The notes below the pieces were generated by a model. It did no database searches and was not told where the DNA came from. It worked only from the letters and a program-made list of their open reading frames with translations. Below, one piece after another: positions 1 through 64,000 of a stretch of 64,000 bases of DNA (position 1 is its first letter; each line of letters starts with the position of its first letter). Both the position numbers and the translations under genes were made by a program. Origin of the DNA: Isoetes taiwanensis (Eukaryota > Streptophyta > Lycopodiopsida > Isoetales > Isoetaceae); contig JAJEKV010000001.1 of assembly GCA_021234155.1 (NCBI GenBank), positions 27,483,768 to 27,547,767 of the forward strand. The letters are read 5' to 3'.

Positions 1-7
1 GCAAACA

Positions 8-692
8 TAGGGCCTAAACTCTAAACTCTTTTTGAATCTGCAGCAAATCTTAGGAAGGAAACAAAAAGGGGTTTTGCAGCACTACATTATAGAATCAGGA
101 AACCAATACCTTGTAAAAAAAAACATTATGCTAACTGAAGAAACATTAAAAAACAAATACCTTTGTAAGTGTGAGCAAAAAATCCATCTCGTGGTAGTAA
201 AATCCACTCCGGCAATAAGAATCCAAGAGGGCAAGTACACATGCATATGCACACATGCACACACATGCACACATGCACATGCACTTGCACTTGCACTTGC
301 ACATGCACAATACACATGCACATGCACATGCACAATACACATGCACATGCACATGCACTTGCACGCACATGCACATGCACACGCATGCACATGCATGTGC
401 ACATGCACATGCATACACATGCGCAGTGTTCATGCACAAACACTGCGATGTGCATGTGCACATGCATGTGCATGTGTGTGCATGTGCATGTGTTCATGCA
501 CAAACACATGCAGAGAAAGACAACAACCCTCGGATTGTTCCAACCAACAAAAATCAACGGCCCATAAAGGGTGCACTCTAGAAATACTATTTAGTACATC
601 TCAACGAATACAACAACGAAATCATAGAAAAACCATGTGAAAAAACGTATAAAAATCTAAAAGTAACCCCCTGTTATTGTGCTACATATTGA
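8..692 (+). repeat. Dispersed repeat, copy 1 of an inverted pair
   Basis: The sequence is repeated in reverse orientation at 33035-33592. Matching landmarks include the AGGAAGGAAACAAAAAGGG region near 50, the segment around 560-690 with TAACCCCCTGTTATTGTGCT, and an internal CA/GCACATG microsatellite. Copy 1 may extend left of the window. I see no coding signal: the long overlapping reading frames (poly His/Cys/Met/Thr) come from the microsatellite. The element class is unknown. Confidence 0.75.
239..510. repeat. CA-rich (CACATG / TGCACA) microsatellite
   Basis: A compound run of CACATG, TGCACT and TGCATG units inside the dispersed repeat. It produces open frames on both strands rich in His, Cys, Met and Thr. 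These are not genes. Confidence 0.9.
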
Positions 693-1998
693 TGTAGCTA
701 TTTTGTAAAACCTCAAAGTGGCTCAAAAGCATCCTTTGTAATAATTGCACAAACAACACCCCTTTATGTTTCATATATAACATTAGTATTACTCATATAC
801 TCTTGTATTGATTTTACTATTAGGTTCGATCAAGATAAAAGCATTCGATTTCGTCAAATAAACTCATGATTGTAAATCACGTCGGGATCTCAAAAGTATC
901 TGACATCAATAAGCCTAAAAATAGAATTAAGAGATGAAATAAATTGCAAATGGGTGGGTTATGGTTGCACAAGAATGATAGGGTTGTTGGCTCCATTCTG
1001 GGACAACCATGACAGACAGTAGTTCTTGGTGTTTTTTAACATGGGTTGTTTCATAGGGTGCCTTTTCAGTTGGAATATTTAAGAGGAACTTGTGCATTCT
1101 TTAAAAAAGACTTAAATATTTTGGAGTCATGGTTCTAAGCCAAAAAAAAAACAATTTTTATTAAAGCCTAATGGAAAAGCAACGATTGTCAACTGATGGG
1201 ATTGTGGTGCCAATTACCAGATTGGAAGTTCCAGAGCGGATGACATTGGATTCATAAGGTAATGAAGAACATTCCCATTCCTTACGCTTCCTGAGATGGG
1301 TTTGCCAGATTAATTTTTGTGATTGAGGAATAAACAATATGAGTTATATATGTGATGAAAGCTATTTTAAATTGGGATTGGAAGCTCAAACTTTTCCAAA
1401 CTTCCAAAAGAGAGTTGCGAAGAGAAGACCTTATATCTACATGATAAATTTTTGTTGAGCCTGAAATAGCTCTCCGGAAACTTGAACAGGAACAAGTGAT
1501 TTCAATGTGTTCTCTTGAAGATTCATAGCAAGCCAAAGTTTGCTGAAGTTGATATCTGATGTGCATTAGCCTTGGTAGCAGTTATTGTGTTGTGTATATG
1601 CCTTTCTGTGCAGTGTCATCGTGTTGTAATGGACACATATGAATTGTGAAAACTTTGATGAGAAATACAAGAGATAATAATGCTAAATTATGCCAAATGA
1701 TTGTTGGTGAGACAAAATTGTTGTGAATATTTCAGATGCATGATGGTTACTCATAATAGACTTTGTGGCAATGCATTAATAGACTCTATGAAATTCTACT
1801 GAATTTAGTTCTTGTTTTGTTAACTTTTACTGCCATATCTGCAGATCTATCACTTGATAAGTTTTGGTAACTTTGATGCACGCTTGAGACTTTCTTAGAA
1901 CTAAGTGATCCTCACTTCCCACATCCTTGCTATTGGCATCCCTTAAAACCATTGCACTTTTTGGTTCATAACTACGTGATAGAATGATCCCATGAAAT
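693..1998. other. Flank of element E1, no recognisable gene
   Basis: AT-rich, with short interrupted reading frames only. The small frames at 1282-1566 and 1827-2024 resemble no family I know. Probably host intergenic DNA next to E1. Confidence 0.6.
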
Positions 1999-2025
1999 GC
2001 ATTAGGGCGGATTTGGGGTCTCAAA
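1999..2025 (+). repeat. E1 left terminal inverted repeat
   Basis: GCATTAGGGCGGATTTGGGG followed by TCTCAAA. It is the reverse complement of 18148-18174 with a single G/T difference. Confidence 0.88.
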
Positions 2026-2460
2026 GTGGCTCATATCTTGGGTTAAAGATTTCCACGTCAGATTTGCTACGACCAATCAGGTTTGCACCTCTTTTACGAA
2101 AGTCAGTATTAGTTGGCAGGTAGAAGAATGAGCAGGCTTACTTGGCATCCACATGACGTATTTTCATAGGGGATGCCTGCGCTTTTGTTGCAACCATATT
2201 AATGGCCCGTATTTTTCAGGAATCACTTCGCCGCCCAAAATATAATGGTGACTTTGACCGCCTACTGTCAGCGTCACCAATTGTCAAATTTTGGCGCCAA
2301 ACTTCTGTACTGTCACTCCAGCGCCTCTACGTACATCCTCTCCGCCTTCACTCCTCATCTGCAATCCATGTCTCTTATAATTTCTGTGTTCTTGCCTCAT
2401 TTACAGAACTCCCAATGTGACGAAGTGGGAGGTTTTGTCTCAATAGATTCGTGGGTGAGT

Positions 2461-3715
2461 ATGCTGCCATCAACGAGGGGCGAGCATAGAGTTAAGTGAC
2501 AAAGGCGATCAGACGTGCGAACACATTGGATAGGTAGGATAAAAGAGTTCAAGTTGAATTCTAGCGGCCAGAAAGTGGAAAGTATAACAATACGACATGC
2601 ATATACCCCTTCTGATATGGCCAAAGAGCTAATCTCCACCAAAAACAGCGTCCCAAAATTGCCCTCAAATGGTAACACCTTAATCGGATCACACGACGCG
2701 AAGCTGTCTGTCAGCTATTTAAGTGCATAGAAACAGTTTCACGTCGTGTGATCTCCTTATCTTTTCATTTCTTTCGTTGAGACATGTTTACAAACAAATT
2801 TATTGTGCAGGTTTATGTTTATCAGACGTCGTAGATGTCGTTCCGGCCGAAAGCATTAGTAGTGTCCTTGTCATGTATCACATAGACATCGGAATTGTCC
2901 TTTTCCAAGGTATGGATGCCGTGACCTTGCGGGGTATAGGCATCTGGTTTTACGGACATGATTACAACGTAAAGGTCAGGAAACCGAGCTTGAGGCCAGT
3001 TGAATTGCCCCCTTTAAGTGAACTTTGTAAGCCACAGACTAATGAGAACAATGTAATTGCAATGAAGAAATGCCTGGCTGACGAGGTGCAAGCGGGAATG
3101 TCTGAAAACGGAGGCGTGAGGATGAGTTTCAAAATCTTCACACTGTTTGAGGTATTTGCTAACATATTCCAGATGGCGTAGGAAGTTCGAAAAGCTCCGA
3201 AGACATATACGTGCTTTCTCCCCCCTGCCGATTTTGTGGATGGCTTATTTTTTGTTCCGACCTGGGATGTTCGATTCCACGAATCATCCGGTCAACTAAC
3301 AGAGTGCCGCGTAGATAAGTCCTCCTTTAAGTTCAGATACTTTCTTCCAAAACAATATTTATACATTAATTGTCAACTAGAACGAAGGAAACAGAAAAAG
3401 AGAGGCTGCACAACTTTTTGGGAGCCGTTTGAGGACCATAGCAGGCACTCCGATACGGTAGATATTCGAGTATGGCGAGGGGAGGAAGTCATTTATACAG
3501 CCACCATGGAAATCGAATGGCCATTATCAGAGCTAAGAGTGCTAATGGAGACAGAGGAGATTGCTAACGACTTCCATTATTTCATTTATAACATTAGGGT
3601 TGGCTACAGGCAAAAGGGATTGAATCTCGGTTTTTTATTTGTGTTTTTGTCCGATGTTTTTTTAGGGTTCCGTATTTTGTCCGATATTTTTTTAGGGTTC
3701 CGTACAATTATTTAA
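2461..3715 (+). pseudogene. BAH-like domain gene of E1 (interrupted)
   Basis: I place one gene here. An upstream frame (about 2461-2671) reads ...HWIGRIKEFKLNSSG... and joins in phase, across a 139-bp intron (donor GTAACA at 2672, acceptor TTGTGCAG ending 2810), to ...LCLSDVVDVVPAESI.... The pattern W-x-G-R-I followed by L-x-L-S-D-x-x-D-x-V-P-x-x-S-I resembles a BAH domain, a chromatin-binding fold. That comparison is from memory and is not secure. The frame continues to 3715 but is broken by TGA at 2497 and TAG at 3179. The second half (from about 3236) is basic and unrecognised. Hairpin 1 lies inside the intron. The true start and the end (3600-3715) are uncertain. Confidence 0.45.
2686..2753. 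repeat. E1 hairpin 1
   Basis: Arms GGATCACACGACGCGAAGCT and GTTTCACGTCGTGTGATC around a loop of about 28 bases. It lies in the predicted intron of the BAH-like gene. Confidence 0.9.
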
Positions 3716-3804
3716 AAAAGTTACCATCATATTTTACTTTTAACGCTCATCTGCTAAGAAGCCATGGCTAGAACTAAGTAAACCGCAAGGATCCATCCAG
3801 ATGG

Positions 3805-3815
3805 TATAATATAAG
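3805..3815 (+). promoter_or_regulatory. TATA-like element before the histone H3 gene
   Basis: TATAATATAAG lies 80 bases before the predicted ATG at 3895. Spacing and composition fit a pol II core promoter. Confidence 0.45.
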
Positions 3816-3894
3816 GCCAGGTGATTACATTAGTCCGCCTCCTTCATCCACATCTGAATCTGAAGTCTCTGATAGAGATTCTCCTCCTCCGACC

Positions 3895-4524
3895 ATGCCT
3901 AACAGAAGTTGCGGAAAAGAACTCCGCATGACAAACGGTGGGAGAAGCAGCTCGGCAATAAGTAGGGAGGTGCACTCCGGTTCGGAGACGGAGGATGAAA
4001 ATGTGAGAGATCATCGAGCAGAATATGACGCCGGATTAATTATTGGGCAGCCGCCTCTTCTTGCTCTTCCTGCTCCTCTTGTGGATGCGCCAGGACCTTC
4101 AAATCAAAGGAGGAGACCCAACGCTAGAAAGGGGAAGGCGGCCAGAAATGTGAGGAGACGGCCGGAAGAGTCGACCGAGCAACAGCCTGCAAATGCTGAG
4201 GTGGATGAGGGTAGTGGCCGGAAGCGGAAGACGAAGCCTGACATTAAAGCGCTTCGCGAGATTAAGAAGTATCAGAAGAGCACTGAGATGGTCATTCCGC
4301 GGCTCCCATTTGCGAGGCTCGTGAAAGAGATTCTGCAAGAGTATGGTGCGATACATCATACCAGTTACAGAATTCAAGCAACTGCCTTAAATGCTCTTCA
4401 AATGGCTTCAGAAGCAGTTGGTGTCGGTCTGTTCGAGGACTCGCAGCTTGGAGCAATACATGCCAAGCGGGTGACTGTCATGCCCAAGGACATGCGTCTG
4501 GTCTTACGCATAAGGGATCCTTAA
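3895..4524 (+). CDS. Divergent histone H3 (CenH3-like) encoded by E1
   Basis: A 209-residue intact frame. Residues about 115-209 form an H3 histone fold: [13 protein letters not shown] (alpha N), [10 protein letters not shown] (alpha 1), [11 protein letters not shown] and GLFED (alpha 2), then [13 protein letters not shown] (loop 2 and alpha 3). These are strongly H3-specific. The segment between alpha 1 and alpha 2 ([10 protein letters not shown]) is four residues longer than I recall for canonical H3, a property of centromeric H3 variants. The 112-residue tail lacks the ARTKQ and ARKS modification motifs and has a basic patch at 71-90. It should enter nucleosomes with H4; centromere targeting is inference. 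If TAA at 4522 were read through, the frame would run 22 more codons to TGA. It lies between hairpins 1 and 2, with its own TATA. Confidence 0.9.
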
Positions 4525-4718
4525 TACTATGGTCAAAATTTTATGGCTGAATACAACAAGAAGAAAGACTCCCCAGAAAAAAGGCCGTGAAGTGCCTTTG
4601 TGTTTTTTTTCATATGTATAATATTGTTTAATGTAATGGCTTTCCCTATGAGCTTCATCTTTCTTAGAAGCCTAGGTTCGCACTTTGTATTTTTTTTTTT
4701 TTTAAAGGTTATACGTGA

Positions 4719-4792
4719 GGATCACACAACGCGCAGCAAGCATTGTGCTTTTTTTTTTTTTTTGCACATACTAGTTTTCGCGTCGTGTGATC
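4719..4792. repeat. E1 hairpin 2
   Basis: Arms GGATCACACAACGCGC and TTTTCGCGTCGTGTGATCC, with a poly-T-containing loop. It separates the H3 gene from the acidic-protein gene. Confidence 0.9.
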
Positions 4793-4793
4793 C

Positions 4794-4820
4794 AACCCTA
4801 ACCCTAACCCTAACCCTAAA
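4794..4820 (+). promoter_or_regulatory. Telomere-like CCCTAA repeats (telo-box)
   Basis: Four tandem CCCTAA units ending in CCCTAAA, directly against hairpin 2 and about 130 bp before the acidic-protein ATG. In plants, AAACCCTAA boxes commonly sit in promoters of growth-linked genes. Whether this acts as a promoter box or is a telomere scar is not decidable here. Confidence 0.5.
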
Positions 4821-4948
4821 ATGTACGGACAAATCTCCCCACAACAGTTGTGTCCCCTTTCATAATCGACAACGGCTACTTGAGTTCGGGCGATGGCCAG
4901 CCGCCATCGCTCTCCTAAACATCTTCTTGCATTAAAATCAGCTTCGCC

Positions 4949-6430
4949 ATGGATTGTTATGTGAAGTTCCTGGAATGGTATGCATCTGCCCCACGTGACA
5001 ACGAGGAAGTTGCGCCGACTGCGATTTATCCGTTCTATTGTAAGGAGTTGGACATCATGGGAAACAGTGGCGAGCTTGGATGCTATCGCGAGGTTGCTTT
5101 AGCTTTCAGCCGGACCGCTTGGGCTCATCGGACGTCCTTTGCAGATGTTCCTGGGTCGTGGATTCCAAAACCAGCTCTAGAGGAAGCGGCTTCCCATTTG
5201 CAAGCAGCGAAGGCGTTTTTCAAGAATGCTGCGCAGGGGGCTCCTCCTGGCTGCGTCCTTGTACTTAAGAAGGTAACTTATATCTCTTTGCCATTTGCAT
5301 TCGCTAGTTATTGCATTCTGCTCGGTCAAACCGAAGATACACTGGAAACAATGAAATCTTTAAGCCAAGGGGGGTCAGTTATGTGTGATGATGCTGACTA
5401 TGACGTAGAAATGGAGATAGATCTACAAGAAGAAGAGCAAGAATGTAGGAGTTTTGACATCGACGCACTGGCCTTGGGTGAACCAAAGGAGGAAGATGAT
5501 TCTGAAGGTGATGAGGATGAGGATGAGGATGAGGATGAGGATGAGGATGAGGATGAGGATGAGGATGAGGATGAGGATGAGGATGAGGATGAGGATGAAA
5601 AGAAGTTGTCTGACATAACGCCAATTTTAGTGGAAGACAAAGAATACTTATTGCTAAGTGATATACTGAGGAACCCGTCTTTGTTGCGAATGTGTGCTAG
5701 GGAAGACGAGCTTATCAGTACCTTGGCCGAATGGGTAAACCTAGGCCTAGATTTTGTAGAGGACTTGGACAAAGAGATGTTTGAAGCGTCTTCTTATACC
5801 GGCAATGCTATAAAGCTTAAAGAAGCCTATGAGAGGCTGGAGTCTCGATATGCTCAAGAGGAGGTAAATCTGCCAATGGAAGAAGAATTCCAGCGTCTCC
5901 GTGCAAAGCTGCCAACAGGATCTACAGGTTTGGCAGGCCCTTCAGTCAATTGCAGCAGCATAAGCCTCATGGATGAGGAGAAATGTGAAGAAGATAACCT
6001 TGAGGGGTCTTATTTGTGGGAAGTAGGTGATTTTTCTTGCCGACATGCACGCAGGGGATAAGAAAGATTGAAGGACTCGACATTGTTACGATATATCTCA
6101 AGATTCGTTAATGGGGAGATAATCGTCTTCAGTAGAACTTTCAGTCCAAAAGGTGCAGAGTTTGTCTATTACATCCGTGCATTATGCATGTTCGGGAACC
6201 ATTCCCAATTGGCATCAAACACTAAAAGGGTGATAACAATTTGGCGGGATGTTGTGTTACAATATTTTGACGACCAAGCCGGTCGGCGGGCGAGCAATAT
6301 GTTAAATTTTTTCGCTGCTGGCTTGAATCACCCAAGGTTGGAAGCTGGGGTCGGTAACATGGGAGTCATTGCCTTGTTGAATCAGTGCGGCATGGGATTG
6401 AAAGAGCATGAAATTGACGACAAAGCTTGA
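4949..6430 (+). pseudogene. Acidic E1 protein with long Asp/Glu run (one internal stop)
   Basis: A frame of about 494 codons, open except for TAA at 6059-6061. Both parts are in the same phase, so this is one gene. The first 185 residues include an aromatic-rich segment beginning MDCYVKFLEWYASAP. A pure Glu/Asp alternation (about residues 186-217, from GAGGAT repeats) follows, then a helical acidic region. The segment after the stop is conserved-looking (...YISRFVNGEIIVF... to ...GMGLKEHEIDDKA) and ends at TGA. I recognise no family. Acidic runs are common in histone chaperones, so a chaperone role for the neighbouring H3 is a guess. An intron starting near GTAACT at 5273 is possible. Confidence 0.6.
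5508..5598 (+). repeat. GAGGAT tandem repeat encoding Asp-Glu
   Basis: About 15 perfect hexamers in frame with the acidic protein. Hexamer slippage keeps the frame, so length polymorphism is expected. Confidence 0.95.
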
Positions 6431-6531
6431 AAAATTGGAAGTTATATATTTTTGAACTTGTATCAGTAAAATTACTTATGTATAGATTGTATCACCGAAA
6501 TTATTAATAAAAATTATTTTATTTGTATTTA

Positions 6532-6595
6532 TTCACACCACGCGAAATACATCAGTCTGATTTTCTGACAAACACGAGCTTTCGCCTCGTGTGAT
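6532..6595. repeat. E1 hairpin 3
   Basis: Arms TCACACCACGCGAAA and TTTCGCCTCGTGTGA. It lies about 100 bp after the acidic gene's TGA. Confidence 0.88.
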
Positions 6596-6651
6596 ATTTC
6601 TCTGGAAGAAATGAAATATTATTGGAAAAAAACAATTAATTTATTTCTTCC

Positions 6652-6713
6652 TCACACGACGCCGAGAAGCAACGGTCCATCTTCCTGACCAACGGCATCC
6701 TTCGCGTCGTGTG
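6652..6713. repeat. E1 hairpin 4
   Basis: Arms TCACACGACGCCGAGAAG and CTTCGCGTCGTGTGA. It lies 56 bp after hairpin 3, so two hairpins share this spacer. Confidence 0.88.
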
Positions 6714-6738
6714 ACTCAAGCTACTATGAAATCTATCT

Positions 6739-6747
6739 TATAAATAG
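6739..6747 (+). promoter_or_regulatory. TATA box of coiled-coil paralogue A
   Basis: TATAAATAG, 95-100 bp before the ATG at 6842. Paralogues B and C have equivalent boxes at the same distance. Confidence 0.55.
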
Positions 6748-6841
6748 AAGACCTTCTATCTTGCCTTCGACCTCCGATCCTCTTCCGCCTTCCGCCTTCT
6801 GCTCATCTTCCACTTCTGCCTTCTGCATTCTCATCGCTCCG

Positions 6842-7242
6842 ATGGCATCTTCATCTCCCTCTAGCAAGCAAACACGCCAAGATAGCACTTCCCCGCGCCA
6901 AGAGCTCCCCGTGGACATCACCCTTGCAGTGGTGATGAAGAGATTCAAAGAGATCCACGATCAAAACAGCCGTCTTGACGCCGAGAAGATTGACGCGGTC
7001 GACAGATTAGCCTTCACGAGGGCGCTCCTGCATGAGCGAGACATTGAGCTCGCCGAAACATTCGCCATGTACCAAGAGGCGACTAGCCGCAGGGTCGAGG
7101 CAGTTGAAACTGCCCACAATATTTCGCAGGCCTTAGAAGAAAGAAATGGAGAAGAAGCTCCGAGTTGCAGAGGATGAACGCAGCTTTAAGGCTTCAGCTA
7201 GAGGATCATGAAGATCAGCTAGAGGATCATGAAGATCCCTAG
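6842..7242 (+). pseudogene. E1 coiled-coil paralogue A (frameshifted)
   Basis: The start MASSSPSSKQTRQ is followed by ELPVDITLAVVMKRFKE and a charged helix suited to a coiled coil. It is the sister of the genes at 14153 and 14993: all three share MAS-S-S, an E-(L/I)-P-x-(D/E)-I-L-type segment, and a helix ending in acidic residues. The first frame stops at 7177. Shifting frame near 7145 gives a better C-terminus (ELQRMNAALRLQLEDHEDQL...) ending at 7242, with a 15-base tandem duplication GATCAGCTAGAGGATCATGA. Function is unknown; oligomerisation is likely. Confidence 0.6.
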
Positions 7243-7356
7243 CCGTTCTATCTATGTATTTTTTGCTTCAATGAGAAGTTTTTGATGATATATATATTAT
7301 TGTTTTCGATGATATATTTATTCTCTTGTTCAAATGTATGTTTTGTTTTATTAAAA

Positions 7357-7423
7357 GATCACACGACGCGAAATGCCATGCTTGCAATTAGGTAGCAATC
7401 AATGGATTTCGCGTCGTATGATC
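7357..7423. repeat. E1 hairpin 5
   Basis: Arms GATCACACGACGCGAAAT and ATTTCGCGTCGTATGATC, one mismatch, with a loop of about 31 bases. It lies after coiled-coil paralogue A. Confidence 0.92.
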
Positions 7424-7692
7424 TCTATAATGTACACCTCGTTGTATGTACAAATTTCTGATTTATTAATAGAAAACTATCTGTAACACAAACATCTAGC
7501 TAGATTATGTGATATCTTGCAGGTAAATGCGAATTAGTCATATCTAGGTTTGGCAAGTGCTAGCACTCAAAGCACGTGGCATGTGGATGACGACGTCTAC
7601 TCGCATACGTGGCATGCGGATGACAACGTCATGCCAAGGACGTGGCATGTGTTACCACAATAACACCGTCTTTTGTACGACCAAAGGATTGA

Positions 7693-7697
7693 TTAGA
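7693..7697. repeat. Target site duplication TTAGA (left) of the Ty3/gypsy insertion
   Basis: TTAGA directly precedes the LTR start TGTTACG and is repeated at 13895-13899 after the LTR end GCATAACA. Confidence 0.9.
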
Positions 7698-9607
7698 TGT
7701 TACGAACCAAAATTTTAGTACCAAAAATTTCGATTTGTATTCACATCAAACCATCAGAGTACACAGAACAAGTACTGCCTCCCACGAGGCTATATACATG
7801 AAAACGACGTATACAGATAACAAGACGACAACACAAGATAACTAAATGCACACGTACGCCCCGCCAGCTATCAAACAACATGCACAATCTTCCACGTGTT
7901 AGTAACATGCATAAGAGTTATCCCGTAATGTCAACACGAAGCAATGACTAACGGACTGCAAGACACACATATGGAATCCACCACACACACCATAGCATCT
8001 GCCAAGCAGACACACCCCACCATATCTAGACAGTACGTCGTCTAGAACCCCCGCGCTAGTGGATCCAATGTCAGGAAGAAACTGCAGGCATTATAAGGGC
8101 GCAGGCTACTCGACTGTTGGTTCCGCATGCCACTGTCCCATACCAGCGACAAGCTTTACCTCACAAGTACCTCTCATTCTTATTTAGACAAGCCACACTC
8201 ATCCAATATCATGCCCTGCATAAAACTCCCTCGGGTAGCACTTGCTGTGCTCACCCCAGTACCACTAAGATATTGCAACAGTGGAACATCACTCCACAAT
8301 GGATACTCTGCTTTCACTGGGCTGTCGACAGGCATATGGTATTGTCCCATACCAATACCATTAGCCTACCTCACCAGCACTCACGAGGCATCCAAGAGAA
8401 CAAGCATAAGCTCATTCCCACAAGAGAGTAAGTAGAGGCTACAACTCCATATTAAATACGGACTGCTGACGTTTAAGACTTCTCTTAAACTAGTATCATA
8501 AGGTTTCAAGTAGAAGGAGCATAGTTCACAGAATCACATGGGTTCAAGGCAACATAATCTGTCCAGCAGTGTCCATCACAAAGCTGGCTTTATTTAGGGA
8601 GACCTCAATTCTCTAAGGTAAACCATCAAGACCTGCACCAAGCGCAGATCATCCACATGGAGCTGATAATCTACCAGCCCATGACTGTAAGGCTTACCGG
8701 AATTAAGTCCAATCGTGCTGCAACCCCGTGCACACAAATATTCGTGCCTTGAATCCTTCAATTCGATTTCTTATGCCCAATCTCCTTACTTCTGCCTCAA
8801 ACGCCTCTCTTCTCTCCTTTTTTCCTTGGCTTCCCGGTCACCTCTCATTTCCTGTGACCCGGCTGCTCAGAACCCAGGCCCTGCCAATCATGGCTAAGCC
8901 ATGTGGCACTGCCCCAAGAGGACAGGTCCTGCCAGACCCCAAGAGGACAGGTCCTGCCGACCCGGATTCTCTTATCCACAATCCGGCCTCCTGTGACAGT
9001 TCCAGCCTGGCTGGTTCTGTCGCATGATCCCAAATGATGGGAACCCCTGCCAACGTGGCAGAGCCACGTGGCGGTATACTGGCAGCAACACGCCCTGGTC
9101 GGGAGCAGATCCAGTGGCCCACGCTTTCACCCCGGCCAGCCTGTTACAGGTTTGTGGTTCCACCACGTTCTAACAGCCCCGCTTTAAGGGTGCTCACGTT
9201 TTATAAAGGTCCAATGGTTCATATAACCATTAAAGGTATTTGTTACCTTAGGTAAAAGTTTTATTGGCATGACTAGTTTCCTTAGGATGTATATTCCTAA
9301 TTTTGCTCACATTATAAGTCCTATTTCTAAGCTGACAAATATAACACCACATATATTGCCTTGTTATTGTTTATTCCCAAGAGACAAACTACTTAACGGC
9401 CAAAGTTATTCACCATAGCCATACAACAAGGCAACCCAGTCCCCTAGTCTGTCCGACCATGGTGCACCACTCCGCCTTAAGCTAGACTAGGGACATGCGA
9501 CCATTACACATCTATGGCCCAAATACCATAGAAAATTCCATTATGCCAAACATTAGCATGCATGCAAAATTTTAAACAATGGCCTGTAAAAATATTTAGG
9601 CATAACA
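7698..9607 (-). repeat. 3' LTR of the nested Ty3/gypsy element
   Basis: Begins TGTTACGAACC and ends GGCATAACA on the plus strand. The last 450 bp match 13528-13894, apart from a block around 9254-9340 missing from the right copy. Confidence 0.85.
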
Positions 9608-9633
9608 TTACTCCCCCCTTGGGATTCTTGTCC

Positions 9634-12600
9634 TCAAGAATCGGCTCCAGACCATTGAGCCATAACATCCGAATATTGAGTCATGAAACGACGACTCTCC
9701 CATGTCGCCTCTGAGACAGGTCTATGTTTCCATTTCACCAGAAATTCCATCTGGTCTCTTTGGCGGATCCGCACTATCCGGGAATTCAATATTCTTTTAG
9801 GGGTAGGGATTCTATCCAACTCCACCATGTGTTCCTGAGAAGGCACAACATTCGCAGCTTTCCCTAGAGCTGGTCGCAACTGGCTCACATGGAAAACTGG
9901 ATGAATGTCCACATTCGGTGGAAGTTGCAACTTGAAGGCAACATCACTATATTTCTTCAAAATTTTATAAGGACCAGGGGAGAGCTTTGGTTTCTTTCCT
10001 GCAAGCAATGGCAATATTGCTTTTCTTTTCAGATTTGCAGGGAAGGCCACACGAAGGTACACCATCCGACCTTCATGCAGCTCGATCGGGGCTCTCGACA
10101 AATTGGCACGTGCCCTTGCCCGATCCTGGGCCTGTCTCATATGCAGTTGACACAACCCAAGTGTCACATCCATGCCTTCAAGCATATTTATAGCAGCATC
10201 AGTTTTCAGCCCATCAAAGCCAAGCGATACAGGTCCTCTGGGATTTCTCCCAAACATCGCCACAAACGGGCTAGTTTTGATGCTCTGCTGGAACCCATTA
10301 TTGTAAGCAAACTCCACAATTGGCAAATAGTCCTCCCATCTGGACTGCTGAGTGGCCACATAAGATCTCAGCATATCCTCCAGAATTTGGTTCACTCTTT
10401 CAGTTTGCCCATCCGTTTCTGGATGATCTCCACTAGAGAACTGAAGAGTGCATTTTAATGCAGAGAACAATTCACGCCAGAAATTCCCAGTGAATTTCAC
10501 ATCTCGATCGCTTACAATAGCTTTAAGCAATCAAAAAATAGGAAATACATGCTGCATATAGGCCTTGGCCACCGCCAAGCCATCAACATTCTTTGTCAGA
10601 GGTATAAAGCGTGCATATACTTCGTCAACCTGTCCACAATGACAAGTATCTGAGTATAGTGATGCACAGTACGAGGCAACTTCACAATGAAATCCATAGA
10701 GATTTCACTCCACCTCTCCTCTGGCACAGGCAGAGGTTGCAGAAGTCCTGGAGTCTTGCCTCAATCCGCTTTAACCTGCTGACAAGTCTCACAGACTTTT
10801 ACATATTCCTGCACATCCTCCTTCAAGCTAGCCCAGTAAAACATTCTTTTGAGCAATTCATAAGTTTTCCATTCACCCCCATGCCCAGCATAAGGTGCAT
10901 CATGAAATTCGCTCAATAATTGCTTTCTCAATGTGTCCACAACAGGAACATAAATACGTCCCTTATGATACCAGAGTCCATTCTGGATATCCCAAGCATC
11001 AGGTAACTTGGATAGGTGCTGCATACTCAAAATATAGGGAAACCATTAATTTGTGACACCAAAGCAATTTCACATTGAATCATCACATTTACTTCCCGAA
11101 CCCTAGAAAGAGCATCAGCAGCAGGATTCTTTTTCCCGGGAAGATGTTCAACATGAAAATGAAATTGAGAAAGAAAGTCCAACCATCTTGCTTGCCTTGG
11201 ACTTACTTCGGCCTGGCTTTGCAGGAACTTCGAAGGTTTATGATCGGTATAGACCACAAACTCACACTTATTGCGGAGATAATATTTTCAGACTTTGAGC
11301 GCATGAACCATTGCCAGTAACTCCTGCTCATAGGTGGAATAGTTCTTCTCAGCAGCATTGAGTTGGCGACTTTCATACGCCACTACTCTACCATCCTGCA
11401 TGAGAACAGCACCAATGGCATAACCACATGCATCCGTGTAAACCTCATAAGGTTTACTCATGTCTAGAATCAACAGAATAGGCGCTGAGGTTAGCAACCT
11501 CTTCAGCATATCCATTGCCTGCTGCTGCTTCCCCGTCCATTGCCACTGGAAGTTAGTTTTCAACAACATAGTTAAAGCAGTTGCAATCTTGGCAAACTTC
11601 CAGACAAATCTGCGATAATAACTGGCCAATCCCAAGAAACTACGCAACTCAGATACATTCTTTGGCACAGGCCAAGACTGAATTGCCTCCGTCTTCTTGG
11701 GATCTACAGCTACACCTTCAGCAGATACAATGTGGCCCAAATATTCCACCTGTGCTTTCAAAAATTCACACTTTGACATCTTTGCATACAACTTATGCTG
11801 TCTGAGCAGAGTTAGCACAGAACGCAAATGATTCAAATGCTCCTCTAAAGTTTTGCTATACACTAGGATATCATCTAAAAATACTTCAACAAAAGTATCA
11901 AGACATCCTGCAAAAACCTCATTCATCATTCTGGAAAATGTAGCAGGAGCATTCGTTAGTCCAAAAGCCATCACCAAAAATTACTCTTATCTGATGATAA
12001 CCACTGCGCAAATCCAACTTAGAAAAATATTTAGCTCCTGTTAATCTATCCATAATCTCGTCAATCCTAGGTAAGGGGTACCTATTCTTGATCGTGATCT
12101 TATTGAAGGCACGATAATCAATGCACATCCGCATTGATCCATCCTTTTTCTTGACTAGAATGACAGGAGCACCATAAGGGGATTTGCTAGGTCTCACAAA
12201 CCCTTTGGCTAACAGCTCAAGAACCTGCTTTTTAACCTCCTCTTGTTCCAGTATGGACAATCTATAAGGGCTACGAAACACAGGTTTGGATCCAGGCTCT
12301 AAATCAATCTCATGTTCAATCTCTCTACTAGGTGGAAGGCCTTCAGGCAGTTCCTCAGGGAACACATCCTGAAATTCATACAACAGATCCTGCAACTCTT
12401 TTTGGCCTTTTGAATTCTCTATGACCTCACTATCAAAACTCAAAAGCAGGATAACATTCATCAATAAATAGAAGAAAACATCGATTGGAAGATTTACGTA
12501 CCAGTTTCTTGACCTGAAGCGACGACACGATCTTGGAAGCTCATAGATCTCCCGTCCATCGTGCTTCAGCGTCACCTGGTGAGTATTCCAATCTATTGCA

Positions 12601-13535
12601 GTAGGCTTAACCCGCTGCAACCATGTTATCCCCAGCACCACATCATACCGGCCAACATCCAAGAGGTCAAAGTCAAGCTTTTCCTGGTGTCCTTGAATAC
12701 ACAAGGGCACCCCAACAGCTTTACGATCCTCCACCTAAGAATCATTCACAAAAGGCCCATCTACCTTGTACTTATTAGTCTTTACACAAGGTAGGTGCAG
12801 TTCTTCCACCAACTTCGAAGATATAAACATGTCAGAAGAGCCACAATCCAATAACACAACAACGTTTCGGCCCATGATTCTGCCCAAGAATGTAATCACA
12901 CGTCCAGCAAACATGTCCATGATGTCTTTGCTTGCGGGCTTATCCAACGTGCATAGCTCTTCCATGGCAATGGCTGAAACCGTCTTAGATTCCAATACTT
13001 CCTCAGCCTTTTCAGTCACGTTTGCTTTCTTGTTATCAGCTTTTTTGTTCTGTGGCTGAGAGCATTCACGACTAATATGCCCAGGCTCCCCACACCTATA
13101 GCAGAAAATCCCCTTCCTGGGACCACCGGACTTAGAGTCCGCCTTTTGCTTCTTAGACTCTCCACCTGCAGACTTAGGCTTAGGCTGCTCAGACTTTTTC
13201 TTCTCGAAAAACCTGTTTTTCTTCTTTGAGAACTTCCGGGACGTCCTCTTAAAGGACTCATCCTCTTCTCCAAGCTGACGAGCCAACATCATTGCCCTCT
13301 CAAAATCCTCGGGCTTCAACCCGATTATCTGCTTCTTGAGAGCAACACTGGATCGCCCACCTAGGAAGAAATCAACCTGCCGAGCCTCGGACAAGTCCCC
13401 AACCCTGTGGATATAACCCCATACCTTATTGATATAAGCACTAAGAGAACCTGTCTGCTTACAGTACCGCAGCTTTTCAAGCGCATCACGAGCACCATGC
13501 TGAGGTGCATACTCCCCAATAAAGTACTTCCACCA
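9634..13535 (-). pseudogene. Ty3/gypsy gag-pol remains
   Basis: Read leftward from 13535. A truncated gag has a zinc knuckle (CYRCGEPGHISREC) near 13090. A protease segment has LLDCGSS near 12855. The reverse transcriptase has [10 protein letters not shown] near 12010 and FLDDILVYS near 11875. RNase H starts [13 protein letters not shown] near 11430. The integrase has a zinc-finger end at CETCQQ near 10790 and a core with SDRDVKFTG and HPETDGQTERVNQ near 10440-10520. A C-terminal chromodomain (EFLVKWKHRPVSEATWES) lies near 9715. Interruptions include TAG at 12735, frame changes near 11975, and TGA at 11288 where Trp fits. It cannot be autonomous. Chromodomain integrases usually steer insertion toward heterochromatin. 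Confidence 0.92.
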
Positions 13536-13894
13536 CGTTCTAACAGCCTCGCTTTAAGGGTGCTCACGTTTTATAAAGGTCCAATGGTTCATAAAACCAT
13601 TAAAGGTATTTGTTACCTTAGGTAAATATAACACCACATATATTGCCTTGTTGTTGTTTATTTCCAAGAGACAAACTACTTAACGGCCAAAGTTATTCAC
13701 CATAGCCATACAACAAGGCAACCCAGTCCCCTAGTCTGTCCGGCCATGGTGCACCACTCCGCCTTAAGCTAGACTAGGGACATGCAACCATTACACATCT
13801 ATGGCCCAAATACCATAGAAAATTCTATTATGCCAAACATTAGCATGCATGCAAAATTTTAAACAATGGTCTGTAAAAATATTTAGGCATAACA
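13528..13894 (-). repeat. Truncated 5' LTR of the nested Ty3/gypsy element
   Basis: Collinear with 9158-9607 of the left LTR, with one internal deletion. It abuts gag codons at the TTCCACCACG junction, so the primer-binding site is lost. Confidence 0.85.
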
Positions 13895-13899
13895 TTAGA
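13895..13899. repeat. Target site duplication TTAGA (right)
   Basis: Direct copy of 7693-7697, immediately after the LTR terminus GCATAACA. Confidence 0.9.
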
Positions 13900-13931
13900 T
13901 GGGCCTGCATACCGTACGGCTAGGATCTGAC

Positions 13932-13998
13932 GGATCCCATGATGCGAACAGAGGCTACCGTTGCCTAATTGCATGCTATAATTTCGCCTCGTAGGATT
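13932..13998. repeat. E1 hairpin 6 (degenerate)
   Basis: Arms GGATCCCATGATGCGAA and TTTCGCCTCGTAGGATTA: same layout and length as the others, with more substitutions. Confidence 0.65.
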
Positions 13999-14054
13999 AT
14001 TACACAGACTTTATCGCTACTCGCAACCGTAGATTCCAATGTATCTGTAGTTTC

Positions 14055-14063
14055 TATATAAAA
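14055..14063 (+). promoter_or_regulatory. TATA box of coiled-coil paralogue B
   Basis: TATATAAAA, about 95 bp before the ATG at 14153. Confidence 0.55.
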
Positions 14064-14152
14064 CGTCGGACGCCATTGTCTTCTCCTATCCGCCATCTCT
14101 TGTTCTACCACATCCGCCCTCAGCCATCTCCCCTTCGTTCTCATCTCTTTCA

Positions 14153-14574
14153 ATGGCCTCCAGCTCCAGTTCCATCCCTGCCGAGATCTTGTCTCAAGTT
14201 CTGGTGAAGGAAATTAAGAACATTTGTGATGAAGCTGAGGAATAGATCCGCCTTCTGAAAGAAAAGAATGATGAAGACGTCGCCAAGCTGTTTGCGGCAG
14301 AGGACAAGGCCGCCTTCTATAGGGAGGTGATTTTAGTGTGCGACAATCAGCGGGCTGCCATAGACCGCGAATTGCGCGCCACGAGATCTAACCTCCAAGA
14401 GAGGCTTAGGGCTGCAATCAAAGCAGGCGAGGCTAACTCGATGAGCCCGAAGATAAGGTTGCATAGTATGAGAACATGGTTGCGGGGCAGACAATCATGT
14501 TGGAGGAGCAAAAAAAAATTATCAGTGCCCTCCAGGAAGAGCTTGCCCGGCGATCAGAGGCATCGGGCTCCTCC
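14153..14574 (+). pseudogene. E1 coiled-coil paralogue B (interrupted)
   Basis: The start MASSSSSIPAEILSQVLVKE is followed by a long charged helix. TAG at 14243 interrupts the frame where Gln would fit. The frame resumes (IRLLKEKNDEDVAKL... to ...NLQERLRAAIKAG), then needs a shift near 14440. It then reads LDEPEDKVA, another TAG, and YENMVAGQT...ISALQEELARRSE, ending at TAG (14572-14574). Related to paralogues A and C. Function unknown. Confidence 0.6.
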
Positions 14575-14708
14575 TAGAGGGGCCCATCTTTTTTTTAATG
14601 TTTGTAATTATTTTGTTTTGCAATGGAAAAAGTTTTTGAAAAATGTGCCGAATATTACATTTCCTATTTTTAATTTTCAATATCCGTGGTAGAGAGAATG
14701 ACAAGACA

Positions 14709-14772
14709 GATCACACGAAGCGAAACCCTTCATAAGCTTTTAAAGCGCGTGTGCAGATCTCGCGTAGTGTGA
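14709..14772. repeat. E1 hairpin 7
   Basis: Arms GATCACACGAAGCGAAA and TCTCGCGTAGTGTGAT. It lies between paralogues B and C. Confidence 0.87.
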
Positions 14773-14897
14773 TACAGTGTACTTAGAATAGTTAATGTGT
14801 TCCAGCGGACAGTACCATTAATGTGTTCTAGCGGACAGCCGACAGAATCCGCTCGACACGTGCGACAACATATTTAATATGTTCAAGCGCTAATATG

Positions 14898-14904
14898 TAT
14901 AAAT
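14898..14904 (+). promoter_or_regulatory. TATA box of coiled-coil paralogue C
   Basis: TATAAAT, 95 bp before the ATG at 14993, the same spacing as in paralogues A and B. Confidence 0.5.
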
Positions 14905-14992
14905 TGAGGTCCTTGCATTGTGCTCCTTCCGTCGGTTAGAGTCTTCGCTCCCTTCACTTATATAATCTTAACGTCCCTCCCATTTATCATCT

Positions 14993-15433
14993 ATGGCCTC
15001 CACATCCTCTACCGCTGATAAGGAAAAACGCCCGAGGATAGAACTCCCTTCTGACATAGTGTTGGGTGTTCTAATGAAGAGGTTGAAGGAGCAAGACGAT
15101 CTTCTAAAGAGGAATGCCGTTACAATTCAGCAGAAAGAAGAAGAAAATGAATTCAACCTTCTCATGCTTCGTAGCTAGGAGAGGCATATCAGGCGGTTGA
15201 ACAGAAGGCTGGATAGGAGGGGAAGGTTATGCCCCAACAACTGCACTGAGGTGGTTATGACAGCAACGAGGTTGCTAATTTAGGCATAAGAAAATGTTGT
15301 GGTAGTGGGACAGGAGCGGGACATGTACAAAGAGATAGTGGACAGATTGGAGGAACGTTTGGATAGGGTGATTGCGGGCTTGAGGAGAAGAGACGAAGAC
15401 GAAGACGAGGACGAAGCTGATGATGAACAATGA
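14993..15433 (+). pseudogene. E1 coiled-coil paralogue C (three in-frame stops)
   Basis: A single 147-codon frame with no shift, running from MASTSSTADKEKRPR through ELPSDIVLGVLMKRLKEQDD to an acidic tail (RRDEDEDEDEADDEQ) and a TGA stop. It is interrupted by TAG at 15176 and, near 15280-15288, by TAG and TAA one codon apart. Each is one C-to-T change from a Gln codon. It is the closest relative of paralogue A (shared LP-D-I and MKR-KE). Probable coiled-coil protein of unknown role. Confidence 0.65.
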
Positions 15434-15514
15434 GTCGTTGTATTTTGTTTTTCAATATAACAATTTTCACAACTTTAATCAAAAGTAACCTTTTTTTATT
15501 ATTATCTTGTAAAG

Positions 15515-15581
15515 CATCACACGACGCAAAGCCACATAAATGCAAGCAATAGCGAACTTCACTGTTCACGCCGTATGATCC
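15515..15581. repeat. E1 hairpin 8
   Basis: Arms GCATCACACGACGCAAAG and TTCACGCCGTATGATCC. It follows paralogue C. Confidence 0.85.
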
Positions 15582-15587
15582 AAATAA

Positions 15588-15653
15588 GATCACACGACGC
15601 GAAGCTACAGTTGTGCAAACGAGGTTGGAGGCAAGTACTCCGCGTCATATGAA
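15588..15653. repeat. E1 hairpin 9
   Basis: Arms AGATCACACGACGCGAAG and ACTCCGCGTCATATGAAC, 6 bp from hairpin 8. The pair sits between the converging 3' ends of paralogue C and the minus-strand gene. Confidence 0.85.
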
Positions 15654-15688
15654 CATACTACATATTACAAGTATACTTTACCGATCCT

Positions 15689-17496
15689 TTATCTCTTAGA
15701 TCTCCACTGTTGTGATGCTAGTGGGGCCCTAGAATATTGCCAAGCAAGTTTCCGTTTTCTCTTCAGCATTATGCCAATGATGTTAACGACTTCTGGGTTG
15801 CTCCTTAAAGCGACCTTCTTGTCGTATTTAGCCATCGCCCTTCTATAAAACTACTCTGTCATCTGTCTTAGAGGGTTGGTTCCCACATTTCCATCCCCTC
15901 TTTGAGTGTTACGATGAAAGGCTATTTTAGCTTGTTTATGCGACTTCTCCATGCCTTGTGCACTCCACACTGCTAGGCTTCCACACTTCCTAAAAAACCA
16001 AGGTGCATGAGCCCAAAAGATGTGCAAGTAGTGCGTGACTTCACTCTCTCCCCATGCGTCTATGTAAGCCCTAATAAATTTGTTATTCGCTTGCACGAAC
16101 ATTTCTGCATCTTCTCTTGTGAGATCCATTCTCTGAATGTATGGGAACAATTCAGACAATGCATCCCATGCTTTTTTTTTCCTCAACGCCGAACGAACGC
16201 CATCTGTGCGGTCCTGCTCCGCATCAACCAGCAATTTTCCATGATGACAACGGATACCCTCTCATACTTCTCAAGCTTCGTCAGTTCCATTTCATCCAAT
16301 TTTACGCAAACTTCAATTTCACCATTAGTTTCTGCAACTGTTAAGTCATAATATTTGACAAGAAATTGTAAGAGACTAACTAGGCCAACCCAAAGATTAT
16401 TGCGTTCATTCATTCCAACTATATCACAACAATCCTTGCCATTCTTATCTTTTATGGCTATGGCAGGACCAGCACATTCAACGTGGTGCATCTCTCCTAA
16501 TATGGCATACACCATCTTTGTCTAGTAACCCTTGTATTCTCAACAATTTGTGGACGTGGAGCGAATACTTTTTTTGTGCCCATTCTTTTCAACTCTTCGT
16601 GGAATGACTTGAATAGAGAATAGTAACCAAACCTACTGATGCCTACATCGTCACAAACAGTCTGTACGTCTGTCGCTTCTAGCTTCTTGTAGATCTCTCC
16701 TAGTACCATTTCCAATACCATCTTCTTGAGAGAAGAGTTGTAGGGTTGACAAATCATGTCCACTATCTCCCTGTTTGTCGCTAGGTTCTTCATTACGTAA
16801 CCAAGATTTCTTCTAGTTTTCCCAGATCTTGATTGGCCTTTGCTAGTGTTGTAAACGGACTTTGTGGTCATGACCCTGCGTCTGAATGCACCTGATCCAA
16901 ACTTCAGTTCCTCTATCGGTAAGTGCTTCTTCCTTTCTCGCAAGCCAAGGGGTGTTTTCTTCAAATTCTTTAACCTACATTGAAGCCCAAAGTTTGCTCT
17001 TTTGAGCTCTTGGATCTTTTCTTGCAGCTGTCCTATCACCAATTTGGACTTCGTATCTCAAAGAGGTTTCCCTCTCGAAGCCGTCATTCCTTTCCTTCAT
17101 TACAGTGGAGTAATGAAGCGAGAGAAAAAAGAGCTGTTGGTTTAAGTTATAACTCTCTTGTGACAATCGAAAGCAGCTCATCTCAAGGAACTGTATTCGA
17201 TTCTGAATGCCTTCATCCTCTCTCAATCTCTCACAATATCCCAGGAGGCCAGAATTACCGTCACCACAAAATCGGACTAAACTTGAAACGTCCCGAAATG
17301 ACGGTTTCTTGCCACTCAACGGATCCAATGGATATAAACTGCCATCCGCCCAGATGTCGACACTTTTTGAGCCTGCAAGATGCAACATGTCGAGGTCTAA
17401 GTTCTTATTTTTTAGACCTCGTTTTTTGCAATTGAAGACTGGAGCATATTCGTGAGTCAGTTGGATCCTTATCCACACATCATTTGGAGCTTCCAT
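15689..17496 (-). pseudogene. E1 transposase-like gene (frameshifted)
   Basis: I place the start at MEAPNDVWIRIQLTHEY (17496), because the upstream frame runs through hairpin 10. The protein of about 600 residues is split by frame changes near 17030, 16505 and 16215 and by TAG at 15851. It ends at TAA (15689-15691). The order is an N-terminal unknown region, a coiled coil (QLQEKIQELKRANFGLQ), a helical middle (DDVGISRFGYYSLF), then a strand-like MNERNNLWVGLVSLLQFLV. The C-terminal block HYLHIFWAHAPWFF...WSAQGMEKSHKQAK...HRNTQRG is typical of an uncharacterised family I recall from invertebrate and alga-like genomes. An RNase H-fold transposase is an inference from position and motif style. 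It is the only E1 gene on this strand. Confidence 0.5.
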
Positions 17497-17503
17497 ACCT
17501 CGT

Positions 17504-17569
17504 GGATCGCACGGCGCGAAATTAAGGTGTACAATTTGTATGCCCCAGCCCAATTCGCTTCGTGTGAGC
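17504..17569. repeat. E1 hairpin 10
   Basis: Arms GGATCGCACGGCGCGAAATT and AATTCGCTTCGTGTGAGCC. It lies immediately upstream of the minus-strand gene start, mirroring the hairpin placement at the other genes. Confidence 0.85.
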
Positions 17570-17667
17570 CGAACGTCCGTACTAGCCTTGTTTTTGAAAT
17601 TTACAACGTGCATATGGAAATCGAAAAGTCCATTCTCCTACAATCCATGCTTTTATACATTAAGCAA

Positions 17668-17840
17668 ATTCAAATTTCGAATTGTAGGGGGCGGGAAGCC
17701 TGTATTGGGATGAAGTAAAGATCCCGGTTTACGAACTTTTAAGGCGCAGTCGCGGCGCCTCGAAATGAAAGTCTGATACAAAGCTTCAACCTACACATTC
17801 AAATTTTGAAATGTAGAAGGCGGGAAGCTTGTATGGGCAT
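17668..17840. repeat. Pair of 43-bp direct repeats upstream of the E1 minus-strand gene
   Basis: Units at 17668-17710 and 17798-17840 share CAAATTT(C/T)GAA(T/A)TGTAG and GGCGGGAAGC(C/T)TGTAT, 130 bp apart. They lie between the transposase-like gene and the right TIR. They could be promoter or subterminal binding sites. Confidence 0.7.
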
Positions 17841-18147
17841 GGCCTCTAAATGAAAATAGCGCAAGACAAGAATCGGTGACGCGCACGCTTGGTATCTGAC
17901 AAACCAAGAGACACCGTCATGTGTTGCCGGTATGCTATAATGCAAGTGGCTTTTTAGAAGCACCACGTGTTGCATCAGTCTATCTGACAACCAACAGAAT
18001 TAAATACATATGGCACCATGAATGTGCGATCCCCCTTATTCTGAGAGAATATTCCAAGTAAATCTGTAATTATGAGAGTTTGGTATCCTAGGTGGCATGG
18101 GAAAAAAGGAGCGGAAATATGACGTGGAATGGCTGATAGGAGGATGT

Positions 18148-18174
18148 TTTGAGACCCAAAATCCGCCCTAATGC
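18148..18174 (-). repeat. E1 right terminal inverted repeat
   Basis: Reverse complement begins GCATTAGGGCGGATTTTGGG, matching the left end with one mismatch. Confidence 0.88.
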
Positions 18175-19537
18175 CAATTGAATTACATCTAAAGCCCTTT
18201 ACAATTTTCCTTCGCAGTAAAAAGAAAATTCCTTGTCTCCTGTCCCTATACTATTACCAATGCATTCCTAAGCACTTCAACAACTTCGTAACTAGAATTT
18301 AGCTGTTCCTTTTTTATCCTACTTTTGTAGGGCTTTGGCAAAGCTTAGTCTTCTGGTATTATACAAGCCATGAGGTGATTTCTGCTATTGTTTCATTTTT
18401 TTTTGCAATTTTGTAGCATTAGAAGTTATTTTGGTGAATAGCTACGGTTTATCTACTTTGTTATTTATTTTGTACACCAAAATCATTTTCACATGCTCTG
18501 ATGGAGTTTATTGCCTGCCACAGTACACCGAGTTTTGACAAATATGTACAACTTTAAACTGGTTGGAACACAAACACTTGAAAAAACATGGCATTGATGG
18601 TTCATCCTCATGAGTGCTCTAGCAATGGGTCTTAAGAATCATGCCACAATCAATCATGCCTGAAGCAAAAACTCTAGAATATACCTGGCAATTATGTAGT
18701 GCCCCTTCTTGTACAATGTGGAAGTGTATTTCATGCACAACAGGCTTTCAAAAGGTTACCTTGTCAAAATGAATGGTTATAGACCCTTTTCATGCGAGGT
18801 GGCTTGAATCTGGACAATCTCCAACTTGTACAGAAAATGTAGAGGATGACTGCATATGTCCTAGAAGTTATACACTTGTCCTAGAGAGAAAAACATTGAG
18901 ATGGAGAATTGGGGCCTTTGTCCTTCTGTTGATATAGATTATGCACTTTAGCTATCTTGGATCTTTTTCTTCTAGATGTTTAATCTTATTCTGTATAGAT
19001 GCATATGACATGGACAAACTTGTGGAACATGGATAGCTTCCCAGTTCTAAGAGCGAAAATCATAGCTAGGATTATAAGGCTGCAGAAGAGTACTTCCATA
19101 TATACTTGTATGCCTTCTGCAATCATCATATCCAGCAATGATAATCTTCCACTAATTAATTAGACTTGATCTTACAACCATAGTTCATAATCATCATAGT
19201 AATAGATATATCCCAAGAATTTTTTCAAACTTTTTATATACAATTAATATGGTTCCTTATTAAGTAGATATTTGATAGATCCCATCCTGTTTGATGGATC
19301 CAACTTTGAAAGTACTACGGTCTTCATGTATCCAATCCATTTGTAACACTAATCTTTGAACCAGCTTTATTGAAATCCATGTGCAGGCCAAAACCACCTA
19401 GCAAAGACAAGCCATATGATCCGCCAAGCCCTGTTCATATGATCCGCCAACCCTGTTTTAACAATATGCATTCCCCACTAGTGCAGCCAGAAGTCTAAGA
19501 TCTAGCAGACGTAAAAAAACTATAACCAAGCACTAAA
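18175..19537. other. Spacer between E1 and E2
   Basis: AT-rich, with no sustained coding frame and no recognisable repeat. Probably host DNA. Confidence 0.6.
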
Positions 19538-19562
19538 AAGTCGTATTTAATTAAAGTGGGAC
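19538..19562 (+). repeat. E2 left terminal inverted repeat
   Basis: 25 bp, perfect reverse complement of 31907-31931; preceded by TAAA. Confidence 0.92.
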
Positions 19563-20455
19563 TCATTCCATTCCCATTTTTTTTCGGAACCCGGTTAATT
19601 TACATAAAAAGTAGCACCCCGACCCGAAAACTATCCTTAATTCGAATTTTTGAATAAAACTCTGAATCCGAAACTGTCTTTGCGGTTTTCCCGTGTTCGC
19701 GAAGTCGAGAACAAAAACAATGCAAGCTGAAACAAAGGAAATTCATTAAAGTTTGAAACCAAAGATGTAGTTGAAAAAAGAATTTTTATTAATAAATTGA
19801 ACAGATACAATGTATTTTACATGGACGCAGAGACCATGGCGGTCTTCTTTGTCACTCTGATTACATCATCTTGGTAGGTGGTCCACCTTAGGGGATTAAC
19901 TTGTGGCGCTTCTTCATGCCGCCTCTGTAAGCCTTGGGGGCAACTTGAAGAGTGTGGAATGCCTCACGTGGAGGTGCCTCTGGAGCTATCGGCCGACCTG
20001 TCCACCCGACTTCTCCACTTTCGCCTCCATGACCTTTCATCGAATATGCTCCTTCCCCAACCTCTGTGGATGTTATGCAATGCTTGCAATATGCCTTGAG
20101 CTTCTGGACTTTCTCTTTGTTCTTAGCACATTTCTTTATCCCGGGGTGTAGCGAGCAACCTCTGAATTAGCGAGCAACCTTGTCCCAAAGGCCGGGCAAG
20201 AGTGTAGCGTGGACCGGGATCTGTGCGGAACGGTATTTCTTGGCCTTGAGCTGGATGCATTATCGCTGGGCGGTCTGTGATGCCCGGCGGGATGCGTCTT
20301 TGGTGTCGGATCTGTGCCTAAACCACCGGAGCAAGGAGAGTATGATTAACAATTACGGTGCCATTAGTCAAAACGAAGAAAAGAATGTTGAAATCAAATT
20401 ACAACGGAGAACATTCATTCCATACAACCGCATCCAATGGCGTGGGAAGTAGTGT

Positions 20456-20708
20456 CTTTCTCGACTCAGCGAGTCGAAAAGGCCCATAAAAGTCAAAGTA
20501 CAACCATTCTCATTAGAATATGGTTGCATCCAATCACACGGAAAGCATACAAATGCTTTTGTCAACGAGACAATCAAGCATGCCTTTCTCGACTCGCGAG
20601 TCGAGAAAGGCCTGAAAAACCCAATGTACAAGCATTATCATAATAGATTGTACAAGCATTTCATCAACACGACAAGCATGCCTTTCTCGACTTCGTGAGT
20701 CGAAAAGG
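20456..20708. repeat. Three E2 palindromes downstream of the phosphatase gene
   Basis: Copies at 20456-20479, 20583-20610 (a perfect 28-bp palindrome with core TCTCGACTCGCGAGTCGAGA) and 20681-20708 (imperfect), spaced about 100-125 bp. They lie beyond the phosphatase stop, toward the left TIR. Confidence 0.93.
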
Positions 20709-20810
20709 CATCAAAACTCAATATACAAGTATATTCATTACAAAATGGTCAATACATGTGTTCACGTTCGATTACAATATTCACACAATTTGACTATCTG
20801 AAAGCAGGGG

Positions 20811-21651
20811 TCACTCTTCTTGTTCACCAAAGTATTTGTCGTCCATAGCTTTCATGATCGGCTTGCTCTCTGGATCGGGTTCCGTGAGGCTCGGATAGTT
20901 CGTAAGCACATCGGCGACAAGAATGGCGAAGAGGGATTCCGCCAAGACAGGACAGAGTCCGAAGGACAACCACCTATCCGTCTCATATTCTTCAGGTCGA
21001 TATGGCTTAGCAATGATTGTATTTTGCGCGTTATGATAGCACTTGTAGGCGGAGTCGTCTATGATCAGCGTGTTGTGTTTGCCATAGTCCTGGAATTGCT
21101 CATAAACCATGTCCAGCCTTTTCACCATTATAGGCTTCCCCTTTGTGATGGCTGGATCGAGGTCCTTCACATGCTCGACCCTTTCGTTTCCCCAAACGAA
21201 CTTGAACTTCAAAACTGAAATGCCGATAACACCAAGAACATTGACAATATTTTTCTTTGCCATACAAGACCATATGCCCACTTCGAATCCCCGTGCCAGG
21301 CACCAGTCAATAATTTCCTTAGCTCTAGGCCTCGGATACACTATTTTATGCTCTGTTTTCATTGGGATCTGCGAGGTGTTAATCTCGGGGACGTCTTTGT
21401 CGTGGTATACTGCAGCTAATACTCCATTGACGTCAAATATTACAAGCTTGGTGGGACCAGCTGGATCCCAGTTGGAGTTTGGCTCTGACCATATTTCCGG
21501 TTCATCGGGATCCAAATGCGGGATCATTATCTTTTCGAGTTCTTTAAATTTTAAAGTGGCGGTGTCTTGCTCTGGATTTTCATTCTCATTCTCCTCGCGA
21601 CGTGAACCGCTGCCCAATGACAATGATCCGGAGTCGTTGAGCTGGAATTCC
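20811..21651 (-). CDS. FCP1/NIF-like HAD-family phosphatase domain protein (E2 cargo)
   Basis: Coding is clear from an acceptor at 21652 (TTTCAG) to TGA at 20811, about 280 residues. Motif I is VIFDVNGVLA, so the nucleophilic Asp is present but the second position is Asn-Gly. From memory, this D-x-N-G form occurs in plant FCP1-like proteins. Further motifs are RPRAKEIIDWC, GIWSCM, a Lys-containing KPIMVKRLD segment, and LIIDDSAYKC (C-terminal acidic motif). The usual role is Ser/Thr dephosphorylation, but catalysis with Asn at that position is uncertain. An upstream acidic exon (MEANKDDEDEGDKADGDED, near 21900) ends at a GTGAGT donor at 21790. The 139-bp intron 21652-21790 holds two palindromes, but the junction is out of phase by one base. 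The N-terminus is therefore unresolved. Confidence 0.78.
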
Positions 21652-21685
21652 CTGAAATGATGACATCTGTCAGAAAGGAAACGAG

Positions 21686-21764
21686 TTTTCTCGACTCGCG
21701 AGTCGAGAATGAAAAGAAAAGGTATTGAAAGGAACGAGTTTTTCTCGACTCGCGAGTCGAGAAA
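21686..21764. repeat. Two E2 palindromes in the phosphatase 5' intron
   Basis: Copies at 21686-21709 and 21741-21764, both with perfect core TCTCGACTCGCGAGTCGAGA, inside the predicted intron 21652-21790. Confidence 0.93.
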
Positions 21765-21979
21765 CACCGATAGAACAAAAGTAAACTCACCTCAATCTCG
21801 GGTTTTCAATAATGTTTTAGCAACATTCGGTCCAAACCTTCGACATCCTCGTCTCCGTCGGCTTTGTCTCCCTCGTCCTCGTCGTCTTTATTTGCTTCCA
21901 TTTGTCTTCCTCCCCTTGAAATGCTCATGAAGCGGATCCGGTATGATGAATGGTTTCAACCATGTCCTTATTTCCAACC

Positions 21980-24900
21980 ACGGATATAGGTTTCATTCCA
22001 AACAAAGCATAGCCCCCGAGAGAAACAGGCCATTCATGTACCACTTTCGCATACAATTTGATCTTCCTCGACCAAGCTGGTTGTTATGAAGTACTTGATA
22101 ACTCTTGGCGGATAGGAATTCTATGTATAGGACCCGGTCGCACCATCTTTGCTTTGACCTTGTCCATCGATGGAACATCCTCCATAAACCTGCCCCCCTT
22201 CCGGGGTTCCATCTCGCTCTTGAGAGATCATGAACTTGTCGAGATAATGATGCTCGCTAGACCACCACTTATCCGTGTCGACCGCCGATCTTGAAATCAA
22301 AACCAAAACTATGTTGGCAAAGCTTGGTGCCTTCGGCAAGCCAAGTCTGCACTCATGATCAAGTTAGTATATGGAGTGCATGATCTTGTTGGTGAAGTTA
22401 ATATCGGTTGCCCATTGGGAGACAACCGGTTGTTTGATTGCCCGGCATGCAAAAGACAAAGAAACCGAAAGTATCCAGTCGGTCATGTCGGTTTCGTCTT
22501 GTACCACCGCTCTATGTCGGCTTTGTCATAAAAAGGGTGGGGTCTTCGATCATATTGATGGCAAATAGTGCCACGGGTCAGTGTGCGCCTCGCACCACCA
22601 AATCCCTTGTGTCCCAAAGTAACCCGAGAAATGGGGGGAGCTATTATGCGCCTTAAATGGGACCACCCGAATCAAGCTTCCTTTTGAAATTGCCATAGCA
22701 CGTTCGGGGAAAGGAAGGGTTTTAACGATGCGCTTCAACTTGGTGTTGATGTAGGGTTGACATAGGCGGTTCAATTCCTTCATGTCTTCCTCATCAAGGG
22801 CAGCCTTTTCCTTGTAATAATCAAAATCATGGTATTCATTAGATGCAGCGTTGCGAGAACTCCCGTGATGCCTTCTTCTAACGCATTTGTCCGCTTTAGG
22901 GGCGTGGCATAATCCTTTAGTCCCCGCAATTTAGAACTCCCGGTCTTCCTTAGCGGGATTGTTCCCTCAAAGATTTTGCCTTGTAGGTCAAGCGTTTCTT
23001 TGTCCGTGAGGCCCTATATCCTCTTCATGAACTGCTTGTCAAACAACTTGGGGTCCGGCCTGCTTGAAATTCTCCATTCTTTGTCCTTCACTTGCCTCTT
23101 GTCCATTGAGCCCATATGTCGGTCCATTTCTCCCCGGGCCGCCTCGATTGCTAAGAATGAGGTCATATTGGTCCGAGAGACTCCCTGCCTTTCCTTGGTG
23201 TTCTCTTCTTCTTCTCCTCTTCTTCCTCTCCCTCCTCATCTTCCTGTCCCTCCAGCAGAACATATCTGCATAGTTTCTCAAAGGTCTTCCACTTATCCAG
23301 GGAGCCACGTTTTCCTTTAGGGCCGAGGACAACCCAATGCTTTCCACTTTGTTGCCTGGCGTGTATGATTTGGTCGATAAGGGCTGCATTCGCATTAATG
23401 TACCAATGTCAGAGCATGAAAGTATCTACAAACACCCGGAATAAACAGTAAATAGTAGCCCCGGGTTTTCTCGACTCGCGAGTCGAGAAAGTCCCTTGAA
23501 TGTCTAATTTTCTTTTACTTCTCTGGGTTTTCTCGACTCGCGAGTCGAGAAAGCTCTGCATCCTTTGATTTTCTGTGTTACCCTGGCTTTCTCGACTCGC
23601 GAGTCGAGAAACCCCAGTGATAATCGGCAAATGTTAGGATGGCAGGGCTTTCTCGACTCGCGAGTCGAGAAAGTCCCTTGAATGTCTAATTTTCTTTTAC
23701 TGGCTAAGGGTTTTCTCGACTCGCGAGTCGAGAAAGCTCCGCATCCTTTGATTTTCTGTGTTACTCCTGGCTTTCTCGACTCGCGAGTCGAGAAACCCCA
23801 GTGATAATCGGCAAATGTTAGGATGGCAGGGGCTTTCGACTCGCGAAATGAAATGGAAAGATTCAGAGAGTTATTTACCTTACGTAGCTGGCACTCGCTG
23901 CTATTGTGTTCTGGCAGTGGCTAATGCTGGCCAGTTCGGTTGCTGGCGTCTCCGCCGAAAGAACTCTGCACTCTCGCTTGGCATATCTATCCTTGATCCT
24001 TTGCGGCACCTCCTTCTCCGTCTGCAATACTTGAGCCGCCCTCACTGAATGCTGACCGTCTACAACCCAGAACCGGACTTCTTTTCCTTGGATCTTCCTC
24101 GGACTTCCGGTGAACAACTCACTGTCGATGCGCTAAAAGGTATGACATCCGCGGGCATTGGATCTCGCAACGGGATGTCGCACCATCGGGTTGAGAATCT
24201 CCGGCATGTGTCTTTGGATTAAATTCCACGTGGTTGAACAAGGCGGCATCTCCCGTGCAAACCTTCACCGTCTAATGTCCAAAGAACGGCTTGTGTGATA
24301 TTCCCAACGGATATCTTGAGCTAGGCGCTCCATTTTCTGTGCCCCTCTCTGTGAAATCCTGATCTGATCATCTGGATCGAGGTTTGGGGACTCGACCATA
24401 TCTTCGTCTCCTTCGTCATCTGATTCCTCCCGTGTGGTGTCATCATCCCCATCTTTGTTTTTTGGTGGACTTTTTTGTGTATGAACCACAACTTCATTCC
24501 CCACTGTAGAGTGTTGTAGAGTCTTCAGCACAGTAGAAGTGAAGCTCCCCGTATTGAACAGTTTTTCCCCGACTCACGGAAATCTCCATACCAAGCTCCA
24601 CGGATGTTAGGGTTCCGGCCTCCTTCATCCCTTCGGATCCTTCCACCCGAGGTTCTCGACAATTTAAAGGCGCCGGCCTTTTTCGATGCCCTTAGCCTTG
24701 CTCATGGAAGAGTGAGAATAATTTGAAACTGCTAATTTTTTGGTGCGATAGAACTTACTCTTCCGGTCCCTCGACATGTAGTGTTAAATGCTTGAATCCG
24801 GCGCGCCAAAGGCGGAGAGCACAACACCGATTTTCTTGTACTTGTCTCCTGAGCTCTTCTTGTCCCTTTGGTGTAGAAACAGATCTTTCTCCTTCCCACT

Positions 24901-25026
24901 TGTCAATACCTCGACATACCACCAAGAATGCGCATTTGTTTCAAGAAGCTCATCTCCAAATCCCTCGATGGCCGAAGAATGGAGTTGACGGTGATCACCC
25001 GGTGAGTCCGAGGTGAATCTTTGCAA
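21980..25026 (-). pseudogene. ParB-like 'DGQH' gene of E2 (multi-exon, interrupted)
   Basis: Minus-strand coding fragments form one degraded gene. Near 24020-24117: ELFTGSPRKIQGKEVRFW then VVDGQHSVRAAQVL, the DGQH signature of ParB/DGQHR-type folds. A donor at 23878 (GTAAAT) and an acceptor near 23387 (AATGCAG) bracket an intron of about 490 bp. The next exon reads ALIDQIIHARQQSGKHWVV...LDKWKTFEKLCRYVLLEGQ, then a Glu run and FLAIEAARGEMDRHM, with TAG near 22996. Later fragments include LNRLCQPYINTKLKRIVKTL and EAHTDPWHYLP (about 22560-22780). Upstream fragments near 24265-25026 are less certain. ParB-like proteins bind DNA or nucleotides; the role here is unknown. Confidence 0.5.
23465..23830. 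repeat. Tandem duplication of about 183 bp carrying three palindromes per unit
   Basis: Units 23465-23647 and 23648-23830 are almost identical. Each has palindromes separated by the same spacers (TCCCTTGAATGTCTAATTTT and GCATCCTTTGATTTTCTGTG). Palindromes start at 23467, 23528, 23588, 23649, 23712 and 23772; a half copy follows at 23832. All lie within the predicted intron 23387-23878. Confidence 0.93.
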
Positions 25027-25039
25027 GAAGAAAGGATGG

Positions 25040-26060
25040 ATCGGTTAAGGTATTCCGACAAAAGAAAAACCTCGAGCTCACACCCGGGTGTTTGTCTTCT
25101 TCTTCTTCTTTAGCCATTTGGTAGAAGCATCCCCTCCGGCCCTCGCTTCTTGGGCCGTCATGTCTATATGCCCTCTCATCCTCTTAGCACCCCTCTGTAA
25201 ATTAAGTTTCCTCCGCGGGTTGTGAGTTTTAGGACTGCATGTAAAAAGATCGGGCGTGTTCTTTAGTTTGAACTTAAGGACATGCAATCATTTATGAAAA
25301 GAAGCGGGCTAAAGAAGTGCAAAGCCGCGGTTAGGCTTTAGCCCGCCCAAACACTATTTGAAATTTAATCACATCAAGGGACTAAGTGGCGGAGCGTAGT
25401 TTATCTTCCCCTGCGGCATTGGGGACCTCGACTTGAGGGGAGCATCGACCGTTAGCGACTTCGGAATGGCGCCCGCTGACGCGGTAAGCCGCTAACGGCG
25501 CCTTGCATATGTGTTTTCCCCGACCGCCCCTATTGCAAGCGATTGATTTGATCGATGAGCACGGAGCTAAGGTAGGAAGCGGGAGAGGAGCTGCGGACAC
25601 GGGAACTCTACACTGCGGCGCCATGGAGCGGGGATACGCTGAGAATCGCAGCGATGATACAAGTATTAGATCTAAATACACTCTTGAAGAGACCGACGGA
25701 AGAAGCAAAGACTCTAGGTGAGGCTGCGGGGATCCGTGATCTGATGGCCCAAGGAATTACTAGCGTGAAGAGGTGAGTTTGAGAGATGCCTATGTTATTT
25801 AAACTTGTAGAACATGCCGTATGTGTTTAAATAATGGAACTGGCCGATAAGCTCGGCCAGTTCATTGTTTCTTTGTCGAGCATTTTTCAACTTCGATAGA
25901 TGATTTACTCTCTGGGGTTGAGAGATGCTCGGCAAGGAAACAATGGATCGAGGTAAAAACGATTTAAAATTTTAGGTGTGTTTTTCATGGACTGCTTACT
26001 TGGAATGTTGTACATAGATCGGGCTAGGACTAAGGCCGGGGAGATGCGGTTCAAATGCAT
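25040..26060. other. E2 central spacer
   Basis: Between the ParB-like gene and the hairpin array. Short frames at 25078-25287 (minus) and 25503-25721 (plus) show no recognisable domain. It may hold divergent promoters or a first exon. Confidence 0.4.
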
Positions 26061-26069
26061 CCTCTTGTA

Positions 26070-27445
26070 GTTAGTCGGAGGGGCCTCCACCCTGTCCGAA
26101 CCACTCCTCTTCGCAATATTCGAGGAAGATGGTTCGAAGGAGAGTGGCTCAGACAGGCTAGAGGCACTTGGGACTAAAAACAGGAGAATAGAAAGTGCAG
26201 TACTTGTAGAGAATGCAAGCCTTGGCTTCCTCTCTGTGGTTTCCCTGTGGTTAGTTGTAGAGGCCTCCACCCAGTCCGAGCCCCTCCCCTTCGCAATATT
26301 CGACGAAGATGGTTCGAAGGAGAGTGACTCTGACTGGGTCGAGGCCACTGCTACCAGACACAGGAGAATTGGCTGGCTAAGGGATTCTCGACTTGCGAGT
26401 CGAGAATGCTTGGCTTCCTGTCTACATTCTCGACTCGCAAGTCGAGAATGCCTTGGCCATCCAGAACTCCGGTTAGTACACATGGAGTGCCGGTTGGGTA
26501 AGGCATTCCCGACTCGCGAGCCGAGAATGCATACAGCAAGCTCTGTGGTTTCCCTGTGGTTAGTTGTAGAGGCCTCCACCCAATCAGAGCCCATCCCCTT
26601 CGCAATATTCGACGAAGAAGGTTCGAAGGAGACGGTCTTTGATTGGGTAGAGGCCATGCGACTCCCACACAGAGAGAATTGTTGCTAAGAGTTGGCTGCA
26701 CAGGCGGTCAAAAACACTTCCCTTTGCAATGTCCGAGGAAGATAGAAGGAGAGTGTTTAAGATCGGTCATGCAGCCAGCTCTAGAGTGCACTAGAGCCTG
26801 CGTTTTCTCGACTCACGCAGTCGAGAAGCAGCCCGGCAACTTTCTGTGGTTAGTCGCCGAGGCCTCCACCCAATCGAGAGCCCATCCCCTTCAATATTCG
26901 GCCGAAGATGGTTCAAGGAGACGGTCTTTGATTGGGTAGAGGCCACTGCGACCACACACACGAGAATTGGGTTGCTAAGAGTTGGCCTCCAGACAGTCAA
27001 AACCACTTCCCTTAGCAATGTCCGAGGAAGATAGAAGGAGAGTGGTTGAGGCTGCTCACAGCCAGCTCTAGAGTCCACTAGAGCCTGCGTTTTCTCGACT
27101 CACGAGTCGAGAAAGCGGCCAGCACCTCTGTGGTTAGTCGCCGAGGCCTCCACCCAGTCGGAGCCAGTCCTCTTCGCAATATTCGATGAGCATGGTTCGA
27201 AGGAGAGTGGCTCAGACTGGGTGGAGGCACCCCTACTTGTGCACAAAGGGCCATTGGCGGAATCACATTCTCGACTCACGAAGTGAGAAGGCTGCGTAGG
27301 GTTCTAAAGAATGTGAAGACATTGGGTAGGCAGTGCAATCCCGAATCGCGAAGTCGAGAATCCCTCAACACATAGCAGTCCGAGTGTACACTCCCTCTTC
27401 TCGCCTAGCGAAGTCGAGAAGTTCTCGACTTCGCGAGTCGAAAAA
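26070..27445. repeat. E2 hairpin array
   Basis: Five copies of an imperfect palindrome of about 90 bp, from GAGGCCTCCACCCAGTC through TTCGCAATATTCG to GACTGGGTNGAGGC, start near 26080, 26265, 26570, 26860 and 27143. Between them lie two copies of a second hairpin (CACTTCCCTT...AAGGAGAGTG, near 26725 and 27002). Short palindromes related to TCTCGACTCGCGAGTCGAGA lie at 26384, 26425, 26503, 26802, 27090, 27277, 27337, 27398 and 27422. The open frames across this stretch are translations of the repeats. Confidence 0.88.
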
Positions 27446-29240
27446 AGGCTGTACTTCTGGGATTTGTTGGCAAGTGAAGTATTCTCAACTCTCCACTCCC
27501 TTCTCGCATGTCTCCTGCAGGTGGATTTCTTTGTGAGTTAGAAATGGAGATTACGTGAAGCAATTCCTATTACGAGTTCTTCTTTGGGAGAAAGACATTC
27601 CTAGTTATTTTTACGTTTAATGCTCGCAATATCTTACTTCCTAACACCCGGTCTCGATGATTTCTATCTCGGTTGCTTGCTACTACTCTAACCACTATTC
27701 TCACTTGTGCCTGTACAATGTATTCAATTCAACCACAAGCAAGAAAAAGATAACAAAAAGCGAGAAAACAATACAAAGATTAATGAGATTAATGAGAAAA
27801 AGAGAGAATAGTGGAGAAAAATCTGAGAACAAACGTGGAGAACAAGATCTGAGAAAAAATGAGATTAAAAAAAGGGTATGATATTACAAAAACATACACG
27901 GAAGATTTCTTTGGATGAGGAGGAGGCTTCGAGTTAAGCTTCCATGTGGGTATAGTCGTTGACAAAGCGTGAATAAGGATTTGTCGGGATGTAAATTGTA
28001 TCGAGGGGATTAATAAGAGCCTCTAACAAATGAATATAAGTAAAAATGCACTAAAGGACTTACGAGAAAAACTAAAAAGCAAAGACTAAAAGGGCCTCAC
28101 TTTCTTCTCGGTAGTGGTAACGCCTCGGCGAACAATGAATCTGCGCGAGAACTTCGGCGCTGGAAGCGTCCTGATCCGTCGACCAAGCTGCTGTCATAAG
28201 ATGGCGCTGGAATCGCTCGGTTCGATCGATCGCCTGATCGGTAAAGCGGGCGCCTAAGGAAACAGGGGAGGAAGAGTGATCAGAGAAAACAGGGGAGGAA
28301 GAATGGTCGGGGGGAGAGGAAGAGGGTGCAGTTAATTCTGGCTGCACCCTCGAACCTCGTAAAAGTGCAATAATAAAAACCATTGTCACGTGTGGGCCAT
28401 GCCCTCCATGACGTGGCGATGGATTCTTGGCGATAGCCCGGGTTTCACCTCTCAAGAGGCGTGGCCATGACAAAATATGAAAGGGTAGGTTATATGTTTA
28501 TATATGTTATCTTATGTATTTAATAAGGTTTCAATGGTTGTATTTAATATGGTTTCAATGGTTGTATTTAATATGGTTTCAATGGTTACAATGTTTACAT
28601 ATGGTTTAGAATGAGTGTGGTTGTATGCTTTAATATGGTTATATGATTTTAGTTAATATGGTTGTATGATTTTAGTTAATATGGTTGTATGATTTAATAT
28701 GATTATATTTAATATGTTTGTATGGTTTTATATGGTTCATATGGTCATATTTGTGGTGTTTGGGGCTATATGGTTTTAATGTGAGCTTTTTCATTCAGGG
28801 AGCATGTGAGATGAGTAAAATGGAGCCAGGGAATTCCAAAGGAGGCCATTGCCCTAGGCTCCAATGGAGGAAGATGGGTTGCCTTTTGTTGCACCCTTGC
28901 AACTGCATCGGTATTTTGCAGAGGGCATAATAAGCTGCAGGTTGATCCATTTGATAGTGTGAATGATGAGAGGTCGGGGAGATGAACATCTTGGAGTTGG
29001 CATTGTGAAGCTTCTTATCGAAGTTGATACTATCATGTCGGGGAAGCTCTAGTGATTGCATTGTGTGCTCGGGGTCTTTGGAGTCCCAAGCTCGGTTGAG
29101 ATGGCCAATTAGATTTATTACACACAAGAATGGTGATACTCTAGAATGCCCCATTGAACTACACACCCCCAAGGCCCACCCAAGGCCATGTGGAAGATTT
29201 GGTGGTCGATGAGCATCCTTTGATCACAAGGAAGAGACGC
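27446..29240. other. E2 spacer before the transposase-like gene
   Basis: Mixed composition. A minus-strand frame at 28072-28473 is unrecognised and proline/serine-rich. No gene can be supported, though promoter or early exons of the downstream gene may be here. Confidence 0.4.
28495..28760. repeat. AT-rich minisatellite (TTTAATATGGTT units)
   Basis: Repeated blocks such as AATATGGTTTCAATGGTTG and TTTTAGTTAATATGGTTG in several variants. Confidence 0.85.
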
Positions 29241-31735
29241 TATGTCTTTCATAAAAGGCAGACCAAAGGTGCCCAAGAGGCCTAGAAGTGACAAATATTT
29301 AGAAAGGATGGAAAGTATGGCACCAACCAAAGAAAACACGGAGGCAATTAGGGGACAAGAGTGTTGCAACCTAGATTGCCTGAAAGGCATTACAATGTGG
29401 ATGACCTCGTGCGAGATAAGGTCCCAATACATTGGACAGACTTCAAAAAGATAGGATTAATTTCATTTACTCCTTGTGTAGGAATTCCAGCTATGATGAA
29501 AACACAGGACCGGTACCGCTATATCAATTGAGGGGAATGAAGGTATGTATGAGAGCATTGAGATGGATTCTTGGGGTGAGCAAGTCTTCATTTTACGAAT
29601 CTTGGGGAGCAGGTTAGAAAAGGGCACACTTTGTTCCAACATGGTAATGCACTCACTTTGAAACCTAGAGCAAATACTCTAAAGGCCATTGCAGTCTTGA
29701 GAGCTTTGTGAGATACATGTCTCAATCTATGCCCCACAAGTCGAAGGTGAGCGAGCACGGTTGTGCGAGTGGTGCAAAAGTGTTGCCACAACACTATATC
29801 CAAAAGGAGTGCCTTAAGGAGGTCAACTCCATCCTAGAAACTACTTGGAGGTAGGCCTCTTTCTCAATCACATTTCAGCAAGTTATGGAGCACTCACTTC
29901 TGGACGTGAGTGTCCTACAACACATGCCATTCTCAAAGTGCAACACTTGCATTCAACTCAAGGATACACTTGCATCAACTGCAATAGAGAAAGAAAGAAT
30001 GGCAATTAGGGAGCAATTTGCAGATCACCAAAGGGACCAAATATCATGTAGACAGCGGTTGTATTGGCGATGGAGAACATTTTCCGAGATGCAAATGGAC
30101 AAATTTTTGTGTATAATTCATGATAAGATGGACCAACACAAGACTTTCTTGCCAAAGCTAGATCCTTTACCCAAAGCGTTGTCAAAACGCTTTTCGGATG
30201 AAAGTAAGTCCGGCGGGTGTATTAACACATGGTCATGGAACCGGAACATATGGTCATTTTGTGCTTGATCTATGGAGAGATGATCCAAACTTCCATGTGA
30301 GCTCTATTTTCAAGTGCCCGAGAACACTAGAGAAAGGATCGATAGAAGGAGGAGGTATTCCCCTTCAAAGACCCATTTTGAGGCTTTGATGGATGATCAA
30401 CCGCTTTGTTACCAAAGGCGGATAAAAAGCTCACATCCAAGGTGTCTAGTGAATCAAGGAGGACTTGGGATGATTTCCCCTTACTTGAGAAATCACCACC
30501 GAGGAGCTATGTGTTCGATTTGGACAACCTGTTGGAAAGAAAACAAGAATAGATGGATGTTTGGGGCAATGTCATACTTGGATGCAGTGGGGGAGTATTC
30601 AAAGTTGTGAAAGTGGGATTCATGATGGTTGGGCATACGCATGATGATATAGATGGATTCTTTGGAACTTTCTCCACCAAGCTCAAGAGAGAAAACGTGA
30701 CCACTCTCCCCGAACTAATGGATGTGTTTGAGAGCTGCATTGACCCCAACCCAATGGCTTTCTTGATGGATGAGGTTGCAGATTGGAAATCATTTGTAGA
30801 AGGATACTTGCTAGATGGCAAGGACCGGTTAATGAGGACACACAAAGCCACTTCAATTCAAGTTTTGGGTTAGGGATGGAATACCAATCATGCAATATAA
30901 GTGGAGACCAGGTGACAAGTTGTGGATGCCTGTACAAGGTATCGAGTTGTGGCAAAGGGGTGTCTTCTTTGGTGAAGTTCTCATTCCTAAAGGGCAGCCA
31001 AAACCACTACCTCCCTTCAAGGCAGTCAAAGACTCTAGCCAACCGGGTGAAGGGCATCAAGGATTACATAACGACCGGATGATGTTCAAAATGGAAAGCA
31101 CACCTCCACTCTTAAGAAAAATCAAATGGACTCCCTAATCAAGTCTTGGGGAGAAAGTTGTGACATGCTTAGAAACCCGAATGACCATGTGGGAGGGAGC
31201 TAAGAGACGGGTTCTTGTCGAGTCAAGATGGGAGGGTTCTCAAGGTGCAAGCACGTCTAAGAATGCTCACTTGGGTCCCAACAAGGGTTCCAAGTGGTTT
31301 GTGGGAAGTAAGGCCTCAAAGCCGAAGTGGTTTGATCTTCCTGAGTGGGATCCCTTTGAGGACATCAAGGAAGGATACTTTGTGCTAGTAAGGCCTGATG
31401 ATGAGGACTGTCCAATATGGTTAGGGGTGGCACTCTCTGATGTGACCACCACTATGCCTGATGGAGAGGAGTTGCGTCCTGGATTCCAAATTCAATATTG
31501 GGAGCCCATTGGGAGGCACAAGAAGGCCAACTTGAAGGAGCAATACACTGACTGCTGGGAGAAGAAGTGGAGGGCAAATTATGCTGACCCTCAAAGGAGG
31601 GAATTGGTGGAGTGTGTGGTATGGTCATATCCAAGTTCTCACATTGCAAAAGACAACACACACAAGATCCCAAGAAAGAAGATGGACAAGGCCATGAGCA
31701 ACCTCCATGCTATATCATTGTATGAGGGTGCATAA
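29240..31735 (+). pseudogene. DUF7869-type transposase-like gene (frameshifted)
   Basis: Fragments in order match a family I recall from mosses, lycophytes, oomycetes and algae. A Cys pair and basic segment come first (ECCNLDCLKG, about 29360). RGMKVCMRALRWILGVS follows near 29535, then SKCNTCIQLKD near 29935 and IIHDKMDQHKTFLPKL near 30115. HGHGTGTYGHFVLDLW (about 30223), CWKENKNRW (about 30535) and VGFMMVGHTHDDIDGFFG (about 30615) complete the core. A C-terminal half runs DPFEDIKEGYFVLVRP...W (31340-31735). At least three frame changes and an in-frame TAA at 31136 interrupt it. The K-M-D-Q-H-K-T and G-H-T-H-D-D-I-D motifs are the family hallmarks. Transposase function is inferred from association with TIRs. 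Confidence 0.75.
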
Positions 31736-31906
31736 TATTGAGAAGTTTGAAAACTTTCTCAACTAGTGGTTTGTAAAATTTATGAGGAAAACAAGTAACC
31801 CAATTCTATGTGTGTCATGTGTAATTCTATTCAAGCAATCAATTCAGAAATTTCTTTTATGGTGTGTGAGTCCCATTTTCAGTCCGAGTCCCAAAACCCA
31901 AGATTT

Positions 31907-31931
31907 GTCCCACTTTAATTAAATACGACTT
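31907..31931 (-). repeat. E2 right terminal inverted repeat
   Basis: 25 bp, perfect match to the left end in reverse complement; followed by TAAA. Confidence 0.92.
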
Positions 31932-31935
31932 TAAA

Positions 31936-33034
31936 GGTACAACACCAATCCAGACATTAATACACTATTACACAAACCGCTTAACCCAACTGCATCACAG
32001 GATAGAACTAACATTAACAAATATAGCTAAGGACATATAACAACAGAACCGACTGGCTGACATTCCTACAGATTGTGAATCATGATGGACACTTCATTTT
32101 TTAGCACCACACTTATCATTGTACTTGATCGCATTCTAGTGGTTTAATATATTCCTATATTCTTCAAAAAAAAAAAAAAAACAACAGAACCGACTACATA
32201 AAGGCACTGGCAAAGCAGTGGCTAAGCAACTTAAGCATGTATCAGGTGACACAAGGCATGCAAAATATGAAAATCAAACTAACGCCAAAGCACACAAGAC
32301 AGCCAACATGATATCTAAGCAGCCAGCCTTTTTAAGATGATAGAAAGCAGTTTACAAACCACTGGGTCTTTCCATTAATGTATTTCATATCCATTACAAA
32401 GCATCAACACAGCTTCTATTTGGTGCAAAAATGTGGAACCAAATCATCAATTTATTACCAGAAGGACATATATCCAAATCTGGTTAGAAGCGCTCGGTAC
32501 AACGTCGTCATGCCTTACAACCATTAAGCAACATGCCAAAACTGCTTCCAAAATTGTTCTTAGGGATATGATACAATTGAACAAGAGCTCAAGAAGCAGT
32601 GATTTTGGCTCAAAACTCCACGATTATTGCTCCAAGTATTAGAGTTAGACCTTTGTAGAGATCCTGCGAATACGCATCATCAAACATCCATTTGATACGG
32701 ATTCCTCCTTCAAACAGATAGAATCCACTGGCTTATGGCATCAACATAGCATTCTACTTCATTGGCATAGCAGATACACCCAAGGCATCAAATCGATGCC
32801 ATTGGCATAGCAAAAGCATCATAGTATTCTTTGTTTGTCTAACAATATTATTTTGTGTACTTTGTCTACAGGAGTTTGAAGAAGGTAGTGCAATTACAAA
32901 TGATATTACAATTGTCATAAGCATTAACACTTGTATTATCACTATCAAAATTACAAGTATTGATAGTAAGAGTGATGTAGATCATGATATTATCCATGAT
33001 GCTATTATCGACAAATATAGCACCATATGCTACC
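31936..33034. other. Spacer right of E2
   Basis: AT-rich with a poly-A run near 32165. No coding frame or repeat recognised. Confidence 0.55.
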
Positions 33035-33592
33035 AATATGTAGCATAATAACAGGGGGTTACTTTTAGATTTTTATACGCTTTTTCATATGGTTTTTCTA
33101 TGATTTCGTTGTTGTATTCGTTGAGGTGTACTAAATAGTATTTCTAGAGTGCACCCTTTATGGGCCGTTGATTTTCGTTGGTTGGAAAAATCCGAGGGTT
33201 GTTGTCTTTCTCTGCATGTGTTTGTGCATGAACACTATGCAAGTGTGTGCATGTGCATGTGCACATGCATGTGCATGTGTGTGCATGTGCACATGCATGT
33301 GCATGTGTGTGCATGTGCATGTTCATATGCATGTGCAAGTGCAAGTGCACGTGCATGTGTGCATGTGTGTGCATGTGTACTTGCCCTCTTGGATTCTTAT
33401 TGCGAGTGGATTTTACTACCACGAGATGGATTTTTGCTCACACTTACAAAGGTATTTGTTTTTAATGTTTCTTCAGATTAGCATAATGTTTTTTACAAGG
33501 TATTGGTTTCCCCGATTCTACAATGTAGTCTTTGCCAAACCCTTTTTGTTTCCTTCCTATGATTTGTCTTTGCAGATTCAAGTTTAGGCCCT
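33035..33592 (-). repeat. Dispersed repeat, copy 2 of the inverted pair
   Basis: Reverse-complement copy of 8-692, with a shorter CA/GCATGTG microsatellite (about 33215-33380). A further fragment (AGCATAATAACAGAGGGTTT) occurs near 33903. Confidence 0.78.
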
Positions 33593-35405
33593 CTTTTGCT
33601 TTCAACTCTTGGATATTTCGGCTTCCTGATTGTTCATAGCGGCCGACCTTTAGCTTCAATCAACAAACGGATTTTTATGCACACAATGACGGATTATTCC
33701 GCCCTTTTCCATGTCACGCTTGATCGGTCAAACAAAGGCCACAAGAATACATTTATATTGTAGGTTTGGAACTTTAATCGAACCGTAAGGTGAATCATGC
33801 ATTACCTTTAAGCTAGAGATGGAGCATCCAAAATCATATGGATTGATAAACAATGGTGTCATTGTGAAAGAGAAATAGTTGTAGCGGAAGTAACAATATG
33901 TAGCATAATAACAGAGGGTTTTCTTTGTGTTGTAAACTTTATGACTTTCAGAATAATTGGACGTCCCTAAGGCCCCGAAGGGGCCAAAAAATTTTTTTTG
34001 CAACACAAACCATTAACATCCAACATATAAAAATTAAATCCCCCAACACATAACAACCATTGACATTAACAACCAACACATAACTACCATTGACATTAAT
34101 TAACATAACCATTGGGTCCAACACATTTAAATTAAAATCCCCCTTAAACCCCCTTTGGTTTGGGTGCATATTCACACGGGGGGTGACGTATGAAGTTGGT
34201 GATACTGTAACTGGCATAAGCTATAACACTTATATTGCTATTAACACTATTGGAGTAATAAATGATGGTAAAGTTGATGCAATACATGATATTATTCTTG
34301 GCGCTATTAGTACCACATATATTGTCATTAATTGGTACTGATATAACTGTTGACTAAATTTATAACTATGTTGATGATGCTATAGATGATAGAATCTTGT
34401 CATTGGTAGTGTCACTATACCTTGAATATCATTATTTATATCACTTAATACTTTTTAGACTTTTAGTTGATATTAAAGTGATGAAAAATGGCCATCCTCC
34501 TCAAAAAAAAAAAAAAAAAAAAAATGGCCATCCTCTTGTAGTGTGTAATCTCATGGAGTCACCCTATGGGACTACTCCGGATTACATCTTCCCGGTCCGA
34601 CTTCTTTTCGTCTGCAGAGGTGTGTTGGGGCCAAATCTTCTTGGACGGAGAAGGTGGCCCCTTTCAAATGATTGCCTTGCCGCATGATGTGGGGCATGGA
34701 AAGGGCATCTCGAAAACGGACTAAGAGGTGACGAGGACGATCGGGCTGTGCTGCTTCAACCCGACATGTCGTGAGTATGCCATTTGCTTCTATGTGTATC
34801 ACGTGGCTAAAAAACGAACTGTCACCTTTATAGCAGAAGAGTCACTCGTCTTCCCAATGCCCACGATACGTAGGTTCATAGCTGCTCTGTAGCCCTGTCT
34901 GGCTTAGAAGGCGAGACCTCTACATGTGCAGTGTGCAACAAGTTCTCAGGTGGAGTCTGCGTGGACATTACTCTGTCATCATGCTCGGGCATATCATCTA
35001 CATGTTCAAGCGCAGGCACTACGCTAGACACCACACTAGACATCGTGCGACATTATCTAGACTGTGCCCCACAGACTATAGTAACAACTCTAGAAGCTGT
35101 ACCCATCTTTGTAAGGATACTGTGCAGATGTCCCTATCTTTGTAAGGATACTGTGCAGATGTCCCTGTGATAGTGATGGTGGAGCAGAACGTCTGGATCC
35201 TGGCAAGGATTTCTAGAGGCAGATAGTGAATCTAAGCGTCAAGTCTATCCAAGGCCGCATCTAAAGAGGTATCAGAAGCTAGTTGTGCATCTGGTAGTGC
35301 GAGGATAGGACCTTGGGGGCCCAAGGCTAAAACTAACGTGTTTGTCAACTTTCCAAAACAAGTCACTGCATTCATGGGATGGGAGCAAAACGTTTGAAAT
35401 TATCT
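33593..35405. other. Intergenic, no gene seen
   Basis: AT-rich with a poly-A run at about 34503-34523 and a 31-bp tandem duplication (CTATCTTTGTAAGGATACTG...) at about 35103-35165. No gene can be supported. Confidence 0.55.
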
Positions 35406-36716
35406 TCAACATTCGAATGGTTGAATGGCGAGTATGTTACAAAAGCATAATGGTCCAACATTAGGAGCATTATAATGGCAAAAACGATCTACCATACTTG
35501 AAGCATCACTGAAGCCAATGTGTAGCTTGCAGGGATATTGGGACCATGTCTTTTGCAACAGCTTAAGCAGCCCAAGAGCCTTCTTCTTTGTTGGTCCCCA
35601 ACTGCAAGATTGCACAAAAAGAAGCAGCTGCGTAAAAGCCCCTGCTTGCACTGCAGATTGTAGCACAAATTTGCCCTGGATTGCATTGCATACAGCCCAC
35701 AAAATATTCACCGCATAATCTGTCGCCAAATCCGATACTGCCAAAATAGTCTTTACCAGAACCGCCATAGCCAGAGCATGGCTTGCGACCTCCATCCTTC
35801 CTTCTGCACAGCGGCAAAGATTTTCCAAAACTGCTAAACTTGCTTCGATGTTTCTCTTGCTTGAATCCAGCAGCACGTCTAAAAGCAATGGTATAGCTCC
35901 GGCTTCAACTGCCTTCAATCTGTTGGACGGATTTGTGCATATATTTTGCAGCGCTACAAGGCCTGCATTCAGAGCTTTTTGATAAAGATTGTACCGGAGC
36001 AAACCTGCCAGACCAGAAATGAGGTTTTCCGTGCTTCCTATTGATGATTTGTGTTTGTCGTCCATGGCTATGGCGGAAAGAAGCTTCGCCGTATTTATTT
36101 TTCCCTCGCAGCTGCCCGTCGAAAGAATCCAAGAAAGCGAAGAAAGGTGCTTATCCCTTATGAGCCCGGCCTTTTCTGAAGCTTCTGCCGGAACAAGAAG
36201 AAGAATGGCTATGGCGTCCTCGCAGATTTCTAACTCCTCTAAACCCGATCTTTCGGTGCCGTACCGTCCAAGAAGCTCCGCCATAGCCTGTGCCGTTCCA
36301 ACGGAAGCCATAATCTTGCGATTTTTCTGGCTTTCTTTAGCCAGATTCTTCATCTTTCTCAAATTACTTCCGATTTGAATCCCCGTTGCTATTTCCCTAA
36401 GCATGGCTCTAATTTGCTCGGGATCAAGAGGAAGCTTTGGAGTCGGAATCCGTTCTATACCCTTGGATCGGTTTGCTACACACCAATCCTGGATTAACCT
36501 TCTCAGAGTATGATTTGGGATCAATTCTTGAGTATAAAGTTCCTGCATGCTTGCGGGACATGTATTATGGCCTTGCTCAAACCATTGCTCAATACTAGGC
36601 CTATCGTAAGTAAGTCCGGTACATAAAGTCACCGGATCTCGCATCAATTCTAACGAAATGGGGCAGCAGAACAGAGGTGGAATTGAAATTTGGAGCTGCA
36701 ACTTGCTGGGCGGCAT
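35406..36716 (-). CDS. U-box/ARM-repeat E3 ubiquitin ligase (plant PUB family)
   Basis: An uninterrupted single-exon frame of 436 residues. The N-terminal U-box (about residues 14-88) starts PPLFCCPISLELMRDPVTL and continues TGLTYDRPSIEQWFEQGHNTCP. The rest is helical with ARM-repeat character, e.g. NAGLVALQNICTNPSNR and EAGAIPLLLDVLLDSS. This architecture and length match the PUB22-PUB26 group of cytosolic plant E3 ligases, which bind E2 through the U-box and use ARM repeats for substrates. These often act in immune and drought signalling, but the specific orthologue cannot be chosen. The start is the first Met, directly before the U-box. A TATA-like TTATAAAG (plus strand) lies 83 bp upstream. 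Confidence 0.95.
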   Translation of the reverse strand: MPPSKLQLQISIPPLFCCPISLELMRDPVTLCTGLTYDRPSIEQWFEQGHNTCPASMQELYTQELIPNHTLRRLIQDWCVANRSKGIERIPTPKLPLDPEQIRAMLREIATGIQIGSNLRKMKNLAKESQKNRKIMASVGTAQAMAELLGRYGTERSGLEELEICEDAIAILLLVPAEASEKAGLIRDKHLSSLSWILSTGSCEGKINTAKLLSAIAMDDKHKSSIGSTENLISGLAGLLRYNLYQKALNAGLVALQNICTNPSNRLKAVEAGAIPLLLDVLLDSSKRNIEASLAVLENLCRCAEGRMEVASHALAMAVLVKTILAVSDLATDYAVNILWAVCNAIQGKFVLQSAVQAGAFTQLLLFVQSCSWGPTKKKALGLLKLLQKTWSQYPCKLHIGFSDASSMVDRFCHYNAPNVGPLCFCNILAIQPFEC

Positions 36717-36798
36717 AATTGATCGAAAAACTGAAGCTTCTGTTAGACAGATTTTGTCTGCAGAAAAGCCGAAGAATTACTAGATTTAGATCAATAAC

Positions 36799-36806
36799 TT
36801 ATAAAG
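36799..36806 (-). promoter_or_regulatory. TATA-like element of the U-box gene
   Basis: CTTTATAA on the minus strand, about 83 bases before the start codon. Confidence 0.45.
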
Positions 36807-36961
36807 CTAGGCGCTCTGATGAATCTGAAAAGTACCATCTATCTAAATATTTGCCCTTTTATATTATATTCCGCGCTTGGGAAGTGACGTGGACTGGGGT
36901 GCTAGAATCCTCCGGATTTGACTTATGCTTATTTTGGACAAAGTCTAATCGACGTAAATAG

Positions 36962-39486
36962 CGGACGCGTCTTTGTCGTATTTAAACCACATACAAAATA
37001 ATTGGCATTTTTTGTGGACAACATGTTTTTTGTAAGCAATTTTTGGGTTTAACGTTCGATGTTTATCGTGATTGTGAAAATATATTGGACATGGTCATGT
37101 TTAATCGCATGTCAAGATCGATGTCTAGATGGCCTATAGACTATCTAGAGATTAAAGATCAACGCTCATTAAAATCTTGAATTGTGGTCGGGGAAAGTTA
37201 CAATTTGGATCATGAAATACAAAATCTTTCGCCTCTAGAGCTTCGTTTTTTTCAGTTTAATTTGCTAGTTTACAATTCTAAAGGAAAACCCCCTTTTTTT
37301 TTTTTTTAAAGGCAAGAACACATGCCTTTTTACCACAATATTTTCCAAACTGTGTTAAATTCACGTGCATGAAACTGCAAGTTGTATAGTTGCATAGAGT
37401 TGTGTTACTTATGATTTCTAGTTGGCATTAGATAAACGTGGTTCATACATGCGCCTACAATATGACTTTGGTATGTCAAACTATAAAACGACGTGGGATG
37501 TGACTTATGATGTTTCGAAGCTTCTAAAAAGCATTATCTATCTATCTATCTATTAAAGAGAAAAACTTATATATAACAATATCGTGTCAATATATTTTTT
37601 ATCACTTGCATGGTATATCTAGTTGACTATATATGTAGCATATTTTTTATCACTTGCATGGTATATCTAGTTGACTATGTATGTAGCTTATCAATGATGA
37701 AATTTCTTACATCTTCCTTCTCTAAAAACCGGCACACTCTTCATAATTGCCCAATATTTAGGTTTATCATGGCACGTTATGCCAGGTTGGTTACATATAG
37801 CTAGCCACTACATATGATGTTGGAGACGGCTTTAGTGCAGACACTAGCATCATACCTCCAGGAGGTAATTGACATACGAACCTCAGTTGTTTCCCTTGTC
37901 ACTACATCAAAGTCAGCATGCATATTACTACTAAGATTTTTCCCTCGAACTTCAAGGTGGGCCTCCTTAATCTTCGACAATAATAAGTATGTTGTGTTCT
38001 TCTATTTGGATCACAGCTTTTTTAATCTTCGTGGATGGGAAAATTAATTCTATTATATTAAATTCTTAATTTACAAATGATTTTTACATTCAAAAAAAAG
38101 AAATGTCTCCTTCTACTTCTATAAATGAAGAAGAGAAATAAAATAGGCATATAAAAATGAGGCCAAGCCTTAAATTTGAAATGTTCGCTACCATTCCCTT
38201 GGGGGTGCTAGCCATGCAGAGAATGGCTAAAATTTTTTTAGACATTCTTAAGAACGGCAAGAGAAAAATTTTACCATTCAATAAAAAAAGCTTAGGAAAA
38301 AGTTTCCCTTCAATAGAATGGCCATGATTATGAAAAAAAAAAATTTATTGCTTATATTATATATTTTTCTGTTTATACTTTACAGCTTTATTTATTATTA
38401 TTCTTGACCAAACCAAACAACATTTATTCAAATTTTTTAATAATCTCCTCCTCAACAAATGCATTTATTAAAATTGGTGGAAAAAACAATAGGACGATAA
38501 GAATTTCCCTTTCCTTTCCTGCCCAATGTCGAGCTGCTTCATCTGCATGGAATTTGATCTAAATCCGGCCAATTCGGTCAGCTTTAGAACCCACTCAATA
38601 CAGAGGAATTTTGAGGCATGTCATCTTTTGAACATATTGGTTTTCATTTTTTGATTGGACAACTGTTTTTCTGCAAAAAAAAAAAATCGATTTTCAATGG
38701 CAAATTGCACATAATGTTTTTCCTTATCTTATCTTATCTTATTTCTTGCATTGGCAATGGCAATATGTCAATAAACACATTAATATTACTAAGACTATGA
38801 GTTATTTTGAATTCTTTTTTGTAGTTATAATTACTAAAAGTTAAAAGTACATTATCCATAATTTTGATGCTTTTTCCTTTTCTTCGTTCGGGTCCATAGG
38901 CACTGCAGTTGATTTCATCTCCGAGAATACATTCCATTCTACTCTATTCTATTCTTATAGTTTTTATAGTTTAAGCTTTGAATGCCTTTCAAAAACTTAG
39001 ACATGCAAAAGAATGGCAGGCCAAAAATTTGCTCTTCAAATTGAATGGCAAGTTGAAAAATTGCCCTTCAAAAGAATAATAAGGGTCCCATTCAAATTTA
39101 AGGCTTGAATGAGGCTCTATATTTTCCACTTTGACAACATCAACTTAGCATTGTCTAGGCTTGTAGAGACCTTTTTAACATCTGTGCATATTATGTCTTA
39201 TTGAGTATATTTATGATGCCTTTTTTTCTCCAAAAACAAATGGCATCTACAATACTTTTTAAGCATATAACAAATAAAATCTAAAAGAATGTGTTTTCTT
39301 TGATTTATATAAATTGCAAAGTTCGTTAAGATTGAAATGGTACAATCTATAACTAACACAATCAACACATCAATCAATCACACATTTACATCAGGTGATC
39401 AAACCATTTGCTCCTTCCTAATCATTCTTTGAGTAGGCCCAAAACCATTTGATTTCCATCTATATCCTAGTTCCTCTCTGTTCTCG
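36962..39486. other. AT-rich intergenic region with microsatellites
   Basis: No coding signal. Contains CTAT repeats at 37535-37554, a duplicated segment CACTTGCATGGTATATCTAG (near 37602 and 37651), and TTATC repeats at 38722-38743. Confidence 0.6.
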
Positions 39487-39487
39487 T

Positions 39488-39544
39488 GGACGATAAAAAG
39501 TTTATCTTTATCTTTATCTTTATCTTTATCTTTATCTTTATCTA
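39488..39544 (+). repeat. LINE-type 3' tail: GGACGATAAAA followed by TTTATC repeats
   Basis: GGACGATAAAA at 39488-39498, then about seven TTTATC units. The same terminus precedes other microsatellites at 41175 and 49327 in true LINE fragments. This is likely an extremely 5'-truncated insertion. Confidence 0.6.
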
Positions 39545-40571
39545 GTGCATATATTTTTCCTAAGTTTATACTTGTGTTAAATCGTGGGCATCAAAGGTTA
39601 TCTTGATCTATGCAATGGAAGATCAAAAGCAATTAAAACTATGAATCAATTGCAAGGGAAGATTATCTTGATAATTCACAGGAGATTAGCCTGATAACCT
39701 CTTGCATTGGATCGAGCCATAAGTTTGGATTGTACAGCTGAGATATTGAAAATCTTATCCGCCTTTTCTCCTCTTACTAAGGGTTCATAGATAATCTTAG
39801 TGTGCTAGACTTATAGTCAGTCAACGCGTGCAGGCCGGGTATAGATTTGACACCCCCATATCTTGCAGGCAACGTCGTATGGGGATATCCTGGGGGCTCG
39901 GTGCTAGACTTTTGGGAGGTTTAAGTCAGATACGGATGTGTGTCGCCATGGCTTCACCATCCTCTAGCCACCCATGGAACCATTGTGCTCTGAGAAGGGA
40001 CTTGTCCCATTTCTGCCTCAATGGAACGGGAAAATGCAACCTGGAGTAGTCTCATAGGGTGATTCCATGGGATTACGTCTCCGAAAGGCTACATTCATGC
40101 CATAGCATGTTTCAGCCTATTCTGCAAAGTGTGCACAGGAGGGGCGGATGGAGTGGACTACCCTAGCCATTATTCTATGCTAACCAACGCCATTATCATG
40201 ATTCTGTCTATTGCTATCTGAAGACCCTGACCGCCAGGCGCTGAGCCCAGGGTAGGACCCTCATTTATGATGCTTTTATATGTTATGTTAGTATTATGTT
40301 GTTGTTCATATGGATGACGGATGGGCCACCCTTCGTAGTGGCATATTATTTATGTGTATTGTTGCTTGTGCTAATATATATGTACGCTTCCACCGTATAG
40401 GATATCCCATAGAAGGCATGTGACAAATGGCACCTCCGTGCCCTTCAACTGGACATCTGGCCATCACAGGTAGTCCGAGCCAGACGGAGGGCCTTCCTTT
40501 GGTGATTGAGTCGCCATGGAAGGGGAATTTCCCATATTAATACGATGGGAGCATCATATAGGTTCGGGAAG

Positions 40572-40592
40572 TGTCACAATGGTATCAGAGCC
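40572..40592 (+). other. LTR end plus primer-binding site (tRNA-Met type)
   Basis: TGTCACA followed, after one base, by TGGTATCAGAGCC, the standard plant initiator-Met primer site. An LTR should end at about 40578, but I could not find its partner or coding domains. A LINE fragment interrupts 115 bp downstream. Possibly a noncoding or solo derivative. Confidence 0.5.
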
Positions 40593-40707
40593 ATGATCTC
40601 AATAGACCGGATCATAGCACTGGCCATGCCCTAATTAGTATGCTCGAATAGTTCGTATTGAGAGCTAACATAAAAAATTCCGCTAACTTCCTAGGTAATA
40701 TGCCTAA

Positions 40708-41231
40708 GTAGCCCACAGCTCTACCTGCGTTCTCAGTTGCCCATGAAGAAGCGCAGGATCATCGCGTCCATTCGAACAGGGGCCCACCATCTTCGGCTTG
40801 AGACGGGTCGGTGGATTGGAGAGCCGCGACAGGACAGGCTTTGTCAGTGTTGCCCGCTGGGGGTTGTTGAGGATGAAAGCCATGCCTTCCAGAGCTGTCC
40901 AGCCTATAGTCAGATCCGGGCTCGCTACGCCCTCTTGGTGCGACCTGGTCTGCCACTGCACGAGCTACTCACAGTCAGTTCGATCCCTTGGCTCCTACCT
41001 CTAGAAGGTTTTGGATCTGCGGACTCACCTCTGTCCCCGCGCGCCTACCTGAGGTGCCGGGAATTCATGTATATATGTATATTTGTACAGCTGCCAGCAG
41101 GCTTGTTGCTGCGACGGTTTTTCCCTCGTAAGGGGGTTTTTTAATCCGGGTAGCAACGGGCTTGCTGCACCCGCGGACGATAAAAGATCCTCCCTCCCTC
41201 CCTCCCTCCCTCCCTCCCTTCCTTCCTTCCT
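40708..41231 (+). mobile_element. LINE 3' fragment A with CCTC/CCTT tail
   Basis: Encodes the zinc-binding C-terminus of a LINE reverse-transcriptase protein (SIRTGAHHLRLETGRW, CQCCPLGVVEDESHAFQSCP), then a 3' UTR. It ends GGACGATAAAAG (41175-41186) and a CCTC/CCTT microsatellite to 41230. Collinear with 48778-49366. Severely 5' truncated. Confidence 0.85.
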
Positions 41232-44200
41232 ATTCACGCGACACTTCTTGACCCTCGCCATGCCCCGTATCCTATAGACCCAGAGTCTGGAGACGTGTAC
41301 CGTGCCCTATGGAAGCGGAATCCTTTAGCATGCCCTTGACCTCCTATCACCAAGCCAAACCCTTTACTAGCACGGTAAGCATTCATTCAATGAACATAGT
41401 CGTTTCTCGCTTTACTTATCCATTAGTAACTTTGTTTTCTACTTAAAATAGAAGACTCCTCCCTAGCAATTATCTTTCCCTAATCCAACGCTGTTCTGGC
41501 AACAAATCCACCGGACTTGTGCAACCATGGCGAGGTGGAAACACCCTAAAGGTTCTTATTGTCATTGGGAAATGGTTCCCACGACCATATTGTCGAGTTT
41601 TGGTGATGAGAGATAGAAGGAAATTCCTCTGAGCGAGATAACCACTTTTAAGTTGGATTCTAATCCGCTATCACCTCTGATATTCTTTAGGCGAAGCAAT
41701 AAATATTAAGTTATCGACATTTCAAACCCAGAGCTTTAAATATTTTCCCTAGCAGATGTTTGGGTAGCAATTTTCTTTCACCTCTGCAATGACTTAATCT
41801 ACACTAAGTTCATGTGCTTCATATTATCCGTTATTCGACTCCATACATTGGGGTTAAGTATAATTCAAAGAGATGATCATAGCTAACGCTATTTTCCATA
41901 GTTGTAAGCATTGATTCGTCTCACTTTCTAAGAAAGGGAATTTTATTGGTTTAACTTTTGTGCCAGACTTCACCGCCTATATGGCAGTGATTACATGGTT
42001 GCACCACAGCCCTGCCAAATTGACGATAGCCAACCCTCTTTTGGGGGTATTCTACTGTAACAGCCTGATGGTATGCAACCATTGTGACTAGTTACCGCCT
42101 TGTAGGATACCTAGATTTGGTTGGGACAAAGTATCCAACTATTACTTTAGTACCTTAGGGTCATTAGATCCATGAATAAACTTATATATCCCAAGGGATT
42201 ATATGAATATCTCAAACGTTAGTACAATTCAAGGATCTTTCAAGAAAGGCCCCTTTTATTACAAGAATCTTTGTGAATTTAAGGTTCATCATGTTGTCCC
42301 AAAAATTCAAAAAATTTCCCCCTAAGCCACATCTTAAATTTTTGAAGGGCTTTCACGCCCCTTGCTCCCCGTCTGCTAGTAGGGAGCACCCCTCAAGTTA
42401 TGCAACTCATCCAAACGTTGTGAAGGTAATAACCTTCCCAACCCGGTGGCCTAAATATAATGAATAGTGGTCCTTCATTCTTTTCTTCTTCTTTATTAGT
42501 ATGTTCTCTACGCCTATGGTCGATCCCTATCCCCAGGGGCCTTCTTGAATGGTGTAGCTTATTAATTCCAACATTACACATCAACTGTACACTTGATATA
42601 GTGTATACAAATTCTTATTCCATAGGAACACCAAAAATTTCACCCTTCAGATATTATTTAACCCTCTTGTTGTCTTCTAAATTACTGTTATATGTCGTAT
42701 GATATAACAGTCTATGTTCCAAGGTTGCTTTCAAATTCCCCTGTGTCTTTTAACCCACATGTCATTGGGGGGTTATGATTTAACATTGTCATACACCTTA
42801 GAACTGTAGTCATCAGGTTGTTCCGTAATGATGTCATGCCGTCATTGTGGCATTACAAATGTCTTGGCATACTCATATAAGCCATAATCATGTCCTATTT
42901 TAGACAGTGAGCCTTCTTAAGACTCGTAAGTTACCTAGAGGCATCAGGGCTTTGCTCTAACTTAGTTAAAGCATAATCTTGGTAGTTCCCTGGAATAAAA
43001 CCCATTGCCTATGTGTAATTATGTTGTGGCTGAACCACCGGCTTGCTAAATGGACAACAGCCAACTCTATGTTGGAATTGTATATGGTCCATAAATTTTT
43101 ATTAGGGTCCCAACGTACTTCAACCATTGCCTTATGGTACTTTAGTCCTGTAAATAAACTATGATCCTCAATGGGATTATTCCAAAATTCCAAAGGTTAG
43201 TACCCAACCTCAAGAGCTTTTTCAAAGGATCCTTCAGCTAAACATTCCTTGCGTTTTCGATATCAACCATGCCTTCTCACAATTAACCATGTATTTTCTT
43301 AGGTTATCATATCAACTTCAACATTGGATCGGATTCAAATGTTTTTGCCTTCGGACCCTGTCATAATCATACGTGTGCATCAAATCGTCTCGATCCCATA
43401 GTAGTAAACCCCTATGTTCGAACCTTCTTTTATCAACCATCGTAGAATTTTTTATTCTTATTGTCCTCTTAAAGTTTTTAGAGTCATAATCAATAAGATG
43501 TGTATACCTCAAGTCAAAGGACCCTCGCGCCTTTACTTCGGGGTTCAGAATTGATTCCCCATGCGTAAGGTAATTCTAAGAATATACAGACTGCTAGTCT
43601 ATATAATCTCACCCTTCCACTCTATACACCTCATCCTGATTCTTATTGGGACTTGGAATTGCTATGCATTGCTCTCTTGTCGGTTATACCTAAAGTTATA
43701 ATTGGAAAAGTCGTCGTCATCTCTTCTTCCATTATTGAAAGGGACATTTCATACGTCTCACTATCCTCACACCCAACTGATATTCTCAGCTTATAATACT
43801 AATTTAATTCATTTGTATCCAGAACCTTTGGATAGTTAACCTTCCTTTATCTGCTATTTCAATTCTTTTCGAACCATCCTTGGGACTTTTTTGAATGTAA
43901 AATCAACGCATATGCTAGAGTTACTCTGGCTATTTTCCAGACTTAAACTCTTTTCATGTCCCTTAGTAAGTTGTACCCTACCAAATCCTTAGTAAGTCGT
44001 ACAATTGAGATAACTTGAATCCTTATCTCTGAAAGATTATACCTAAGCCAATCTCTTCATAAATACCAGCGTGCTCTCATTTTACAACTTTGTCAGGTGA
44101 CATTTTACTCGTCTTGCATGAATTCTCTACTATCCTCATGCAAGGGATAATCTGGATGTCACAGTCGACATCCTTGCTATCATCACTAATAGCATCGATC

Positions 44201-47200
44201 TGAGCCCTCGGATCGCCATTCTGGGCAGAGAGGAGCCATTATATAAGTACATTCCATAGTCAAGGCCGGTTATTGGCATCTTCTCACAGCAGCACTTCTC
44301 TCATTGCACATTGCTTCAACGGCTCTTCGTCCAATGGATTTCTTCTCCAGCTTCTCTGAGAGATTCCTTCTCCACATCGTTGCTATGAGCACCTTCATGG
44401 CAAGTTTTCTCATACTTCTTTGGAAGATACGCGTCCCTCCCTTTGTGATCCTTGCGTTTGGATTTTTTCTCACCCCTATTCTTGCAGTTTTCCTTGCTAT
44501 ATTGCTATCTTTGTGCTTGCATGGATTCACCTTTCTTTAGCACCAGCATGCAAAGTCGTATCTTGTGATATCGACGTGCTTGCTATGCCATACTACAGGT
44601 TGGGAGCAACATTGGGATTTCGAGTTATGGTTCGATAGTTCACATTCTGTCTGATTAGTTTTTGTTATATTTATCTATGTGGAGTTGTTTTATGCGATGT
44701 TCCGCGTGGTTTCATTTGTATTGCTTGTGTTGGGGCTGATTTCATATGTTTCCCTTGATCTTAGTGTTCATTTCTTGCATCATCCCATTTTCTTTCTTGT
44801 GGTTCTCTCCCCGGAGCCTATTGCTGATATGTTTCTGGTCTCATTTTCCCTTGTGTTTGATCTGTCCATATCACATCTTCTTTGGTTATTATTTCCCCTT
44901 CTCACCACCCATCGGATGCATGCTTGCTCCCAACAGGTGTTTCCTATTTCCTCAATCTCTTTTCACAGTCTCTGTATTCAGAAGACCACGGATTCAGCTT
45001 ATTCTTTGGGCAACATGAGTTTCGGTTCTGCATCCACCTGCATGGATATCTATTAGGAGCACTTATAGGATTTCAATCCCACAACTCCCACCCCAACATC
45101 GTTCCCCATTTTTGCCCCATCCCCGCCTTGTTTGTTGACCCAGCAATTCGTTGCTACTTGAGCACACAATTCTACTTTATCCAAGCTTCTTTGGCATTCG
45201 AATTCTGCTTTTCTTGCTGGTACCTCTGCCTGGCACCCATGGTTTCTTCCTCAGTTTTTCAGTCTGTTTCTCTGTTTCTATTCTTGCCGATGTTCCAGTT
45301 GCTCCTTCAGATCGCTTGGCTCCCGACTTGGCTTGTTGTCCTCCCTTACATTACGGCGACCTCCACCGCCCGGTCGACATCCCCCCCCCCCCCCCCCTCT
45401 CTCCCTCTCCCTCTCTCCTCTCCCTCTCCCTCTCCCTCTCTCGGGTAAGTTTTGTGGTTTCAGTGTCTTGTCTGCTGGTTCGGTTCTTCCACCGTTCCTT
45501 TCTTTTTTATTTTGGCCCACTTCTTTCTTTAGAGAGCCCCTATGTCTATCCACCATCGGACCCTCCTATCAATCTTTGCATGCCCTTATTTTCAGCCCGT
45601 CCTCTCCTTGCATCCTCCTCTAATTTTACCGGTCCGAATACCACAATTCACCGTTATAAAGGCTTTTTGTGCTACCATTTTATCCACCTTTGCCCCTTCC
45701 TTCTTTGTCTATCTTTTTGCTTGTCACTATGTCATTCAGTTGCCCCCTGTGCTCTGCCGATACCTTTTCTGTCGGTTTTTTCCCCCTGCCCTTTGCACCT
45801 CCGGAGATTGCAATGTCAACTCACCATCTCTACACACACCATTTGGATGCCCTGCACCCTTCTGCTCGCAATGTGTTGCAACTAGACTGTCCTGATATCG
45901 ATTGGTCTGTTGAGTTCTTCCAGGCGCTTTATCTTTATGCATCTTTTTCTCCTGCCGTCCGTTGAGTGTTCTGCTCATATCACCTCCTCGATCCTCTTCG
46001 TGCTCGGTTTTTGGGGGACGTCATTATGCAATGGGGTTTTTCGTCCTTATGCCCCATTAAATTTCCCAAATTTTTTCTTATCTTGACTTAATACCCCCCG
46101 AATTTCTTTCCACTTATCTGGCTATTTCTTTGGGTTTGATAGCTTGATTGTCCATGACCTTCGTTGGGGGTTTACGGTCTGTGCCTCATCGCAGTATATA
46201 TGTTGGCACCTTCTTAAGAATAACACAAAATAAAATGGTTTGACATCGGGTCATCACATTGGGTTCTTTTTTGGCATCGTGTGTATCTCTCTTTCCCTTT
46301 ACCATCCACCATTGCAGTTAACTTAACACTATTTTTTGCGCATCCTTGCATCGTGGTTGATGACTTTGGTTTCCTCATTTTATGTTCCTGCCCTTGCATT
46401 TTCCTTATTGTTGTGGGCTTCTCCCATACGTCTCTTTTTTCACGTTGGAGTCACTTTGCACTTTTCACTTTATTGTTGTAGTCCTCTTTTCCTTTACATA
46501 TTCCTGGACTCGTCATCACATGGGGACGACTTGCCCCTTGTTGGGACGTCCCCTCTTTTTTCGTTTCGGGGCTGGGGCATCCTTCATTTGATTGTTTATG
46601 TTCTCTAATGTACTTCGGTTTTTCAGATCATTGAACTGATACCTTTCATATCGGGCAGCCCCACCTCTCCTACGTCGAGTTCACTTTCTCCCCTGATCCA
46701 AAAGTCAGATTCATACCTAAGAAGAATGTATGTGCACGAACCATGAATGAAACCTAAACCTGCCCAACCCATGCTTCATTGAACATGTTTCATATGCCAT
46801 ATGATTCATTGCAAGAATAAGCACAGACAGTTGAATAAGATACTCTATCACTGCATGCGTTCTCAACATGGTCATGATTCAATGCTTAAGGGATTCTAGA
46901 TTCTTGCTAGATTTCATACTCTAAAGCAAGGGACTTTAGGTCTAATTCACAGCTCATTGCCTTATTTTGCGATCAAGGGATGCCTTCAGATGATTGTTAC
47001 TTGCGAAAATTTAGAAGCGACCACAGAGTACTAGCAAGTTTCCAGCTAAATCTGGATGTTGTTTGGTATAACAAGAATCAAAATTCTTTTGGGAAGCTGC
47101 CACATCTAATTGCATGGGAATCCAAAGATGCACCTATCTATTGCACGACCGATTTGTTTTCCTCTGCCTGTGCGCTGACCTAACTATACCTTATATTGAA

Positions 47201-48239
47201 CTTTACCCCTTGCATGGTGCTAGATTGAATGTTACTGATTAAATGTGGTGCTCAAGCAATTTGAACAAATGTAAATGGCCGCAGACAGGATCTTTAGGAG
47301 GATGGATGCTTCTTTTGATTGCAGCTTATAGAGGCAAGGATTTTCATATCTGGCCGAGGATCCCTCCTACTTTGGGGTACGAATTGCACAAACTGGTTTT
47401 CTTGGTTTAGTTCAACAAATAAATCATGCATTTTAGTGTTAAAGAGGACACAAAAAAATGTAAAACTTGACATGGTCTTTTGATTTAGAAAGCAGGGTTA
47501 TGAAAGCATAATATTGGGGCTCTATTTGTTCTCGTTGCAAAGAAAATGATCCTGAAATTGAAGCACCTATATTTGCAGCTGGAAGAAGGATTAACATGAG
47601 TTGTTATAAAAGCAAAGACACCCATGTTCTCTAACCAATTTGTGGTAGTCTTTTCTAGAATAAAAGATTAATTGATCTATTTGAGAAGGCACGTGTGGTG
47701 TGTGGTCACATGTCCAGTTGGATGATGCCTAGTGGCGTGACGTTAAAACTACTATCTATCTATCTATCTATCTATCTATTAACTAACTAGTTTTTCGTTC
47801 CCTTCGCATTTCTTTGATGGCCAGTGTTCCAGCCTGATTCGAGCAATATATAATGAAATATATGCACCTCATTTTCATTTCCTAATTCTACAGGCGTATA
47901 GTTTGTTAAGAGCTATAGCTTTACTAGCAACTCATTAATACCTTTCTTGTGGCTTCTCTTGATGCATGAATAGTCAGATCTACCTTTGACTGCTTTGTTG
48001 CATCTACGTACTCACTGACATAGACTGATGAATGGAATATTTAATTTGCAAGCACGGTGTTCTGATGATTAGCATCATATTGACAGTGCTATGGTATGAA
48101 AACTATAGACTATCTGGTTTGGTTCAAAGTGACAGTAGAACTGCCAAATACATTCAATGCGGAAGATCGTTTACATTGGTCCACGATTTTGAATGTTAAA
48201 GAACCCTCTGGCTTTGAGCACAATGTTATGACATGTTTT
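41232..48239. other. Long T/C-rich intergenic stretch
   Basis: Several pyrimidine-rich open frames (44.3-46.6 kb) are Leu/Phe/Ser/Pro-rich low-complexity translations without recognisable domains. There is a C17 tract at about 45381-45397 followed by CTCTCC repeats, and CTAT repeats at 47752-47780. No gene is supported. Part may be the interior of a decayed LTR element primed at 40580. Confidence 0.5.
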
Positions 48240-49366
48240 GTACTCAGGATGTTTTGCCATTGCCAGTCACATCTGTTCCGGGCACTGGTCGAGCCTGTCC
48301 TTCTGTACGGGGTCGAGGTTTGGGGCCCGGTCGTCTCTTTGGCGACCTGGAATGACTTGGAGCAGGTGCAGAAGGCATTTTTGGCACGGGCACTTGGGGT
48401 GAAACCTTCAGTCCCCTATCAGATTCTGCTGCAGGAAACTGGATTCTTGCCGCTTCAGCGGGCAGCCCTTGATAGACACATCGTCTATTTTCAGAAAGTG
48501 GTTACTATGGGTGATGCTCGGCTCCCGCACCTGGCTTACACTGTGGCCATGGGTCCGCAGCGGCTTAGGGCCTGTTGGAGGGGTAAGAGAGATCAGTGGT
48601 TCGCCAGATGGAACGTGCAGGAGCACAGATGCGTGCAGGTGGGCACAGCGGCCGATCGTGACAGCCTGCGGGAGTACCTAGACGCTTGTTTCCTTGGCAA
48701 GCTCTGGGACCCCGGCGCTCTAGAGCAGGTCAAAATGGCCCATTACAAGGAGCACATCAACCCCGTGTTAGCCCGGGGCCCACAGCTCTACCTGCATTCC
48801 CGGTACCCCCAAAAGCTGCCAGACTCATTGCCTCCATTCGCACAGTGCCCACCATCTTCGCGATTGAGGCGGGCGGGTGGATTGTGGAGCCCCCGCCAGA
48901 CAGGCTCTGTCGGTCTTTGTCAAAACGGGTGCCATTGAGGATGAGTCTCACACTTTCCAGAGTTGCCCAGCGTTCAGTCAGATCCGGGCCAATACGGCTC
49001 CCTTAGTACGGCCGGACTTGCCCTTGCATTTGCTGATGAACACACCGCCAAGACGCGTGCCCCGGGGTCGCATATTCGGGAGGTACTTGGACTGCGAGGT
49101 CACCTTTGCCCCTTTGGGCCGCGGTGATTAGGCACTACGGGTGTGGTGCATGACCAGATATATTTGGGTGTTTCGCATTTTATATGTTAGGGCAGTTTTG
49201 TCGGCCAGGTCGATTGTCGCCACGGTTTTTCCCTCGAAAACCCTTCGGGGCGGGGGTTTTTTAATCCGGGCAGTAATCCGCTTGCTGCGTTTTTGTATTG
49301 GGTCCCATAGACCGATTGGTCTCCGTGGACGATAAAAGTACCTTCCTTCCTTCCTTCCTTCCTTCA
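48240..49366 (+). mobile_element. LINE 3' fragment B with CCTT tail
   Basis: Carries the C-terminal part of a LINE ORF2: ALVEPVLLYGVEVWGPVVS, VQKAFLARALGVKPSVPYQI, LLQETGFLPLQ, then a zinc-finger region with frame breaks (about 48840-48980). The 3' UTR ends GGACGATAAAAG (49327-49338), followed by CCTT repeats to 49365. Same family as 40708-41231. Inactive through 5' truncation. Confidence 0.88.
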
Positions 49367-50820
49367 GACATGGGATTTTCATTTTCTTGAGTCTATGTTA
49401 AAGTGGCTTTAAAAGAGTATTTGGATGCAAAGAGTGCCTTCAAAGATGCGAATTTTTGGATGGCTTATGCATAGGGTGGTGAGGGCCATAGTTCATCACT
49501 TCCATCTCTTTGTATTTAGTGACGTTATAGACATTGGAGCATGCTTTAGTCTCGTACACACAAATTGGCATCTCTTTGGAGTTGGGAGTTGCTAGAAATA
49601 ATGAGCTCGTCGGTAGTTTTATTAGGTTTGTTCCAAGTTATTTTTCTCCTTAGATGCAATAGTGTTTCAAATTCTTAAGGCACTTCGCTGTTGTTTTGTT
49701 TCAATCATCATGTCATTTCAGTGGCTAAGGTTATGAATGTGTTGTGGCTAATAAGACCTACGATTTCGGAGGCCACAGGTCCATTTGGTTTGGATTTTGT
49801 ATCTCATGTTCTACTTTATTTAGCTACTATGTTTTAAATAACAAACTTGTCCTTCCAGAAAAAAGAAAAAAGAAATCATTGATGCTTTTTATCAACTTTA
49901 GACACAAATAAAACAATAAATATTTATAACATCAATGAACAATGACAAAGTGGATTCGAATAGTTCTTGTATATACATTTGAAATTAAATTCTTAACTTT
50001 GCAAACTTGCATAATAGAACCCTTTTTTTTAAATGTCATATGTCTTATCTAAACTCCATATGTCAAAAATCACCTTGCAAACTCCAAAAATATTTTGTAA
50101 ATCTTAGCAGATTTACAATACAAGCCAATTCTGCAAGTGCAAACCTCTGCGGAAGATACACTATAAAAGTTGTAGAAGTACACTATAATGATCATTAGAA
50201 AGATGAAATACATTTGCCTTTTTACCCATAATTAATCTTCTTTTTAGCACTATCAATAAAAAATCTAAATCAATTGAATCCACAGCCCGTATTTGGAACT
50301 CGTAATCTAAAAGAAAGAAAGAAAATAGTTGGGCCAAATTCCTTATAGTTTGGCCAGTGTAGTTGGTTAGATTGTTATTCTTGGCAGTATTTAGCCCAGA
50401 ATCATATGGTTTATGGAGAAGTGTATTTGTGGGCATACACTACGGTTTGCTATTTTGGTTTTAGGAAAACTTTGTGTGGGGCAATTTTTCAAGATGTTAT
50501 TTTGTATGGCTGATTCTGAGCTTGCAACAAGAGCGCTATGATGGAGGCGAACTAGAGAAGCTATGGTGCCATTTCTTTGGGGCCATTGTGTATCATGTGC
50601 CTTGATATTCTTGGGCCAAGGGGTGGTTGCATTAGCCTTGAAAACCCTGGTAAGGCTTGTTCTTGACTCCTTAGGCTGTTTGCTTGGAGCTAGTCAGAAT
50701 TAGCCTGCTTTTGGATCTGGTTGGATCTTGCTTGGCTTGCTCCGGCAACTAATCCCTTTGTGTGATCTTAGGGTTTTGGACCTGGCAGATTGTTCTTGGA
50801 ATTGGATACTTGCAACCATG
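49367..50820. other. Intergenic, no gene seen
   Basis: AT-rich, with stop codons in every frame and no recognised repeat. Confidence 0.55.
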
Positions 50821-50829
50821 CCAAAGCCT

Positions 50830-51660
50830 TTGCCTAGCAGAAATATACCGAAGAGTTCACGAGGCTGAGGCTTTATGTGCCGAAGCTAAGTGAACGACAT
50901 GCTGTGGAAAGCTACATTGAGGGACTTAACGACGTAAAGGACAACTCATTACTGAAATAGTCGACACCGAACCGATAGGTGAGTGGAAAGTCTACTCTCT
51001 GATGAGACGAGAGTAGACAAGCATGAGAGATAAGAGATCATATAGGATCATGCATGATAGAAAAGAACCTCTAGTCTATGGCCATTACGAGGAAGAAGCC
51101 ATCCTCTACGCCAAAGATGACGAAAGGTGTAGGCATTAGAAATCATATTAGACATGATAGGATGCTTGTCTCCACAACCACAATGGAAGAAGCATCCTCT
51201 TCCTATGCCAAGACACAATGCTTGCATTCATTTAGTTAATTAATTGTATGTAAACGGGTAGTTCCCTAATAACCATCTTTACATAAATTGAATATGCTAA
51301 CGTAGTGTGGACCTGCAGGCCAATAGAACGACACACAGACAGGACATTCGTGCGGCGAGAGTACTTGTAGCGCATGGACCGCCAGGGCATACTACACGGG
51401 AGGAAGAAGCATTCAAACATTATGATATGCTTAAGCGATAATAACATGTCTGAAGCAGGGCATTAACTGATCGCCTTGCTATAATTTTGTAAAAACTTTA
51501 ATATTCAAATGATAAGAATATAATTGTTACCATAATACAATTCTTGTATTTGCATACATTAAACGAGTCCGGCAGGGATCATGCAGGTTTTCAAGGTGGG
51601 GAGATTCGCGATGCTGCGGACAATATCAACTCAAGGTGGGGAGAATATGGCATTCCAACA
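50830..51660 (+). mobile_element. LTR-retrotransposon 3' remnant (gag-like fragment and polypurine tract)
   Basis: A broken frame near 50850-50940 reads FTRLRLYVPKLSERHAVESYIEGL, the style of a Ty3/gypsy gag. Near 51590-51650, AAGGTGGGGAGA occurs twice (51594 and 51634), the typical purine tract before a 3' LTR. TGGCATTCCAACATAA could be the LTR start. Protease and RT are absent between them, so this is deleted or decayed. Confidence 0.4.
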
Positions 51661-52195
51661 TAATATATGGAGTTAATACGTATAATATACTACCACGTCA
51701 CTAGTATATATCAATTCCAAACGACATGTATATGACAACCATATAGAGTTGTACCCTAGAATACAACCCATGGAACCATTAACATGTCTCCATTAACATG
51801 TGCACTGCCACGTGGCATAGGCCTAAGTGACCTTTTAGATTCCAAACCTAAAAGCGTCATGATAAAAGGAGCCTGGAACCCTAAAAGTGTTCCTTTCAAA
51901 TTCTAGCCTCCAGAGCTCATATTGCACCAGCGACAGACCCATTCCGACTTGCCAGCATCTGTGGAACTTGCTTTCCTAAGCAAATTGCCAAGACTTGACC
52001 ATCTCGAGCCATCCCGGTAACATGGACGCCATCCGCGGATTTGGAGCAAACTAAGGATCTGGTATGTGGTCGATCTGTTATGCAATGCATTGTTATTTGT
52101 TTTTGTGTTTCTTTGTGCTTAAAAAGATTTGTAATGCAAATTATATACCATCTAGTGTTTCTGAAAGTATCATTAGTCTTGGCTCCCTTCAACAA

Positions 52196-52518
52196 GAAAT
52201 GTCGGATGGCTCTGAGATATCCAGGTCTCCGACCCCTTCTACATCTCCTGTGTATGCTTTTAGGGATATATCTTTGAATCAAATTTTGGAATTGCCAATG
52301 GAGTTGTCACATAAACTGGACATGATGATACTTGTGGCTAGTGAATTTCTTAACATTGATGGATTCTGTGGCAGATTAAATGCTTTTGAATCGCAACTAT
52401 AGCAGAAGTGCTTGGTAATATTAATGTATGTATTGATATGTGGCTGACTGCTATGAATCGTGGAGATGGTAGGCCGACAACAGACCAAGCTATTGACCAA
52501 GCATCAATGAAGATATAA
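52196..52518 (+). pseudogene. Short coding-like fragment, unrecognised
   Basis: The frame starts near MSDGSEISRSPTPSTSPV and reads LNQILELPMELSHKLDMMIL to NAFESQ. After a one-base shift near 52400 it continues AEVLGNINVCIDMWLTAMN to MKI. Codon-like composition suggests past coding. No family recognised; it may belong to a retroelement or a lost exon. Confidence 0.3.
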
Positions 52519-53390
52519 GTTGTTGTCAAAAAGTCGTATGAACGGTCATTGAGTTAAACTGCTTTGGTTTTGAGATTTATTCTGTTTCATTGTGTTCTTT
52601 GTTTTAGGCTTGAGGTCTAGTTCCTTCTGAGGCTATGCATTGCCTTATGTTATGAGAATGGTGCCGAGGTGATGACGGCACCATTTTTTCTGTTGTTTCT
52701 CTCGTGCTCCCCATGCTCTTGTGTTGTTGTGCTATTTGTGCTGACCCTTGTGATCATTACGATCTTTGAACATTGAATTTGTAAAACATATGTATTTGAT
52801 TGTGAAGGGATTATCATGCTTTCTAATTTGCAGGTTCATTTCAACAAGCGTGGACCTCAGGTACATCATGTCTATTAGCTGTGTTTGTGAACCATCGCAT
52901 GATTTCCCGTAAAAGTTGTAAGAAAAATATTCACTTGTGACCTCGTATTCATACCTCCACGTATTCAACTTTCATTTATACTCAAATTAAGGGTTTGAGC
53001 AGCTTAGTTGCACTCGAAGGTCATGTTGCTTTTTTGGGTTTTTTTATGGCATTCTTGCAATGGTTCTAAAAAAGAAAGATAGCTTGCGTTTTGTAGGGAC
53101 TGGATAAGTCCCAACAGCTGCATTTGCATGCCGAAACTCCACTGCCCTGCTCCAGTGCCGAAACTCTACTCCTGGTGCAAATGCGATTAGGGAGGTGGCG
53201 TCTGATTCTGTGAAGCTGCTCTAGGCCTCTGTGTTATTATATGTGTGTGGCTTGCAGGCAAGATGTGCAGACGAGGCTTCCAGGGAAAGCTAAGAGGCGC
53301 GGATTCCTGAGGGTGTGCCTGGGCAGTCGCCGGTGTGAAATGTTTGTTGATGGTTGAAAGGCTTGTTTCATGATTTCGACTGGATAGTGT

Positions 53391-53490
53391 TAAATCCAAA
53401 GCTGTCACATTGTTAAATCCAAAGCTGCCACGAAGTGGCTCTGGTGAGGCCATTGCGGCCTGGAGGTTCGAATCCTCCGGCCCAACAAGG
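53391..53490 (+). repeat. tRNA-like SINE head (box A and box B)
   Basis: GTGGCTCTGGTGAGG (53435-53449) resembles box A, and GGTTCGAATCC (53465-53475) is a perfect box B within a 5-bp T-stem and 7-base loop. The 3' side GGCCCAA has no matching 5' acceptor strand and no anticodon arm forms. This is a tRNA-derived SINE or tRNA relic, not a functional tRNA. Confidence 0.5.
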
Positions 53491-54434
53491 AGGATATATT
53501 TCCTTTGTGTCTTTGTTTCTTTGCTTTGCTTCTTTGTTTTCCTTACTTTGTTTCTTTCACAAAGGTTGAATTGAAGGCAATATAGATCTGGTGCAGAATG
53601 TCAAAGGCAACTAGAGATGTATCCATCCAACAGTCTGTGGTGACGCTTTGGTACCATTGCGGTCCATGTTTTTTTGCCTTCGGTTTTTTTCAACGGTGCA
53701 TACACCACTGTGCACTTTTGCACCATTGAAAGTTGCACAAGGACCTCCGGTGAAAAAATCCTGGGTCGTTAACCTGGCACAATGGAGGCCATAGTCGCCA
53801 AATCAGTGGCCCACGAAACAATAGGAAAAACATCCCATAAACAACCTGCCATTCTACATTCAGGTTAACATACGCTTGGAACATATTCAGCCAAAAGACT
53901 TCAACATTTTATAAACTCAATTGTTCAAACTTCAAATTTCTTATTGTGTCGTTCTTTTTCCCTTCGCAATAAATTCATGAAAAACTTCCTTGCATTCTAT
54001 CGTCATTAAAATCCCTTTTCCATTTGTATACATTCTGCTTTATAACATTCTGCTTTATATTATGAATCCTTTTAATCGTTTTGCTCCTAGGCACCATACA
54101 GTACACTTGGCAAAAAAGTCCTCAACCATAAGCTCACATACCACACTTTGGGCAAGGAATCCTCAACCTAAGTTAACTTCGTTCAGGAAACACCATACCA
54201 GCCATCCGGGCATAAAACCAAAACCGGAGAAGGGTACTGCACTGGTTAGTACAATAGCAAAGCGCAGGGCATTTGCATTACGCTTGGCATCTACTATCTA
54301 ACAAATTGTTTAGTGCAAACATACATCCCGGTTGTTTGGTACAAATTGTTCGGTGCAAATATAGTTCTATAGTTCCCTTAATGCTTCGCAATGTTCAATT
54401 TTTACCACTGGTAATTTAATGCTCTACAATGTTC
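53491..54434. other. Intergenic, no gene seen
   Basis: Begins with a T-rich CTTTGTTTC stretch. The frame at 53990-54301 is unrecognised and unsupported. Confidence 0.5.
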
Positions 54435-54720
54435 TAAATTTTAAAACTTAAAAAACATCGCCACAACAAACCTTTAACGCATTAAAATAAGCTTGGGACT
54501 TAGAATTATTCACTCAACCTCAAATCACTGAAGCTTTGCTTCTAATCTTAAGACATTAAAGACCTGCTACTACTCCATAAATTTTACCACTTAAAAAACA
54601 TCGCCACGACCGACCTTTAACGCATTAAAATAAGCTTCGGACTTGGAATTATTCACTCAACCTCAAATCACTGAAGCTTTGCTTCTAATCTTAAGACATT
54701 AAAGACCTGCTACTACTCCA
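54435..54720. repeat. 143-bp tandem duplication
   Basis: Two units (54435-54577 and 54578-54720) differ at only a few positions. Shared landmarks are ACTTAAAAAACATCGCCAC and GACCTGCTACTACTCCA. Confidence 0.95.
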
Positions 54721-56515
54721 GCTAGTCCTCCTATCTGAGGAAGCTACTGGTCGTTGTCGCACAATGATGGGTCACAAAATGCATACAATATAACTGCCGT
54801 GCATTGGACGTATAAGGCCAAGGACATTCAAAAAAACTAGCAATAACACTTTCACTTTGGCAGCTCACTATCGCCTTTCTAAAAATAAACAGTAACATCC
54901 ATTCCAAAGTGCCAGCCACAATGGTCCAATAAACCTGACTGATTTTGACTGATGGGAACTAACCTCTCAAAAAAAAGATGACCATTTCAAATTGATAGAT
55001 CCAATTGCCTGATGAATTATTAACTTCTTTGAAGAATCAAAGTATATACCAGAAAAGTGTTGATAAGGGAATGCAAAGCATAATGGCAAATGAGGCTTTT
55101 TATCTCATGCTATATTACCATACAAGCCCTGGCTTTACCAACACTACAAATCTGAGGGTAGAGTTTTTTTTTCATGCTGCATGGATGCGGACTTTTTGAC
55201 AACCTATAGAAACGTTCCTGATTTGAACAAATAAAGGCAGCCAAAAGAAGAAAAATCTTCTGAGAAGTGAGGCCAACATGAGATTTCGCTACATGGAAAC
55301 TGCCTGCATGGATCCAGCTTAGCCATTCATCTTAAAAGCATACCTCATCTACGGATATTGTACATTTGCAGTGAGCTTCTCGCACCAGACACAAAGGAAA
55401 AGGAGGCCAGCACATTCAAATACATTTCCTTACCAGTTACTTGGGAACTCAAAGTGGGTTGCAATAGTTCAGGCATTCTAACACAGAAGGTACCTGATGC
55501 TCTTATCAAAAAAAACTGGACTTCCCAGCAGCCTTGCTTACATATCCTGCATTACACACTCTAATATATATCAGACCAGGATTCTCTTGAAGTTGACAAA
55601 CAGTCTAACCCCATGCATCACAAAAACCTCAAACAGTATTTGCTTAAGACACTTCCCAGCATTCTATCAATGTCATGATGACGACCTGTATGTACAGGTT
55701 TTGGGTTAGTCAAAACCTACTCGAGTGACCTCTCCTATGTATGTAAGACATAATCTGCCCATCTCTTGCCAGTTATAAATTAAGCATATTGAAACATGTT
55801 ACAGACGTCACTCAATATGACTATTTACCTCCTTGTAGCAGTTATCTATTGCTTAACTCTCCGGGATTTCCTTCACGAAACCTGGAAATGTCCCTGAAGC
55901 GAGTTGGCATCAGAAACTAAATTCTTCCAAGAGAAAAAACAATCGCAGTTAAACATTCTTGCCCTTATAACGAACCTATAATAATCATAAATTATGCACC
56001 ATTTGAACAAAAGCCCGGCTCTAGCACCATCACTTAGAAACTGACTTCTGAAATGCAGATCCATATCTCTAAGACTTCAGACAACAGTAAAAATTTCACA
56101 AAATTTAATAGGCTTCCATCATTAAATTGCCACCAAAAGATTCACTGGTCATCATAAACTAAGTTCCAAAAAAATGCCATTGGCATCTTGCCTTACAAAA
56201 GCGACAGTTCTGATATTCTCCCAGTTAACAAGTGCCATCCAGGCCACAGCATCTGTTGTCGATGCACATCTCGCCACCTATATGGTTGTCCATTGTACTT
56301 TGGTACAGCATCAATTGATAGCCGCAAAGCAATAAACAGGATACGGCCAAATGTCAGGGCACATATAGCACACGCAAAGTGTTCTATAAAACACTGTGAT
56401 GCAGAAAAGAATATTATGTATTTACAGCGAGCGATTCAACGTTCTACACATTCTAATCAATTATGCATTACATAGGTACAACAATCAATCATGCCACACA
56501 AATGGCAGAGCTGCA
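54721..56515. other. Downstream region of the PRP4-like kinase gene
   Basis: AT-rich with no sustained coding frame. It may include the 3' UTR of the kinase gene near 56515 and below. Confidence 0.5.
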
Positions 56516-60765
<4,250 letters not shown>

Positions 60766-61699
60766 GACCAGCTTACGCTTTCTTGTGCTTATATTGTCAC
60801 AAAGAGGAAAGACTCACCAGAAATTAGAAACGTTTACTTGTTTGCTCATGGCCATCAAACGGTTGAAACAAACCCGGCGCCATTGCGGTTGCACTGCCGA
60901 GCCTCCAATGCACAGAATCGACGCCCAAAGATCGAAAATTTTGGCAAAGACACGGCGTCGGAGAAAAGGGGCAGGAAGCTGGGAGAGCACAGCATACCCT
61001 AGAGCCTTTTCATCCTCACCTTTGCGCGCGCTCCACGGACGGTGTGATAATAGCCAGACCTCCGCTGCATCAAGGCCGTTTATCCCACGCATTGTAATTT
61101 TTTTGTTTAGGGAAGGAAATTCACCTACTTTTTTGGAGGGCATTTTGATAAATATGGTAATATCATTGTGGCCCATGAAAGTTGTATGTCTAAAAAAAGT
61201 TTGCATGAGCTTCTTCTTTCTTACGTAAAAATACTATCTATCTATCTATCTAAACTACAGTTTAATTTGCAACACACTCTTTCTTATTGGATTGGTCACC
61301 AAGCAACTCCATTTTTAGGGCATGGGCGTTGGGATGGTATTCATATAGATAGATGTAGGAGGATAAAATGCTATAATCTTTGTTTTGACGGCTCGGATGA
61401 TGACAAATTTCACATTTCTTGAAAGCCCACGAGATGCATTTTAAGTGAAACTAAATTCATTCACAATACACGCCGACACCTTCTAGACCTTCAAAGACAA
61501 GGGATTGAAAGTCTCTTTGCATGTCTGATGCCCACCCATCATAGAATTAAGACGATGGACACTACAACCCTGCTATCGAGCACTCCACCATGCTCCATCG
61601 TACTTACTATCATATGCATCAACGTTATCTTCACGTGATCCATCTCCATTTCTCTGTCTCTCACATCCCAAGGCATATAAGACGCATGTCAGAAAAAGA
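60766..61699. other. Promoter side of the PRP4-like gene and spacer
   Basis: About 300 bp of higher GC upstream of the kinase start (to about 61090) may be its promoter and 5' UTR. The rest is AT-rich with CTAT repeats at 61233-61252. No other gene seen. Confidence 0.5.
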
Positions 61700-64000
61700 A
61701 TGCCCTGAAGGGACAAAGACACCTCAGCACTCCATACTAAAAAACTAGTGCGTAAACTTCCAATCGCCTCTAATAATCACTGTACAAACTCCCCATTCGC
61801 ATTTACAATGTGAAAAATATCTCGCCAGATGCAAAACTTTGTCTCCTCTAGGCCAGTAAACACAAGAAAACTCAGGAATAGCTTATGTTTGAGTCATGGA
61901 ACTAGAGAGGCTGAAGGTTGCTGAATCCCTTGAAAAATCCATAAACGACGCCGTTTCCAAATCAACCAAACCAACCATGCCTTACACAGATGGAAAGCCT
62001 GCTTCTTAGGAGATGACCATGAAGCTGGAAACACATGAAGTATCTTCTGGCTACACATCCTGATCCGGAACAATGCTCTGACTCAATCCCATGCAGCTTG
62101 CAAATGTGGGCACAAGACTAGACAATGTTCAATGGACTCTCGATGAGAGCCACAGCAAGGGCAAAGAAAACTCACAGCTGGCTTAAATCTATGCACAAGA
62201 ACATTTACCCTAATGCAGCGGTGCACCACTTGCCACAAGAGAACCCTAACCTTTGGTGGGGGGAGAGAGTTCTAAGTCCATGTCCAGATGGAGCGCCAAC
62301 AGGAACCCTGAAGCTTCAGTGCCCACTTGTCAGAAGGAGATAAAGTATCATGAATAACCAACGTCCGGTAACAAGAACGAACAAAACATGACTCATCGAC
62401 CCCCGAATGAACCTTCCAAATCTGAGAGACCACACTTCCCTGGGGGAGAACAGGAATATGCAGTGGAATACAGGAGGCCACTTGCTGCCAGATAGCTCGA
62501 TCACTGCTCTTAAGCTGAAAGAGGGCCTGAAAAAACTCCCAAGGAGCCAGTTGGCCATGCCAATACCAATCCTCTAAGGTGGAGACTGCAGCCCGAGTCC
62601 AATGGGCCTGCGTCCAAGCGTGCAAGCTGGCAGCCAAAGGCAAGTATGTCGGAGGCAGAGGAACCCACAGAAAAGGAGAAGTGTGATGATGTCTACCTGG
62701 AAAAGCACTCGCACATGCTCCCAGGCCCACAGTACACCCTTGAGAAAAGGTGAGGCGTGTGGAAACGGCCTCAAACCGTAAAGCAAGGCCCAAGGCAACT
62801 TCACAGGGACAGATGGCTTGTGAAAAGCCACACAATTCTCGAGGGACTGTAAAAGCAATGCTGCACCTGGAGAGAACTCCTCTTCATGGAGAATACTCCA
62901 AACAAACTTGGAGACTAACACCTTAGAATGCAAAGCCAAATTAAGGATTGCCAAACCCCCATCCTCTCGAGGGCGGAGGCACTTCCACCAGGCTACTTTA
63001 ACCACTGCTCCTTCTGCATCCCCTCCCCAAACAAAGTTTCGGACGATTCTATCCAATTCCTAAACCTTGCATTCTGGAGCTAACATAACAGACATTGTGT
63101 ATACGTGGGTGGGTGCTACAAAGCACTGACTTAGCTACAGTAATCCTGCCTGCCATCGACAACTTACTACCCTTCCACCAATTCAGATGCTTCTGTAGTC
63201 CCTGCAAAATCTCATCCCAGACACCGCCCATAGAGATATCACCCCCAAAAGGAATGCCCAGAAGTCTGGTATATGCATTCACTGGGAGTACCTTCCAAGG
63301 AAAGAGAAACAAACAAGATGGAGGCGGCGTCTCCAAAGCCCACAGAGCCGAACACTTTCCTCAATTAAGAAGACAACCAGAAGCCAAGGAAAATATATCC
63401 AGCAAACCCTTAACATTATGCAAATAGCTTTCTTCTGCTGCCACAAAGAGGAAAGTGTCATCTGCAAACTGATTACAAATTTGCTGACTGTCGTTCTGCA
63501 TCCGAAGGCCATCTACCACTCCCTCATCTACTGCAGTCAAGAGCAATTGTGATAATGCCTCCGCCACCATGGTGAACAAAAATGGGTCCAGAGGGCAGCC
63601 CTGACGAACTCCTCTTCCCATCGAAAAGAACGGGGAGGGCTCCCCTTGGCACACAACTGTAGCTAGTGCTGACGTGTGAAGCTTCATAACTGTTTCTGTA
63701 AAACCAGGACCACAACCCAAAGCCGAAAGCACACTAGACAAAAACTCCCAGCGCACACTGTCATATGCCTTCGCAAAATCGAGCTTAAGATAAACAACTC
63801 CCTGACCTGTTTTCCTAGCCCAATACAAGCCCTCATAAGCTGCAGCAACATTAGTTAAGATGTTTCTTTCTGGGATGAACTCGGACTGAATCTTGTTAAT
63901 AGAGGATGCTAGAACTAGTTTAAGCTTTTCTGCCAAAGCTTTTGCAATAATCTTATACACAGAGGAGAGCAAAGAAATAAGCCTCCAATCATTGATCGTG
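61700..64000 (-). mobile_element. L1-like plant LINE, 3' part (defective, continues past the window)
   Basis: Reverse transcriptase from the window edge: KIQSEFIPERNILTNV, LDFAKAYDSVRWEFL, RQGCPLDPFLFTMVAEAL and NQFADDTFLF (catalytic Asp pair, about 63465). Then LLGIPFGG, WWKGSKLSMAGRITV, RNFVWGG, WWKCLRPREDGGL, and a C-terminal zinc-finger-like C-x-C-C...H-C region near 62110-62165. In-frame TGA at 63361 and frame changes near 63050 and 62575 show decay. The 3' end is not sharply defined (about 61.7 kb). Confidence 0.88.

What the first reader, a model, noticed from the sequence alone, without database searches (positions are those of the whole stretch)
3895..4524. A transposon-borne, CenH3-like histone H3
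An intact H3 histone fold lies inside the TIR-bounded element E1 while almost all neighbouring genes are broken. It has a four-residue-longer loop 1 and a long unmodifiable-looking tail lacking ARTKQ and ARKS, both features of centromeric H3 variants. A mobile element encoding its own H3 variant could package its DNA specially, mark itself, or bias chromosome segregation. Seen: frame, fold motifs, loop length. Known: long loop 1 marks CenH3. Inferred: function.
Basis: partly seen in the sequence, partly recalled or inferred. Interest (0 to 1): 0.92.

Follow-up and report, generated by a model that had tools for sequence, protein, structure and literature searches.

The report
Transposon-carried histone H3 lacking lysine 9
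A many-copy jumping element in what looks like a quillwort genome carries its own unusual histone H3, kept by selection, whose tail begins like normal H3 but has isoleucine in place of the silencing site lysine 9, so the element may use it to resist being shut down.

Summary
The H3 fold is real and lies in a TIR-bounded DNA transposon, but the window copy is a damaged member of a family. The host assembly fits Isoetes taiwanensis by size. The genome gave 210 matching stretches, several of which can belong to one copy, with 150 of 7978 candidates scored. Nine of 30 fetched loci have an uninterrupted frame of 273-326 aa. IHPGGVRP follows where canonical H3 has KSTGGKAP; residue 9 is I in 26 of 27 and K in none. 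All nine intact proteins share the longer loop 1. The diverged copy L022 against eight other intact copies gives fold pN/pS 0.22-0.30 and tail 0.35-0.46; neutral simulation left 0 of 1000 frames stop-free. So selection has kept this H3. The fold has some CenH3-like residues but is not shown to be a CenH3: ARTKQTAR is kept and it does not group with plant CENH3. Best reading: an element-encoded H3 that cannot carry H3K9 methylation, i.e. an anti-silencing histone (mechanism inferred). Precedent: H3-carrying hAT elements in fungi.

The parts
1999..18174 (.). Element A: TIR-bounded DNA transposon that carries the H3 gene; holds a nested Gypsy retrotransposon
   Evidence: TIRs; same architecture at other loci, a complete 10.76-kb copy at C1019 and a 5.8-kb derivative bounded by both TIRs at C1028a
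1999..2025 (+). Left TIR; sister copies read CATTAGGGCGGATTTGGGGTCTCAAAATGGC or nearly so, no clear target-site duplication
18148..18174 (-). Right TIR
3764..4590 (+). H3 gene copy homologous to the family protein (273-291 aa in seven of nine intact copies); damaged at both ends in the window
3791..3793 (+). Codon for mature residue 9: ATC (Ile) where canonical H3 has Lys
3778..4524 (+).
4237..4521 (+). Histone H3 fold with four-residue longer loop 1
2689..2751 (.). Paired inverted 14-mer TCACACGACGCGAA / TTCGCGTCGTGTGA, arms 35 nt apart
4722..4790 (.). Paired inverted 14-mer downstream of H3, arms 41 nt apart
   Evidence: similar relative place in six of eight other regions
6533..6594 (.). 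Paired inverted 14-mer
6652..6714 (.). Paired inverted 14-mer
7359..7421 (.). Paired inverted 14-mer
13935..13996 (.). Paired inverted 14-mer, degenerate (3 mismatches in each arm)
14711..14772 (.). Paired inverted 14-mer
15517..15578 (.). Paired inverted 14-mer
15590..15652 (.). Paired inverted 14-mer
17507..17567 (.). Paired inverted 14-mer just upstream of the transposase-like gene
2723..3715 (+). Element gene upstream of H3 (two open frames split by one stop), no Pfam family
4949..6430 (+). Element gene of unknown family with an acidic stretch (MDCYVKFLEWY...), one in-frame stop in the window; found downstream of H3 in other copies
6842..7177 (+). Small gene MASSSPSSK..., one of several similar small genes
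14153..14590 (+). Small gene of the same kind, with a stop
14994..15434 (+). Small gene of the same kind, with stops; open in the C1019 copy
15851..17498 (-). Transposase-like gene broken over several frames; weak RAG1-like region
9158..13897 (-). Nested Gypsy LTR retrotransposon, matched LTR parts 98% identical

Best explanation
Element A is a multi-copy DNA transposon of (inferred) Isoetes whose cargo includes a histone H3 variant. SHOWN: the H3 sits at the same place in other copies, is intact in some, and has evolved under purifying selection. Its first 16 mature residues align without gaps with canonical H3 except K9I, S10H, T11P, K14V and A15R. INFERRED: the protein is made when the element is expressed, pairs with host H4, enters chromatin (perhaps preferentially the element's own), and gives nucleosomes that keep the K4 context but cannot be methylated at K9 or acetylated at K9/K14. 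This weakens H3K9-methylation-based silencing of the element in cis. A trans effect on the K9 methyltransferase, as with K-to-M and K-to-I histones, is possible but less certain.
For: Many matches and intact frames in the genome. Same distance to the left TIR and flanking inverted-repeat pairs in other copies. Copy L022 against eight other intact copies: fold pN/pS 0.22-0.30, tail 0.35-0.46; pooled over all pairs of the nine, fold 0.28, tail 0.49. L022 and L023 against L029: dN 0.08 and 0.11 at dS 0.49 and 0.55 in the fold (L023 itself has a stop). Neutral simulation at that distance: 0 of 1000 stop-free, aa identity mean 0.43, highest 0.52, against 75 of 90 fold positions identical between L022 and L029. 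I at residue 9 in 26 of 27 and K in 0 of 27 readable loci, while ARTKQTAR is exact in 23 of 27. K27M and K27I, but not the other substitutions, lower K27 methylation in trans (PMC12128920; PMC6562757; passages). [quoted passage not shown]
Against: No expression, protein or localisation data. S10 phosphorylation or S10D next to K9M relieves methyltransferase trapping (PMC5030085), and here S10 is H, which speaks against the trans-trapping version; that paper does not mention K9I. L022 has T instead of K at residue 4, and L015 has T at residue 9. Pairwise ratios among very close intact copies are erratic, 0 to 2.12; the C-terminal extension shows no clear constraint (0.47-2.42). Stops were skipped in these counts and loci were picked by protein similarity, which biases ratios down. 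That Isoetes silences transposons through H3K9 methylation is assumed from Arabidopsis (recalled).
Confidence: 0.42

Rival explanations
1. Structural or targeting role: the element's H3 serves transposition itself, e.g. packaging excised element DNA, holding the transposase at nucleosomes or guiding insertion; K9I is incidental.
For: Long Arg-rich linker tail and C-terminal extension; fold modelled like nucleosomal H3; element carries its own paired sites.
Against: The near-invariant ARTKQTAR-I-HPGG end looks like a modified histone-tail signal rather than a generic DNA-binding tail; the C-terminal extension is weakly constrained.
Confidence: 0.2
2. Captured H3 carried passively: copies look intact because they come from recent bursts of a few source elements.
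For: Many copies are broken, the window copy among them; capture of H3 by hAT elements without known function is published for fungi (PMC6710886); ratios among very close copies are erratic.
Against: Open copies about 0.3 apart at synonymous sites (L022 against the rest) with low pN/pS; 0 of 1000 neutral simulations stay open.
Confidence: 0.17
3. CenH3-like function: the element's H3 recruits kinetochore factors and biases segregation or marks the element.
For: Loop 1 longer by four; PFAR (47 of 49 listed homologues with ARTKQT tails have Q there); CenH3-HMM difference +1.1 to +5.9 bits, against -28.8 to -12.5 for 29 canonical folds; 0 of 300 and 2 of 300 equally diverged random H3s reach +1.1.
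Against: ARTKQTAR kept; nearest relatives in the tree, P0030 and P0002, score on the canonical side (-7.7 and -7.4); not placed with plant CENH3; low end of the CenH3 score range; long loops also occur in three ARTKQT-tailed H3s; no opportunity for centromere drive in lycophytes according to PMC11687628.
Confidence: 0.1
4. Dispersed host H3 gene family, moved by segmental or retro-duplication, that the transposon merely flanks.
For: The genome has many H3-like loci, and a second multi-copy H3-fusion family of unknown carrier.
Against: Distance of 1877-1883 bp to the left TIR in four of the eight regions fetched, the downstream inverted-repeat pair in six of eight, and the same neighbour gene in copies read.
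Confidence: 0.04

Closest known systems
H3L-carrying hAT elements of Pyrenophora tritici-repentis (PMC3538342, passages read)
   Same: DNA transposon with TIRs carrying a transposase, an ORF of unknown function and an H3-like gene; many near-identical copies; H3L matches neither H3 nor CenH3 completely; ESTs seen
   Different: Fungus, about 5.6 kb, recognisable hAT transposase, authors suggest drift; here a plant, about 10.8 kb, unrecognised transposase, purifying selection across diverged copies, K9I (residue 9 of H3L was not seen by me)
hAT elements with H3-like sequence in Pseudocercospora and kin (PMC6710886, passages read)
   Same: Captured H3 amplified to hundreds of copies by a DNA transposon
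   Different: Those copies are inactivated by RIP; an H3 transcript or retrocopy was captured
Helentron of Culex with H4 and H15 (linker histone) fragments (PMC4067079, passages read)
   Same: Histone gene pieces inside a transposon
   Different: Fragments with stops and frameshifts; rolling-circle element
K-to-M / K-to-I oncohistones (H3K27M/I, H3K9M; PMC6562757, PMC12128920, PMC5030085, passages read)
   Same: A modifiable lysine of the H3 tail replaced by a hydrophobic residue in a partly kept context
   Different: Those are point mutants of otherwise normal H3; this one also has S10H, a long extra tail, a longer loop 1, and is encoded by a transposon; no effect on methylation has been tested
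CenH3 (CENP-A, plant CENH3)
   Same: Longer loop 1, PFA/SR, diverged fold
   Different: ARTKQTAR kept, not grouped with plant CENH3, many copies on a transposon

Membership tests
Histone H3 | H3-type histone fold | tested here: met
   Pfam Histone 5e-31 and PDB H3 hits; model
Histone H3 | H3 N-terminal tail motif ARTKQTAR | tested here: met
   Exact in 23 of 27 loci with a readable start (of 30); not in the window copy itself, which has a stop there
Canonical H3 | K9 and ARKS motifs | tested here: not met
   Residue 9 is I in 26 of 27, T in 1; no ARKS in the nine intact proteins
CenH3 | Loop 1 longer than canonical H3 | tested here: met
   +4 residues; not exclusive to CenH3, three of 12 long-loop homologues have ARTKQT tails
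CenH3 | Loss of Q in PFQR (recalled as a CenH3 trait; checked on the set) | tested here: met
   PFAR; Q in 47 of 49 listed homologues with ARTKQT tails and in 26 of the other 71
CenH3 | Fold closer to CenH3 than to canonical H3 | tested here: inconclusive
   HMM difference +1.1 (window) to +5.9 (L022), low end of the CenH3 set
CenH3 | Diverged tail without ARTKQTAR (recalled; some plant CENH3 keep ARTK) | tested here: not met
CenH3 | Phylogenetic grouping with plant CENH3 | tested here: inconclusive
   Not grouped in either tree; union with At/Os CENH3 AU p 0.185 and 0.0486; host CENH3 not found
CenH3 | Centromere localisation | not testable with these tools
   needs immunolocalisation or ChIP
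Known DNA transposon superfamily | Recognisable transposase family | tested here: inconclusive
   RAG1 model 14.7 bits against a cut-off of 25; PDB RAG1 E 0.22; no homologue at E 0.01 or below
Known DNA transposon superfamily | TIRs and target-site duplication | tested here: inconclusive
   TIRs found, no consistent TSD in two complete copies plus four single ends
K-to-M/I inhibitory histone | Methylatable lysine replaced by M or I in kept context | tested here: met
   ARTKQTAR-I, but S10 beside it is H
K-to-M/I inhibitory histone | Lowers methylation of that lysine on other H3 | not testable with these tools
   needs expression; S10H is a caveat

The most novel reading that the evidence does not exclude
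A transposon family encodes its own K9-lacking histone H3 as a counter-defence against H3K9-methylation silencing, keeping the K4 context and, possibly, blocking the methyltransferase in trans. A second multi-copy family in the same genome, with the H3 fold fused to a new domain and no ARTKQ tail, could be an independent case of the same strategy.
Probability: 0.33. Interest if true: 0.95.

Novelty: new variant of a known kind. Interest (0 to 1): 0.78.

Why it matters
Some transposons carry anti-silencing proteins (recalled), and fungal transposons have captured H3, but I found no report of an element whose conserved cargo is an H3 with the silencing lysine replaced (searches; mostly listings, open-access library). 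If true, the arms race between transposons and chromatin silencing has reached the nucleosome itself. It also gives a natural K9I histone to compare with tumour oncohistones, and a genome in which to ask why H3 genes are multiplied repeatedly.

Full report
What was checked. The frame at 3778-4524 (+) encodes an H3 fold: Pfam Histone 5e-31 and H3 chains in the PDB at 9e-29. Aligned to Arabidopsis H3.1 (recalled sequence), 55 of 87 fold positions are identical and loop 1 has four extra residues. AlphaFold2 with 56 sequences gives the four H3 helices (115-128, 136-154, 162-189, 197-206), block means of pLDDT 86-92 from residue 141 on, and no structure in the first half.

The start. At 3764 stands ATGGCTAGAACTAAGTAAACCGCAAGG, i.e. 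MARTK, stop, TAR: the canonical H3 start with a stop at codon 6. The degenerate pattern for it has one match in the window and none in 100 shuffles. So the claim that ARTKQ is missing came from reading a damaged copy.

The element. TIRs of 27 nt (26 identical) lie at 1999-2025 and 18148-18174. Inside are ten pairs of inverted 14-mers TCACACGACGCGAA / TTCGCGTCGTGTGA (up to three mismatches in an arm) whose arms are 33-35 nt apart in nine pairs and 41 in one; the 16-mer search gave 17 matches where 0.16 were expected. They lie between or next to the element's genes. A nested Gypsy element occupies 9158-13897; its matched LTR parts are 98% identical. The genes beside H3 have no Pfam match above the curated cut-off. 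A minus-strand gene at 15851-17498 is broken over several frames and has a weak RAG1-like region: Pfam RAG1 14.7 bits against a cut-off of 25, and RAG1 chains at E 0.22 with a sister copy. It is my candidate transposase; its superfamily is open.

The host. The window lies in a genome of 1,658,258,908 bases in 1110 contigs. The published Isoetes taiwanensis assembly has 1658.30 Mb in 204 scaffolds and 909 unplaced contigs, three pieces more (PMC8566536, passages read). A U-box gene in the window has its best hits in Diphasiastrum, liverworts and Selaginella, at 50% identity or less. I infer I. taiwanensis or its very near kin.

The family. With the window H3 as query, the genome gave 210 matching stretches; a copy can give several, and only 150 of 7978 first-look candidates were scored, so the true number of copies is not known. 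Thirty loci were fetched. In 27 of 30 the start region is readable (not in L018, L026, L028); ARTKQTAR is exact in 23 of these 27, residue 9 is I in 26 and T in one (starts were located with a 30-base reference that includes this codon, six mismatches allowed). Of 25 loci left after dropping the window copy and L027, which has a local frameshift, mature residues 1-16 read ARTKQTARIHPGGVRP with at most two departures at any position. Against canonical ARTKQTARKSTGGKAP this is K9I, S10H, T11P, K14V, A15R. Nine of 30 loci are open from this start through the fold to a stop (273-326 aa); seven of the nine share a C-terminal extension, EYYGQNFMAEYNKKKDPPEKRP in its commonest form, absent from canonical H3; L003 and L004 end differently. 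Against its sisters the window copy has a stop at codon 6, a small frame-shifting insertion, a shorter upstream region and an early stop.

It travels with the element. Eight loci were fetched with longer flanks. A left TIR with at most two mismatches is found in four of eight (a fifth has four mismatches), a right TIR in four of eight. Where both left TIR and start were found, the distance is 1877-1883 bp. The pair of 14-mers about 1 kb downstream of the H3 start is present in six of eight. C1019 is bounded on both sides (10.76 kb). C1028a is a 5.8-kb copy bounded on both sides that lost much of the right part, yet keeps an intact H3 (locus L011). No consistent target-site duplication was seen.

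Selection. Over the fold, pooled pN/pS among 26 of 30 loci (four with fewer than 90 aligned codons dropped, stops skipped) is 0.32; L022 and L023 against L029 give dN 0.08 and 0.11 at dS 0.49 and 0.55. L022 is open, L023 has a stop. Among the nine intact genes, L022 against the eight others gives 0.22-0.30 in the fold, 0.35-0.46 in the tail and 0.47-2.42 in the C-terminal extension; pooled over all pairs 0.28, 0.49 and 0.52. Against this: among very close intact copies the ratio is erratic, from 0 to 2.12, few changes being involved. A neutral simulation of the 291-codon frame at 32% substitutions left 0 of 1000 stop-free, with aa identity mean 0.43 and at most 0.52, while L022 is open over 284 codons and shares 75 of 90 fold positions with L029. 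The search favours good protein matches, which biases ratios down, but I do not see how it could explain this.

H3 or CenH3. Of the 120 listed homologues, 49 have an ARTKQT tail and 47 of these have Q in PFQR; of the other 71, 26 have Q; the family has A (one search counted three recalled H3s in as well). Twelve listed homologues have a loop at least three residues longer than the usual 13, and three of the 12 have ARTKQT tails, so loop length alone does not mark CenH3. HMMs of 29 canonical and 37 CenH3-like folds were compared; set membership rests on tail and PF[ASF]R, so P0004, with a canonical tail, fell into the CenH3 set and behaves canonically. Leave-one-out differences are -28.8 to -12.5 for canonical and +1.1 to +21.2 for 36 of 37 CenH3-like folds; P0030 and P0002 give -7.7 and -7.4. 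The window gives +1.1, sisters +1.2 to +5.9. H3.1 changed at 32 random positions with a random loop reaches +1.1 in 0 of 300 and 2 of 300 runs. So the fold leans towards CenH3, but slightly. In trees the family joins two environmental H3s, P0030 and P0002 (100/82 with P0030, where the bootstrap had not settled; 96/88), within the part that holds Arabidopsis and host H3 (90/92). A clade with At/Os CENH3 is not rejected in the large tree (p 0.185) and borderline in the small one (p 0.0486); a pair with Arabidopsis H3.1 is not rejected in the large one (p 0.144), and a clade with Arabidopsis H3.1 and host H3 alone is in the small one (p 0.0128), which leaves out other canonical H3s and so does not test descent from H3. 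Fold search is tied. I do not file it as CenH3.

How it may work. Shown: a conserved, element-borne H3 that keeps the tail end up to R8 and has no lysine at 9 and 14. Known: K27M and K27I, alone among substitutions, reduce K27 methylation in trans (PMC12128920 and PMC6562757, passages); H3K9M blocks K9 methylation on wild-type H3 by trapping Clr4, and S10 phosphorylation or S10D relieves it (PMC5030085, passages; K9I is not mentioned there). Inferred: the element's H3 forms nucleosomes that resist H3K9 methylation; the cis version needs nothing more than incorporation, the trans version is weakened by S10H.

Precedents. A hAT element of Pyrenophora carries an H3-like gene in 26 very similar copies, with ESTs, matching neither H3 nor CenH3 completely (PMC3538342, passages). 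hAT elements in six other fungal genomes carry H3-like sequences inactivated by RIP (PMC6710886, passages). A Culex Helentron holds histone fragments (PMC4067079, passages). So H3 on a transposon is a known kind; purifying selection across diverged copies, a plant host and K9I are new as far as my searches show (open-access library only).

A second lead. Searching the genome with Arabidopsis CENH3 gave 150 matches with 150 of 7073 candidates scored, many with open frames of 400-567 aa. Two were read (L047, L048): about 300 residues without a Pfam family of note, then a tail without ARTKQ and a canonical-like H3 fold, placed beside host H3 (L049) in the tree (93/80; the pair itself 100/100). 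They share 85% identity over 2 kb including flanks. Whether this family is transposon-borne is not shown.

Noticed in passing
19537-31932: A second TIR-bounded stretch (26-nt perfect TIRs AAAGTCGTATTTAATTAAAGTGGGAC) with 13 copies of the palindrome TCTCGACTCGCGAGTCGAGA (up to 2 mismatches) and an NLI-phosphatase-like gene at 20811-21791.
   Followed up: partly
32-698 and 33029-33581: Large inverted repeats (78-87% identical by piece) with CACATGCA microsatellite that enclose both elements; possibly the ends of an older, larger insertion.
   Followed up: no
L047, L048 (G000 C1045 and C985): Multi-copy family in the same genome: about 300 aa of unknown domain fused to an H3 fold without ARTKQ tail; several listed loci share a 463-aa open frame.
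   Followed up: partly
2689-17567, ten places; also in L031-L044: Pairs of inverted 14-mers at a nearly constant 33-35 nt spacing with unconserved spacer, placed between or next to the element's genes: probably paired binding sites of an element protein.
   Followed up: partly
L039-L040 (C1028a): A 5.8-kb derivative bounded by both TIRs keeps an intact H3 gene while losing much of the right half.
   Followed up: partly
6842-7177, 14153-14590, 14994-15434: Three similar small genes (MASSS.../MASTSS...) in one element, apparently duplicated cargo of unknown function.
   Followed up: no
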